From a virus: a stretch of DNA of 43,679 nucleotides. The first letter of the stretch is position 1. Each line of letters opens with the position of its first letter. The translations under genes and the position numbers were made by a program. Of this stretch, positions 1 to 43,679 are shown in pieces. The stretch lies in IMG/VR virus record IMGVR_UViG_3300038563_000002, positions 1 to 43,679 of that record; one strand, written 5' to 3'. Under the pieces are notes generated by a model, which saw only the letters and a list, made by a program, of their open reading frames with translations, was not told the DNA's origin and searched no databases.

Positions 1-73
1 ATATGCGCGAGCGCATCGCTGTTATGGAAACTACGCTGCTGGACATCCGAAGGGTACTGGACAAACAGCCGAC
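1..73. repeat. Left copy of 73-bp terminal direct repeat
   Basis: These 73 bases are identical to the last 73 bases of the window (43607-43679). The XhlA-like reading frame continues in frame across the join, so this is best read as the overlap left when a circular or circularly permuted genome is assembled. It is not evidence for a biological terminal repeat. Confidence 0.95.
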
Positions 74-158
74 ATCGAGCGGGAGTATCGTTGTGCCGGT
101 GGCGCTGATTACTGCAGTAATTCAGGGCAGTGTGGCGCTGTTTCAACACTTCACTTAA
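3..158 (+). CDS. XhlA-like small lysis/holin-type protein (3' part; gene wraps from 43576)
   Basis: This is the right-hand part of a gene that begins at 43576. Joined across the circular overlap it encodes about 62 aa. An amphipathic, probably coiled-coil N-terminal half (WSELVDMRERIAVMETTLLD) is followed by one hydrophobic segment (IVVPVALITAVIQGSVALF) near the C-terminus. This layout matches the XhlA/haemolysin-type phage proteins that sit in the inner membrane and assist host lysis; the family match is by architecture only. It is the last plus-strand gene and converges with the three-helix holin gene ending at 214, so two membrane lysis proteins meet tail to tail. A short C-terminus (QHFT) follows the membrane segment. 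Confidence 0.7.
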   Translation: MRERIAVMETTLLDIRRVLDKQPTSSGSIVVPVALITAVIQGSVALFQHFT

Positions 159-180
159 TGGGGGCACCATTCGTGGTGTG

Positions 181-203
181 GGGCCAGGCTTAGTGCCTGA
201 CCC
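181..203. terminator. Hairpin between convergent lysis genes; possible weak terminator
   Basis: GGGCCAGGC and GCCTGACCC form a 9-bp stem with one mismatch around a TTAGT loop. It lies in the 55-bp gap between the convergent XhlA-like and holin genes. No T-run follows on either strand, so intrinsic termination is uncertain; the hairpin could also act as a 3' stabiliser. Confidence 0.4.
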
Positions 204-213
204 TCCCCCGCCA

Positions 214-648
214 TTACTTCGTTGCTACGTCCAGCGCCTTGCGTTTGTCCAGCGTACGCAAACCGCCCAGGCCCAACATGAGGCTGACCAGCTCGAACAG
301 CCCACCGTCCAGCCCTGGCATATCCGGTACCGGGTGGCCCGTCGCTGTGCAGATCCACGGCACCAACGGCCTGGCCAGGTAGTGGTAGGCCAGCGCAGCG
401 GCACCGATCCAGCCTATCGCCGGACGCCAGCCCGCTACAAAGGGGCTGGCGTTGGCGGCTTCTACCGCGTTGATGTTGGTCTGCGCCAGGCTCATTTGCA
501 GCTGCGCATCCAGTTCCTTGAAAGCCCCTTCCTGCTGCGCCTTCAACAACTCCAGTTCGGCTTGCGCCCGCTGTGCCGGGTCCGGGAAAATCTTGTTGAG
601 GATGTCGCGGCCGATGTCAAAGATCGAGCCTAGCAATAAGGGGTTCAT
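214..648 (-). CDS. Holin, three-transmembrane gene-transfer-agent type
   Basis: The 144-aa protein resembles the 'holin of 3TMs' family (Pfam GTA_holin_3TM), small inner-membrane proteins linked to lysis or release. The N-terminus (about residues 1-20) contains IFDIGRDILNKIFPDP, which is typical of the family. Residues about 20-60 are a charged, coiled-coil-like stretch. Hydrophobic segments follow, beginning at FVAGWRPAIGWIGAAALAYH, with the WRP...GW signature of the family. I chose the ATG at 648 because GGAG lies just upstream; a longer frame to 744 has no better start. Its first bases overlap the end of the 70-aa gene at 617-829. It is the last gene of the minus-strand block. A second holin candidate (XhlA-like) converges on it. 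Confidence 0.8.
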   Translation of the reverse strand: MNPLLLGSIFDIGRDILNKIFPDPAQRAQAELELLKAQQEGAFKELDAQLQMSLAQTNINAVEAANASPFVAGWRPAIGWIGAAALAYHYLARPLVPWICTATGHPVPDMPGLDGGLFELVSLMLGLGGLRTLDKRKALDVATK

Positions 649-829
649 GGGTTTGGGCTCCGATTTGCCGGTGGGATAAGGCCACCATCTTATCGTAAGC
701 CACTTCCCAAGTCGCGCCGTAGGTATGCCAGTAAGCACCGCCACTGTGACGGTAGGAGCAGTGCCATAGCTCGCCGTTGTAGGTCGCTTCGCACTTGCGG
801 ATATGAGGGATTATGTTTCTGCTGCTCAT
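617..829 (-). CDS. Small conserved phage protein of unknown function (70 aa)
   Basis: The 70-aa product begins MSSRNIIPHIRKCEATYNG and continues with LWHCSYRH and a GATWEVAYDKM segment. This is a style seen in small uncharacterised phage proteins that handle one compact alpha/beta unit. The start at 829 is supported by GGAG about 8 nt upstream. The frame overlaps the preceding 201-aa frame by about 140 nt, which is unusually long, and overlaps the holin start by 32 nt. Cys13 and Cys24 could bind metal, but no clear motif is present. I do not recognise a function. Confidence 0.6.
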   Translation of the reverse strand: MSSRNIIPHIRKCEATYNGELWHCSYRHSGGAYWHTYGATWEVAYDKMVALSHRQIGAQTHEPLIARLDL

Positions 830-1295
830 GACTATTCTCCGCAGCCGGCACAGTTGCGATATGCCCGCGATGATTTTCTATAATCTCGTACAACCCCTCG
901 TTCTCCGTCGTCAGCTGTGCGATGGTGGCTTGCAGTTCGGCGAGTTCGGGCGGGGCGGTGTAGAGCGAAGTGATATCGAAATAGCTCACCACTGCCGCGC
1001 TGTCGATAACGGCATCATCAGGCGTAACGCGATGGAATCTTGCAAGACCAGGGCAATCCTTTGGTGCGAGCCAATAACCGAATACTTCCGGCTGGCGCTC
1101 GACGACAGGGGCGGCTCGGTGTGAATCCAGCCATTCTTTAGGGCCAGATAGCGGAACAATCAACGGCTCTACGACAGGATCAGCCGCATTCAAAGCCTGC
1201 GCCAAGTCCCAGCATTGATTTGAGGTCAGGACCGGACCGCCGCGAACCTTTTCAAGCGCTCGCACGACGTCGGCCATTTCAATTTTACTGCTCAT
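690..1295 (-). CDS. Hypothetical Ea22-like early phage protein (201 aa)
   Basis: The 201-aa frame starts at an ATG preceded by GGAGG. The middle part includes PEVFGYWLAPKDCPG and VSYFDITSLYTAPP, followed by a coiled-coil-like ELAELQATIAQLTTENEGLYE segment. This order (a 'Y-T-A-P-P' patch then a short coiled coil) is common in Ea22-type accessory proteins of phages, whose function is unknown. The last 46 codons overlap the 70-aa gene in another frame and look basic and unstructured, so the true functional end may lie near residue 155, or a frameshift may join the two. It sits downstream of the ssDNA-binding-like gene, separated by about 40 bp. Confidence 0.6.
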   Translation of the reverse strand: MSSKIEMADVVRALEKVRGGPVLTSNQCWDLAQALNAADPVVEPLIVPLSGPKEWLDSHRAAPVVERQPEVFGYWLAPKDCPGLARFHRVTPDDAVIDSAAVVSYFDITSLYTAPPELAELQATIAQLTTENEGLYEIIENHRGHIATVPAAENSHEQQKHNPSYPQVRSDLQRRAMALLLPSQWRCLLAYLRRDLGSGLR

Positions 1296-1337
1296 GCACT
1301 TGCCTCCTAGGGTGGCGCGTCCTTGCGCCGGGTCAGG

Positions 1338-2606
1338 TTACTTGGAAGCCCACTTGCTCAGCAGATCCAGCACATTGGGTGCGCCGGTCGTGTTGACGGT
1401 CGGGGCTGGCGTCTGTGCCTGCTGTGCTTCCGGCTCAGCCTCTTGCTGGAGCGTCTGCGCAACGCCTTGCTCGAGCGGCGATGCGCCGGTCAGCTGTTGT
1501 TGCTGCGCGGCTTCTGCAGCGCGTGCAGCTTCCATTTCTGCCTTGGACCTACGGGTGCGCTTAGCAGGAGCCGCAGCGCCAGTAGTTGCAGTTGTTGTGG
1601 TGTTGGCTTGACCCCCACCGAGAATGCCAGCACTTTCAACCGACTGCTGTTGGGCCTGACTGGTTTGTTGAGTTTGTGTATGTGTAGTAGCGGCTTCATC
1701 GTCGTCCTCCTCGGCTTCCAGCGCCGCCAGCTGTGCTTTCAGCGCCGCTGCTGCCTTTTGCTTGGGAGTGAGTTCGGGTTCCTTGGGTTCCTCTACAGTT
1801 GTTACCGTCTGTCCGCCTGTACCAAAGGCGATTTGATTGTTCGGCACAACGGGCGCTTGTGCCGTTTCAGCTGGCGCTTCGTAGTCGACTTCGCGCAGCA
1901 GCTGGCTTACTTCGTCAGAGTCCGCCGCATCGCGGAACTTCTCGAAGTGCTCTTTGCCGATGAAGCCGATCGCACCGATCTTGACCACCGGGTATTGGAT
2001 CGATGGATCAAAGCTGAACTCCATCATCACCGACTGCAGCGGAATGTTCGACGACTTGAGCTGGCCATCGATAGCGCGCAGGCTGGCCAGGGACATGGTA
2101 GGGACGTTGAACGTCGCGAACTTGTCAGGCATCGAGTCCAGGGCCAGAACGATCAGCTTACGATCGCCGCACGCCTTGCCACGGCCGGTGGTTGGGTGAC
2201 TGCCAAAGGCGTTCTTCGGGCACTGCGCGCAGTTGGCACACTGAGGCTTGGCCACGCCAGGCGCCGGTACCTTGCCGTCGTTGCTAAAGCAGTCAGGCGC
2301 AGCGTTGGTGCCAGGCACAAAGGCTTTCTCGTACCAGGCTTTGGTCAGGGTACCGCTCGAGGCGATGATCACGCCCTTGACGCTCGGCGATGGAATGACG
2401 TGGGTCTTGCCCTGGCCATCCTGTACCTGGGTTTCCAGCATGGTAGTCACGCCGTTGTCGCTGATCGTCCACTGCTTGGAAGTGGTCATGGACAGCTTCG
2501 GTGCCTTGGGTGCGATGCCGGCCGTCATGCCTTCGTCGCGGTACCCGCCTGCTTCCTTGAGGAAGTCCGGGAGGGCGGTCGAATAAGTAATCAGTTCGTT
2601 GCTCAT
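1338..2606 (-). CDS. Probable phage single-stranded DNA-binding protein with zinc-type cysteine cluster
   Basis: The 422-aa protein has a globular N-terminal domain (residues about 1-240) containing C106, C123, C126, C129 and C146. The CANCAQCPKNAFGS patch looks like a metal-binding finger. From about residue 260 the chain is low-complexity, acidic then Q/A/T-rich, and it ends in a hydrophobic-acidic tip (NVLDLLSKWASK). A core plus a disordered tail with a conserved tip is typical of SSB-type proteins. The assignment rests on this layout and on its place at the end of the replication operon; I do not recognise the family with certainty. The start is preceded by GAGGAA. The tip resembles a clamp-binding peptide (see findings). 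Confidence 0.6.
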   Translation of the reverse strand: MSNELITYSTALPDFLKEAGGYRDEGMTAGIAPKAPKLSMTTSKQWTISDNGVTTMLETQVQDGQGKTHVIPSPSVKGVIIASSGTLTKAWYEKAFVPGTNAAPDCFSNDGKVPAPGVAKPQCANCAQCPKNAFGSHPTTGRGKACGDRKLIVLALDSMPDKFATFNVPTMSLASLRAIDGQLKSSNIPLQSVMMEFSFDPSIQYPVVKIGAIGFIGKEHFEKFRDAADSDEVSQLLREVDYEAPAETAQAPVVPNNQIAFGTGGQTVTTVEEPKEPELTPKQKAAAALKAQLAALEAEEDDDEAATTHTQTQQTSQAQQQSVESAGILGGGQANTTTTATTGAAAPAKRTRRSKAEMEAARAAEAAQQQQLTGASPLEQGVAQTLQQEAEPEAQQAQTPAPTVNTTGAPNVLDLLSKWASK

Positions 2607-2620
2607 CAGGGTATTCCTCG

Positions 2621-3013
2621 TTATTTGATTTTAGCTTTGGTGAAGCGCAGGGAGTTGACCGTTTCCATGGTCACGCCTGGCGGGCACTCGCCGTTGTGCG
2701 CGTCGACGTATTCCTTGACTGCATCGTTGTTGACGCGCTTCTGCAGGAAAGTATCGCCACCTTCCGGCGAATCGAACACGAAGTCCCAAAAGGCGTCGGC
2801 GTCGGCCACCTTGGCGCTGACGTTAGTGACCAGCGTCACAGCGTGACCTTCTACGGACTTGGCGTTGGTGATACCGATCGAGCACATCTGTGCCTGCACA
2901 GCGGCCTTGATCTTGTCACGCACCTTTTTAATTTCCGCTATCTCGGCTTCCTTGTTGTCGATAAACACGGCGACGGCGGCATACTCTTCCAGCAGATCTG
3001 TAAATTCAGACAT
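2621..3013 (-). CDS. Hypothetical replication-operon protein (130 aa)
   Basis: The 130-aa product has an N-terminal helical, probably coiled-coil part (residues about 5-45, rich in E and K: DNKEAEIAEIKKVRDKIK). A C-terminal half follows with a VTLVTNVSAKVADADAFW patch. It lies directly between the ssDNA-binding-like gene and the HNH-AP2 gene, 14 bp upstream of the former, so a role in DNA metabolism is plausible but unproven. I chose the ATG at 3013 because GGAG lies 9 nt upstream. The ATG at 3028 has no ribosome-binding site and would extend the overlap with the HNH gene. Confidence 0.65.
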   Translation of the reverse strand: MSEFTDLLEEYAAVAVFIDNKEAEIAEIKKVRDKIKAAVQAQMCSIGITNAKSVEGHAVTLVTNVSAKVADADAFWDFVFDSPEGGDTFLQKRVNNDAVKEYVDAHNGECPPGVTMETVNSLRFTKAKIK

Positions 3014-3500
3014 GTGCAAATTCTCCATGGTGAAGTTGTGCAGCTTGTTTATAGGCTTCGGCGGCTTCTTCTATAGAAGAATAGTTACCGACGATTATAT
3101 TTTTGCCGTTCTTCCGCACCTGTGCCCTCCAGGGCATGGTGCGCCCGGTTACATATATAACTCCCTTAACCCCGGTTTTGCTGTTGCTGTACACCTTGCG
3201 GTTGGCCATGTTCTGGCTACCTGTGGCTTTTCTTAGGTTGGACCAAACGTTATCAGCCCTGTCTAGATTTTTATGATCTATACCTCCGATAGGCCAGGCG
3301 CCGGTCATAATAAACCAAGCTACCCGGTGTGCCGATGCGGTTTGCTGGCACACCGTTATGTACCAATATCCGTTCTTACCTAGCCACCCTGCGCGATCGC
3401 CCTTGCGTACGCGGTACACATCTTGGAGCCAGGCAAATTGCCCGCTATGAGGGTCGTAAGATATAAACGATGCCAGTTCGTCCAAGCTTAGCGTTATCAC
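3006..3500 (-). CDS. HNH homing-type endonuclease with AP2 DNA-binding domain
   Basis: The 164-aa protein has an HNH_3 core (about residues 55-100) with AHRVAWFIMTG, the IDHKN motif (D75, H76) and N84/N88 in a W-S-N-L-R context. An AP2/ERF-type DNA-binding domain follows (about 108-160: GVKGVIY...WRAQV...NYSSIEEAAEAY). Such proteins are mobile endonucleases that cut DNA and copy themselves into related genomes. It starts at GTG (3500), overlapping the helicase stop (GTGA), and its own stop overlaps the next gene by 8 nt. It is therefore wedged into the replication operon without breaking a gene. It uses more A/T-ending codons than its neighbours, consistent with transfer. Confidence 0.85.
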   Translation of the reverse strand: MITLSLDELASFISYDPHSGQFAWLQDVYRVRKGDRAGWLGKNGYWYITVCQQTASAHRVAWFIMTGAWPIGGIDHKNLDRADNVWSNLRKATGSQNMANRKVYSNSKTGVKGVIYVTGRTMPWRAQVRKNGKNIIVGNYSSIEEAAEAYKQAAQLHHGEFAHV

Positions 3501-4900
3501 ATCAGGTCCCCGAATAGATCAACGAACTTGCCCGAAAGAGCCTCCTTACCGTGAATAGCTGCGTATATCCTGTTTTCGATCTGCGTACTGCTGAACTCAA
3601 TAACCAACGGCTGGCCCTTCTGCCCGTACCTGAACACGCGGTCATTCAGCTGCGCATAAAGTTCTAGATCGTAATTCGGCCCGTACCAAACTACAGTACT
3701 GGAGCGAGTCAGGGTTACACCGTGTGCAAGCGTCTTCGGGTGGCAGAGTAAAAAGTCGTACTCGCCACGCTGGAATCGCTGGATCTGGTCGGCCCTGTCA
3801 GGCTGCTTCGTGTCCCCGTATATTACCGCAACTCGCCAGCCTTTCAACCTTAGATTTTCTGCTAATGCCAGTAACGCCGGGATATAAGGGACGGACACAA
3901 TAACCGGCGTCTGGTCCACTTCATCGAACACGTCCAGCAAAGCTTGCACACGCGGCCCACTCGGCACATTGACGGTGTTGCCCTTGCTGTCGTAGACCTC
4001 GCCTAGCGCAATCTGTGCCGCCTTGGTAACGAGGGTCATGGCTTCCTTGGCGTTGATATGGCTGCTGCCGTACTTGGCCTTGCCGTCAGCCATCAGCTGC
4101 TGCAGCAAAGCCTTCTGCTCGGCCGTCAGCGCGATGTCCTTGCGAATCCTGATCGGCGTCTTGATGTCGCCCATCACCTCGCGGCCAAACCGAATGGCTG
4201 GCTGCATGAGGCTGTGCACCCTGGCCATGGCATCGTGCTTGGGTACCCATATGTGCGGTGCCGGGTTGGTCATGAGCATGTCGCGGAACTGCACATAAGT
4301 GATCACCTTCCCGGTGCGCTGGCTACGCGGCATCATGCTCGGGTTGACGAGCAGGATCTGTGCGTAGGCGTCCATCAGGTTCTTGGTGATCGGCGTACCC
4401 GTGAAGGCCCAGCGCGCCGGCTGGCATTTATAGATCAGACTGGCGCAAGCCTTCCAGCGGTTGGTGCGTACGTTGCGGTAATAGCCGGCCAGTTCATCGA
4501 TAACCAATAGCCCTGGCTTCCAGTAACACAGGTCGTGCCACACGCTTTGTACGCCGTCCGGGTTGATCAGCACAATACCCTTGAAGCCGACCAGCTCTTT
4601 GCACTGCTTCTTGCGCTTGGCGCTCACGTCCATGCACATGATCGGAATGCCGGGGCTGAACTGTGCCAGGTGGTCACGCCACGTCGAAGTAATAACGGAC
4701 AGCGGCGCTATAACCAAAATGCGTTCTTCAGCCTTCGACTCGAACAGCGCGGCGATGGCCAGCACGGCGGGCAGGGTTTTCCCGCTCCCACAGGCAGACA
4801 GGTTGTAGCAGATCTTGTTCTCGAGCTGGAACCCCAACGTCTGCCACTGGTGCGGGAGCGGCGTGATTTCCTCGCGGAAAGGCGTCACGGCCATGTTCAT
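3497..4900 (-). CDS. SNF2-type DEAD/H-box DNA helicase
   Basis: The 467-aa protein is a superfamily 2 ATP-dependent DNA translocase of the SNF2 type. Visible motifs are a Q-like PHQW near residue 16, Walker A ACGSGKT (K41), motif II IDELAGYY near residue 135, motif III FTGTPITKN, and C-terminal motifs V/VI LNDRVFRYGQKG. It probably remodels or unwinds phage DNA during replication or recombination, with the neighbouring Cas4-like nuclease. I chose the ATG at 4900 because its ATGA overlaps the nuclease stop; the frame is open further upstream but encodes unrelated residues there. The C-terminus ends in KFVDLFGDLM, a short acidic-hydrophobic tip resembling a beta-clamp-binding motif. Confidence 0.9.
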   Translation of the reverse strand: MNMAVTPFREEITPLPHQWQTLGFQLENKICYNLSACGSGKTLPAVLAIAALFESKAEERILVIAPLSVITSTWRDHLAQFSPGIPIMCMDVSAKRKKQCKELVGFKGIVLINPDGVQSVWHDLCYWKPGLLVIDELAGYYRNVRTNRWKACASLIYKCQPARWAFTGTPITKNLMDAYAQILLVNPSMMPRSQRTGKVITYVQFRDMLMTNPAPHIWVPKHDAMARVHSLMQPAIRFGREVMGDIKTPIRIRKDIALTAEQKALLQQLMADGKAKYGSSHINAKEAMTLVTKAAQIALGEVYDSKGNTVNVPSGPRVQALLDVFDEVDQTPVIVSVPYIPALLALAENLRLKGWRVAVIYGDTKQPDRADQIQRFQRGEYDFLLCHPKTLAHGVTLTRSSTVVWYGPNYDLELYAQLNDRVFRYGQKGQPLVIEFSSTQIENRIYAAIHGKEALSGKFVDLFGDLM

Positions 4901-5637
4901 TGGAAAATGTCCTTCGGCTTGATGGCCAGCGCCTTGGCCTTCACGTTGTCGTTCTTCGGGCAGGCGACGTTGCCGCACCATGCGCACTGCCGGCCAGGAT
5001 TGATTGGCGGATTGAACAAGCGGATACCGCCAGGACCTTCACCGTCCAGGTAGGCGTCGGCCGCGTCGAAGCTTTTGTAGAAGTCGATCATCATCGATTC
5101 CGGCTTCTCGATCACGCGCTGAAACGTGCTGTCCGGCTCGTCCAGATAGACGTAGATCGTGGTCATGGTCCGTGTGCGAACTGCTACCGCCGCCGCAGCG
5201 CCGTAGAAGTCGGCGTCGACCATGTGCTCAGGTTTGTAGCGGCCGGTCTTCCAGTCGATCGTCAGACCCTTGCCGCTGTCGTTGACCAGCACATCAAGCC
5301 CTACGCGGCAGCGCAGATCCGGCGCCCGGAAAAAGTCGACCTTGTTGAAATTCTTGTCCAGCCCGAATTTAAATTCAGGCGCGACCAAAACGCCGTTGTC
5401 CTTCATGCCCAGTAGCGCCGTCGACCATTGCACCGCTGCTGGCAGCTTGGCCGCTTCGCCTTCCAGATGGATACCATAGTTGAGCGTGTTCTCGATGCTG
5501 CTGTGCACACCGCTGCCACGTTCCATCTGCGGGTTCGGCGTCTCCACCCACTTCTTGGTTTCATACTTGGCCACATACATGGCCGGACAGACTTTCAGGT
5601 CGCGCAGCCGCGACACGCCCCACACTCTCAGTGCCAT
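4897..5637 (-). CDS. Cas4/RecB-like PD-(D/E)XK exonuclease with predicted Fe-S cluster
   Basis: The 246-aa protein has the order expected of Cas4/AddB-type nucleases. C17 lies in KVCPAMY, H45 in GSGVHSSIE, the acidic residue D115 in RVGLDVLV, and D128-x-K130 in TIDWKTG. Three C-terminal cysteines C218, C221 and C226 (CAWCGNVAC) with C17 would hold a 4Fe-4S cluster. Such enzymes resect DNA ends. The gene lies between the polymerase and the SNF2 helicase, with 2 nt to the former stop and a 4-nt ATGA overlap with the latter, so the three are probably translated together and act in replication or recombination. All catalytic and cluster residues appear intact. Confidence 0.85.
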   Translation of the reverse strand: MALRVWGVSRLRDLKVCPAMYVAKYETKKWVETPNPQMERGSGVHSSIENTLNYGIHLEGEAAKLPAAVQWSTALLGMKDNGVLVAPEFKFGLDKNFNKVDFFRAPDLRCRVGLDVLVNDSGKGLTIDWKTGRYKPEHMVDADFYGAAAAVAVRTRTMTTIYVYLDEPDSTFQRVIEKPESMMIDFYKSFDAADAYLDGEGPGGIRLFNPPINPGRQCAWCGNVACPKNDNVKAKALAIKPKDIFQ

Positions 5638-5639
5638 GA

Positions 5640-7463
5640 TTATTTAGCCTCTTTGTAATTGTCGCCAATCCCGAACTCGCCAAAGATCGGTACGCCTTGG
5701 AACCAGTCCGGTTTTGATTTGTAAATCTGCTTGAGCTGTGCCAGCACATGTGCCACCCACGTCTCAACCACCACGAACACGCCTTCGTCATGCACGGCCA
5801 TGGCCAGTGGATTGGTCAGGGTCCGCTTCGCCAGGCGCTGTTGATGCATGAACACGTCGTAGGCCATGGCCTGGATCAGGTTTTCCAGCAGCGCCCCGCC
5901 ATATAACTTTTTCCAGTAGACGGCAAACTTTTTTACTGCTTTATATACCCAATCGCCCTCTTCGTTAACGTGCAGTTCCGGGTAGTACAGCGAGCGGCCC
6001 GAGGGCAGCACAGCGCGGCCAAACTCGAAACGTACGCCTTTCATTTCCACCGTTGGCGCCATGCCAGCCATGGCCGGGATCGCAATGTCTTGCAGCCACT
6101 TCCAGCGGTCGCGGACCTTGGTCCGGGTACCACGGTAGGCGTTCCTGATCCGTAGCGCCAGCTCGTCACTGCAAGCCACCTTCTTCTGGCGCAGTGCCAG
6201 TTGAATACGCGCAGCACCGGCACCGAACTGACTGGCCAACTCCGAAGTCTTGGCCGCAAAGCGTTCCTCAAGGTCGGCCTTGGTAATATTGCGACCAAAG
6301 ATCGCGCCGCCCAGTTCACTATAAACGTCGAACTCCGGGTCGATCTCCCACTTGTCCAGGAGCGTGCGCTCGTCGCACCACCACGCGTTGACTCGCAGTT
6401 CGATGCCGGCCAGGTCGCCGACGACCAGCTTCTTGCCCTTCGGCGCCTTGATGCACTTGCGCAGGTCGCCCGCCTTCTCCGGGTTCTGCATGTTGTACTC
6501 ATCGCCGCCGTGCCGCCCCGTGTGTGCCCCGGCCACCTTGAGCGGGATCGGCAGCGACGTAGGCAGCGTCATCCACCTGGCCGAACGGGTCATGGTCTGC
6601 GCCGACTTCTCGCCGATGCGCAGCGCGTGCAGCGCCCGCACGATCGGGTTTTCGTGGTCGGCCAGCTCCATGAAGTCCAGATCGTTTGCGGCGAAAGCAT
6701 AGATCAAGTCGCCCTTGGCGTTCTTCTTCAGCGGCGGCGGTACACCCTGTGCCCGCAGCAACTCAGCGAATTTCTCGCCAGAACGCAGCTGCGCCCGCGT
6801 CAGGTTCAAATCGATCACTGCCTGCTCCTTGGCAGCCACTTCCTTTGCATTGATGGCAGTTGCCAACTCGGTGTCCATCTCCAGTTGCGGGTAGACGCCC
6901 ATGCCCAGCGTCAGGTCGATGTCCTCGAGCATGGTATGCCACGGCACATCCTCGCGCAGCAGCGCTTTGAACAGCTCACGCATGACCACGCCGTCTTGGA
7001 TGGCGTACTTGGCCATGATCGGCTCTTTCGCGCCCAGGTTGACCACGCCCTTGAAGTTCTCGAGGATGCCCTCAAACTTCCACCACTCGGGATTGTTCGG
7101 GAAATAGTACTGTGCCAGCTTCGCCAGGCTCATGCGCTGGCCAGGATTCTTGCGCGACAAGGCCACTTGCGCCATGGACATGGTGTCCATCAGGAACTTG
7201 CGCTCGGGCATATAGAACAGGCTGGTTATGCCGTGGTCGAATAAGCCGTTGTGGCAGCACATGGCGTCGATATGCGGTGCTACGTCCTTGAAGAACGCGG
7301 GCAAGTCGGTACCCGTCACCCAAAAGAAGTCGCCATCGTCGATCGCAAAGGCACAGCCATGACTCTTGAACCGGGGATCGTGTAGATACTCGGTTCGGAT
7401 CATCTTACTTAAGCTGTACTGGTCGTCGTAGTAGGTTTCGTAGTCGAGCCAAAGTGTTCGCAT
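5640..7463 (-). CDS. Family A DNA polymerase with 3'-5' exonuclease domain
   Basis: The 607-aa protein is the replicative DNA polymerase. The 3'-5' proofreading domain is at the N-terminus: exo I D7/E9 in LWLDYETYY, and an exo II-like CHNGLFDHG. No 5'-3' exonuclease domain is present. The polymerase part has motif A VVGDLAGIELRV (catalytic Asp near residue 350) and motif C AVHDEGVF (HDE near 559). Motif A reads LAGIE where Pol I has YSQIE, a variant I associate with phage polymerases. I chose ATG 7463 because the exonuclease motif starts there; upstream residues look random. It is slightly shorter than T7 gp5 (704 aa). It sits between the SF3 helicase (17 bp gap) and the Cas4-like nuclease. 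Confidence 0.93.
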   Translation of the reverse strand: MRTLWLDYETYYDDQYSLSKMIRTEYLHDPRFKSHGCAFAIDDGDFFWVTGTDLPAFFKDVAPHIDAMCCHNGLFDHGITSLFYMPERKFLMDTMSMAQVALSRKNPGQRMSLAKLAQYYFPNNPEWWKFEGILENFKGVVNLGAKEPIMAKYAIQDGVVMRELFKALLREDVPWHTMLEDIDLTLGMGVYPQLEMDTELATAINAKEVAAKEQAVIDLNLTRAQLRSGEKFAELLRAQGVPPPLKKNAKGDLIYAFAANDLDFMELADHENPIVRALHALRIGEKSAQTMTRSARWMTLPTSLPIPLKVAGAHTGRHGGDEYNMQNPEKAGDLRKCIKAPKGKKLVVGDLAGIELRVNAWWCDERTLLDKWEIDPEFDVYSELGGAIFGRNITKADLEERFAAKTSELASQFGAGAARIQLALRQKKVACSDELALRIRNAYRGTRTKVRDRWKWLQDIAIPAMAGMAPTVEMKGVRFEFGRAVLPSGRSLYYPELHVNEEGDWVYKAVKKFAVYWKKLYGGALLENLIQAMAYDVFMHQQRLAKRTLTNPLAMAVHDEGVFVVVETWVAHVLAQLKQIYKSKPDWFQGVPIFGEFGIGDNYKEAK

Positions 7464-7480
7464 GGTGAAAAGTTCTCTAG

Positions 7481-8833
7481 TTATTTGGTCAGGCCCATCG
7501 CTACTGCTACCTCTTGCGGTGGCATGTTGTCCCACTGTTCCCTGTTGCGCCAGCACCAAACCCGCGCCGTCTTCCACACCCCACCTTCTGCTGTGAAGTT
7601 GATCATTCTCAGTTGCGAGTGGCCTAGCCGCTCGAGTGCAGCCGGCAGTGTGCGTGCGTTAAGTCGGGTACCTTTCAGCACAGCGCTGTAGGCAGTATCC
7701 AACTGTGGGATCATGTCCATGATGCGCCCTATATCCTTGTCGAATGGCGGCGCGTGCTCTTGAATAAGGTCTTCGATCAGGCACACCAGGTCGCCGCGCG
7801 CTGCTGTTTGCATAGCCCGCGCTGCTGCCGTTTGTGGTACTGGCGCGTGCGGGTCCCAGTCCTTTGGAAACTTCCAGGTGGCCAGGATCTGTGCCAGCGC
7901 CCCGGCGCCAGGCCCGTCGATCCACTCGACCAGCTCCTTGTAGTAGGCATCATCGCGGCGAGGCTCGAGGCAGCGCAGCACCGCGATACGACCGTCGTTC
8001 TCCATCAGCGGTAGCGCATCGTCGTGGTTGGTGGTTACGACGAAGTGCGCTACGTTGCGAATCTCTTTGGACGCCCGGTTCTTGCCCTCGAACTGGATGT
8101 CTTCCTCGGAAATCTGGCTCTTGAAGTTCTCATAGCCATCTACTTTCTCAGACCGGGCCATTTCGTTGATGAAGACGATTCGTTTGTGCTCAATCGCATC
8201 ATCGAAGTTCTTCTGCAGTTGCTTGCCAGTACACCCGCCTACCAACGGCTTGCCAAACACTTTGGTTAGCAGCCGTTGCATCAGGTTCTTGCCCACGCGG
8301 CCATACTTGGAATAGAACAGTACCGCGGTCGGCATCTTGATTTCCGGCGTCTGGTACAGCTGTGCCAGCCAGCACAGAAAGAAGGTTACGCCCACTACAT
8401 CGCCACCGGATAGATACATCAAGTGCTGCGCCAAAATTGCGATGCTGTCAGCCGTGGCAGTCGTATCACGCTCGGCCATGGTTTGCTTCAGCACATGCCA
8501 GCGGTTGAATACTTCCGGGTTGTCGTCATTCTCTGGAAGGCTGGTTGGCTCCATCACCAGCCGGCGAACCACCCGGCGCTGCGGATCGTTCCAGCTCCAC
8601 CATATTTCACCAGCCGCCATGCGTTTCTCGGTCGGTGGTTCGGCCTCGGTCTTGCCGGGAACCTCAATCAAGATATCGCCGTAGTGCTTGGCGCAGTACT
8701 GGGTAAACCCATCCTTGCCCAGCTCGTCACCCGATCCGATATGGTAGGCGACTGTCCTACTGGCCGTAACCAACATCACAAAATCCTCCGAAATGTACTT
8801 CAGGATTTCGCGAGATTCGTGGTCGATTTTCAT
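7481..8833 (-). CDS. SF3-type replicative helicase (D5/DUF5906-like)
   Basis: The 450-aa protein has a superfamily 3 AAA+ helicase core. The Walker A-like loop is KYGRVGKN (K near residue 182), the Walker B region is RIVFINEM, and a sensor 1 or motif C-like FVVTTNHDDALP with a trailing arginine (GRIAVLRC) follows. This matches the DUF5906/D5 family of phage replicative helicases. It would unwind the fork for the family A polymerase. Primase activity is not in this chain but in the adjacent prim-pol gene upstream, so the usual primase-helicase fusion is split. Start: ATG 8833 with GGTGA upstream, or GTG 8845 (four more residues); I slightly favour the ATG. Confidence 0.85.
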   Translation of the reverse strand: MKIDHESREILKYISEDFVMLVTASRTVAYHIGSGDELGKDGFTQYCAKHYGDILIEVPGKTEAEPPTEKRMAAGEIWWSWNDPQRRVVRRLVMEPTSLPENDDNPEVFNRWHVLKQTMAERDTTATADSIAILAQHLMYLSGGDVVGVTFFLCWLAQLYQTPEIKMPTAVLFYSKYGRVGKNLMQRLLTKVFGKPLVGGCTGKQLQKNFDDAIEHKRIVFINEMARSEKVDGYENFKSQISEEDIQFEGKNRASKEIRNVAHFVVTTNHDDALPLMENDGRIAVLRCLEPRRDDAYYKELVEWIDGPGAGALAQILATWKFPKDWDPHAPVPQTAAARAMQTAARGDLVCLIEDLIQEHAPPFDKDIGRIMDMIPQLDTAYSAVLKGTRLNARTLPAALERLGHSQLRMINFTAEGGVWKTARVWCWRNREQWDNMPPQEVAVAMGLTK

Positions 8834-8854
8834 ATTGTCACCCACGTCAAGCCA

Positions 8855-9706
8855 TTAGCTAGGAGTAATTTCGAGGCGCGCTCTGGCAATCTCATCACAC
8901 AACCACCGCCATCCGCGTTCTCGAGGCTTCTCCCCCAGGGTCCCGTACCATACAACCTTGGCAATGGACTCGTCACTGAGTTTTTCGGGTATGGTTTTTG
9001 ATTTTCGCAAACGCAATCGAATAAGGGTATTGAGCAGCAGCCAGATAGAACGGGACCGGTCGCCGGGGGTCACTGTGCCAGCCAAAATGTTATAAAGCAG
9101 CGGGTTGACGGCCTTCAAAGCTACCTGCAAGGCGAACAGATCCTCAGACGTGTTCGGGAATGCGGTCAGGGCTTGCTCTGGCGTGACGCCAGCGCTGTCG
9201 ATGCTGCGTTGGCGTACTTCTGCCAGGTATTGCGTCGCCCACGCTGGAGCGTCCTGTAGCGGCCCCTGGCACAACCACTTGTACTGGAAGCCGTTCGGGT
9301 GCCGGGAAGGGGGCGCTACCGTCAGGCCAGCCGACAAGACATCGATCTTGCCACTGTACCCACACTGGATACGCCGGCCCACCGGGCAAGACTCTGGCTT
9401 ACGGTAATAAAAATGCGCGCCCTTATTCGTTAATACTATATTGGCACAACGCTCGGGCGTCAGGCTCATCGCTTCCTTCACGGCCTCCGGGCTGTCGCAG
9501 TCGATCACCAGTAGTCCGGACGGTTCGAGCAGCAGCCCGCAGTCCAGGTTGGGGGTGATCACCCACGGTTGCATGAATGCTTCCGTGAACGGGGCGCGCA
9601 GATCCACCAGCTGCTTCCACCGTACGGTAGGGCGCGGCGGTTTGGTGGCGGCTACCAACGGGATCGGCAGCCAGCCTTGTGCCAGGTAGGAACGGGGATC
9701 GCTCAC
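8855..9706 (-). CDS. Bifunctional primase/polymerase (prim-pol) domain protein
   Basis: The 283-aa protein matches the prim-pol family (Pfam Prim-Pol, AEP superfamily). Catalytic acidic residues D69 and D71 are in LLVIDCDSPEA, H98 in GAHFYYRKP, a third acidic residue D122 in GKIDVLSAG, and the following APPSRHPNG loop is typical. It should synthesise primers at the fork. The chain ends with a helical region (residues about 200-283) but carries no helicase. The start is GTG at 9706, directly abutting the stop of the 52-aa gene (TAAGTG), with GGGAG upstream. It is separated by about 20 bp from the SF3 helicase gene and surely works with it. Confidence 0.88.
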   Translation of the reverse strand: MSDPRSYLAQGWLPIPLVAATKPPRPTVRWKQLVDLRAPFTEAFMQPWVITPNLDCGLLLEPSGLLVIDCDSPEAVKEAMSLTPERCANIVLTNKGAHFYYRKPESCPVGRRIQCGYSGKIDVLSAGLTVAPPSRHPNGFQYKWLCQGPLQDAPAWATQYLAEVRQRSIDSAGVTPEQALTAFPNTSEDLFALQVALKAVNPLLYNILAGTVTPGDRSRSIWLLLNTLIRLRLRKSKTIPEKLSDESIAKVVWYGTLGEKPRERGWRWLCDEIARARLEITPS

Positions 9707-9865
9707 TTATTCTTGCTCCCATTCCACCATCAGCCAGTAATCCTTTGCCCGGTTCGCATGGCACCGCGCCAGGCCGTATGCACCCACACGGATGCAGGCT
9801 GAAGCACTGGCGCCTTCGGTGCGGGCGTTCAGGTAGAACCAGTAGGTGCCCTTGGTTGGTTTCAT
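9707..9865 (-). CDS. Small hypothetical protein (52 aa)
   Basis: A 52-aa reading frame starts at ATG 9865 in an ATGA overlap with the upstream gene and ends directly against the prim-pol start, so it is very likely translated by coupling. The sequence (start MKPTKGTYWFYLNARTEG, end DYWLMVEWEQE) is rich in aromatic residues and looks like one small beta-rich domain. A longer frame to 9946 exists but lacks a good start. No function is recognised; the position between a 222-aa unknown and the primase suggests a link to replication only by neighbourhood. Confidence 0.65.
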   Translation of the reverse strand: MKPTKGTYWFYLNARTEGASASACIRVGAYGLARCHANRAKDYWLMVEWEQE

Positions 9866-10530
9866 ACATATTCCACTTCGATTTCGTGGGACTTCATGTA
9901 TTCCTCCATGCGGGCAACCTGTCCATAGCTTTTGTTCATCGTCCAACTCCCTACGGCCAGAATCTTGCAGCCTCGCATGCCGTACATTTGATCAACCATA
10001 TGGATGTAGCGCCACGTCTTCGGCAGCTGGGTTCTTTGGGCGTAGGCGCGTGCTTGTGCGTGCGACGGCGCCATCAGGTAGATCCATCCGTTTGCGTTAG
10101 GAGTAAACGCCGCTTCGTTGCTTCGGATCTCGTCGTGAATCACCACCATAGGCCCGTCACCCTTACCTGTCAGGCCGACTTCATACATCACGGTGCCGTG
10201 CGTCATCATACGTTCTTCAAGCGCGCTAAAGTCGGTGAGTGCCATAAGCTTCATCGCTTGCTTGTACCACTCCGACTGCAGCCAGGACTTATCCAGGTTT
10301 CGGCCCTGCACGTACGCCTCGCGCTTGCGCAGCTTCTCGATGGCGTCGTGTACCAGCGTGCCCCGCTCCAATGCGGTCATGGGGCGCACGCCATGCACAG
10401 ATTTGTCTATACCGGCAACCAGATCCCAAGCCCGTACCCATTCCTCCACCATGTTGCAAGTATCAGACACTGGCGTTTGTGGGTTCATCAGCGCCCGGAT
10501 TTCATCAGTCCAGTCAGCAAAGCTTTTCAT
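9862..10530 (-). CDS. Hypothetical early protein (222 aa)
   Basis: I do not recognise this 222-aa protein. The N-terminal 70 residues look helical (SFADWTDEIRALM..., TALERGTLVHDAIEKLRKRE). The central part has beta-like stretches (GPMVVIHDEIRSNEAAF), and a C-terminal segment IYLMAPSHAQARAYAQRT resembles a small ligand- or nucleic-acid-binding element, without a named motif. The start ATG 10530 overlaps the stop of the upstream HTH/zinc gene (ATGA), and its own stop overlaps the next start the same way. It is thus part of a coupled series leading into the replication genes. Confidence 0.7.
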   Translation of the reverse strand: MKSFADWTDEIRALMNPQTPVSDTCNMVEEWVRAWDLVAGIDKSVHGVRPMTALERGTLVHDAIEKLRKREAYVQGRNLDKSWLQSEWYKQAMKLMALTDFSALEERMMTHGTVMYEVGLTGKGDGPMVVIHDEIRSNEAAFTPNANGWIYLMAPSHAQARAYAQRTQLPKTWRYIHMVDQMYGMRGCKILAVGSWTMNKSYGQVARMEEYMKSHEIEVEYV

Positions 10531-11297
10531 TGTTCAGCCCTCTTCTTCAAGCCCACGGCAGTGATCGCGCCGCACTGCGGACAGTACTTGGCCACCGATG
10601 TTACCTTGGCATGGCACAGTGGATTGGTGCAGTCTATACAGCCCTTGCGCCCCGACGTACCACGCGGGATCTTCAGCCCATACTTGGCGTCCAGCTCCAG
10701 CACTTTGTCCAGCCGGATGCCCAACAGATCGGCTATACGCTTGGTGCCTACCTGGCCAGCCGCTATGTGCTTGCGGATCAGCTTTACACGCGCTGCCTCT
10801 TGGTCGGCGCGGTTGATCTGCCGATAGGGGTCAGCTCGCGGATCCTTCTCGAAGTGGGAATACAGCAGGCGTTGCAACAGGCTGTTACTGCACCCAAGCT
10901 TCTGGCACATACCCTTCTTGGTCTTCACCGTGCCCATCAGGGCGTCGATAGTCGCCACCAGTTGCGTGTCGCTTTGCTTGGTATAGCGCAGGGCGGCGGC
11001 GCCGTTGAGCTGTGCCTTGGTCGGTGCTGCCTTGGTACGCCTGGCAATGCCAGCCTCGCGTAGTTCGTGGTTGGGCGGCGCTGCCTTGCCTACCGGGAAC
11101 GACCACAGCGGGTTGTTGAACGCGACGGCCGTTTCGCCTGGCTCGAACTCCTTGACCACGCCGCCGCGCGCCACAAACTCGTCCACCTGGCGCTGCAGTT
11201 CCTCACTGGCCGTCAGCACACGCGGCCGGGGTTGCAGCTCAGCCCAGCTATCGGGGGCGACATACACGTCGTCCTCCGAGTACAGAACTTCGGTCAT
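10527..11297 (-). CDS. Probable DNA-binding protein with HTH region and C-terminal zinc ribbon
   Basis: The 256-aa protein carries two likely helix-turn-helix stretches in its middle part (about residues 115-200: KKGMCQKLGCSNSLLQRLLY and GTKRIADLLGIRLDKVLELD). A C-terminal four-cysteine zinc ribbon follows (CIDCTNPLC ... KYCPQCGA). The N-terminal 100 residues are loosely structured. This suggests a DNA-binding or transcription-regulating protein made early, ahead of the replication genes; the target is unknown. I chose ATG 11297 because GGAGAG lies upstream and the ATGA overlaps the stop of a tiny membrane peptide. The frame is open further upstream but there encodes the shadow of that peptide gene. 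Confidence 0.7.
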   Translation of the reverse strand: MTEVLYSEDDVYVAPDSWAELQPRPRVLTASEELQRQVDEFVARGGVVKEFEPGETAVAFNNPLWSFPVGKAAPPNHELREAGIARRTKAAPTKAQLNGAAALRYTKQSDTQLVATIDALMGTVKTKKGMCQKLGCSNSLLQRLLYSHFEKDPRADPYRQINRADQEAARVKLIRKHIAAGQVGTKRIADLLGIRLDKVLELDAKYGLKIPRGTSGRKGCIDCTNPLCHAKVTSVAKYCPQCGAITAVGLKKRAEQ

Positions 11298-11386
11298 GAT
11301 AGCGCTCTCCAGATTTCGATAGAGAACAAGGATAGGACGACGGCGCCGCACACTATCCAGATTTGAATGTCGTTCTTGGTGATCAT
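11294..11386 (-). CDS. Tiny single-helix membrane peptide (30 aa)
   Basis: A 30-aa frame begins MITKNDIQIWIVCGAVVLSL and ends IEIWRALS. It has a short polar head, one membrane helix of about 17 residues and a positive C-terminal turn. GGGAG lies about 8 nt before the ATG, and the stop overlaps the start of the HTH/zinc gene (ATGA), so it is probably translated and coupled. The function is unknown. It is one of five such peptides in this early block. Confidence 0.6.
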   Translation of the reverse strand: MITKNDIQIWIVCGAVVLSLFSIEIWRALS

Positions 11387-11388
11387 GG

Positions 11389-11601
11389 TCAAGCTCCCGC
11401 GTATTCGTTTTTGTCGGTTATCCGGTTGATGGCCTTGGCTGTTTCGGTCACGGCCATCATTACGTCCAGCGATTCGATTTTCAAATGGCCACGCACTATC
11501 GCCTGCAACGTGGATCTAGGCGTTAGGCGCAGCGGCGATACATACGGGCCTACTACATATCGCCACAACTGTGCCGGGGTAAAGTCAGGCCGGTGGTCCA
11601 C
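11389..11601 (-). CDS. Small hypothetical protein (70 aa)
   Basis: The 70-aa product starts at GTG 11601 (first residues MDHRPDFTPAQLWRYVVGPY), with AAGGAAG upstream. It contains a helical C-terminal part (ESLDVMMAVTETAKAINRIT). It overlaps the upstream membrane peptide by 17 nt and ends 2 nt before the next one. Segments such as TPRSTLQAIVRGHL could form a small DNA-binding helix pair, but no motif is firm. No function is assigned. Confidence 0.6.
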   Translation of the reverse strand: MDHRPDFTPAQLWRYVVGPYVSPLRLTPRSTLQAIVRGHLKIESLDVMMAVTETAKAINRITDKNEYAGA

Positions 11602-11698
11602 GGGGTTTCTTCCTTGCTGGCCTCACCAGCTCATGCAGTACCACCAGCACAATCAAGCACACCAATAGTCCATAAAATGCCCTATGCGCCCGGTTCAT
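11585..11698 (-). CDS. Tiny membrane peptide with basic tail (37 aa)
   Basis: A 37-aa frame begins MNRAHRAFYGLLVCLIVLVV and ends with the strongly basic, proline-rich RPARKKPRGPPA. It has one clear membrane helix and a cytoplasmic-type positive tail. It overlaps the end of the 117-aa gene by 17 nt and the start of the 70-aa gene by 17 nt. The ribosome-binding site is weak, so expression would rely on coupling; confidence is lower than for its siblings. Confidence 0.45.
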   Translation of the reverse strand: MNRAHRAFYGLLVCLIVLVVLHELVRPARKKPRGPPA

Positions 11699-12035
11699 GC
11701 TTGCACGCGATCAGCAATCGTATCTTGGCGGGGAGTACCCCGGCCGGGGTTTCGCCCATGGCCTGCACCTCGCCACCGTCAGGACACAGCTCACGCAAGG
11801 CTGCTGAGCACTGGCCAACCATGTCGTTGATGTCGGTACCCGAACAGTCCAGCTGTGCGACGATCTTGGGGTATTCCGTGTTGTCGAGGATGGTGGACTT
11901 GACCACGGTATCGGTGCCAGTGCTGGCCGCAACGTAGGAATAGGAGTCGGCTCGCGCCTGTCCGTTGTACAACCACAGTGCAGCAATGGCCAGGGCAATC
12001 GCGCAGATGGTCAACCAATAAGCGGTGGTCTTCAT
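11682..12035 (-). CDS. Exported or membrane-anchored hypothetical protein (117 aa)
   Basis: The 117-aa product has an N-terminal signal or anchor (YWLTICAIALAIAALWLY, residues about 6-24) followed by an AxA-like site (QARADS). A periplasmic-type domain with four cysteines (QLDCSG, GQCSA, ELCPD, IACKH) could form two disulfides. It is a small exported early protein of unknown role; envelope interference or superinfection exclusion would fit but is only inference. The ATG overlaps the stop of the 90-aa gene (ATGA). No lipobox is seen, so it differs from the lipoprotein at 14049. Confidence 0.65.
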   Translation of the reverse strand: MKTTAYWLTICAIALAIAALWLYNGQARADSYSYVAASTGTDTVVKSTILDNTEYPKIVAQLDCSGTDINDMVGQCSAALRELCPDGGEVQAMGETPAGVLPAKIRLLIACKHEPGA

Positions 12036-12304
12036 GGCTTGGTATCCTTGATCGGATCTACGGGGGTCGCAGGGACCAGCTTCTCCAGGTCCTCGATACG
12101 TTTCTTTGCAACGTCCAGCTCGTCCGCTTTTGCATTAACGCCGTCTTCCAGTGACTTGGTTTGAGTAGAGTTGGTGGTGATCAGTTGCGACCGCTCGGTT
12201 TCGTGGAAGGCTACAACGGCTTCGTGTGCCGCCGCGCCCATCCACTCGCCCGTTGGGTCGTAAACCATGCCTTTGGGCGTCCACTTATAACGATTGATTC
12301 TCAC
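12032..12304 (-). CDS. Hypothetical coiled-coil protein (90 aa)
   Basis: The 90-aa product starts at GTG 12304, with AGAGGTG upstream. The first 30 residues (RINRYKWTPKGMVYDPTGEW) look compact. Residues about 45-75 form a coiled coil (KSLEDGVNAKADELDVAKKR, then IEDLEKL), and the tail is proline-rich (PATPVDPIKDTKP). It lies between the pentapeptide-repeat gene and the exported protein, with an ATGA overlap to the latter. The function is unknown; a small scaffold or inhibitor is possible. Confidence 0.65.
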   Translation of the reverse strand: MRINRYKWTPKGMVYDPTGEWMGAAAHEAVVAFHETERSQLITTNSTQTKSLEDGVNAKADELDVAKKRIEDLEKLVPATPVDPIKDTKP

Positions 12305-12314
12305 ATAACACCTC

Positions 12315-12875
12315 TTATTTCGTCGGTACAGCAGGCGATACTTCGATGATGGTTTGCAGAATGGGCTTCCAGACTACCCACCAGGCAGCGGCTCGATCGT
12401 CCATCTGTGCTATCTCGCCTAAAGAAAACGCCCACCACTCGCTAATCAAATGCAGCTGGCACCCTACCTGCATGTGAGTAGTGGTATAACTCACAGGCCA
12501 GTAATCAGCCTGGATAGACTTGATGTTTTGCATGTTGCCGACTATACCTAAGATCGAGGCTACTCCGGCCAGGTTGGCACGGGTTAGGTTGGCATCGGTT
12601 AGGTTGGCACGGGTTAGGTTGGCATCGGTTAGGTCGGCATCGGTTAGGTTGGCATCGGTTAGGTTGGCACGGGTTAGGTTGGCACGGGTTAGGTTGGCAC
12701 GGGTTAGGTTGGCATAGGTTAGGTTGGCACGGGTTAGGTTGGCATAGGTTAGGTTGGCATCGGTTAGGTCGGCACCGCGCAGGTCGGCACGGACGCCCTG
12801 CTCGTGGTCCGACGACAGCCACAATGCATGCTGTGCCAGGACTTCTTTCAGTTCGTCAGCGGTAAAGGTTTTCAT
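12315..12875 (-). CDS. Pentapeptide-repeat protein
   Basis: The 186-aa protein has a short N-terminal helical cap (MKTFTADELKEVLAQHALWL). Fifteen consecutive pentapeptides follow at about residues 27-101, with consensus A(N/D)LT(R/D/Y). This forms a right-handed quadrilateral beta-helix by family rule. A C-terminal domain (about 105-186) follows with a QADYWPVSYTTTHMQVGC stretch and tryptophans, a tail I have seen paired with phage pentapeptide repeats. Known relatives include gyrase-protecting DNA mimics (Qnr/MfpA), but this repeat face mixes Arg and Asp, so DNA mimicry is not assured. The repeats are nearly identical at DNA level. The ribosome-binding site is weak (AGCGAG). Confidence 0.85.
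   Translation of the reverse strand: MKTFTADELKEVLAQHALWLSSDHEQGVRADLRGADLTDANLTYANLTRANLTYANLTRANLTRANLTRANLTDANLTDADLTDANLTRANLTDANLTRANLAGVASILGIVGNMQNIKSIQADYWPVSYTTTHMQVGCQLHLISEWWAFSLGEIAQMDDRAAAWWVVWKPILQTIIEVSPAVPTK
12571..12795. repeat. Tandem 15-bp coding repeat, 15 units
   Basis: Fifteen 15-bp units encode the pentapeptides. The thirteen at 12571-12765 match aggttggca-nnn-ggtt almost perfectly. Differences fall in one codon, read on the coding strand as CGT, GAT or TAT (Arg, Asp, Tyr), plus one Asn-to-Asp change. Third-position identity implies recent expansion or gene conversion. Confidence 0.95.
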
Positions 12876-12889
12876 GGTGTGCTCGCTTG

Positions 12890-13405
12890 CTAGATTACTG
12901 GTTGTTTGGTATAGAGGGCGCGCACTCGGTAGCCCTTACCTTTGAGCCTAGCCGCCTCCCCGCCATTGTCAATGTTTGTCCAGTCTATTTCTTCATCAGG
13001 CGCCATAGAGAAAGGAGCGGCTGACGCTTGCCATTGTGCTGGCACAGTGGGTTGGTCCAGCGCCCACAGCAGGCGGTCGCGCAGCCCTTCGGCGTCGTCG
13101 TACGTGCGCCCTACCACGGCCACCCGGCCCATCCAGATCTCTTCGCCCATGACATGGATCTCGGACATGAACGTCTTGTCGGTATAGACCACCTCCCCGC
13201 TGTCGTCGATGTCGATATGCTCGCACCGCTCCACTTCGGCGGTATCGCCTGCGACAAATCGTAATTTCTCAGTGTTCATAATTCTGTTCCTTGCGTAGTC
13301 CGAAAGCCCGTGCTCCGGCACCATGATGCGGCAGCCGTCACACCAGTAGTATTCCATGCCCGCGCAGCTGTACGTCATAGCCAAGCTGCACACGGGGCAC
13401 TTCAT
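12890..13405 (-). CDS. Hypothetical protein with N-terminal zinc ribbon (171 aa)
   Basis: The 171-aa frame starts after a strong GAGGAAGGA. The first 35 residues form a zinc ribbon (MKCPVC ... YYWCDGCRIMVPEHG), with CPxC and CxxC knuckles. The rest, from about residue 43, is an acidic domain (DIDDSGEVVYTDKTFMSEIH, GRTYDDAEGLRDRLLWAL) with no motif I know. An internal ATG at codon 43 (start MNTEKLRF) has its own AAGGAA 8 nt upstream, so a shorter second product lacking the zinc ribbon may also be made. The stop lies 14 bp before the pentapeptide-repeat gene. Confidence 0.65.
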   Translation of the reverse strand: MKCPVCSLAMTYSCAGMEYYWCDGCRIMVPEHGLSDYARNRIMNTEKLRFVAGDTAEVERCEHIDIDDSGEVVYTDKTFMSEIHVMGEEIWMGRVAVVGRTYDDAEGLRDRLLWALDQPTVPAQWQASAAPFSMAPDEEIDWTNIDNGGEAARLKGKGYRVRALYTKQPVI

Positions 13406-13602
13406 TGTGGTCCTTCCTCAGTTGGTGCATAGAAGTAATCGCGATAGCATTCCACGATTGTGTAGACGGAATCCTCTATCGTCTGAAACGATGGGCGTCC
13501 CTTGGTGCTGACGCGAGCGATGTCATTGCCCAGGGCGATGATCACGGTACACTCCCCGTCAGGCTCTGGCACACAGGCCCAGTGCGGTTTAGTGAACAAC
13601 AT
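13402..13602 (-). CDS. Small hypothetical protein (66 aa)
   Basis: The 66-aa product starts at ATG 13602, with GGGGAGT upstream (MLFTKPHWACVPEPDGECTV). It contains IIALGNDIARVSTKGRPSFQ and ends DYFYAPTEEGPQ, an alpha/beta look. The start overlaps the upstream gene by 14 nt and the stop overlaps the zinc-ribbon gene (ATGA). A longer frame upstream is only the shadow of the neighbouring gene. The function is unknown. Confidence 0.6.
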   Translation of the reverse strand: MLFTKPHWACVPEPDGECTVIIALGNDIARVSTKGRPSFQTIEDSVYTIVECYRDYFYAPTEEGPQ

Positions 13603-13858
13603 GGCCAGTACTCCCCATGGTTGCCAGGATTTGGTGCTGTGCCTCGCGCCAGGCCCACCAGGCGGCATTGACCATGCCCGTGGTCAGGAGGTTATCGATA
13701 GGCGCATGGGTTGGGAAGTTGAACAGATAGCTTTCCTCGTCTATCCGGTGGTCAGACATGACCTTGAGCAGGTCGGCCAGATCGGAGGTCAGCTCCATCT
13801 TAGCCACCGCCATCACGCTCTTGGTATAGGCCAGCTCGAACGCTTCACGCGTACTCAT
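13589..13858 (-). CDS. Small hypothetical protein (89 aa)
   Basis: The 89-aa product begins MSTREAFELAYTKSVMAVAK and is largely helical. It has a tryptophan-rich C-terminal part (NAAWWAWREAQHQ) seen in many short early phage proteins whose role is unknown. The ATG at 13858 has GGAGT 8 nt upstream and overlaps the stop of a tiny membrane peptide (ATGA). A TTG-started extension to 13906 is less likely. Confidence 0.65.
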   Translation of the reverse strand: MSTREAFELAYTKSVMAVAKMELTSDLADLLKVMSDHRIDEESYLFNFPTHAPIDNLLTTGMVNAAWWAWREAQHQILATMGSTGHVVH

Positions 13859-13935
13859 GGGTAGATACTCCACAGTACCATCAGGACAATGTAGCCAAGG
13901 CCGCAAGCCAGGCCAATTAGAATAGACTCAATCAT
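13855..13935 (-). CDS. Tiny single-helix membrane peptide (26 aa)
   Basis: A 26-aa frame, start MIESILIGLACGLGYIVLMV and end LWSIYP, is almost entirely one membrane helix with glycines spaced along one face. TGAGGG lies 8 nt before the ATG, and the stop overlaps the next gene by ATGA. It has the same design as the peptides at 11294, 13946 and 14368. Confidence 0.55.
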   Translation of the reverse strand: MIESILIGLACGLGYIVLMVLWSIYP

Positions 13936-13945
13936 AATCGTACCC

Positions 13946-14035
13946 TCAGTGTCGAATGCAAACGTAAATGTAGATAGCCAACAGCACCGGGCAAAGCGTA
14001 CCTATCACCAGGAGCCCAACCAGTTCATCACGCAT
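13946..14035 (-). CDS. Tiny single-helix membrane peptide (29 aa)
   Basis: A 29-aa frame begins MRDELVGLLVIGTLCPVLLA and ends IYIYVCIRH. It has a charged head, one membrane helix and two cysteines. GGGAGGG lies about 7-8 nt upstream of the ATG, a strong ribosome-binding site. It sits between the lipoprotein gene and the next tiny peptide with short gaps. Confidence 0.6.
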   Translation of the reverse strand: MRDELVGLLVIGTLCPVLLAIYIYVCIRH

Positions 14036-14048
14036 TTTTCAACCCTCC

Positions 14049-14363
14049 CTACGCGCACTTGATAACCATCACCCGGTTCATTGTGTTGGTCGCCCACAAC
14101 GCACTGCTACCAGATGCGGCATAGGGGGAGGCGCTGAAGCCCCCGGTGCCTGCTGTCATTGCAGTGGATTCATTACCGCCACCCAGCAGCGCATAGCCTT
14201 TCGGACAGCGTTCGCCAGCCTTTTTCATACAGGCCGTCCAGGTCTGCGCCATGCCGCTGCATTCCACTGTCAGGCCAGGCGAGCCGTCCGGTAGCATAAT
14301 GTCCTGAGTTATGGCACACCCGGCCAGGGCGCTAAATCCTACGGCCAAGAGAAGAGTTTTCAT
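14049..14363 (-). CDS. Phage-encoded lipoprotein (104 aa)
   Basis: The 104-aa product has a classic lipoprotein signal (MKTLLLAVGFSALAGC, lipobox LAGC with the modified cysteine at 16). A small exported domain with further cysteines follows (VECSG, TACMKK, ERCPKG, VIKCA) and a Gly/Ser/Ala-rich middle part. It would be tethered to a membrane facing the periplasm. An early envelope lipoprotein in a phage often blocks superinfection or DNA entry; that role is inference here. It is not placed like an Rz1 spanin, since no endolysin is adjacent. The gene lies between two tiny membrane peptide genes. Confidence 0.75.
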   Translation of the reverse strand: MKTLLLAVGFSALAGCAITQDIMLPDGSPGLTVECSGMAQTWTACMKKAGERCPKGYALLGGGNESTAMTAGTGGFSASPYAASGSSALWATNTMNRVMVIKCA

Positions 14364-14367
14364 GTCG

Positions 14368-14448
14368 CTAGCCCTCCACGAACGCTATCAAGATCCAGGC
14401 ACAGCAGACGATTGCTGTCACCAGTTCAAGCAAATCATTGGGGCTCAT
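14368..14448 (-). CDS. Tiny single-helix membrane peptide (26 aa)
   Basis: A 26-aa frame, start MSPNDLLELVTAIVCCAWIL, has an acidic amphipathic head and one membrane helix with a double cysteine. GGGGAGGT precedes the ATG, which overlaps the stop of the upstream gene (ATGA). The stop is 4 bp before the lipoprotein start. Confidence 0.6.
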   Translation of the reverse strand: MSPNDLLELVTAIVCCAWILIAFVEG

Positions 14449-14669
14449 ACCTCCCCCCAATAGCTTTGCCAGTTGTTCCAAGCCTGTTCAGGCGACATGC
14501 CCGAGGCAGTCAATGTGCTGACATCGTTTGGCCGGTAGCACAGCCACAACGCACCGCGCAGTGGTCCCCGGATGTGCAGCTTGCGGGCGCGCCTTGCGGC
14601 CTCTACACGATCGTCTATCGTGGCGTAGAAGAGGGCCATGCCCACCGGCACAGTATCTGGAATGCTCAT
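14445..14669 (-). CDS. Small hypothetical protein (74 aa)
   Basis: The 74-aa product begins MSIPDTVPVGMALFYATIDD and ends in a helical, tryptophan-bearing part (SPEQAWNNWQSYWGEV). The first codon lies in a TAATG overlap with the upstream stop, and GAGGG is 7 nt upstream of it, which favours this ATG over one 6 nt earlier. A basic central stretch (EAARRARKLHIRGPLRG) could touch nucleic acid. The function is unknown. Confidence 0.65.
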   Translation of the reverse strand: MSIPDTVPVGMALFYATIDDRVEAARRARKLHIRGPLRGALWLCYRPNDVSTLTASGMSPEQAWNNWQSYWGEV

Positions 14670-14851
14670 TACCATACCCTCTTTAGGTCTTGCGCGGCCT
14701 TTAGCACATCGGCGGGCAGACGCAGCACGATGATAGAATTAAACCCTGAGCTGTGAATCTGGACTAGGTAGTCCGCCCAGCCAAGTTCGTTGAGGCGCTT
14801 CACCGCGCCGTGCGTGTTGTCGCCGAAGTTCATTGAGTACAGGACGTTCAC
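14669..14851 (-). CDS. Small hypothetical protein (60 aa)
   Basis: The 60-aa product starts at GTG 14851 in a GTGA overlap with the upstream stop (MNVLYSMNFGDNTHGAVKRL) and has a regular alpha/beta pattern (DYLVQIHSSGFNSIIVLRLP). The tight overlaps on both sides support translation. It may be one small domain; no family is recognised. Confidence 0.6.
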   Translation of the reverse strand: MNVLYSMNFGDNTHGAVKRLNELGWADYLVQIHSSGFNSIIVLRLPADVLKAAQDLKRVW

Positions 14852-15030
14852 AATTCACCATCCTGCAGCCTACGGGCTGCGCGTTCGTTTTTGCGGATAC
14901 CGTCAATGTAGCATTCGACACGCCAGCCCAACGGCCCGCGCTTGACCAGGACGCGAACGCCCGTCGCCTTGTCTTCTGCCATGAGCTGGCCGCTGTGCCT
15001 GGCCAGGCGAATCAAGTCATTTAGAGTCAT
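14848..15030 (-). CDS. Small basic hypothetical protein (60 aa)
   Basis: The 60-aa product begins MTLNDLIRLARHSGQLMAED and has a short beta core (GVRVLVKRGPLGWRVECYID) and a basic tail (RKNERAARRLQ). The net positive charge hints at nucleic-acid contact without proof. GAGGAT precedes the ATG. It starts 2 bp after the clamp-like gene, so the two are probably co-translated. Confidence 0.6.
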   Translation of the reverse strand: MTLNDLIRLARHSGQLMAEDKATGVRVLVKRGPLGWRVECYIDGIRKNERAARRLQDGEL

Positions 15031-15032
15031 GG

Positions 15033-15668
15033 TTAGATCCTCGTCGGCATGACGATAACAGCGGCCTCGACTACGCCGACGGGCAGCGCGCCAGGCTTTA
15101 GCAACATGGATTCGCTAGCACCGTGGAGCGTCATGGTTACGCCTGCATACTTGCTGGAATCGAAAGCCCCGCATGCCTTGCTGGCCGCTGCCATGTAGTC
15201 GGCATTGAACCCTATCGTTTCGGTGGCTGTCGGCCTAGCGCCCGACTTGCACACGCGGCGCCAGTCGGGGTAATGGCCTTTGATGGTACGGCACACAATG
15301 GCGCGCCCGTCGCCTGCAATGACGGTCAGGACCGGCTCAATAGCGGGTACGGCGTTATCGTCGCCCTCGCTGAATCGAATGTCACAGAAGCCGGTAGACT
15401 TGGCTGGCATGGCCGAAAACAACAGCTTGATATCCGTCGTTTCGACGATGAATTGAATGCCTTTGTGCTGGCCTTCGGCGTACGGCGCGGACTTGATAAT
15501 GTCGTCAGCTATTTCAACGTATGCCATGCGGTGGCCGTCTGTGCCTACCATGATAAGGCCCGTAGGGACGAACTCGAACAACACGCCGTTCAGGTAATAG
15601 CGGATATCCTTCTGTGCAGCCGCGTGCATGGCGAACTTCAAAGCGGCAACGAACGTTGACTGTTTCAT
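15033..15668 (-). CDS. Two-domain beta sliding clamp-like protein
   Basis: The 211-aa protein matches domains II and III of the bacterial DNA polymerase III beta subunit (DnaN, about 366 aa) but lacks domain I. Residues 22-49 carry the signature IRYYLNGVLFE ... VGTDGHRMA. The middle has HYPDWRRV, matching the FPDYRRV of DnaN. The C-terminus is VIVMPTRI, matching VVMPMRL. These three elements form the hydrophobic pocket where clamp-binding peptides dock, so partner binding should be kept. Rings need six domains: a dimer of three-domain chains, or here three two-domain chains, as in PCNA. Its own ATG has only a weak upstream site. It is near the promoter-proximal end of the early block. Confidence 0.75.
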   Translation of the reverse strand: MKQSTFVAALKFAMHAAAQKDIRYYLNGVLFEFVPTGLIMVGTDGHRMAYVEIADDIIKSAPYAEGQHKGIQFIVETTDIKLLFSAMPAKSTGFCDIRFSEGDDNAVPAIEPVLTVIAGDGRAIVCRTIKGHYPDWRRVCKSGARPTATETIGFNADYMAAASKACGAFDSSKYAGVTMTLHGASESMLLKPGALPVGVVEAAVIVMPTRI

Positions 15669-15712
15669 GGTGATAGCCTCATTTAGTTATTGTGATTTGC
15701 TTAAATCTAAAA

Positions 15713-15916
15713 CTAGCCCTGGCAGCCGTCACACTTGCCAATCTGGCCGGGCTCTAGCGTGCACTGGCACACGTCGCACAGTTCAGCGTCGTCGCCAATG
15801 GTCCAGCCAGCTGCGCGCACGATGTCGGCAATCTGGTCTAGCGTATCTGGCGTCCAGGGGGTTTGCGCAAGCTGGTCTGCTATCAGGTCCAGCGCAACTG
15901 CCATGCTAATGCTCAT
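15713..15916 (-). CDS. Small zinc-finger protein (67 aa)
   Basis: The 67-aa product has an N-terminal helical part (MSISMAVALDLIADQLAQTP, then DTLDQIADIVRAAGW) and a C-terminal zinc finger with four cysteines (ELCDVCQC ... GKCDGCQG). GTGAGG lies 9 nt before the ATG. This is a typical early, promoter-proximal regulator or adaptor size, but no function is known. Confidence 0.6.
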   Translation of the reverse strand: MSISMAVALDLIADQLAQTPWTPDTLDQIADIVRAAGWTIGDDAELCDVCQCTLEPGQIGKCDGCQG

Positions 15917-16028
15917 GATGAAAGCCTCACTTTAGATTTAGATATGTTTTAAATGCCGTCCCTGGCACAGTGGATATCAGGCTACCAGTTTCAGCGCCTG
16001 TGCCAATGCATCGTTCTTCAGCGTAGTG

Positions 16029-16046
16029 CCTGGCATAATTGCCAGG
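16029..16046. other. Perfect 7-bp hairpin
   Basis: CCTGGCA-TAAT-TGCCAGG lies in the 138-bp gap between the zinc-finger gene and the next upstream gene. No T-run follows on either strand. It could be an RNA processing or stability element; the rest of the gap holds only a 19-codon frame that I do not call. Confidence 0.4.
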
Positions 16047-16054
16047 ACCGTTCG

Positions 16055-16279
16055 TCAGTAGCCAGCCCAATCGCGCAGGGCTTTGAAGTTGGCGAACTGT
16101 TTGATAGTGCTATAAGGCGTGACGCTACCATCTGCCTGGCGCTGCGTACCCGATTCCAGCACAGTGACAACGTGACAGTCTGGATACCATTCGGTTGACC
16201 AGCTAAACCAGTCGTGTGACTTGGCCCAGGCTACCTGCTGCGCCGTAAGGCCAGTGTTTAATGCGGTTGATGTACTCAT
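16055..16279 (-). CDS. Hypothetical early protein (74 aa)
   Basis: The 74-aa product begins MSTSTALNTGLTAQQVAWAK, with aromatic-rich HDWFSWSTEWYPDCHVVTVL and a helical C-terminus (TIKQFANFKALRDWAGY). GTGGAGA precedes the ATG at 16279. It is the second gene after the leftward promoter, the place where phages often put host-takeover proteins; its own function is unknown. Confidence 0.6.
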   Translation of the reverse strand: MSTSTALNTGLTAQQVAWAKSHDWFSWSTEWYPDCHVVTVLESGTQRQADGSVTPYSTIKQFANFKALRDWAGY

Positions 16280-16354
16280 GGTGTTCTCCACTATCCAGCT
16301 CCGCGCAGGGCTTGTCAGTTGTTGTGTGCTTTGGCTTCTAATGTGCCTAAGCCC

Positions 16355-16618
16355 TTAATAGGCATAGCCTGAGTCAAGCTTCTTGCACAATGATGCTACA
16401 GCGGTGCAAGACATGGCCAGCGATTGAGTGCTGTCTACATACATCAGCTTACCGCGGAGCGTGCCTTCTTCGAGCTGGTAGCGGTACAGGCTGATAACCT
16501 GGAGGCTTACCACGTCGGTCAGCACAATCAAGCGGCTACCGACCAGGGAATGCACGTTGTAGGTATGACCGGCTTGCAGATGGTCATAGTGGTCGAGGGC
16601 TTTTATGGTGGTTTTCAT
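16355..16618 (-). CDS. Hypothetical first early gene product (87 aa)
   Basis: The 87-aa product begins MKTTIKALDHYDHLQAGHTY and looks beta-rich (SLVGSRLIVLTDVVSLQVIS, YRYQLEEGTLRGKLM). It ends with a cysteine-bearing helix. It is the first gene after the leftward promoter, about 45 bp downstream of the -10 box, with AAGGAA before the ATG. Its stop lies inside a TGCCTA...TAGGCA inverted repeat (16344-16364) without a T-run. The function is unknown; promoter-proximal position suggests early host interaction. Confidence 0.6.
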   Translation of the reverse strand: MKTTIKALDHYDHLQAGHTYNVHSLVGSRLIVLTDVVSLQVISLYRYQLEEGTLRGKLMYVDSTQSLAMSCTAVASLCKKLDSGYAY

Positions 16619-16662
16619 GGCCGTGTTCCTTTTGGTTCGTTGGTGTTGTCTTGCTTAAGGTA

Positions 16663-16691
16663 ACTATAGGACATGGGTGGAGGATTGCCAG
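16663..16691 (-). promoter_or_regulatory. Leftward sigma70-type promoter
   Basis: Read on the minus strand, CTGGCA (-35) and TATAGT (-10) are separated by 17 bp, ending about 45 bp before the first leftward gene. Four and five of six bases match consensus. It is the best candidate to drive the whole minus-strand block with host RNA polymerase. Confidence 0.6.
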
Positions 16692-16777
16692 TCGATAATG
16701 ATACCGTTGGTCGGATGTGCTTGGGGCTGGGTATTACGCACTATGCGCGATGCATACGGGTTGGGGGTAGCTATGTG

Positions 16778-17017
16778 TTTAGCACGGGGCGCCTCTAGCA
16801 CAAGGCTTGTGGCTTAGCACAGCGGCTGGTATTACAGCTATACAGTTCTTTTATAGAAAGAGTCTATAAAAATAGATAAAACCCCCTATATATATCCCTT
16901 AGCTTTCCGGTATAGGGCGGATGCGTATTGTGTGTATGGATCTGTATGGTGGATAGGCCCGATCACTGTGCTAAGCCCCATGCTAGAGCGCCGCGTGCCC
17001 TATTCACTGTGCTAAGC
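16778..17017. repeat. Iteron- or operator-like repeats
   Basis: TCACTGTGCTAAGC occurs exactly twice in direct orientation (16963-16976 and 17004-17017, 41 bp apart). Its core in reverse, GCTTAGCACAG, is at 16812-16822. Shorter TAGCAC copies are at 16780-16785 and 16796-16801. The copies flank the AT-rich inverted repeat, as expected for initiator or repressor sites. Confidence 0.65.
16849..16871. repeat. AT-rich perfect inverted repeat
   Basis: TTTTATAGA-AAGAG-TCTATAAAA is a perfect 9-bp inverted repeat with a 5-nt loop, followed by more A/T (to about 16905). Placed between the iteron-like elements, it could be a DNA-unwinding element or a regulator site. Confidence 0.6.
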
Positions 17018-17123
17018 GCCCAATACGTATAGTCTAGCGCCATTACCTAAGATAATACGGGTTGTATCTGTATACCTGTATACCTCAGAGTTAAGCCCTA
17101 ACTACCGTTCATCTAACTCCACG

Positions 17124-17152
17124 TTGACAGCGCTACGATCATGGGCTATACG
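17124..17152 (+). promoter_or_regulatory. Rightward sigma70-type promoter
   Basis: TTGACA (perfect -35), a 17-bp spacer and TATACG (-10) on the plus strand. It is the strongest promoter match in the window and points at the late or rightward block. Confidence 0.7.
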
Positions 17153-17217
17153 CGAGGGGCTGGAAGGCGCAGGCCAGGGCGCGAAGGCTCTAGCTCGCGG
17201 GTCTTGGGGGTTTGGAA

Positions 17218-17226
17218 TGTTATACT
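17218..17226 (+). promoter_or_regulatory. Extended -10 promoter candidate
   Basis: TGTTATACT fits an extended -10 box (TGnTATAAT with one mismatch). No good -35 lies upstream. It would give a second rightward start. Confidence 0.4.
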
Positions 17227-17345
17227 ATAGCGACTGGCGGCGTAAAACCGACCCGTACGGTGGAGGGGTATCCGTCCTTTTTTCTTAGCTCTGAACTGTG
17301 ACCGGCCCACCTAACCCTATGATTTCTAAAATAAAATTTTTAGAG

Positions 17346-17374
17346 TTTACTAGCGTTTAGTTATGTAGTAAAAT
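17346..17374 (+). promoter_or_regulatory. Promoter candidate before HNH gene
   Basis: TTTACT, a 17-bp spacer and TAAAAT in an A/T-rich stretch, about 35 bp before the HNH start. The endonuclease gene may have brought its own promoter. Confidence 0.5.
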
Positions 17375-17409
17375 AGAAAGTACGCAAACAAAAGAAAGGC
17401 CGATTAAAA

Positions 17410-18135
17410 ATGACCAGACACTGTGCCTACTGCGATATGCCCATAGCCCGAGGGACTGAGCGCCGCGTGTATTGCTCGCTAACCTGCAAGAAAAGGTTTC
17501 ACAAGTGGGGCGGTAAGCTCTCAGATTTAGGCGTAAAGCCGGGGGAGGGTAATGCTGTAGTAGCGGCGTGCGCCATATGCGGTAGCGAATTTAGTACAGT
17601 GTTAGTCACGGCTAAAACATGTGGTTCTGAGTGCAGGAAGATTATGGGGTTCAATAAGGCTGGCGGCAAAGAGGCTTACTTGGCTGCACGCAGAAACCCA
17701 GCCGCCAGGAAGCTCAAGGACCACACAGGCGATGATCATTTACGGGGGCGGTACACGCAGAAAGGCATACTAGCTGGCATGCAGTCATCTGCGGTAGACA
17801 GGCGGCTCGAGTGGGCAGTAAGTGTGGACTACCTAGACGATCTGCTCGATGCCCAGCAGTGCAGATGCGCGCTGACTGGAGTATCGCTGAGCCAAGGTAG
17901 CGGATTGTTTAAGAACAATGTAAAAATACCAGGCGCCGGGGGTAAGTCAAACCGCTACATAGGCCGTACCATGTCCTTGGACCGTATAGACTCGAGCAAA
18001 GGCTACGTCGAAGGTAACGTGCAATGGGTGCACAAAGACATCAATATCGCCAAGGCTTGCTTGTCAAATGACCAGTTCGTTTCGATGTGTCTAAACGTTA
18101 TAGTTCATATGACTAAAGGGTTGGTAAACGTTTAA
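17410..18135 (+). CDS. HNH endonuclease with N-terminal zinc knuckles
   Basis: The 241-aa protein has two N-terminal cysteine clusters (HCAYCDM ... YCSLTCKKRFHKW, and CAICGSEF ... CGSECRK) that look like zinc fingers. A C-terminal nuclease core follows with TMSLDRIDSSKGYVEGNVQW and VHKDINIAKACLSNDQF, the layout of free-standing phage HNH enzymes. It should make a site-specific DNA cut. It stands at the edge of the divergent control region with its own promoter candidate and AAAGG before the ATG. Codon use is richer in A/T-ending codons and AGG than in the neighbouring structural genes, consistent with horizontal gain. Confidence 0.8.
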   Translation: MTRHCAYCDMPIARGTERRVYCSLTCKKRFHKWGGKLSDLGVKPGEGNAVVAACAICGSEFSTVLVTAKTCGSECRKIMGFNKAGGKEAYLAARRNPAARKLKDHTGDDHLRGRYTQKGILAGMQSSAVDRRLEWAVSVDYLDDLLDAQQCRCALTGVSLSQGSGLFKNNVKIPGAGGKSNRYIGRTMSLDRIDSSKGYVEGNVQWVHKDINIAKACLSNDQFVSMCLNVIVHMTKGLVNV

Positions 18136-18277
18136 CAAACTACTTGACCCAAAACGCCAAGACAGCGAAACTGTGCCCCAGGCCGGTCAGCCTCTAAACG
18201 ACCAGCGCCAAGGATGCGGGAACATCGACCCGCCAGCCCGCACATGCGGAACCACCCCTCCCGACACGGTGCTAGGC

Positions 18278-18499
18278 ATGAACCTGAACAAATACGACAG
18301 CCGAGGTTTTCTGTACACAGCCGAGGAAGCGGCGCAGCGTGCGCATGACATCTTCGGCGTGAACCATCTGGTGCTTGGGTACGAAGCTGGCCCAAAGCTC
18401 GAGGCTAACGGCCTACGACTTCCCCGCACGCCCGTCAAGCCGTACAATGTCGGTCGTAACGCAGCCAAACGCGCTGCCGTCAAGTCCTGGAGTAGCTGA
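18278..18499 (+). CDS. Small basic hypothetical protein (73 aa)
   Basis: The 73-aa product begins MNLNKYDSRGFLYTAEEAAQ and ends with a basic stretch (KPYNVGRNAAKRAAVKSWSS). The frame is open from 18173, but upstream residues look random. The ribosome-binding site before ATG 18278 is weak. It precedes a small membrane protein gene by 1 bp and may be a minor member of the lysis segment. The 140 bp upstream, after the HNH gene, contain no feature I can support. Confidence 0.45.
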   Translation: MNLNKYDSRGFLYTAEEAAQRAHDIFGVNHLVLGYEAGPKLEANGLRLPRTPVKPYNVGRNAAKRAAVKSWSS

Positions 18500-18500
18500 C

Positions 18501-18632
18501 ATGTTTGATTCACTGCAAGCCCTGGTAGTAAAAGCGAAAGCTTGGTACGACTCCAAGACCCCGATCGACAAGCTGACTTACATTGTGGCCCTCTGTGCCG
18601 CTGCGTATGCCGGCCTGCTGTTCTTCGGGTAG
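18501..18632 (+). CDS. Small membrane protein, holin candidate (43 aa)
   Basis: The 43-aa product begins MFDSLQALVVKAKAWYDSKT and ends with one hydrophobic helix (LTYIVALCAAAYAGLLFFG). GGAG lies 9 nt before the ATG. An amphipathic N-terminal helix and one membrane helix just upstream of the endolysin gene fit a small class III-type holin or antiholin; this is inference from size and place. Confidence 0.55.
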   Translation: MFDSLQALVVKAKAWYDSKTPIDKLTYIVALCAAAYAGLLFFG

Positions 18633-18638
18633 CCCGCC

Positions 18639-18824
18639 ATGATTTGGGGTATTTTCCTGCTGATCTGCTTCGTCGCAGGGATTGCGGCGTCAGTGGTCAT
18701 ATTCGCCATTGCCGCGCTGCTGCTGTGGGAATGGGTAGACAAGGGTCTGCCGAACAACTGGCGGCGCAATGAACAAGCGGGAGGACTGGATGAACAAGAA
18801 GAGCGTTTCAGCAAATGGGATTGA
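18639..18824 (+). CDS. Small membrane protein in lysis cassette (61 aa)
   Basis: The 61-aa product is hydrophobic for its first 33 residues (IWGIFLLICFVAGIAASVVI, then FAIAALLLWEWV), enough for one long or two short membrane helices. A charged cytoplasmic-type tail follows (NWRRNEQAGGLDEQEERFSK). It overlaps the endolysin start by 35 nt. With the 43-aa neighbour it may form the holin pair serving the endolysin; an i-spanin role is less likely because no coiled coil is visible. Confidence 0.6.
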   Translation: MIWGIFLLICFVAGIAASVVIFAIAALLLWEWVDKGLPNNWRRNEQAGGLDEQEERFSKWD

Positions 18825-19305
18825 AGTCGCCAAGCACTATGAGGGTTGTAGGCTCGAGGCATATCCTGATCCGGGTAGTAAGGACGGCCACCCCTGGACG
18901 ATTGGCTATGGTCATACAGGCCCGGAAGTCAGGAAGGGTTTGGTTTGGACGCAATCTAAGGCCGATGCGGTATTCCCGGTGGATATTGGTTCGTTTGAGC
19001 GCGACGTTATCTCGCTTGTCACGGTACCGCTTACGCAAGGCCAGTTCGACGCCCTTGTGCTGTTCGCCATGAATTGTGGGAGCGACATCGACGCCGATAG
19101 CCTGGCAGAAGGCTTGGGTGATTCCACTCTACTGCGCCTGCTGAACGAAGGCGATTACTCGGGAGCCCGCGAAGAGTTCGCCAAGTGGGTCAAGAACGAC
19201 GGCAAGACCATGCTGGGTCTGAAGCGCCGTCGCAGAAGCGAACAGGGCTTGTGGGATGGCCTGGACGCAAAAGCCGCTATTGCTGTAGGAGCGAGAGTTC
19301 GATGA
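18790..19305 (+). CDS. Endolysin, T4-type lysozyme (GH24 muramidase)
   Basis: The 171-aa protein cleaves the glycan bond between MurNAc and GlcNAc in peptidoglycan at the end of infection. The catalytic triad of T4 lysozyme is visible: E18 in KHYEGCRLEAY, D27 in the PDPGSKDG loop, and T37 in WTIGYGH. Helical C-terminal signatures (LTQGQFDALVLFAMNCG, GLKRRRRSEQGLW) match the family, and the length is usual. There is no signal peptide, so a holin is needed. I chose ATG 18790 because GGGAGGA lies just upstream; ATG 18769 adds seven residues. The stop overlaps the next gene (ATGA). Confidence 0.92.
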   Translation: MNKKSVSANGIEVAKHYEGCRLEAYPDPGSKDGHPWTIGYGHTGPEVRKGLVWTQSKADAVFPVDIGSFERDVISLVTVPLTQGQFDALVLFAMNCGSDIDADSLAEGLGDSTLLRLLNEGDYSGAREEFAKWVKNDGKTMLGLKRRRRSEQGLWDGLDAKAAIAVGARVR

Positions 19306-19496
19306 AAACTTATCAGGTTATTTCACACTTCGGTACGATCCATATCAAAGCCGACAAAGTTGTAGAGGTGGACACTAATACCAGCCGCGAGCTTAATTTC
19401 TACCGGGGCGAAGAGTTGGTTGCTTCGTTCAACGGCTGGAATGGCTGGCTCGAGTTGCTAGCGGCTGAAGTACCATGTCAGGCGATCTGCAAATGA
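19302..19496 (+). CDS. Small protein, first of a paralogous pair (64 aa)
   Basis: The 64-aa product begins MKTYQVISHFGTIHIKADKV and carries FYRGEELVASFNGWNGWLEL near its end. The next gene has the same start (MKTYQV), the same central F-Y-(R/D) stretch and the same GW-x-EL ending, so the two are tandem duplicates that have diverged. Starts and stops overlap by ATGA on both sides. They look like single small beta-rich domains of unknown function, placed between endolysin and nuclease genes. Confidence 0.65.
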   Translation: MKTYQVISHFGTIHIKADKVVEVDTNTSRELNFYRGEELVASFNGWNGWLELLAAEVPCQAICK

Positions 19497-19696
19497 AAAC
19501 CTACCAAGTCGTGTTGACCAACTGCGATATCCTGCAAGTGAAGGCCATGTACGCCGAGCGCAACGGGCCGTATCTGTGCTTCTACGACAAGGAAAACATC
19601 GACAGTGGCGACGTCAAGGTGTTGGCCGAGTTCCGCGAGTGGGCCGGCTGGAACGAACTGGAAGAGGACAAGACGCCAATGGTATGCGACCAATGA
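19493..19696 (+). CDS. Small protein, second of a paralogous pair (67 aa)
   Basis: The 67-aa product begins MKTYQVVLTNCDILQVKAMY, and its end AEFREWAGWNELEEDKTPM parallels ASFNGWNGWLELLAAE of the gene before it. It differs by an added acidic tail. It is coupled by ATGA overlaps to both neighbours. No family is recognised; the pair might form a heterodimer. Confidence 0.65.
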   Translation: MKTYQVVLTNCDILQVKAMYAERNGPYLCFYDKENIDSGDVKVLAEFREWAGWNELEEDKTPMVCDQ

Positions 19697-19941
19697 GCCT
19701 AAAGGTCGCTGACTTGCCGATCGCGGTCCAACAGGATGCGATCGAATTTCTCGAAGCCGTGGTAGCCGACTTGAAATCCGGGGTTATCCCATCGGTAGCG
19801 CGGGGCGTACTGATAATGAACTTCGACAACGAGAAGTTCGCAGTATGGAACTTCGGGCCGAAGAACGGCGGTCCTTTCACGTCGCTGGCCATGTGCACAC
19901 TGGGGCAACAACTGTTCACTGATCTGATTTTGGGGGGTTGA
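19693..19941 (+). CDS. Small hypothetical protein (82 aa)
   Basis: The 82-aa product begins MSLKVADLPIAVQQDAIEFL and has an amphipathic helix (EFLEAVVADLKSGVIPSVAR). A beta part follows (RGVLIMNFDNEKFAVWNFGP). The start lies in an ATGA overlap and the stop is immediately followed by the nuclease gene. An in-frame ATG 9 nt earlier is less well placed. I do not recognise a family, but the tight coupling suggests a genuine gene of the late leader segment. Confidence 0.65.
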   Translation: MSLKVADLPIAVQQDAIEFLEAVVADLKSGVIPSVARGVLIMNFDNEKFAVWNFGPKNGGPFTSLAMCTLGQQLFTDLILGG

Positions 19942-20475
19942 ATGTCCGTACGAGTAACCTGCAACAACCCGCTGTGCGGCAAGGGCTTCATGGCCAAGCG
20001 CAGCAGTGCGTTGTTCTGCTCGTCACTGTGCCGGTCGGCTGCTCACAACGGAAAGGCACGCCAGCAGGCCATGAAGGACATCAACGAGACACTGGCGCCA
20101 GATGCGCCGGAGAAGGCCAAAGGGAAGGTTGGGGGGCGCTACGCGAAGCAAAAGGGGGAAAGAGGCGAACGGGAAGTCTGCGGTATCATCACTCGACTGA
20201 CGGGGGAGCCGTCCAAGCGCAAGCTGGGCCAGGCGCGGGACAGTGGCGGTGACGTGGATTGGGGGCCGTTCCTGCTGGAAGTGAAGGCCAGGCAAACAGT
20301 GTCTATGCCGGCCTGGCAAGAACAGGTTAGAATCGCTGCACACGAATCTGGCCAAGTTCCAGCAGTGGTATGGCGACGGAAGGGGGAAGAATTCTGGATT
20401 GCCGTACCTTTTGAGGAATTTATCAGCATTTTCAACACTTTAAGGCTTGCAGCCATGGGGGCGCAAGATGGCTGA
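19942..20475 (+). CDS. Zinc-finger PD-(D/E)XK nuclease, Holliday-junction-resolvase-like
   Basis: The 177-aa protein starts with a zinc finger (CNNPLCGKGF ... FCSSLCRSAAH, residues about 7-35). A basic linker and a nuclease domain follow (about 68-165): GERGEREVCGII, then SGGDVDWGPFLLEVKARQ, giving the E...D...E-x-K pattern of Hjc/VRR-type enzymes. Such enzymes cut branched DNA. Its place just before the terminase genes suggests it clears junctions from replicated DNA ahead of packaging, as T4 gp49 and T7 gp3 do by other folds; that role is inference. The stop overlaps the small terminase gene by 8 nt. Confidence 0.7.
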   Translation: MSVRVTCNNPLCGKGFMAKRSSALFCSSLCRSAAHNGKARQQAMKDINETLAPDAPEKAKGKVGGRYAKQKGERGEREVCGIITRLTGEPSKRKLGQARDSGGDVDWGPFLLEVKARQTVSMPAWQEQVRIAAHESGQVPAVVWRRKGEEFWIAVPFEEFISIFNTLRLAAMGAQDG

Positions 20476-20926
20476 CGGGCCGCTGTTTGAACTGAAACTC
20501 ATTGGCCGGCTTAATGCCGGCCAAGCCGTGTCTAGACCCCAGCAAACGTCGGACCCTGATGTCAGCCACAAGCGGCACGACCAGGAGAAAATCCGCAAGG
20601 TCGCCACCGACTACGCCGAAGAGGCGTTGTTGAAGTATGTGAGCCTTATGCGCACTTCCCCGGACGAACGTATCCAGCTGCAGGCGGCAGACCGTATCCT
20701 TAACCGCGCCATCGGCATGGCCAAGGCACTTTCCGAAGAGGAAAAGAAGGGCGCCGACGCCGGTTCGATCCTCGATGTGCTGGCTGCCGTATCCGCCCGC
20801 TGCAGCGCGACCGAACAGAAACCACCAGAAGCCCCAGCGCTCGAGCACGAACCCAAGGCTGCTGAGAGCAGCCTGGAGTCGTTCCTGGACGAGCTGGCAG
20901 AGGACGCGGTGATCATCAATGACTGA
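20468..20926 (+). CDS. Terminase small subunit-like protein
   Basis: The 152-aa protein is placed just before the large terminase and has the small helical core seen in terminase small subunits (residues about 40-85: ATDYAEEALLKYVSLMRTSP, then DERIQLQAADRILNRAIG). An acidic, probably flexible C-terminal half follows that may contact the large subunit. It would recognise phage DNA and start packaging. I chose ATG 20468, preceded by a GGGGGC stretch; an earlier ATG at 20447 is not supported. Unusually, a second short gene between it and the large subunit repeats its core motif (see next entry). Confidence 0.7.
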   Translation: MADGPLFELKLIGRLNAGQAVSRPQQTSDPDVSHKRHDQEKIRKVATDYAEEALLKYVSLMRTSPDERIQLQAADRILNRAIGMAKALSEEEKKGADAGSILDVLAAVSARCSATEQKPPEAPALEHEPKAAESSLESFLDELAEDAVIIND

Positions 20927-21080
20927 TATCCCGAAAGGCCGTGAGCGCGAAGTGATCCTGTTCGTTATCGAGGAATTGCGCCGCGTCTCCAAGGATATGC
21001 GGCTGCCGGCTGAAGTCCGGCTACGCGCTGCCAAGATGATCATGGAAAGGGCGTTCCCGGAGCTGAAGAAATATGACTGA
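20919..21080 (+). CDS. Short protein resembling the terminase small subunit core (53 aa)
   Basis: This 53-aa frame begins MTDIPKGREREVILFVIEEL, continues RRVSKDMRLPAEVRLRAAKM and ends MIMERAFPELKKYD. Its MRLPAEVRLRAAKMIMERA aligns with MRTSPDERIQLQAADRILNRA of the gene before it. It overlaps both neighbours by 8 nt, each time through the same ATGACTGA sequence. It could be a duplicated DNA-binding module, an adaptor for the large subunit, or a decoy. The coupling strongly supports translation. Confidence 0.65.
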   Translation: MTDIPKGREREVILFVIEELRRVSKDMRLPAEVRLRAAKMIMERAFPELKKYD

Positions 21081-22533
21081 TTCGATCCTCTACCAGGGCG
21101 ACAACACCCGCCTGCAGCAGCGCGCAGCTGAAACGATTACGCGCTGGCGCCAGCACCCCGAGATTTATGTAAAAGACGTGTTGAAGGTCGAAGTTATCGA
21201 GCCTTGGCAGCTCCAGGGGCTGAAAAGCCTGGCCAACGAGAATTTCGTGCCAAGAATGAACCATATCTCGGTTCGCTCCGGCCACGGTGTGGGCAAGTCG
21301 GCCTGGCTGAGCTGGCTGATCCTCTGGTACACGTCCACGCACTTCCCCTGTAAGGTTCCCTGCACGGCGCCGACTTCGCACCAACTGGAAGACATCCTGT
21401 GGGCCGAGCTGGCCGTGTGGCGCCGCCGTATGGGGCCGCAACTGTCCGAATTGTTCGAAGTTACAAGCGATCGGATGTACCTGAAGCTGGCACCGGATGA
21501 ATGTTACGCGGTGGCCCGTACCGCCCGCAAAGAAAACCCGGACGCCCTGCAGGGCTTCCACGCTGAAAACCTGATGTTCGTGGTGGACGAAGCCTCCGGT
21601 GTGCCAGATGAGATCTTCCAGCCGCTGGAAGGCGCCCTGTCCACGCCCAACGCCAAGTCGGTACTGTGTGGCAACCCTACGCGGGCGCAGGGCTATTTCT
21701 ACGACAGCCACCACCGTAACCGGGCGCAGCACCATTGCATCACCGTGTCCTGCCACGAATCCAGCCGGGTAGGGCCGGCATACATCCCGAAAATGAAGGC
21801 GCAATATGGCGAAGAATCGAACGTGTACCGTGTCCGTGTACTGGGAGAGTTTCCCCTCGAAGCCGCCGACGTACTCATTCCGTTGTCGCTTGTTGAACCT
21901 GCCATCGATCGCGAGGTTGAGCCGACTCCGGTCAAGCCTATCTGGGGGCTTGACCCCGCGAGATATGGCGAGTGTCTTACTGCTTTGGCCAAGCGCAAGG
22001 GAAATACACTACTGGAGCCTGTAAAGACCTGGGGTAACATTTCGCTGATGGAAACCGTGGGTAAGGTGGTCCGCGAGTACGAGATAACCCCCTACGACGA
22101 ACGCCCGTATGAAATCGTGGTTGACGTTGGTGGCCTGGGCGCTGGTGTTGTGGATCGCCTTGAAGAGCTTGGTTTGCCAGTAATTGGCGTTAACGCTGGC
22201 GAAGCCGCGCCAAAGTCTGACAATGGCCATGTGGCCAGGATGCGCGACTGGCTGTGGTGGGAGGGCCGTAAATGGTTCGAAAAGCTGGACTGCAACATCG
22301 CCAATGACCAGTATCTTGTCGGCGAGCTGACTGATGTACACTATTCGCTGACCTCGACGGGCAAGATCGTCGTCGAAAGCAAGCGCGACATGCTTGACCG
22401 TGGTGTACCATCGCCTGACCGGGCGGACGCCTTCAACCTGACATTCGCCGGCTCCTTGGTCACTACAGACGCATGGGAAGCCCAAAAAGTAACCCGAAAA
22501 CGCCGCAAGTCAGGCGGGTTCATGGCCAGCTAA
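21073..22533 (+). CDS. Terminase large subunit
   Basis: The 486-aa protein is the packaging motor. The ATPase domain has Walker A SGHGVGKS (residues 69-76) and Walker B LMFVVDEAS (D172, E173), with a C-motif region near LCGNPT. The C-terminal nuclease domain has acidic residues D294 in WGLDPARYG, D351 in VVDVGGLG and the late PDRADAF stretch, the RNase H-like set. It cuts concatemers and pumps DNA through the portal. It lies directly before the portal gene. The size is normal for the family. The start overlaps the 53-aa gene. Confidence 0.93.
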   Translation: MTDSILYQGDNTRLQQRAAETITRWRQHPEIYVKDVLKVEVIEPWQLQGLKSLANENFVPRMNHISVRSGHGVGKSAWLSWLILWYTSTHFPCKVPCTAPTSHQLEDILWAELAVWRRRMGPQLSELFEVTSDRMYLKLAPDECYAVARTARKENPDALQGFHAENLMFVVDEASGVPDEIFQPLEGALSTPNAKSVLCGNPTRAQGYFYDSHHRNRAQHHCITVSCHESSRVGPAYIPKMKAQYGEESNVYRVRVLGEFPLEAADVLIPLSLVEPAIDREVEPTPVKPIWGLDPARYGECLTALAKRKGNTLLEPVKTWGNISLMETVGKVVREYEITPYDERPYEIVVDVGGLGAGVVDRLEELGLPVIGVNAGEAAPKSDNGHVARMRDWLWWEGRKWFEKLDCNIANDQYLVGELTDVHYSLTSTGKIVVESKRDMLDRGVPSPDRADAFNLTFAGSLVTTDAWEAQKVTRKRRKSGGFMAS

Positions 22534-22542
22534 TCGGAGATA

Positions 22543-24813
22543 ATGATGGCGGACGAAATCGACAGTGCAGACGCCGCAGAAGCCGATGGCGCCACCGCCG
22601 TTGTCATATGGGCTCGAGGGAAACTGACCGAGCACAAGAGTGCGACCGGCGACTGGCAGTCCCAAGCCATGGACGCTTTCGCCTGTGTGGCCGGCAACCA
22701 GTGGGCCGAGGAAGCACGCGAACAGCTCGAGCAGGACGATCGTCCTGTCTTCACCTTCAATCGGGTGGCCAGTTTCATTCGGGGTATTTGTGGCCTCGAG
22801 TCGTCTACCCGTAACCAGGTCCAATTGTTCGCCCGCGAGAACAGCGACAGCGGCGCCACCGATGTGCTGAACGCGGCCGTTCGCTACGTCCGCGAAGGCT
22901 GTGACGCCGACGATGAAGAGTCCGACGCCTTCAAGGACATGCTGATTTGCGGCCTGGGCTGGACCGAAACCCTGTTCACTACCGAAGAATCGGCCGAAGG
23001 TAACATCGTTATCGAACGGGTAGACCCCATGCATATGCGTTGGGACCCCGCAGCGCGTAAACGCGGCTTGGCCGACCGGCGCTGGTGTGCCAGGGTCAAA
23101 TACCTGCCCTACAGCACCATCCGCGACGTATGGGGCGATGCCAAGGCCAAGGAAGTCGAAGGCGTATTGGCCAGCGACTCGGAAATCCTTGACGAGTTCT
23201 CTTCGGTACCGCACGACGCTACCGCCGCCACCAACTACGATTCTGACACGATGGGCCAGGCCCGCCGCAAGAACGGCGTTCCGGTTATTCAGTTCCAATA
23301 TGTCAAGACGGCCCGTTTCGTGCGTATCGCCAACCCTACTACGGGTGAAATGGAAGAAGTCACCGAAGCCGAGTTCAAAAAGATCGAAAAGCTCATGCGC
23401 AGCCAAGGCATGGAATTGCAGGGCGAAAAGATCAAGCACCGCGAATACCGCCAAGTGATCTTCTGTGGCGGTGTAGAGCTGGAAGAAAGCGCGCTGCCGT
23501 GCGATGGGTTCACCTTCCAAGCCATTACCGGCATTCGTGACCGTAACGAAGGTATCTGGTACGGCTTCATCCGCGACCTGCTGGACCCGCAGCGCTGGGT
23601 CAACAAGTTCTTCAGCTCCATGGCGGATGTGGTCGCCAGCCAGGCCAAGGGCGGCTTGATGGCGGAGGTGGACGCCTTCGTCAACAAGGACAACGCTGCC
23701 GACGACTGGAACAACCCGCGCTCGATCGTTTGGCTCAAACGTGACGGCCTCAACAAGGTCAGAGAACGGAATGCAGCCGGTGTACCCGCAGGGCTCAATC
23801 AACTTCTGGATTTTACAGTGTCCAGTCTGCCGGCTGTGGCTGGGGTTAACCTGGAATTCCTCGGGATGGCGGATCGAGAACAACCCGGCGTGTTGGAACA
23901 CCAGCGCAAGCAGGCCGCTATTTCGACGCTTAGCGAGTTCTTTAACGCCTTGCGTCTGTACCGCAAGCAGCAAGGCAGAATCCTCCTGCAGTTCATCCGG
24001 GAGTTCATCAGCGACGGACGCATGATCCGCATCGTAGGCAAGAAGAATGCCGTCTATGTGCCGCTGACCAAGGAACAGAGCGCGCTCGAGTATGACATTG
24101 TGGTCGACGAGGCGCCGACCAGCCCGGATCAGAAGAACCGCACTTGGCAAGCGCTGTCGCAGATCCTGCCGGTGGCGTCCAATATGGGCTTGCCGATCCC
24201 ACCGGAAATCCTCGAGTACGCCCCGTTCCCGCAGGCGCTCATTGACGAGTGGAAGAAGTTCGCCGAAGAGAACAAGCAGCTGCCGCCTGAAGCGCAGGCC
24301 AAAATGCAGCAGATGCAGGAACAAGTCGCCGGACTGACCCAGCAGAACGAACAGCTGAAATCGAAGAAAGAAGAGTCGATGGCCAAGATCCAAATGGATG
24401 GCCAGCAGGCGCAGCAAAACATCGAAATCAAGAAGGCCGATATGCTGGCCGACATCGAACTGGCCCGCGAGAAGTTCAAGCAGGAAATGGCCCTCGAGTG
24501 GGAAAAACTGCGCATGCAAATGGAGCTGGAGCGCGCTAAAGTCAACTCCCAAGCCGGCCTGGAACGCGAGAAAATGTTCCGTGAGCAGACCCAGGAGCTG
24601 GACGCGCCCGACGCGCCAGAAGGCGAGCTGCCGAAGCCAAAACCGGGCATCGCCGACCAGCTGACCGAAACACTGCGCGAAGCCAGCAAACAGTCGCAAG
24701 AAGCGATGGAGGCTATGGCCGAGGCAGTCAAGGCATTGGCCGACGCGCAGACCGCGCCGAAGACCATTACGGACGGCAAAGGTCGTTCGTTCACTGTAAA
24801 ACGAGGGGATTAA
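22543..24813 (+). CDS. Portal protein, P22-like
   Basis: The 756-aa protein forms the dodecameric portal ring through which DNA enters and leaves. The N-terminal DRPVFTFNRVASFIRGICGL stretch and the following NQVQLFARENSD are typical of the P22 portal family (P22 gp1 is 725 aa). From about residue 585 the chain becomes a long coiled coil rich in Q, K and E (QEQVAGLTQQNEQLKSKKEE and beyond) up to about residue 690, as in P22 where the C-terminal barrel projects into the head. An Ala-rich end follows. GGAG precedes the ATG pair at 22543/22546. Confidence 0.92.
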   Translation: MMADEIDSADAAEADGATAVVIWARGKLTEHKSATGDWQSQAMDAFACVAGNQWAEEAREQLEQDDRPVFTFNRVASFIRGICGLESSTRNQVQLFARENSDSGATDVLNAAVRYVREGCDADDEESDAFKDMLICGLGWTETLFTTEESAEGNIVIERVDPMHMRWDPAARKRGLADRRWCARVKYLPYSTIRDVWGDAKAKEVEGVLASDSEILDEFSSVPHDATAATNYDSDTMGQARRKNGVPVIQFQYVKTARFVRIANPTTGEMEEVTEAEFKKIEKLMRSQGMELQGEKIKHREYRQVIFCGGVELEESALPCDGFTFQAITGIRDRNEGIWYGFIRDLLDPQRWVNKFFSSMADVVASQAKGGLMAEVDAFVNKDNAADDWNNPRSIVWLKRDGLNKVRERNAAGVPAGLNQLLDFTVSSLPAVAGVNLEFLGMADREQPGVLEHQRKQAAISTLSEFFNALRLYRKQQGRILLQFIREFISDGRMIRIVGKKNAVYVPLTKEQSALEYDIVVDEAPTSPDQKNRTWQALSQILPVASNMGLPIPPEILEYAPFPQALIDEWKKFAEENKQLPPEAQAKMQQMQEQVAGLTQQNEQLKSKKEESMAKIQMDGQQAQQNIEIKKADMLADIELAREKFKQEMALEWEKLRMQMELERAKVNSQAGLEREKMFREQTQELDAPDAPEGELPKPKPGIADQLTETLREASKQSQEAMEAMAEAVKALADAQTAPKTITDGKGRSFTVKRGD

Positions 24814-24816
24814 GAC

Positions 24817-25215
24817 ATGGCAATCCAATTCAGTGTTGCCGTGCGCAACGCACGCCTGAACGCGATCGAAGCCACCGTAGGCACGGCGCCGAAGCTAAAA
24901 CTGTTCACGCTGTCGCCACCGACCAACTGTGCTGCCTCCGAAACCGGCACCCTACTCTGCACGCTGACCCTACCGTCTGACTGGGTAGGCGCTGGCTCGA
25001 GCGGCGCCACGGTAATCGCCGGCACCTGGACGGGCACAGCGATCGCGGCCGGCACCTGTGCTCACTACCGCCTGTGCGACACGGCTGGTACTACCTGCCA
25101 CGAACAGGGCACCGTGGGTATCGGTACCGGCGACCTGCAGTTGGATAACACCAGCATCGCGATCAACCAGGTAATCAGCATTCCTACATGGACGACTACT
25201 GACGGTAACGCCTAA
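24817..25215 (+). CDS. Small conserved virion-type protein (132 aa)
   Basis: The 132-aa product begins MAIQFSVAVRNARLNAIEAT and is beta-rich with G/T/A repeats and cysteines. The patterns LTLPSDWVGAG and HYRLCDTAGTTCHEQG occur in a family of small structural proteins of tailed phages, whose exact role (decoration or fibre base) is unsettled. It is placed between portal and the 663-aa repeat protein, coupled to it by TAATG. The two are probably partners in the same surface structure. Confidence 0.65.
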   Translation: MAIQFSVAVRNARLNAIEATVGTAPKLKLFTLSPPTNCAASETGTLLCTLTLPSDWVGAGSSGATVIAGTWTGTAIAAGTCAHYRLCDTAGTTCHEQGTVGIGTGDLQLDNTSIAINQVISIPTWTTTDGNA

Positions 25216-27206
25216 TGGCAATGCCGGTCACAGTCACGGGCTTGCTCGCCAACGCGGCGAGCATGGAGACTACGTGCGGCCCGTTTGTGACGGCTGCCGG
25301 CAACGTCTACGTCTTTGGCCGGGGTACCACTGGCAACCTGCTGCGCGCCTTCAAGAACACCAACCCGACGACTAACAGCTTCACCAACGTCGGTACCGAT
25401 GTCACCACTACCTCTACCGAGGACATTCTCGGCTGTGTCGGCGTACAGCAAGGCAACCTGATCTACGTCATTGTGTCGGACGGCAACGCCGTCACCACCG
25501 TCAGCATTAGACTCAACATTTTCGACACCAGCAGCGACACATGGACGACCACCAACGAAGCCGTCACCACCGGCTTCACGGTGCTGGCCCTGTCGACGCC
25601 AAACGCCATGGGCGTAGCGATCCGCTCAACCGGCGACTTGATTGTGATCTACAACGGCCCGGTGAAGAACATCAGCGCGGCCAACCGAGAAACCGTCTAC
25701 TACGGCCGCAGGGTGGCCGGGGTATGGACCAAGGATATCGACATTGGCAACGGCGGGGCCAACAACTGGTATGCCGGGGGCGTAGTCCTCGGGTCCAGTG
25801 ATCGGATGCACTTTTTCTTCAACAACGACACCGCCGCCGACGACTTCCAACGCTGCCTGACCAGCGCCAACGTCTTGGAAACCTTCCCGGCTGCCTTTGA
25901 CGCCACGGTGGGTACCAACCAGGCCGGGATTAAGCTGATCGGCTGCAGCTACCTCAGCGCAGGCGCGACCAAGGTACGCTACCCCTACCTGGACAACGCC
26001 AACCTGACGCTGGGTTCGGTAAAGTTCGACTCGGCCGATACGCCATCGATCACCCTGGACGCCGACATTACCGGCGCTACAGACGTGGTGGGCGGTGCCA
26101 ACAGAAGCTGTTTCCAGGCTGACGGTACCACTCTCTACCACTTGTTCATCGACAGCCTGACCGACGTTAAATACCAGACCAACGCCGACGATGCGGGCTG
26201 GAGCGCGATCACCAACCTGATCACCGGCACCGCTTCTGGCGTGCGCGGCGCCATGTATTCGCGGGCTGGCCGTGTTGTGCTGGCTTATATCTATAACAAC
26301 AGCACGACGCCTGTTTATAACGAACTGGATATAAGGGCAGATGCCTTTATCGGTACCCGCAACGTAACCCTCGCTGCCGCTACCCAAGCCGGTACCGGGC
26401 TGGTCGCCGTCGCGGGTGCCAAAAACGCTAACCTGGCCGCTGCCACGTTGGTCAGTACCGGCAAGGTCGCCTTAGCCGGGGCCAAGAATGCCACGCTGGC
26501 GGCTGCTACGCTGTCCGCTTCGGGCAAGGTGTTCCTCAGTGGCACTAGGTCCGCTACGCTCGCTGCTGCCACCCTGGCGGGCACTGGCACCGTAGCTGGC
26601 CCGTTCACCTTCGGTACGTTCGTCAACACCCTGGCCGCTGCTACGCTCGCTGCTGCCGGTACCGTCCGTGTTACCGGGAGTAAGGTCGCCACACTGGCAG
26701 CCGCCACAATGGCCGGCGACGCCGACACCATCATCACCGGCAGCTTCAACAACACCCTGGCAGCTGCCACCCTCGTCGCCACTGGCGTAGTGACTAACCT
26801 GCCGGTGATCGTCGGTACTCGCAACATCACCTTGGCCGCGGCTACACTGTCCGCCGCGGGAACCGTAGGCAATACGCCCCCGGTACCGGCGCCGATCCTG
26901 CCGAGTGATAGCAGTGGCGGCAGCGGCAACCGATCCGGCGACAAGAAACGTCGCATATTTCTTGTACCCGAGGATGATGTAGAGCCAAGGACGCTAGAAA
27001 AGATGCTAGGCATCCGCGAGGAAGAACCGGAACCTGAAGAATTACCCCCTGTGCCAGTGGTGGAACTCACCTTGGCCGAGGCGGTGGCGGCGAGCCCGTC
27101 AGCCCTGCAAGACCCCTCGACATTGCCGTTATCATCGCCGGTCGCTGTCGAGATAGAAGAATATAGCGATGAAGATCTGATCCAGTTATTACTACTGGTC
27201 ATATAG
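25215..27206 (+). CDS. Large beta-rich virion protein with LAAAT repeats
   Basis: The 663-aa protein has an N-terminal region (about residues 1-375) of repeated beta strands with alternating SxDxW/T-type patterns, resembling a kelch or sialidase-like propeller. Eight copies of an (x)TLAAATL-x-(A/S)-x-G-x-V unit follow at about residues 380-552. The C-terminal part is polar, proline- and acidic-rich and ends in DEDLIQLLLLVI. This looks like a surface fibre or capsid appendage. The location between portal and scaffold is odd for a tail protein. It could instead be an internal or head-decoration protein. I do not recognise a named family. Confidence 0.6.
   Translation: MAMPVTVTGLLANAASMETTCGPFVTAAGNVYVFGRGTTGNLLRAFKNTNPTTNSFTNVGTDVTTTSTEDILGCVGVQQGNLIYVIVSDGNAVTTVSIRLNIFDTSSDTWTTTNEAVTTGFTVLALSTPNAMGVAIRSTGDLIVIYNGPVKNISAANRETVYYGRRVAGVWTKDIDIGNGGANNWYAGGVVLGSSDRMHFFFNNDTAADDFQRCLTSANVLETFPAAFDATVGTNQAGIKLIGCSYLSAGATKVRYPYLDNANLTLGSVKFDSADTPSITLDADITGATDVVGGANRSCFQADGTTLYHLFIDSLTDVKYQTNADDAGWSAITNLITGTASGVRGAMYSRAGRVVLAYIYNNSTTPVYNELDIRADAFIGTRNVTLAAATQAGTGLVAVAGAKNANLAAATLVSTGKVALAGAKNATLAAATLSASGKVFLSGTRSATLAAATLAGTGTVAGPFTFGTFVNTLAAATLAAAGTVRVTGSKVATLAAATMAGDADTIITGSFNNTLAAATLVATGVVTNLPVIVGTRNITLAAATLSAAGTVGNTPPVPAPILPSDSSGGSGNRSGDKKRRIFLVPEDDVEPRTLEKMLGIREEEPEPEELPPVPVVELTLAEAVAASPSALQDPSTLPLSSPVAVEIEEYSDEDLIQLLLLVI
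26356..26870. repeat. Eight degenerate protein repeats (LAAAT units)
   Basis: Eight units of about 20-25 codons share the core TLAAAT(L/M/Q) followed by A/S-x-G-(T/K/L)-V. DNA identity is moderate, so the array is old compared with the pentapeptide array at 12571. Confidence 0.8.
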
Positions 27207-27217
27207 GGAATACACAC

Positions 27218-28123
27218 ATGGGTATCGACACGACAGCTCTGTTTGGCGAGCAGCCTTTGGTTGACGAGCAAGCGGAACAAGACAGCGGCGACTACGATAA
27301 TCTCCCCGAGGGAGAATCCAGCGAGCCACCAGAACCAACCGGCGAAGCCCCGGCAGACGGCGAACCACCAGCCGACACGCCACCCGCCCGAAACCAAAAA
27401 GTGCCGCTGACCGCGTTGCACGAAGAACGCACCCGGCGCCAGCAGCTCGACGCCGATTTGGCTACCGAGCGCCAGCGTAGCACGCAACTGCAAGAGCGCT
27501 TCAACAAGTTCCTGCTGGATCAACAGGCGCAGCAACAGGTCCAACAGCAACCCGCACCAGAAGCCCCGCCGACGTTTGAAGACGACCCGGTAGGCGCGTT
27601 CAACTATGTGCAAACCCAGCTGCAAAATACCCAACGGCAGATGCAAGAGTACCTGAATGGCACTCAACAGCAGGCCGTGCAGCAACAGCAGCACCACCAG
27701 TTGGCTACCGAAGTCGGCCAGCAAGAAGTGCAGTTCCGCGCCACCACGCCGGATTACGATACGGCGCAAGAGCACTACCAGAACCGCAAACTGGCCGAGT
27801 ACAAAGCCCTCGGTGCCGACGACGCCAAGGCTATGGAGATTCTGCGCCGTGACTACCTGGCGATTGCACAGGTGGCCAAACAGACCGGGCAGAACCCAGC
27901 GCAGATGGTCTACAACCTGGCCAAAGTGCATGGCTACACAGCCGGTGCTACGCCGCCAGGCAAGAAGCCGAACACCAGTCTGTCACCCTTGGGCGGTTCG
28001 CCACGCGCCCCGGACGAGAAGGGAGCTGTTTCCGCCGCTGACATCGCGGACATGAGCGAAGCCGAGTTCGATAAGTACTGGGCGTCGATGAGCAAAGGTG
28101 GCAACACCAAGCCGAGGATTTGA
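27218..28123 (+). CDS. Scaffolding protein
   Basis: The 301-aa protein is acidic and very rich in Q and E, with a proline-rich N-terminal part (about residues 20-65), a long helical middle (EERTRRQQLDADLATERQRS and onward) and a basic or polar end. It should guide capsid assembly and leave the head before DNA fills it. Its length matches P22 gp8 (303 aa). It lies between the repeat protein and the capsid gene, as expected. No protease domain is fused. The stop is directly followed by the DUF6378 gene. Confidence 0.8.
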   Translation: MGIDTTALFGEQPLVDEQAEQDSGDYDNLPEGESSEPPEPTGEAPADGEPPADTPPARNQKVPLTALHEERTRRQQLDADLATERQRSTQLQERFNKFLLDQQAQQQVQQQPAPEAPPTFEDDPVGAFNYVQTQLQNTQRQMQEYLNGTQQQAVQQQQHHQLATEVGQQEVQFRATTPDYDTAQEHYQNRKLAEYKALGADDAKAMEILRRDYLAIAQVAKQTGQNPAQMVYNLAKVHGYTAGATPPGKKPNTSLSPLGGSPRAPDEKGAVSAADIADMSEAEFDKYWASMSKGGNTKPRI

Positions 28124-28124
28124 C

Positions 28125-28541
28125 ATGTCAGTTGACGATACGCTTCAACTCCGGGGCAATCGCTACGGCGACTTTTCCATCCACGCCGAGATAGCACAGA
28201 ACCTGCAGGACGACATGCGCGGTACCAAGGGCTGGGAACGGCTCTCCCCCACGCAGAAACAGGCACTGACGGTGATCGCGGACAAGATCGCCCGGATTCT
28301 GTCTGGCGACCCCAACTACGACGACAACTGGCACGACATCCAAGGGTACGCCAAGCTGGTAGAGGATCGACTAGTCGATGTGTCTAAAGACCCCATCGTA
28401 CAGCTCGAAGAAAAGCACTTTACCGAGTCCATCACTGTGCCACTGCCTGATCCTGGCGATGTGTACGGCGCACTGGGCAAGCCCATGCTGGACGCCACTG
28501 GTAAGATTTGGGCGCAGCCTAACTTCGTTTATAGCCAATAA
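28125..28541 (+). CDS. DUF6378-like protein
   Basis: The 138-aa product begins MSVDDTLQLRGNRYGDFSIH and contains the NLQDDMRGTKGWERL and NWHDIQGYAKLVEDRL stretches I associate with DUF6378. This is a small helical phage family usually found among DNA-metabolism genes; its resemblance to the nucleotide-binding MazG-type helix bundle is my impression only. It is unexpected here, between scaffold and capsid. A C-terminal extension (LPDPGDVYGALGKPMLDATG) may be specific. The start is 2 bp after the scaffold stop. Confidence 0.65.
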   Translation: MSVDDTLQLRGNRYGDFSIHAEIAQNLQDDMRGTKGWERLSPTQKQALTVIADKIARILSGDPNYDDNWHDIQGYAKLVEDRLVDVSKDPIVQLEEKHFTESITVPLPDPGDVYGALGKPMLDATGKIWAQPNFVYSQ

Positions 28542-28544
28542 CGC

Positions 28545-28573
28545 TTTACAGATTACTACGTTTGAATTACGAT
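28545..28573 (+). promoter_or_regulatory. Promoter candidate overlapping the HNH hairpin
   Basis: TTTACA, a 17-bp spacer and TACGAT (-10). A transcript would start near 28580, just after the left arm of the hairpin below, so this RNA could not form it. Confidence 0.5.
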
Positions 28574-28600
28574 TCTCTGGTACTAACCCACTGGAGAATC
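28571..28600 (+). promoter_or_regulatory. Hairpin hiding the HNH ribosome-binding site
   Basis: GATTCTC (28571-28577) pairs perfectly with GAGAATC (28594-28600), and TGG (28578-28580) can pair with CCA (28588-28590). The GGAG ribosome-binding site (28593-28596) lies mostly inside the right arm, 8 nt before the HNH start. Confidence 0.65.
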
Positions 28601-28603
28601 GTC

Positions 28604-29122
28604 ATGCCCAAAGGTAAAATAGCCCACCGCTGCGAACACGATCTGGAGATACGAGACTGCCCGCCCTGCTCGTTGGCGCGGCGTCAAGCTTACTATAAGG
28701 CGTACTGTGATAAACGTGGAGGTATAGAAGCCGTTAACGCCGACAGGGCCAAGAAAGATTTAGAGCGCAGGCGCGATCCTGTATTCGCCGACAAGGAACG
28801 CGCTAGGGGCAGGGAGTATTGGCAGCTACTACGTATCGAGGTGATGGGAGCCTACGGCGGCCAAGTGTGTGCCTGCTGCGGCGAGACTGAGCCTCTCTTT
28901 CTTGAAATCGACCACATAAATAATGACGGCGCAACGCACAGGCGGTCGTTGGGGTATGACGGTAACGGCAAGGGCGCTAACGGGCAAACGCTGCAGTGGT
29001 TGAAAAGGAACGGATACCCAGCCGGCTTTCAGATCCTGTGTGCTAATTGCAACAAAGGTAAGGCCAGAAACGGCGGGACTTGTCCACATAAAACTAAGGC
29101 TTGCAAACATCATAGCGAATAG
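28604..29122 (+). CDS. Free-standing HNH endonuclease in the head operon
   Basis: The 172-aa protein has an N-terminal cysteine part (HRCEHDLEIRDCPPCSLARR). A basic helical middle part and an HNH core follow (CACCGETEPLFLEIDHINND with EIDHIN, then FQILCANCNKGK), ending with a further CPHKTK zinc-type pair. Two CxxC pairs and the DH motif are intact. It should cut DNA at a specific site. It sits between DUF6378 and the capsid gene without breaking either. Composition is more A/T-ending than its neighbours, indicating transfer. Its ribosome-binding site is in a hairpin, so translation from long late transcripts is probably low. Confidence 0.85.
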   Translation: MPKGKIAHRCEHDLEIRDCPPCSLARRQAYYKAYCDKRGGIEAVNADRAKKDLERRRDPVFADKERARGREYWQLLRIEVMGAYGGQVCACCGETEPLFLEIDHINNDGATHRRSLGYDGNGKGANGQTLQWLKRNGYPAGFQILCANCNKGKARNGGTCPHKTKACKHHSE

Positions 29123-29130
29123 TAATATAG

Positions 29131-29159
29131 GGGGCACTCCTGCCATGGAGGTTCGCCCC
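29131..29159 (+). promoter_or_regulatory. Hairpin in the capsid-gene leader
   Basis: GGGGC...GCCCC with an inner CTCC...GGAG pairing around TGCCAT. CGTAC...GTACG pairing can follow (29159-29176). It lies in the 108-bp leader between HNH and capsid. No T-run follows, so it is more likely an RNA stability or processing element than a terminator. Confidence 0.4.
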
Positions 29160-29230
29160 GTACAGCGTCAAGTACGGCGTTCCGCAAACGATATTCGGAT
29201 CCATTAACGAAATCTATGAGGAACGCCGCT

Positions 29231-30298
29231 ATGGCAGACACCAACTATGGTGTGAACCACCCTTTGGCAGTGAAGGTGTGGTCACGTAAACTTTTGCACG
29301 AAGCACTGAAACAAACTTGGTTCTCCAAGTTCGTGGGTAACGATTCCAACTCCATCGTCCAGATGAAGAACGACCTCGAAAAAGGTCCAGGCGACCGCAT
29401 CCGTGTTGGTCTGCGCATGCTTCTGGTGGGCGACGGTATCCAAGGCGACAACACCCTGGAAGGTTCGGAAGAAAGTCTTACCACTTATTCCGACGACCTG
29501 TACATCAACCAGCTTCGCCACGCGGTACGCTCTGCCGGCAAAATGTCGGAACAGCGTGTGCCATTCAGCGTGCGTGAAGAAGCCCGCTTGGGCTTGACTG
29601 ACTGGTGGGCTGAGCGTCTGGATGTCAGTTTCTTCAACCAGCTGACCGGCAACACCAACCAGGCCGATACCCGTTACACCGGCAACAACGCTACTCTGGC
29701 GCCGACTACCGTGATCTACGGTAACAGCGACGTTAACCTGACAGCGGCTTCGTTGTCTGCTACCACCACTTCCGCATTGACTCTGCGCGACTTCGACCGT
29801 GCTGTAGCACTGGCCAAGACCCGCAGCCCAATGATCCGTCCAATCCGTATGGGTGGCGATGATTACTACGTCGCGTTCATCCACACCAACGCGGTTTACC
29901 AACTGCGCGGCCAGACTGCTACTGCCCAATGGGCGGATATCGAAAAGGCCAAGGTGCAAGGCGGCAAGGAATCGGGGATTTTCACGGGCGCCATCGGCGT
30001 GTACAACAACGTGATTTTCCACGAAGCCACCCGTCTGCCGGACATGACTGGTATCGGTACGCCTAACAGCGGCACCGTTGCAGACTACCGCCGTGCGGTG
30101 CTCTGTGGCGCTCAAGCCATGCTGATGGGCTACGGCCAAGATGGCGGTTCGAGCGTGAGCTGGACCGAAGAGTTGTTCGATTACAAGAACAAACTCGGGG
30201 TAGAGGCTGGGATGATCTTCGGTATGAAGAAAGCCCAATTCAACGGCGCAGACTACGGTGTCATTACCCTTGTGGGTTATGCCCCTGTCCTCGGCTAA
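29231..30298 (+). CDS. Major capsid protein, N4-gp56 family
   Basis: The 355-aa protein matches the N4-gp56-type major capsid family (HK97 fold). The N-terminal VKVWSRKLLHEALKQTWFSK and the SDDLYINQLRHAVRSAGKMS, EQRVPFSVREEARLGLTDWW stretches are typical. Monomers build the icosahedral head around the scaffold. I chose ATG 29231 because GAGGAA lies 8 nt upstream; an ATG at 29216 has no such site. The codon choice is strict and the gene is followed by a decoration-like protein and a terminator, as expected for the most expressed gene. The length is a little short for the family. Confidence 0.9.
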   Translation: MADTNYGVNHPLAVKVWSRKLLHEALKQTWFSKFVGNDSNSIVQMKNDLEKGPGDRIRVGLRMLLVGDGIQGDNTLEGSEESLTTYSDDLYINQLRHAVRSAGKMSEQRVPFSVREEARLGLTDWWAERLDVSFFNQLTGNTNQADTRYTGNNATLAPTTVIYGNSDVNLTAASLSATTTSALTLRDFDRAVALAKTRSPMIRPIRMGGDDYYVAFIHTNAVYQLRGQTATAQWADIEKAKVQGGKESGIFTGAIGVYNNVIFHEATRLPDMTGIGTPNSGTVADYRRAVLCGAQAMLMGYGQDGGSSVSWTEELFDYKNKLGVEAGMIFGMKKAQFNGADYGVITLVGYAPVLG

Positions 30299-30313
30299 TA
30301 GGAGTAGGCGAAA

Positions 30314-30778
30314 ATGGCTACAATTACTTGTAACGCTGCTCTGCCGGGAGTGTCGCCCAAGGGCTACCAGACTGGCGTGCAGAGTGAATTCTTCACAACC
30401 CCACTGGCTGGTGGGTTCTCCGCAGCAGCATCCGACGTGGTGCTGTGCTGCAAGATCCCTACCGGTGCTACCATTCTGGACTGCTTGATCCGTCTACACG
30501 ACAAGGCCGACACTGCTTCCGTGTACAACGTGTTCGTAGCTAAGGTGAACGAAGGATCGGGCACTGCCATCTTCCAACTGGCCACGACTACCGTGTCCAG
30601 CACTGGTGGCGCCGTAATGGTCAAGCCGACCAACGTGTTCTTCCCTGGCACCAAAATCAGCTTGTCTGACGATGCGGCCGTGCAGTACGCGGTGCTGAAA
30701 ATCTCCAAGACCTCCGGCACCACTACCGCCTCCGTGTCGTTGGCTGGCTGGGTGTCGTATACGATGGACGAGCCGTAG
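30314..30778 (+). CDS. Head decoration-like structural protein (154 aa)
   Basis: The 154-aa product begins MATITCNAALPGVSPKGYQT and is beta-rich, with Ala/Thr/Ser-rich strands and conserved-looking KIPTGATILDCLIRLHDKAD. It directly follows the capsid gene and is followed by a strong terminator, so it is probably an abundant virion protein that decorates or stabilises the head. Two cysteines at LCCKI are notable. No exact family is assigned; the role follows from position and composition. Confidence 0.65.
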   Translation: MATITCNAALPGVSPKGYQTGVQSEFFTTPLAGGFSAAASDVVLCCKIPTGATILDCLIRLHDKADTASVYNVFVAKVNEGSGTAIFQLATTTVSSTGGAVMVKPTNVFFPGTKISLSDDAAVQYAVLKISKTSGTTTASVSLAGWVSYTMDEP

Positions 30779-30816
30779 CAGGTAGCGTTACACTGTTTTC
30801 ATGGTGAAAGCCCCTT

Positions 30817-30840
30817 GGGTCACTGCGGTGGCCCTTTTTT
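30817..30840 (+). terminator. Rho-independent terminator after capsid genes
   Basis: GGGTCAC-TGCG-GTGGCCC (7-bp stem with one G-T pair, 4-nt loop) followed directly by six T. It is the clearest terminator in the window. Partial read-through would make capsid RNA more abundant than the tail-gene RNA downstream. Confidence 0.9.
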
Positions 30841-30861
30841 ATCCCCTCGAGGAAGTGAAAA

Positions 30862-31005
30862 ATGATCGACAAGCGCGAAGGCGAAACCAAGAAGCCGATC
30901 CCTACCGAACCCGCGATTTTCCCCCAATCGCAAAAGGACAAATGCCCTACCGGCGATGTCCAACCAAGCCAGAAGAAAGCACCGAAACAAGTGTACGGCG
31001 AATAA
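30862..31005 (+). CDS. Small polar hypothetical protein (47 aa)
   Basis: This 47-aa product begins MIDKREGETKKPIPTEPAIF and is very polar, rich in K, P and Q, with no hydrophobic core (end QKKAPKQVYGE). It is probably disordered. GAGGAAGTG precedes the ATG. It is the first gene after the terminator and before the glycosyltransferase module; a small linker or chaperone is possible. No function is assigned. Confidence 0.6.
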   Translation: MIDKREGETKKPIPTEPAIFPQSQKDKCPTGDVQPSQKKAPKQVYGE

Positions 31006-31020
31006 TAAAGGGCCATCACC

Positions 31021-32370
31021 ATGGACAGTGTTATGCAGCAACTGCTTGAAAAAGCGGTCGATCTTCACCGTGTCGGCAATCTGCAGGAAGCCGGCAATAT
31101 CTACAACCAGCTGCTGAATCGGGAGCCGTTCAACCCCGGCCTGTTGTACCTGATCGGCGATATCGCTGTGCGCCAGGGCTGCCATGGCCTTGGCATCGCC
31201 CTACTGAGCACGTCCGTCTCCATCAAGCCGACCGTGGAAGCCTACACCGCCTTGGGCGTAGCCTACCGCCACGAACAGTTCCTTGACCAAGCCGAAGCGG
31301 CCTGGCGCAATGGCCTGAAGCTGGAAGAGACGGCAGAGCTGTACAACAACATCGCTTCGATCTACTCCGACCACGGCGAGCCTGTGAAGTCGCTGGCACT
31401 GGTCAACCATTCACTCAGGCTGGCACCCGGCAACCCCAATGCCATGTGGAACAAGGCCCTGGCCCTGCTGACAGCGCAGCGCTGGCCTGAAGCCTGGTCG
31501 CTGCACGAATCGCGCTTCCATCCTGAAGTACAGTCGGTCAGTACTCGCCGTGTGCTGGACTGCCCGCTGTGGGACGGCAAGAAGACCGGCCACCTGGCCA
31601 TTCATGGTGAGCAGGGCCTGGGCGACGAAATCATGTTCATGAGCGTGATCGCCGACGCTATCCCGCTGTGCGACAAGATGTCGATTGAGGTAGCACCGCG
31701 CCTGATGGATCTGGTACAGCGCACGTTCCCCGACGCCGAGATCTACGGCACCGAGGAAGCCATGCGCAAGTGGGGCGCGCCCTTCGACGCCGTGTGCGCC
31801 TTGGGCAGCCTGCCGAGCTTCTTTCGCAACAAGACCGAAGAGTTCCCCGGCGTACCCTTCCTTGTACCAGACCCCAACCGTGTCGAGTTCTGGCGCCGTC
31901 AGTACGCCATGCATGGCCCGCGGCCGTTCATTGGTGTGTCCTGGCAAGGCGGTACCAAAGGTACCCGCATCACTCAGCGCACCGTGGCTGCCAACAGCCT
32001 TGGGTTCTGCAAGCGCGGTACCGTCGTCTCGCTTCAATACGGTGAGTACGCCGAGCTGCAGGCCGTGAAGGAAGGCTACCTGTTCTACCCCGAGTCGAAG
32101 GGTGCAGACATCGACGAACTGGCGGCCATGACCGCCGCCTGTGACCTGATCGTTACCGTGGCGCAGACGCTGGTACACGTCGCTGGCGGCTTGGGGGTAC
32201 CGACGCTGGTACTGACCCCGCTGCACTCGAGCTGGCGCTACGGGATGGGCACCACCATGCCTTGGTACGGCTCTGTGAAACTACTGCGTCAGACCAAGGC
32301 AGACGATTGGGGCTACCCGCTCGCTGAAGCCAAACGACAAGTCGACCAACTGTGCCGGGAGTTGAAATAA
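31021..32370 (+). CDS. TPR-containing glycosyltransferase
   Basis: The 449-aa protein has N-terminal tetratricopeptide repeats (residues about 5-170: AGNIYNQLLNREPFNPGLLY, AYTALGVAYRHEQFLDQAEA and more). A C-terminal glycosyltransferase of GT-B type follows (about 185-449: HGEQGLGDEIMFMSVIADAI, FIGVSWQGGTKGT, VTVAQTLVHVAGGLGVPTLV). This is the layout of TPR-linked GT9/GT41-like enzymes that add sugars to proteins or lipids. The TPR part would bind the target protein. It leads a three-gene sugar/methyl module, coupled by TAATG. Such a gene is unusual in the morphogenesis block of a short-tailed phage. Confidence 0.85.
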   Translation: MDSVMQQLLEKAVDLHRVGNLQEAGNIYNQLLNREPFNPGLLYLIGDIAVRQGCHGLGIALLSTSVSIKPTVEAYTALGVAYRHEQFLDQAEAAWRNGLKLEETAELYNNIASIYSDHGEPVKSLALVNHSLRLAPGNPNAMWNKALALLTAQRWPEAWSLHESRFHPEVQSVSTRRVLDCPLWDGKKTGHLAIHGEQGLGDEIMFMSVIADAIPLCDKMSIEVAPRLMDLVQRTFPDAEIYGTEEAMRKWGAPFDAVCALGSLPSFFRNKTEEFPGVPFLVPDPNRVEFWRRQYAMHGPRPFIGVSWQGGTKGTRITQRTVAANSLGFCKRGTVVSLQYGEYAELQAVKEGYLFYPESKGADIDELAAMTAACDLIVTVAQTLVHVAGGLGVPTLVLTPLHSSWRYGMGTTMPWYGSVKLLRQTKADDWGYPLAEAKRQVDQLCRELK

Positions 32371-32903
32371 TGCTGATCAGTGAACAGTACCGCGCCGAAA
32401 ACGCCCGCCAGCACTTCCAGTCGCAAGGCTATGGCGAGAAGGGTTACAAGCACATGGAGGACGTTCTGCACGTCCTGCGCCGGGACAAGTGCGAGTCTGC
32501 CCTCGACTATGGCTGTGGCAAGGCTACCCTGTCCAAGCATGCCCGCCGTATCTGCGAAGTGCCGATCGCCAACTACGATCCGGCTATCCCCGAGTACGCC
32601 GCTGACCCGGAACCGGCCGACCTGCTGATTTGCACCGATGTGCTCGAGCATATCGAACCACTGAACCTCGAGGACGTGTTGCTGCACATGCGCTCCAAGT
32701 GCAACAAGGCGTTCTACTTCCAGATCGCTACCCGGCCAGCGCAGCGGGTATTGAGCGATGGGCGCAATGCCCACCTGCTGGTCAAGCCGCCTTACTTCTG
32801 GCTTGACACCCTGCGCCGCCACTTCGACATTACCGAGTTCCGGGCACTGCCGGGCCACGCGGTGGTGGTTTGCGGCGTACCACAAGGGGCAGCGTACGAA
32901 TGA
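32370..32903 (+). CDS. SAM-dependent methyltransferase (class I)
   Basis: The 177-aa protein has a class I methyltransferase core. Motif I is SALDYGCGKATLSKH (residues about 45-60) and motif IV-like is ADLLICTDVLEHIEP. The ALPGHAVVVCGVP end closes the beta sheet. The target is unknown; the VLEHIEP type is common in small-molecule, sugar and lipid methyltransferases, less so in DNA methyltransferases, and no (D/N)PPY motif is seen. It starts inside the stop of the glycosyltransferase (TAATG) and overlaps the GT8-like gene (ATGA), so it is likely to modify the product of one of them. Confidence 0.82.
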   Translation: MLISEQYRAENARQHFQSQGYGEKGYKHMEDVLHVLRRDKCESALDYGCGKATLSKHARRICEVPIANYDPAIPEYAADPEPADLLICTDVLEHIEPLNLEDVLLHMRSKCNKAFYFQIATRPAQRVLSDGRNAHLLVKPPYFWLDTLRRHFDITEFRALPGHAVVVCGVPQGAAYE

Positions 32904-33559
32904 TCCGGGTATTTGTAGGATACGATCCCCGCGAGATTGTGGCCTGCAACGTGTTTCAGCACTCGGTGCTGAAACACGCCTCCCAGCCGGTCGCCTTCAT
33001 TCCGCTGGCCAGCACAGTGATCGGTAAGGACTCCCACACGGACGGCAGCAATGACTTCATCTACAGCCGGTTCCTCGTCCCCCACCTATGTGATTATATG
33101 GGCTGGGCCATCTTTGCGGACGGGGACATGCTGTGTCGCGCTGACATCGCCGAGTTATGGGCACTGCGCGACCCCAACAAAGCCGTACAAGTCGTCAAGC
33201 ATGAGTACAAGACCAAGCACCCGATCAAGTACCTGGGGGCGCCGAATGAGTCATATCCTAGAAAAAACTGGTCGTCGGTGGTTATATGGAACTGTGGCCA
33301 CCCGGCCCATGCCAGCCTGACGCCGACCAAAGTAGCCTGCTCAACAGGCAGCTACTTGCACCGTTTCAGCTGGCTCGAGGACAAGGATATTGGCGAGCTG
33401 CCGTCTGATTGGAACTGGCTCGTTACCGAGTACCCAAAGCTCGAGACGGCCAAGTTGGTGCATTACACGCTGGGGGCTCCCTGCTTCGGCGGGTACCACT
33501 ACTGCGACTATGCAGATGAATGGCACCAGACACTGGCCGAAGTCCTATCAGTGGGGTAA
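32900..33559 (+). CDS. GT8-like glycosyltransferase
   Basis: The 219-aa protein looks like a GT-A fold family 8-type enzyme. An N-terminal IRVFVGYDPREIVACNVFQH occurs in this group, and a metal-binding D-x-D appears as IFADGDMLC (residues about 79-87). Later conserved H/W/N stretches (SVVIWNCGHP, DWNWLVTEYP, VHYTLGAPCF) fit the acceptor and nucleotide-sugar part. It would transfer a sugar from a UDP/GDP donor. With the TPR-glycosyltransferase and methyltransferase it forms a compact glycan-modifying set. It overlaps the methyltransferase stop. Confidence 0.8.
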   Translation: MIRVFVGYDPREIVACNVFQHSVLKHASQPVAFIPLASTVIGKDSHTDGSNDFIYSRFLVPHLCDYMGWAIFADGDMLCRADIAELWALRDPNKAVQVVKHEYKTKHPIKYLGAPNESYPRKNWSSVVIWNCGHPAHASLTPTKVACSTGSYLHRFSWLEDKDIGELPSDWNWLVTEYPKLETAKLVHYTLGAPCFGGYHYCDYADEWHQTLAEVLSVG

Positions 33560-33593
33560 AGTACCGCATGACCAATGTCAAGGGTTGTAGATC

Positions 33594-33683
33594 ATGGCAA
33601 AGCAAACGAAACCGGGAAAGCCGGCACCCAAAGCCGGTGCCAAGCGCCCAGCAAAACCGAAACCGCGTACAGGCGGCTATTGA
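33594..33683 (+). CDS. Very basic 29-aa peptide
   Basis: A 29-aa frame, start MAKQTKPGKPAPKAGAKRPA, ends KPKPRTGGY. It contains about ten Lys/Arg and no acidic residue, with repeated K-P and P-A-K units like a histone H1 tail. AAGGGTTG is about 10 nt upstream. It may bind DNA or a virion surface; the alternative overlapping frame (about 60 codons) looks random. Confidence 0.5.
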   Translation: MAKQTKPGKPAPKAGAKRPAKPKPRTGGY

Positions 33684-33709
33684 ACGATGGGATGGCGGGG
33701 GGTTGGTAA

Positions 33710-34333
33710 ATGGCGACGTTGGGGACGATGCGGACCCGCATTGCGGATGAACTGCAGATTGACGTTACGACCTACGCGGTAGACATCGACCGCGCTATCT
33801 TTTCGTCGATCGCCAAGTACCAAGACAAGGACTTCTGGTTCTTGGAGGCATCGCCAGCCACGGTGCTGTTCTCCCTGACCGCCGCCTACAGCCTGTCCGT
33901 CATGCTACCGGGCCGCTCCGAAATCAAGAGCGTACGCCTCGAGCTGACCCCCGGCCTGGGCACAATGGTCTTGACTACCCAACAAGAAATGATCGATATG
34001 GACTTCGATGCCAACTTCACCGGGCAGCCCAGCTATTGGGCTATCCACCACGACAGCCTGTTGATTCGCCCCAAACCCCAGCGCACCTACACCGCCCAAG
34101 TCTGGTACTCGCTACGCAATAGCATGACGGCCTCGGCCTCTGCTTCCAGCGTATGGACCAACGAAGCGGAGGAACTGGTGCGCCTGTGTGCCGAAGTGGA
34201 TCTGCTGGAAAACCGCATGAAGGACTACGACGAGGCTGCCCGCAAACGCGGCCGGCTCGGGGAAATCAGAAACGACATTGACGAAAAGACGGTCACGCTG
34301 ACCTCCAAACGTCGCACTCGACCATATCTGTAG
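33710..34333 (+). CDS. Head-to-tail adaptor protein, P22 gp4-like
   Basis: The 207-aa protein begins MATLGTMRTRIADELQIDVT, continues with AIFSSIAKYQDKDFWFLEAS and has long helices, typical of the adaptor (tail accessory) family that binds under the portal ring in short-tailed phages (P22 gp4 is 166 aa). A C-terminal helical, basic part (RMKDYDEAARKRGRLGEIRN) fits the portal-contacting tail. It stands between the sugar module and the tail fibre. The extra length comes from that end. A GGGGGGTTGG stretch precedes the ATG. Confidence 0.8.
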   Translation: MATLGTMRTRIADELQIDVTTYAVDIDRAIFSSIAKYQDKDFWFLEASPATVLFSLTAAYSLSVMLPGRSEIKSVRLELTPGLGTMVLTTQQEMIDMDFDANFTGQPSYWAIHHDSLLIRPKPQRTYTAQVWYSLRNSMTASASASSVWTNEAEELVRLCAEVDLLENRMKDYDEAARKRGRLGEIRNDIDEKTVTLTSKRRTRPYL

Positions 34334-34342
34334 GGGGCGGCT

Positions 34343-35536
34343 ATGCCACTCGAAACTGGTAGTTTCATCAACGACCTGACGCCTAGCAACCCGCCAGGCT
34401 CGGACCCGGCCGGCCAGGGTGACGACCATATACGGCTGATCAAGGCTACCGTGCAAGGCACACTGCCGAACATGGGTGCAGTCTTTGGCCAGGTACGTCG
34501 CCAGGATGTGGCCGTATCGATCAGTTCGACATGGAACACCAACCACTTCGTCTGCTCGGCCTCCGCGACGGCCACTGTTGTGCTGACGCTGCCGCCTGCC
34601 GCTTCCATCACCACCGGTTTCTTCGTCGACATTACCACGATCGGTACCGGCACCGTGTCGCTGCTGCCCTCGGGCGCGGCGTCTATCAACGGCGGTGTGT
34701 CGCTGTCGATCCCACGGCTGAGCACTACACGCGCCTACTTCGTTACTGGCCTGTCCTGGCTGGCCGACACTGTACCGCACGCGCAGGGCGGCACAAGCGT
34801 CTTGGGCAACGTGGCCGTGGACGGTACCCTGTCCGTATCCGGCGCCTCTGTGCTGGCCGCATTGACTGTCAACGGCGTGGCCACGATGTCGTCCGCTGTG
34901 CACATGAAATCTACGCTGTCGATCAGTGGCGCGGTGACGATGGCCAGCACCCTGTCCGTGTCCGGCGCATCTGTGTTGGCAGCTCTGACGGTCAACGGCG
35001 CGCTAACCGTGGCCGGCACCGTCACCCTGTCTGGCACAGTAGTCTTGTCCAACGGGCAGCTAGTCTTTCCTGCCAGCCAGAACGCCAGCGCGGGCGCCAA
35101 CACGCTCGACGATTACGAAGAGGGCACTTGGACCCCGACGCTTACGTTCACCACACCCGGCGACCTAAACGTGGTATATGGCTCCAGGGTAGGGCTGTAC
35201 ACCAAGATCGGTGATCTGGTCATGGTACAGGTACAGGTCAACTCTACGACGTTTACCTACACCACCGCCAGCGGTGACTTCTTCGTTTCCGGGCTGCCAT
35301 TCGCACATGTGGCAACTGCTAACTCAGCCTCTGCCCTGGGCAGTACCCCCGTTGGCGGGATGATCAGCGGTGCCAACGTTGTATACGGTCCACGGGTTGT
35401 GAACTCGGATACTAAAATTCAGTGGAACGCATCTAACACCACTTCCGGCAACCTGGTGGTAGCTGGCGCCTCGATGATGGCTTCTGGTACGCAGAAGACC
35501 ATCAACGTCGGCGGCACTTACAAGGCTGCAACATAA
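34343..35536 (+). CDS. Tail fibre protein
   Basis: The 397-aa protein begins with the SFINDLTPSNPPGSDPAGQG, DDHIRLIKATVQGTLPN stretch, the usual virion-binding N-terminus of many tail fibres. A beta-rich shaft (residues about 50-250) with repeated LSVSGASVLAALTVNG units and a C-terminal domain opening with YEEGTWTPTLTF follow; the latter is common in phage fibre tips and includes a GLYTKIGDLVMVQ stretch. It should bind the host surface. The size is small for a fibre, so a second receptor-binding protein (perhaps the 663-aa one) is possible. The shaft carries an internal duplication. Confidence 0.85.
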   Translation: MPLETGSFINDLTPSNPPGSDPAGQGDDHIRLIKATVQGTLPNMGAVFGQVRRQDVAVSISSTWNTNHFVCSASATATVVLTLPPAASITTGFFVDITTIGTGTVSLLPSGAASINGGVSLSIPRLSTTRAYFVTGLSWLADTVPHAQGGTSVLGNVAVDGTLSVSGASVLAALTVNGVATMSSAVHMKSTLSISGAVTMASTLSVSGASVLAALTVNGALTVAGTVTLSGTVVLSNGQLVFPASQNASAGANTLDDYEEGTWTPTLTFTTPGDLNVVYGSRVGLYTKIGDLVMVQVQVNSTTFTYTTASGDFFVSGLPFAHVATANSASALGSTPVGGMISGANVVYGPRVVNSDTKIQWNASNTTSGNLVVAGASMMASGTQKTINVGGTYKAAT

Positions 35537-35547
35537 GGGGATTTAGC

Positions 35548-35820
35548 ATGAGCATAGAACGCAGAACTATAATCGACCAATTGGAAATGCCGCGCAACGG
35601 CGGTACACAGGTCCGCTTGGCGCTGTTACTGGTTGAGGGCGATACGGCCATCAGTTCCCGATACCATCGCACGTCCATTCCAGCAGGCTTGGCAGCGGAG
35701 CTGCAGATGGCTGAAGTGAACTCGCACCTGGAATCGATGGGCGAAGCTCTGGTATCCGACGAGGACATCCAGCGTATCGCTACCTTCCACGAAACTGTAA
35801 AACTCCTGTCCCCACAATGA
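35548..35820 (+). CDS. Small protein after tail fibre, possible assembly chaperone (90 aa)
   Basis: The 90-aa product begins MSIERRTIIDQLEMPRNGGT, has a short beta part (QVRLALLLVEGDTAISSRYH) and a helical C-terminus (LAAELQMAEVNSHLESMGEA). It lies directly after the fibre gene, where fibre-assembly proteins are commonly encoded. I do not recognise a family, so the role is a position-based guess. The start ATG is preceded by AGGGGA, a reasonable ribosome-binding site. Confidence 0.55.
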   Translation: MSIERRTIIDQLEMPRNGGTQVRLALLLVEGDTAISSRYHRTSIPAGLAAELQMAEVNSHLESMGEALVSDEDIQRIATFHETVKLLSPQ

Positions 35821-35829
35821 CGGTGTGCC

Positions 35830-37446
35830 ATGCCATTACAACTGTTCGAAAACGTAGGTTCTGCCGGCATCTTGGCGGATACCAGCCCGCGCAAGCTGCC
35901 GGACGGCGCGTGGTCGGACGGTCGTAACGTAAGGTTCGATGGCTTTACGGCGCGCAAGGTTAACGGCGCCCGCGTTGTGCAGGGCAGCTTGTCCGCCTCG
36001 CCCTACTCCATATTCGCCCACACTACGTTCGACGGTGCACAGTTCTTCGCCTACCCCGGCCTGACTCGGGTGTTCACGGTGAACAACAACCTGCACTACG
36101 ACCTGACCCGTACGCTGGTGTCTGGCACAGCTGTGCTGTACAACACCGACGACACCCAACTCTGGACTGGTGGTGTGCTGGGCGGGCTGCTGTTCCTGAA
36201 CAACGGCGTCGACGTTCCGCAGATCCAGCTAACGCCCACCGCCTCATGCAGACTCTCTGACCTGCCAGCATGGCCCACGACGATCACCACCCGTGCATCG
36301 TGCATGCGCGCCTACAAGAACTACCTGGTCGCGCTGGACGTTACCAAAGGCCCGATACGCTACCGGCAGATGGTCAAGTGGTCCTCCAGTGCTGACCCGC
36401 TAACCGCCCCTGCTACCTGGAACGAAGCCGACACCACCAACGATGCAGGCGAAACCTCGCTGTCTGAAACCAACGGCACCGTGATCGACTGCCTGCCAAT
36501 GCGTGACATCAACATCATCTACAAAGACGATTCGGTCCATGGCATGCAGTTCACTGGCGGGCAGTTCATCTTCCGCTTCTATCAGATCTTCAACGGCACA
36601 GGTATCCTCGCCAAGCGCTGTGTGGCCGCGTTCGAGCAGTATCACTGCTTTGTCGGCAACGACCTCGATATCTATGTGCACGATGGCAACAGTATCCGGT
36701 CTATCGCGCAGGACAAGTGGCGCACCTGGCTACGGCAGAACGTAGACGGCTCGCGCTTCGAGCGCATGTTCGTGGTGGCCAACCCGGTCACTTCCGAGAT
36801 CTGGATTTGCCTGCCTACTGGCGAAGAGCAGTACACGTCCAAAGTACTCATGTGGAACTGGCGCAAAGATACCTGGGGCGTGCGCGACCTGGCCAACGTA
36901 TCGGCCGGCGCAGTAGGCGGTATTGAATCGTCCGACTACATCACTGTATGGGATTCACTGACCGATACCTGGGATAGCTGGGGCGTCACTTGGGGCGAAC
37001 TGGACAGCCTGCCGCCCGACAAAAAGCTGGTTCTGGTATCCCCCACCCGCACCACTGGACTGATCGAGACAGAGTTCGGCTCCAGCGAGTTCGGTGCCGC
37101 GCTGCCGTTCGCCCTGGAACGTCAAGGAATCTGGACATTGCCGTCCAAAATCAAAGACGGTGCGCGCATCGTAGACCTGCAGTCGGTCAAGTTCGTGCGC
37201 CGTGTGCGCTTTCGTACAGTGGAGCAGTCCTCGAGCAACAACATCACCTACATGGTCGCTGTGCAGACTGATGTCGATAGCCCGCTGGTATGGGTGTCTA
37301 CCGGCAAAATGACCGGCACCACGGCTGAGGTTACTGTGTTCAAGCGCGGCCGGTTCCTCAGCGTGCGTGCCGAGTCCAGTGCAGATACTGTCTTCGCGCT
37401 GCACAGTCTGGAAGTCGATTACGAACCGTCCGGGGATTACCTATGA
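35830..37446 (+). CDS. Tail stabilisation protein, P22 gp10-like
   Basis: The 538-aa protein fits the phage stabilisation family (P22 gp10, 472 aa), which builds the tail hub below the adaptor and closes the portal channel. The N-terminal ENVGSAGILADTSPRKLPDG, AWSDGRNVRFDGF stretch is characteristic, followed by many short beta strands with aromatic-glycine turns as in a propeller. Mid-protein patches HYCFVGND-like (QYHCFVGNDLDIYVHDGNSI) fit. It is coupled to the next gene by ATGA. The extra length is spread over the C-terminal half. Confidence 0.82.
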   Translation: MPLQLFENVGSAGILADTSPRKLPDGAWSDGRNVRFDGFTARKVNGARVVQGSLSASPYSIFAHTTFDGAQFFAYPGLTRVFTVNNNLHYDLTRTLVSGTAVLYNTDDTQLWTGGVLGGLLFLNNGVDVPQIQLTPTASCRLSDLPAWPTTITTRASCMRAYKNYLVALDVTKGPIRYRQMVKWSSSADPLTAPATWNEADTTNDAGETSLSETNGTVIDCLPMRDINIIYKDDSVHGMQFTGGQFIFRFYQIFNGTGILAKRCVAAFEQYHCFVGNDLDIYVHDGNSIRSIAQDKWRTWLRQNVDGSRFERMFVVANPVTSEIWICLPTGEEQYTSKVLMWNWRKDTWGVRDLANVSAGAVGGIESSDYITVWDSLTDTWDSWGVTWGELDSLPPDKKLVLVSPTRTTGLIETEFGSSEFGAALPFALERQGIWTLPSKIKDGARIVDLQSVKFVRRVRFRTVEQSSSNNITYMVAVQTDVDSPLVWVSTGKMTGTTAEVTVFKRGRFLSVRAESSADTVFALHSLEVDYEPSGDYL

Positions 37447-37682
37447 GTTATCAACCTACGTTCCCTGGGGAGAGCATTACGCCGCAGTGGCTGTACGACG
37501 AGCTGCAGCGGATCGGTACGGAAATGGTCAACCCCAAGACGCTGACGTTCACTACTTCGCACGAAGCGCCGTCACGGCCCGTGGAAGGGCTGGTAGCGTT
37601 CGCAGATGGTGTAGACTGGAATCCAACCGGTGCCGGTGGTGGCCTGCACCAATACATTGGCGGCGTGTGGGATAAACTTTAG
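37443..37682 (+). CDS. Small tail-region hypothetical protein (79 aa)
   Basis: The 79-aa product begins MSYQPTFPGESITPQWLYDE and has a helical first part. A beta part with RPVEGLVAFADGVDWNPTG follows, a style seen in small tail or fibre-connecting proteins. The ATG is inside the stop of the gp10-like gene (ATGA). The end is GGVWDKL. It may be a minor virion protein linked to the tail hub; no exact family is named. Confidence 0.6.
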   Translation: MSYQPTFPGESITPQWLYDELQRIGTEMVNPKTLTFTTSHEAPSRPVEGLVAFADGVDWNPTGAGGGLHQYIGGVWDKL

Positions 37683-37691
37683 GGGGTTATC

Positions 37692-38090
37692 ATGGCCTTT
37701 GACATGGCAAGTATCTTGGGTATGTTTGGTGGCGGTGGCGGCGGCGGCATGCAGATGCCAGCAGCCCAACTCGGCGCGGCACAGATGGGTGGCCCACAAG
37801 CGGCCGGTCCTGGCTTTGGCATGGGCCAGCAGCTGATGCAGGGCCAGATGGGCGCCTCGCAGATGGCCCAGCCGCAGGGCTTCCAAATGACCCCGGAAAT
37901 GCTGCAGAAGCTCGGCCCGATGGCGGCGCAGATGATGCAGCAACATCAGCAGGGTCAACAGATGCCTCAGATGCCGCCGATGATGCAGCACAGCCCTATG
38001 CAACCGCAGGCCGGTACCCAAGCACAACGTGGCTATTTGGCACAGGGTGGCGGCATCGCGCCGCGCAGCATCATTAACAAAGCGTATTGA
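37692..38090 (+). CDS. Low-complexity Gln/Met/Gly-rich protein (132 aa)
   Basis: The 132-aa product is extremely rich in Q, M, G and P (for example GMFGGGGGGGMQMPAAQLGA, MMQQHQQGQQMPQMPPMMQH). Only a short normal C-terminus (RGYLAQGGGIAPRSIINKAY) stands apart. It is likely to be unfolded in solution. Placed before the ejection proteins, it may travel in the head and be ejected, since such proteins must be flexible to pass the portal. That role is inference. An AGGGGG site precedes the ATG. Confidence 0.65.
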   Translation: MAFDMASILGMFGGGGGGGMQMPAAQLGAAQMGGPQAAGPGFGMGQQLMQGQMGASQMAQPQGFQMTPEMLQKLGPMAAQMMQQHQQGQQMPQMPPMMQHSPMQPQAGTQAQRGYLAQGGGIAPRSIINKAY

Positions 38091-38092
38091 TT

Positions 38093-38509
38093 ATGGGCGA
38101 CCTGATCGGTGTACCCAGCGAAGCGGCTGTTACTATCTGGCCGCTATGTTTGCCCTTCATCGAGCAGTATTTCAAGAAGTCCAAGGAACACCGTTGGAAC
38201 TCCAACGACCTGCTGCACGCTGTGCTGGACCGGGATATGCAGCTATGGGTTATCCTGGCCGGGGACGCCGAAGAGATCGAGACAGTTGTGCTCACAGAGA
38301 TTACCAACTACCCACGGGTGCGCGAGTGCAACGTGTTCATGATTAGCGGTAAAATGACGGCACGTCACGACTGGCGCGAAGTGGTGGAGGAAGTGGTAGA
38401 GTGGGCGGCAAGTCAAGGCTGCCACTACGTTTCCTCTATGGCCCGTAAGGGTTCGGAAAAGGCCATGGGCTGGGAAGTAAGACAAACGTACATCGTGAGG
38501 ACAATCTAA
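38093..38509 (+). CDS. GNAT-like protein, resembling T7 gp13 type
   Basis: The 138-aa protein looks like a GNAT-fold virion-region protein. HVAVL-like DLLHAVLDRDMQLWVILAGD, then VLTEITNYPRVRECNVFMIS and a C-terminal ASQGCHYVSSMARKGSEKAM, GWEVRQTYIVRTI fit the group that includes T7 gp13, needed for virion assembly. True acetyltransferase activity is unproven; no clear acetyl-CoA loop (Q/RxxGxG/A) is seen. It lies at the head of the ejection-protein block and is coupled by TAATG to the next gene. Confidence 0.65.
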   Translation: MGDLIGVPSEAAVTIWPLCLPFIEQYFKKSKEHRWNSNDLLHAVLDRDMQLWVILAGDAEEIETVVLTEITNYPRVRECNVFMISGKMTARHDWREVVEEVVEWAASQGCHYVSSMARKGSEKAMGWEVRQTYIVRTI

Positions 38510-39738
38510 TGGGTGGTGGAAGCGGCGGCGGCAACACGACAACGACTCAGAAAGCAGATCCATGGTCTGGCGTGCAGCCGTACCTTACTACCGGGTACCA
38601 GCAACTGAGCGACCTCTACCAGCCAGGCCAAGGCCCGCAGTATTTCCCTGGCCAACAGGTAGCAGACCCAAGTTGGTACACACAGGAAGGGCAAAAGGTA
38701 CTGGGCGATTCTACTTGGGATATGCGAGCGGTCGGCGACCAGACCGTGCAGAACATGCAGAACGCTTCTGGCATGGCTACAGGCGCAGCCGCTAACGGGG
38801 GCTCGCTGGCACAGCAGGGCGCTATGGGTATGACCGGCCTGGCTAACCAAACCGCTGGCGGTGCCGGTGGTGCCAACTCGGCGTTGCAGCAGTTGTTAGG
38901 CTACGGTGCCAGTGGCGCTACTCAGCAGGGTACGGGCGGCACAGTGAACGCCATGCAACAGCTGGCACAGGCTGGCGATTTCCAGAATAACCCGGCGTTC
39001 CAACAAGCCCTGCAGTCGGCTATCCGCCCGGTTACGCAGAACTTCCAGGAACAAGTGATGCCAGCCATCCAGCAGGGCGCGCAAGCCGCTGGCCAGATGG
39101 GCGGCAGCCGTCAAGGCATCGCCGAGGGTATCGCCGCTCGGGGCTACCAGGACACCGTGGGCGATATCAGCGCCAACATGGGCAACCAAGCCTATGCGCA
39201 AGGGCTGCAAGCGCTGCAGGCGTCCGGCCAATTGGGTCAGGGCCTTACTAACCAGGGCCTCGGTGCTACAAGCCAAGCCGGCCAACTTGGCTCCAACTTG
39301 GCTGGACTGTCTGGCCAGATGCAGGGTGGTATTGCCAACCTGGGTGCCGGCATGCTCGGTACCGGGCTGCAATCGCTCGGCCAGCAGAACGCTATCGCCC
39401 CGAATGTCCAGCAGGCGCTCGGTGCTCCAGGCCAGGCCCTTATGGGCATCGGCGCACAGAATGATGCACAGTCACAGGCACAGATCGACGCGGAAATGCA
39501 GAAGTATAACTACGGCCAGAACCTGCCGTATGCGATGATCCAAGACTACCTGCAGGCGCTCAACGGCGGTGCTTCGCTGGGCGGCTCTCAGGTCAGCCAG
39601 CAGCAAGGCGCTGGCAGCAACCGCGTTACCGGTGCCCTCGGCGGTGCAGCAACCGGCGCTGCGATGGGCAGCATGTTCGGCCCTATCGGCACGGGTGTGG
39701 GCGCTGTCGGCGGTGGCCTGTACGGCTTATTCTCTTAA
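38509..39738 (+). CDS. Ejection (internal virion) protein, Gly/Gln/Ala-rich
   Basis: The 409-aa protein begins with GGGSGGGNTTTTQKADPWSG and is rich in G, Q and A throughout, with helical patches (residues about 155-190: NNPAFQQALQSAIRPVTQNF). Its hydrophobic glycine-rich end (GALGGAATGAAMGSMFGPIG) could insert in a membrane. This is the style of P22 gp7-type DNA-transfer proteins, which leave the head with the DNA and help form a path across the envelope. It is the first of three large genes in the ejection block. The start overlaps the previous stop (TAATG). Confidence 0.75.
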   Translation: MGGGSGGGNTTTTQKADPWSGVQPYLTTGYQQLSDLYQPGQGPQYFPGQQVADPSWYTQEGQKVLGDSTWDMRAVGDQTVQNMQNASGMATGAAANGGSLAQQGAMGMTGLANQTAGGAGGANSALQQLLGYGASGATQQGTGGTVNAMQQLAQAGDFQNNPAFQQALQSAIRPVTQNFQEQVMPAIQQGAQAAGQMGGSRQGIAEGIAARGYQDTVGDISANMGNQAYAQGLQALQASGQLGQGLTNQGLGATSQAGQLGSNLAGLSGQMQGGIANLGAGMLGTGLQSLGQQNAIAPNVQQALGAPGQALMGIGAQNDAQSQAQIDAEMQKYNYGQNLPYAMIQDYLQALNGGASLGGSQVSQQQGAGSNRVTGALGGAATGAAMGSMFGPIGTGVGAVGGGLYGLFS

Positions 39739-39747
39739 GGATTAATC

Positions 39748-40989
39748 ATGCCAACCTTCGCTGAAATCATGCAGGGCATCAACACTGGACTCGGCGGGCT
39801 TAATACCCCGCTCGGTCAGCTCGGCACACAGTTGATGATGGCCAGTGGGCCGCAGGCTGGTAATCCGGGCGGCGGTGCTCGCATGGGCCAGGCGTTCGTG
39901 GGCATGCAGCAACAGCAAGCCCAGCAGCAGGAAATGCAACAACAAGCCATGCTCCGGCAGATCCAGCAGCAGGAAATGCTACTGCGCGGCCGTGCGCTGG
40001 ATACCGCCGACAAGAAGGAAAAAGGCATGGCTGCCTTCCTGCAGACCCCCGAGGCTGCCAGCCTGCCGCCCATGGCGCGGGCAATGATCGGTGCCGGTTA
40101 CAAACCCGCCGACGTGGCCAAGCTGCAGAGTGGTGGCCAGAAACAGGCTACACCGCCAGGCATGTACGACATGCCGCAGCCAGACGGTACCTACATCCGC
40201 AACGTGGTTAACCCACAAACCGGCCAGCTCGAACAATCTGTGCCATTCATGCCGCCACAAGCACAGACGGCGCAAGTGGCACAAGGGCGCCTGGCCATGG
40301 ACCAGGGAGCCTTGCCGATCGCGCAGGGCCTGAAGGAACGCCAAGTATCCGCCGCCGAACAGAACGCGCAGACGGCAGAGCAGCGTGTGGCTACCCAGCA
40401 GGCAGCCGAACAGCGCCAGCGCGACGCGGCACAAATGACCAGCAAGTTCAAGCGCCTCGAGTTCAAGCAGGCTTATCGCGGTGCCGTTACCCAGTTCGAC
40501 GAAGCACAGTCACTGGCTCGCGAGATTGCCAACAGCAAAGCGCTGCCTAACCTGTACGGCATGAACGGCTATATCCCGCCAGTTGCCGGTACCGACGCTG
40601 CAGACCTGCAAGCCAAGATCGACCGCCTGGTATCCGTGGCCACACTGACAGGCGTTAAGCAGTTGAAGGACGCGGGTGTCTCCCTCAACCCTATGACTGA
40701 AAACGACCGAAATATCATCCAGAAAAGCGTCCTGAACCCTACGCAGCTGCAGTCTGATGTGCAGGCGCGCAAGGTATTCAGCAGTTACGCCGACGTCGTG
40801 CAGAGGTCCAAGGACGAAGCAGCACAGCGTTACAACGAGTTCGACAGCCTGTACGATGTGCCAGGAACCGCTGAGCCGCAGAAAGGTCCGGCCACCTTCG
40901 ACGCTTCTAATATCGACGCCGGCTATAATGCGTTACCATCGGGTGCAGAATTCATCGGCCCTGATGGGGTACGTCGGAGAAAACCATAA
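39748..40989 (+). CDS. Ejection (internal virion) protein with Gln-rich N-terminus
   Basis: The 413-aa protein starts MPTFAEIMQGINTGLGGLNT and has a long Q/M/A-rich helical stretch (about residues 50-75: MQQQQAQQQEMQQQAMLRQI). Polar linkers and a helical C-terminal half (about 230-370: FKQAYRGAVTQFDEAQSLAR and on) follow. It probably acts with the neighbouring proteins in DNA ejection; placement and composition match P22 gp20/gp16-like internal proteins rather than a sequence match. It is coupled to the transglycosylase gene by TAATG. Confidence 0.72.
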   Translation: MPTFAEIMQGINTGLGGLNTPLGQLGTQLMMASGPQAGNPGGGARMGQAFVGMQQQQAQQQEMQQQAMLRQIQQQEMLLRGRALDTADKKEKGMAAFLQTPEAASLPPMARAMIGAGYKPADVAKLQSGGQKQATPPGMYDMPQPDGTYIRNVVNPQTGQLEQSVPFMPPQAQTAQVAQGRLAMDQGALPIAQGLKERQVSAAEQNAQTAEQRVATQQAAEQRQRDAAQMTSKFKRLEFKQAYRGAVTQFDEAQSLAREIANSKALPNLYGMNGYIPPVAGTDAADLQAKIDRLVSVATLTGVKQLKDAGVSLNPMTENDRNIIQKSVLNPTQLQSDVQARKVFSSYADVVQRSKDEAAQRYNEFDSLYDVPGTAEPQKGPATFDASNIDAGYNALPSGAEFIGPDGVRRRKP

Positions 40990-43565
40990 TGGGTTGGCAA
41001 GATGCGCCAGTAGTCGAAGCCACGCCCCAGCAACCCGCTGGGGCTTCCGCATCTGCGCAACCTGCCTGGATGTCCGCCCCCGCCGTCGAGCAGCCTGGCA
41101 ACTATGACGACCTGATCAACAAGTACTCCCAGCAGAACGGTGTGCCCGTCGAACTGACGCGAGCGGTGATCGGCAAAGAGTCCAGTTACAACCCCAAAGC
41201 CCGCTCGAAGAAAGGCGCTGGTGGGCTCATGCAGTTGATGCCCAGCACCGCCACCGACCTCGGCGTGTCCGATGTTTACGATCCAGAACAGAACATCGAG
41301 GGCGGTACCCGGTACCTTAAGCAGATGCTGGATAAGTATGACGGCGATGTGCCGAAGGCTTTGGCTGCCTATAACTGGGGGCCAGGCAGCATGGATAAAA
41401 CCGTGGCCAAGATGGGCGAGAATTATACCAAGGTACTGCCCAAGGAAACGTCGGACTACGTGCGCAAGATCACCGCGCAGATGGGTATCCGTCAGCCTAC
41501 CGGCAAGCCTGGCGATACCAGCACAGCCCAAGACGTTGCCCGCGGCGCTGCTGGCGTTTATCGCGGCCTGTTCAACGATGTCAACGATGCCGGTACCCAA
41601 CTGTTCTCGGCGATCATGCCGGACCCGGTTGAGCGGTTCATGGACGTGGAAGGCAAGACGGCCAGCGAGCGCGTAGCCGATAAGGAGGCCGCCTACCAGG
41701 CCAAGCGTGCAGAACTCGGCGGTGAGGGTATCGACCTCGGCCGTCTGGCCGGCAACATTGCGAACCCGGTGGGGCTGTCGCTCGGTGCCGGTGGCGGCAC
41801 AGGGGCAGTAGCTGGACGCATGCTGCCTGAAGTCTTCGCCAAGCTGCCAGCCGCTGTGCAAAAGGTCCTGGCACCAATGCTTCGTGGTGCCGGTGGCGCT
41901 GCGATGATGCCTGTTACGGGGAGTGAAGACTTTGCGGAACAGAAAGCCAAGCAGGCTGGTATCGGCGCAGCGCTCGGCCCAGTTGCGGAGGGTGCAGGCC
42001 GGGTGGTGGGAAATACGGCCGGCCGGATCATGGGTGCTATTACGAATGACCTCAAGCCTAGCGCAGCTAATACGGCGGCGCTCGGCAAAGAGCTGGGTGT
42101 CGACCTTACTGCTGGCAACCTGGCACCGGCAAACAAGGCTATTACCGGCATCGAAGGTGCGCTCGAGAACCAGCGCCTACCGTTTGCTTCGCTGGCACCT
42201 ACCCGTGCACTACAGCAGGCCCAGGCCCGCACCGTAGCCAAAAAAACCGTAGGCGATGAGTACAAGAAGCTGATCGGCATGTCGTACATGGACGCTGGCA
42301 AGGTCCGCGCCCTGGCTGCCGGCAACAGCGTGCGAAGCCCTGAAGCGCGCAAGATCGTGCAGATGATGGACGAAGCCGGTACCGACGAGCGCGCCATCAT
42401 GCAGGCGTCCGGCAACAACCGTTGGCTGAACATGAAGCTGATCGCCGACAAGAACTTCGACGACGTGGCACAGAAGGCCGGGGATACCCCTGTGCCAGCT
42501 ACCAGCACATTGAAGGCAATCGACGACGCACTGAAGCAAGGTGGTAAGGCCATCCACAAGGATGATCCGTCGCTGGCCATGCTGCGCAAGTGGAAAGCCA
42601 ACTTGGGTGGCAAGACTGACGACGCTGGCGATCCGATCGACGAAGCCGTGCGGTTCATGGACGACGTACCACCGCCAGGACTCGCCGTGGAGCCCAATAC
42701 CTACGGCCGTATGCGCGCCTTCCGTGGCGACTTGCGCAAGCTGGTGGACGCTGCCACTACCAACGAGACAACCGACAGCTCGAAAATCTTCCTGAAGAAC
42801 ATCGCCGCCAGCGTCGAGGACGACCTAGACAACTTCGCCAAGAGTACTCCGGGCTTGGAGAAAGCCAATGAGCGGGCACAGTCGTTTTACCGCGAGCAGG
42901 TTATTCCTTACCAGAAACAGAAGTTGGCCGGCGCCCTGACAGCCGATGATCCAGATAAAATCTACGGTGCCTTTATCCGCAGCCAGGCAGAAGGCAAAGG
43001 CGACTATGCTGCCAAGCGCCTGTTTACCGCACTGGACGGTAAGGGTAAGCAAGCGGTGCGTTACGGCATCGTCAAGCAGGCCATGGTCGACGCCACAGAC
43101 GGCGACAAGTTCAGCCCTACGGCGTTCAAGAAGGCGCTCGAGTCGACTGAGTACAAGACTTATTTCAAAGGCCCGGACCTGGCTCGAGTAGATAAGATCG
43201 TGCAGTTGTTCGGCCACTTGAAGAATGCTGACCCGGCACACATCGAGAAATACACGCCGATGATGGGTGGCCAGATGGGCTTAGGCGGTACCGGCCTGGC
43301 TGGCGCAGTCGGCGGTATTGCAGCTGGCAACCCGATGGGTGCAGCGCTGGGTGCTGGTGGTGTGATCGGCGGTGCCAAGCTGCTGCGCTTCCTCATGACC
43401 AGCGACAGCGGCAAGCGACTGCTGATGTCGCAGAACGTGTATGCAAAAGGGGGCTCTAAAGAAGCTTCTGGCAAACTCATAGATGAACTGATGCGTCGGT
43501 TCTCTGCTGAAGCGGGCACCGTGAGTGGTGCCGAAAACGGGCAACCGGGGCGTGTGCTCCCGTAA
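40989..43565 (+). CDS. Ejection protein with lytic transglycosylase domain
   Basis: The 858-aa protein carries a GH23-type SLT domain near its N-terminus (about residues 38-140): AVIGKESSYNPKARSKKGAG (catalytic E64), GGLMQLMPSTATDLG and ALAAYNWGPGSM, all family signatures. The enzyme opens peptidoglycan during DNA entry. The rest is long, helical and A/K-rich, with a glycine-rich, membrane-active-looking stretch near residues 760-800 (LGGTGLAGAVGGIAAGNPMG). This combines a wall-cutting head with a pore- or channel-forming body, as in T7 gp16-like proteins. It is the last large virion gene, with a GGAGG site for the XhlA-like gene just beyond. Confidence 0.88.
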   Translation: MGWQDAPVVEATPQQPAGASASAQPAWMSAPAVEQPGNYDDLINKYSQQNGVPVELTRAVIGKESSYNPKARSKKGAGGLMQLMPSTATDLGVSDVYDPEQNIEGGTRYLKQMLDKYDGDVPKALAAYNWGPGSMDKTVAKMGENYTKVLPKETSDYVRKITAQMGIRQPTGKPGDTSTAQDVARGAAGVYRGLFNDVNDAGTQLFSAIMPDPVERFMDVEGKTASERVADKEAAYQAKRAELGGEGIDLGRLAGNIANPVGLSLGAGGGTGAVAGRMLPEVFAKLPAAVQKVLAPMLRGAGGAAMMPVTGSEDFAEQKAKQAGIGAALGPVAEGAGRVVGNTAGRIMGAITNDLKPSAANTAALGKELGVDLTAGNLAPANKAITGIEGALENQRLPFASLAPTRALQQAQARTVAKKTVGDEYKKLIGMSYMDAGKVRALAAGNSVRSPEARKIVQMMDEAGTDERAIMQASGNNRWLNMKLIADKNFDDVAQKAGDTPVPATSTLKAIDDALKQGGKAIHKDDPSLAMLRKWKANLGGKTDDAGDPIDEAVRFMDDVPPPGLAVEPNTYGRMRAFRGDLRKLVDAATTNETTDSSKIFLKNIAASVEDDLDNFAKSTPGLEKANERAQSFYREQVIPYQKQKLAGALTADDPDKIYGAFIRSQAEGKGDYAAKRLFTALDGKGKQAVRYGIVKQAMVDATDGDKFSPTAFKKALESTEYKTYFKGPDLARVDKIVQLFGHLKNADPAHIEKYTPMMGGQMGLGGTGLAGAVGGIAAGNPMGAALGAGGVIGGAKLLRFLMTSDSGKRLLMSQNVYAKGGSKEASGKLIDELMRRFSAEAGTVSGAENGQPGRVLP

Positions 43566-43575
43566 GGAGGTAAGG

Positions 43576-43679
43576 ATGTCTTTTGACGTGTGGTCGGAAC
43601 TTGTGGATATGCGCGAGCGCATCGCTGTTATGGAAACTACGCTGCTGGACATCCGAAGGGTACTGGACAAACAGCCGAC
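43576..43679 (+). CDS. XhlA-like small lysis/holin-type protein (5' part; continues at 3-158)
   Basis: The gene starts at ATG 43576, with GTAAGGAGGT upstream, one of the strongest ribosome-binding sites in the window. It runs off the end of the window and continues at base 3. The N-terminal residues MSFDVWSELVDMRERIAVME form the cytoplasmic, coiled-coil-like half. The membrane segment is encoded in the left part. Full length is about 62 aa. Its place after the ejection proteins and before the holin of the other strand marks the end of the late block. Confidence 0.75.
   Translation, partial: MSFDVWSELVDMRERIAVMETTLLDIRRVLDKQP
43607..43679. repeat. Right copy of 73-bp terminal direct repeat
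   Basis: Exact repeat of bases 1-73. It supports circular closure of the assembly at 43,606 bp. Confidence 0.95.

What the first reader, a model, noticed from the sequence alone, without database searches (positions are those of the whole stretch)
15033..15668. A two-domain bacterial-type sliding clamp in a phage with a family A polymerase
The sequence shows the domain II signature (YYLNG...TDGHRMA) and the domain III end (VMPTRI) of DnaN but only 211 aa, so domain I is missing. DnaN rings are dimers of three domains; a two-domain clamp would need three copies for a six-domain ring, as PCNA does. It may load on DNA for the phage polymerase, mix with the host clamp, or compete for the host clamp-binding peptides. 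Family A phage polymerases usually use other processivity factors (T7 uses thioredoxin). Whether closely related phages already have this annotated I cannot tell.
Basis: partly seen in the sequence, partly recalled or inferred. Interest (0 to 1): 0.75.

Follow-up and report, generated by a model that had tools for sequence, protein, structure and literature searches.

The report
Ring-less phage mini-clamp keeping the pocket
This phage gene makes a cut-down bacterial DNA sliding clamp that lacks the parts that close a ring around DNA but keeps, almost unchanged, the pocket that grips replication and repair proteins; hundreds of phages carry it, it is often mislabelled, and it may act as a decoy or handle for host replication proteins rather than as a clamp.

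Summary
The gene is real: 211 aa, minus strand, 15668 to 15033. It is a DnaN (beta-clamp) homologue (Pfam DNA_pol3_beta_2, E = 2.8e-9; AlphaFold model, pLDDT 87, best matches E. coli beta clamps). It is not a two-domain clamp. It has domain II plus only the second half of domain III (1.5 domains). Domain I is missing, and so are E. coli residues ~254-311, which carry the domain-III side of the dimer interface (I272, L273, E298-E304). In contrast, 14 of the 18 published peptide-pocket residues are identical and two more conservative, and pocket columns are far more conserved than the others (p = 5e-8).

The same design occurs in all 35 aligned relatives; homologues are in 242 phage records and at least 403 viral-contig stretches, under strong purifying selection (dN/dS 0.07-0.10). 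Databases already call it "DNA pol III beta (fragment)" or, wrongly, "RusA-like resolvase". None of 38 source records matches the clamp-loader family tested, most show no Pol A, and this phage's replication proteins lack the usual clamp-binding motif.

My reading is a ring-incompetent pocket module that captures host clamp partners. Domain make-up and conservation are shown; function is inferred (about 50%). It is a new variant of a known kind.

The parts
15033..15668 (-). mini-clamp gene, 211 aa, ATG start at 15668, stop at 15035-15033
15252..15668 (-). DnaN domain II (protein residues 1-139)
   Evidence: Pfam PF02767 residues 3-135; hhalign to E. coli 126-247
15219..15251 (-). deletion junction: about 11 residues stand where DnaN has the whole first half of domain III (E. 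coli ~254-311, with I272, L273, E298-E304)
   Evidence: hhalign global alignment
15036..15221 (-). second half of domain III (residues ~150-211)
   Evidence: hhalign E=1.1e-13 against domain IIIb, 4.4e-3 against IIIa
15585..15602 (-). pocket segment RYYLNG (R152 and L155 of E. coli DnaN)
   Evidence: invariant or nearly so in 35 of 35 relatives
15525..15542 (-). pocket segment TDGHRM (T172, G174, H175, R176, L177)
15252..15272 (-). pocket segment YPDWRRV (P242, R246, V247)
15195..15212 (-). pocket segment GFNADY (N320, Y323)
15036..15059 (-). C-terminal pocket strand VIVMPTRI (V360-L366)
15713..15916 (-). upstream gene of the same leftward run, 67 aa, shares a TGAGGCT leader with the mini-clamp
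14848..15030 (-). downstream gene, 60 aa, starts 2 bases after the mini-clamp stop
5640..7577 (-). family A DNA polymerase of the same phage, about 8 kb downstream; no canonical clamp-binding motif
   Evidence: PF00476 E=9.3e-18; motif scan

Best explanation
The gene encodes a free-standing 'pocket module' of the bacterial sliding clamp: domain II plus the adjoining second half of domain III, which together form the groove that binds clamp-binding-motif peptides (QLxLF type). It has lost domain I and the part of domain III that make the ring interface, so it most likely cannot close the DnaN ring or be loaded on DNA as a clamp. The most likely mechanism is that, made early in infection, it competes with the host clamp for host proteins that carry the motif (clamp-loader delta subunit, Pol III alpha, Pol II/IV/V, MutL, Hda, ligase). 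By doing so it sequesters or redirects them away from the host chromosome. Shown: homology, the missing parts, pocket conservation, purifying selection, and no match to the clamp-loader family tested; the clamp-like fold is a confident prediction. Inferred: peptide binding, a monomeric (non-ring) state, early expression, and the benefit to the phage.
For: (1) Domain make-up: hhalign of the 35-member family to full-length DnaN, E = 1.3e-44, with one deletion at E. coli ~254-311; the C-terminal half matches IIIb, not IIIa. Every interface residue listed in PMC11139829 (K74, I78, R96, R103, R105, F106, I272, L273, E298, E300, E301, E303, E304) falls in a gap in the window protein. (2) Pocket: of the 18 subsite residues given in PMC11139829, 14 are identical in the window protein, L177M and V360I are conservative, M364T and V344S differ; pocket columns have mean entropy 0.88 bits against 2.48 elsewhere, p = 5e-8. 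(3) AlphaFold models of two distant members: pLDDT 86.9/pTM 0.87 and 95.0/0.90; the top PDB matches are beta clamps, TM by query length 0.55-0.73. (4) A monomeric E. coli clamp with a working cleft seems dominant-negative (it could not be cloned; PMC3022782), cannot tether Pol III, and is bound ~50 times more tightly by delta than the dimer (PMC11139829). (5) No delta-prime-type clamp loader in 38 records and no Pol III alpha in 29; Pol A in only 12 of 38. (6) The window's own polymerase, primase and helicase have no consensus clamp-binding motif. (7) dN/dS 0.07-0.10. (8) In several unrelated phages it sits like a moron, against the transcription of the head genes.
Against: No binding, oligomer or expression data. 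Pocket geometry was not measured on the models (no coordinates were available), so pocket integrity rests on residue conservation and fold similarity. Some conserved sites outside the pocket (Y24, Y25, G28, D135) and a net positive first helix (mean +2.3) leave room for DNA contact. Lambdoid members lie between cII and the O-like replication gene, in phages that presumably rely on host Pol III, where poisoning that enzyme would hurt the phage. A hydrophobic pair near the end of the last helix (A168, F169 in the window; often L-F or L-Y in relatives) could still support some self-association.
Confidence: 0.5

Rival explanations
1. Recruiting handle: the pocket module binds host clamp partners (repair polymerase, ligase, MutL, delta) and brings them to phage DNA or to a phage protein, a helpful adaptor rather than a poison. 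It may touch DNA through its basic first helix without encircling it.
For: Same pocket evidence; basic first helix kept and RYY invariant; a monomeric E. coli clamp still binds DNA (PMC11139829); lambdoid members sit in the replication region; one member lies right behind a Pol A gene (L093) and others beside helicases.
Against: No conserved neighbour or partner domain across loci: the commonest Pfam family among 120 neighbours occurs 3 times. Some members sit alone among structural genes.
Confidence: 0.22
2. Processivity clamp of a new architecture for the phage polymerase: four 1.5-domain subunits would give the 12 half-domains of a normal ring, or the subunits would form an open tether.
For: Arithmetic (4 x 3 half-domains = 12); this record and about a third of relatives have a family A polymerase; some papers assume a clamp role for such proteins, e.g. 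phage fBC-Eco01 Gp04 (PMC9825357).
Against: Known interface elements deleted; no clamp-loader family match; no clamp-binding motif in the phage polymerase; two thirds of records show no Pol A match, including whole isolate genomes such as Skarpretter, PVP-XSN and yong1.
Confidence: 0.15
3. It joins the host DnaN ring as a poison subunit or caps an open DnaN dimer.
For: DnaN relative; it could in principle pair with a host domain edge.
Against: Both faces used in the DnaN dimer (domain I and the first half of domain III) are missing.
Confidence: 0.06
4. RusA-like Holliday junction resolvase, as the phrog_3007-derived annotation says.
For: Only the label of phrog_3007, which matches 35 of 35 members, and RefSeq product names.
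Against: No RusA Pfam match at E<=10 or among the families scanned over the family; PDB profile and fold searches return beta clamps.
Confidence: 0.01
5. Decaying fragment of a host dnaN picked up by phages.
For: It is a fragment of DnaN by descent.
Against: dN/dS 0.07-0.10; the same deletion in all 35 aligned members, which form one side of a branch (98/87); broad distribution.
Confidence: 0.03

Closest known systems
Bacterial beta sliding clamp DnaN (TIGR00663; Pfam PF00712/PF02767/PF02768)
   Same: Domain II, the second half of domain III and most peptide-pocket residues; clamp-like predicted fold
   Different: No domain I, no first half of domain III, no ring interface; about 170-234 aa instead of ~366; no clamp-loader gene of the family tested in the same records
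Phage short 'DNA polymerase III beta subunit' proteins (phrog_3007; Dhillonvirus EP23/SO-1, Segzyvirus, Bcep43 gp15, Skarpretter)
   Same: Same family and same 1.5-domain design
   Different: The window protein is only 22-42% identical to the aligned relatives and forms a subclade with L018 and L019
Full-length phage and plasmid DnaN (Paracoccus phage Pyei1, KL1 gp28, Providencia/Citrobacter/Pseudomonas plasmids)
   Same: DnaN homologues on mobile elements
   Different: 364-425 aa, long enough for three domains and potentially ring-forming
T4 gp45 / PCNA two-domain trimeric clamps
   Same: Clamp superfamily fold
   Different: They have two complete domains per subunit; this protein has 1.5
Phage Twort Gp168 clamp inhibitor (PMC11139829)
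   Same: A phage protein that interferes with clamp function, as proposed here
   Different: Gp168 binds the host clamp channel; here the phage protein is itself a piece of clamp

Membership tests
DnaN sliding clamp (ring-forming) | Three clamp domains per subunit | tested here: not met
   Domain I absent; first half of domain III absent
DnaN sliding clamp (ring-forming) | Dimer interface residues (K74, I78, R96, R103, R105, F106 / I272, L273, E298-E304) | tested here: not met
   All fall in gaps in the window protein and in the 35-member alignment, apart from one residue of one relative at E298
DnaN sliding clamp (ring-forming) | Clamp-binding-motif pocket | tested here: met
   14 of 18 residues identical, two conservative; strong column conservation. 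Conservation only, not binding
DnaN sliding clamp (ring-forming) | Encircles DNA, loaded by a clamp loader | not testable with these tools
   No match to the delta-prime clamp-loader family in 38 records; needs biochemistry
DnaN homologous superfamily (clamp fold) | Sequence and fold similarity to DnaN | tested here: met
Phage mini-clamp family (phrog_3007) | Domain II directly joined to domain IIIb, about 170-234 aa | tested here: met
   phrog_3007 E=2.6e-28 over residues 8-211; A2 alignment; tree
PCNA/gp45-type two-domain clamp | Two complete clamp domains per subunit | tested here: not met
   Second domain is only a half-domain
RusA resolvase | RusA domain | tested here: not met
   No RusA match in Pfam or PDB searches

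The most novel reading that the evidence does not exclude
A phage-wide family of ring-incompetent sliding-clamp fragments that work as soluble decoys or handles for the host's clamp-binding proteins: a clamp turned into a peptide trap, used to take over host replication or repair.
Probability: 0.45. Interest if true: 0.8.

Novelty: new variant of a known kind. Interest (0 to 1): 0.57.

Why it matters
If the reading is right, hundreds of phages, including ones grown on E. coli K-12, carry a natural competitor for the clamp-binding motif, the hub through which bacteria coordinate replication and repair and a target of antibiotic research. It would be a ready-made tool and a phage takeover mechanism opposite to known clamp inhibitors: it would mimic the clamp instead of blocking it. 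Even if not, the family is mislabelled as a Holliday junction resolvase in many RefSeq phage records, or assumed to be a working processivity clamp, and both labels need checking.

Tried and rejected
Plus-strand reading of the coordinates: not a protein. Nucleotide search of phages with the surrounding 24 kb: no match. Single-sequence scan of IMG/VR: nothing; only the alignment query worked. Missed N-terminal domain: rejected by an upstream stop and absence of PF00712. C-terminal part from the first half of domain III: a local HMMER alignment ran into it, but separate profile comparisons favour the second half by about ten orders of magnitude. Clamp-binding motif in phage replication proteins: not above chance (2 pentamer hits against 3.8 expected, none in polymerase, primase or helicase). 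Link to a constant neighbour such as a DNA-modification enzyme (Nmad5 beside it in Dhillonvirus, Dam in Skarpretter and PVP-XSN): real in those genomes, but no family is shared across loci. Plasmid mini-clamps: the four plasmid matches opened are full-length DnaN. Link to the anti-Tmn gene of Dhillonvirus: a different protein. Literature searches found no paper dealing with the missing interface; the library holds open-licence papers only.

Full report
WHAT IS THERE. The ORF is on the minus strand, 15668 to 15033, 211 aa, ATG start, with an in-frame stop 7 codons upstream and a GAGG leader that resembles that of the gene before it. It lies in a leftward run of genes (16618 down to about 200) that includes, 5-10 kb further on, a PriPol-type primase (8855-9706), a DUF5906 primase-helicase (7481-8845), a family A DNA polymerase (5640-7577), a PD-(D/E)XK exonuclease (4897-5637) and an SNF2-type helicase (3497-4987). 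The opposite strand from about 17.4 kb carries endolysin, terminase, portal, coat and tail genes. The mini-clamp is thus among the first genes from the divergent region near 16.6-17.4 kb. Early expression is an inference from that position; no promoter was shown (the scan found no more sites than shuffles would give).

WHAT THE PROTEIN IS. Pfam gives DnaN domain II only (E = 2.8e-9); NCBIfam gives dnaN residues 130-249, below the whole-protein cut-off. A profile of the family finds E. coli DnaN in the PDB at E ~1e-33, and profile-profile comparison gives E = 1.3e-44 with an alignment from E. coli 126 to the C-terminus, interrupted by a gap at about 254-311. Compared separately with each half-domain of DnaN, the last 71 residues match the second half of domain III at E = 1.1e-13, the first half at 4.4e-3 and the other halves not at all. 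The protein is therefore domain II plus the second half of domain III, one and a half of the three clamp domains. AlphaFold gives pLDDT 86.9, pTM 0.87 for the window protein and 95.0, 0.90 for a 170-aa relative of the Shigella phage EP23 type. The best PDB matches of both are beta clamps, mostly of E. coli, with TM 0.55-0.73 by query length.

WHAT IS LOST AND WHAT IS KEPT. The review PMC11139829 lists the dimer-interface residues and the peptide-pocket residues. In the alignment of 35 mini-clamps with E. coli DnaN all interface residues fall in gaps, apart from a single letter of one relative at E298. The pocket is retained: of 18 listed positions, 14 are identical in the window protein (R152, L155, T172, G174, H175, R176, P242, R246, V247, N320, Y323, M362, P363, R365), two are conservative (L177M, V360I) and two differ (M364T, and V344S, a position that the review names as not conserved among clamps). 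Pocket columns are much more conserved than the rest (mean entropy 0.88 against 2.48 bits, p = 5e-8). This is the opposite of what a decaying fragment would show, and dN/dS of 0.07-0.10 in two clusters of relatives says the same.

HOW WIDESPREAD. The 35 representatives form one side of a branch against four full-length clamps (98/87), which fits one origin, though the comparison set is small. Domain I is absent from all 38 mini-clamp records while both full-length controls are found. The four plasmid matches that were opened are full-length DnaN genes, so in this sample the short form was seen only in phages.

CONTEXT. No neighbour is shared across loci. In Dhillonvirus the gene stands with Nmad5 on the strand opposite the head genes, in Segzyvirus and Roufvirus behind a ParB-like gene, in Bcep43 between head genes, in lambdoid phages between cII and the O-like gene, and once right behind a family A polymerase (L093). 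It was called a possible moron in Sodalis phage SO-1. Of 38 source records (some are short fragments) 12 show a Pol A match and none a match to the delta-prime-type clamp-loader family; of 29 none has Pol III alpha. The window's polymerase, primase and helicases have no consensus clamp-binding motif.

HOW IT PROBABLY WORKS. A clamp ring has 12 half-domains. Three copies of this protein give nine and four give twelve, but the surfaces that join DnaN subunits are missing, so a tetramer would need a new interface. What selection has kept is the pocket. Published work on E. coli shows that a monomeric clamp cannot support processive synthesis but still binds DNA (PMC11139829), is bound about 50 times more tightly by the delta subunit than the dimer, and, with a working cleft, seems dominant-negative in cells because it could not be cloned (PMC3022782). 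A free pocket module should therefore be a natural competitor for host clamp partners. I put about 50% on a decoy that sequesters or redirects them, 22% on a recruiting handle, 15% on an unusual clamp. The lambdoid members are the best argument for the handle, since those phages presumably need host Pol III. All function statements are inference.

NOVELTY. The family is already annotated in databases as a beta-subunit or clamp homologue (Bcep43: 'DNA Pol III b subunit fragment'), and some genome papers assume it is a processivity clamp (PMC9825357). Many RefSeq records instead call it 'RusA-like Holliday junction resolvase', the label of phrog_3007, for which no sequence or fold support was found. 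I found no paper in the open-licence library that deals with the missing interface or the retained pocket. It is a new variant of a known kind, with a testable mechanism.

Noticed in passing
phage records NC_016566, NC_048112, NC_054640 and others; phrog_3007: RefSeq product name 'RusA-like Holliday junction resolvase' is attached to beta-clamp fragments, although the original GenBank record of the same phage (JN984867) says DNA polymerase III beta subunit. Looks like a propagated PHROG mislabel.
   Followed up: yes
L002 11983-13341 (Shigella phage EP23): Mini-clamp and Nmad5 form a two-gene cassette on the strand opposite the head genes; PMC11846954 reports that Nmad5 mutations let Dhillonvirus phages escape the Tmn defence.
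   Followed up: partly
window 10527-11351 -: 274-aa protein with a SutA-type RNA-polymerase-binding domain (PF20661, E=4e-7) and a weak zinc ribbon; possibly a phage transcription regulator.
   Followed up: no
window 12315-12875 -: Pentapeptide-repeat-like protein (repeated ANLTD/ANLTR units) in the leftward run of genes.
   Followed up: no
window 31021-33559 +: Between coat and tail genes: a TPR-like protein, a methyltransferase (phrog_24759) and a likely glycosyltransferase; the last is 55-56% identical to genes in L036 and L087, which also carry a mini-clamp.
   Followed up: no
window 25215-27206 +: 663-aa protein with a degenerate repeated motif (TLAAATL) and no PHROG match, between portal and coat genes.
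   Followed up: no
L011 (MG065686.1, 'Campylobacter phage A18a', marked UNVERIFIED): The 'phage' stretch contains an E. coli-type dnaA-dnaN-recF-gyrB region with dnaN identical to the E. coli sequence used here: host contamination, so its match is not a phage clamp.
   Followed up: yes
L098, L099 (Providencia and Citrobacter plasmids): Large plasmids carry a full-length dnaN (~422 aa) close to Dam methylase and rdgC genes; why a plasmid needs its own clamp is unexplained.
   Followed up: no
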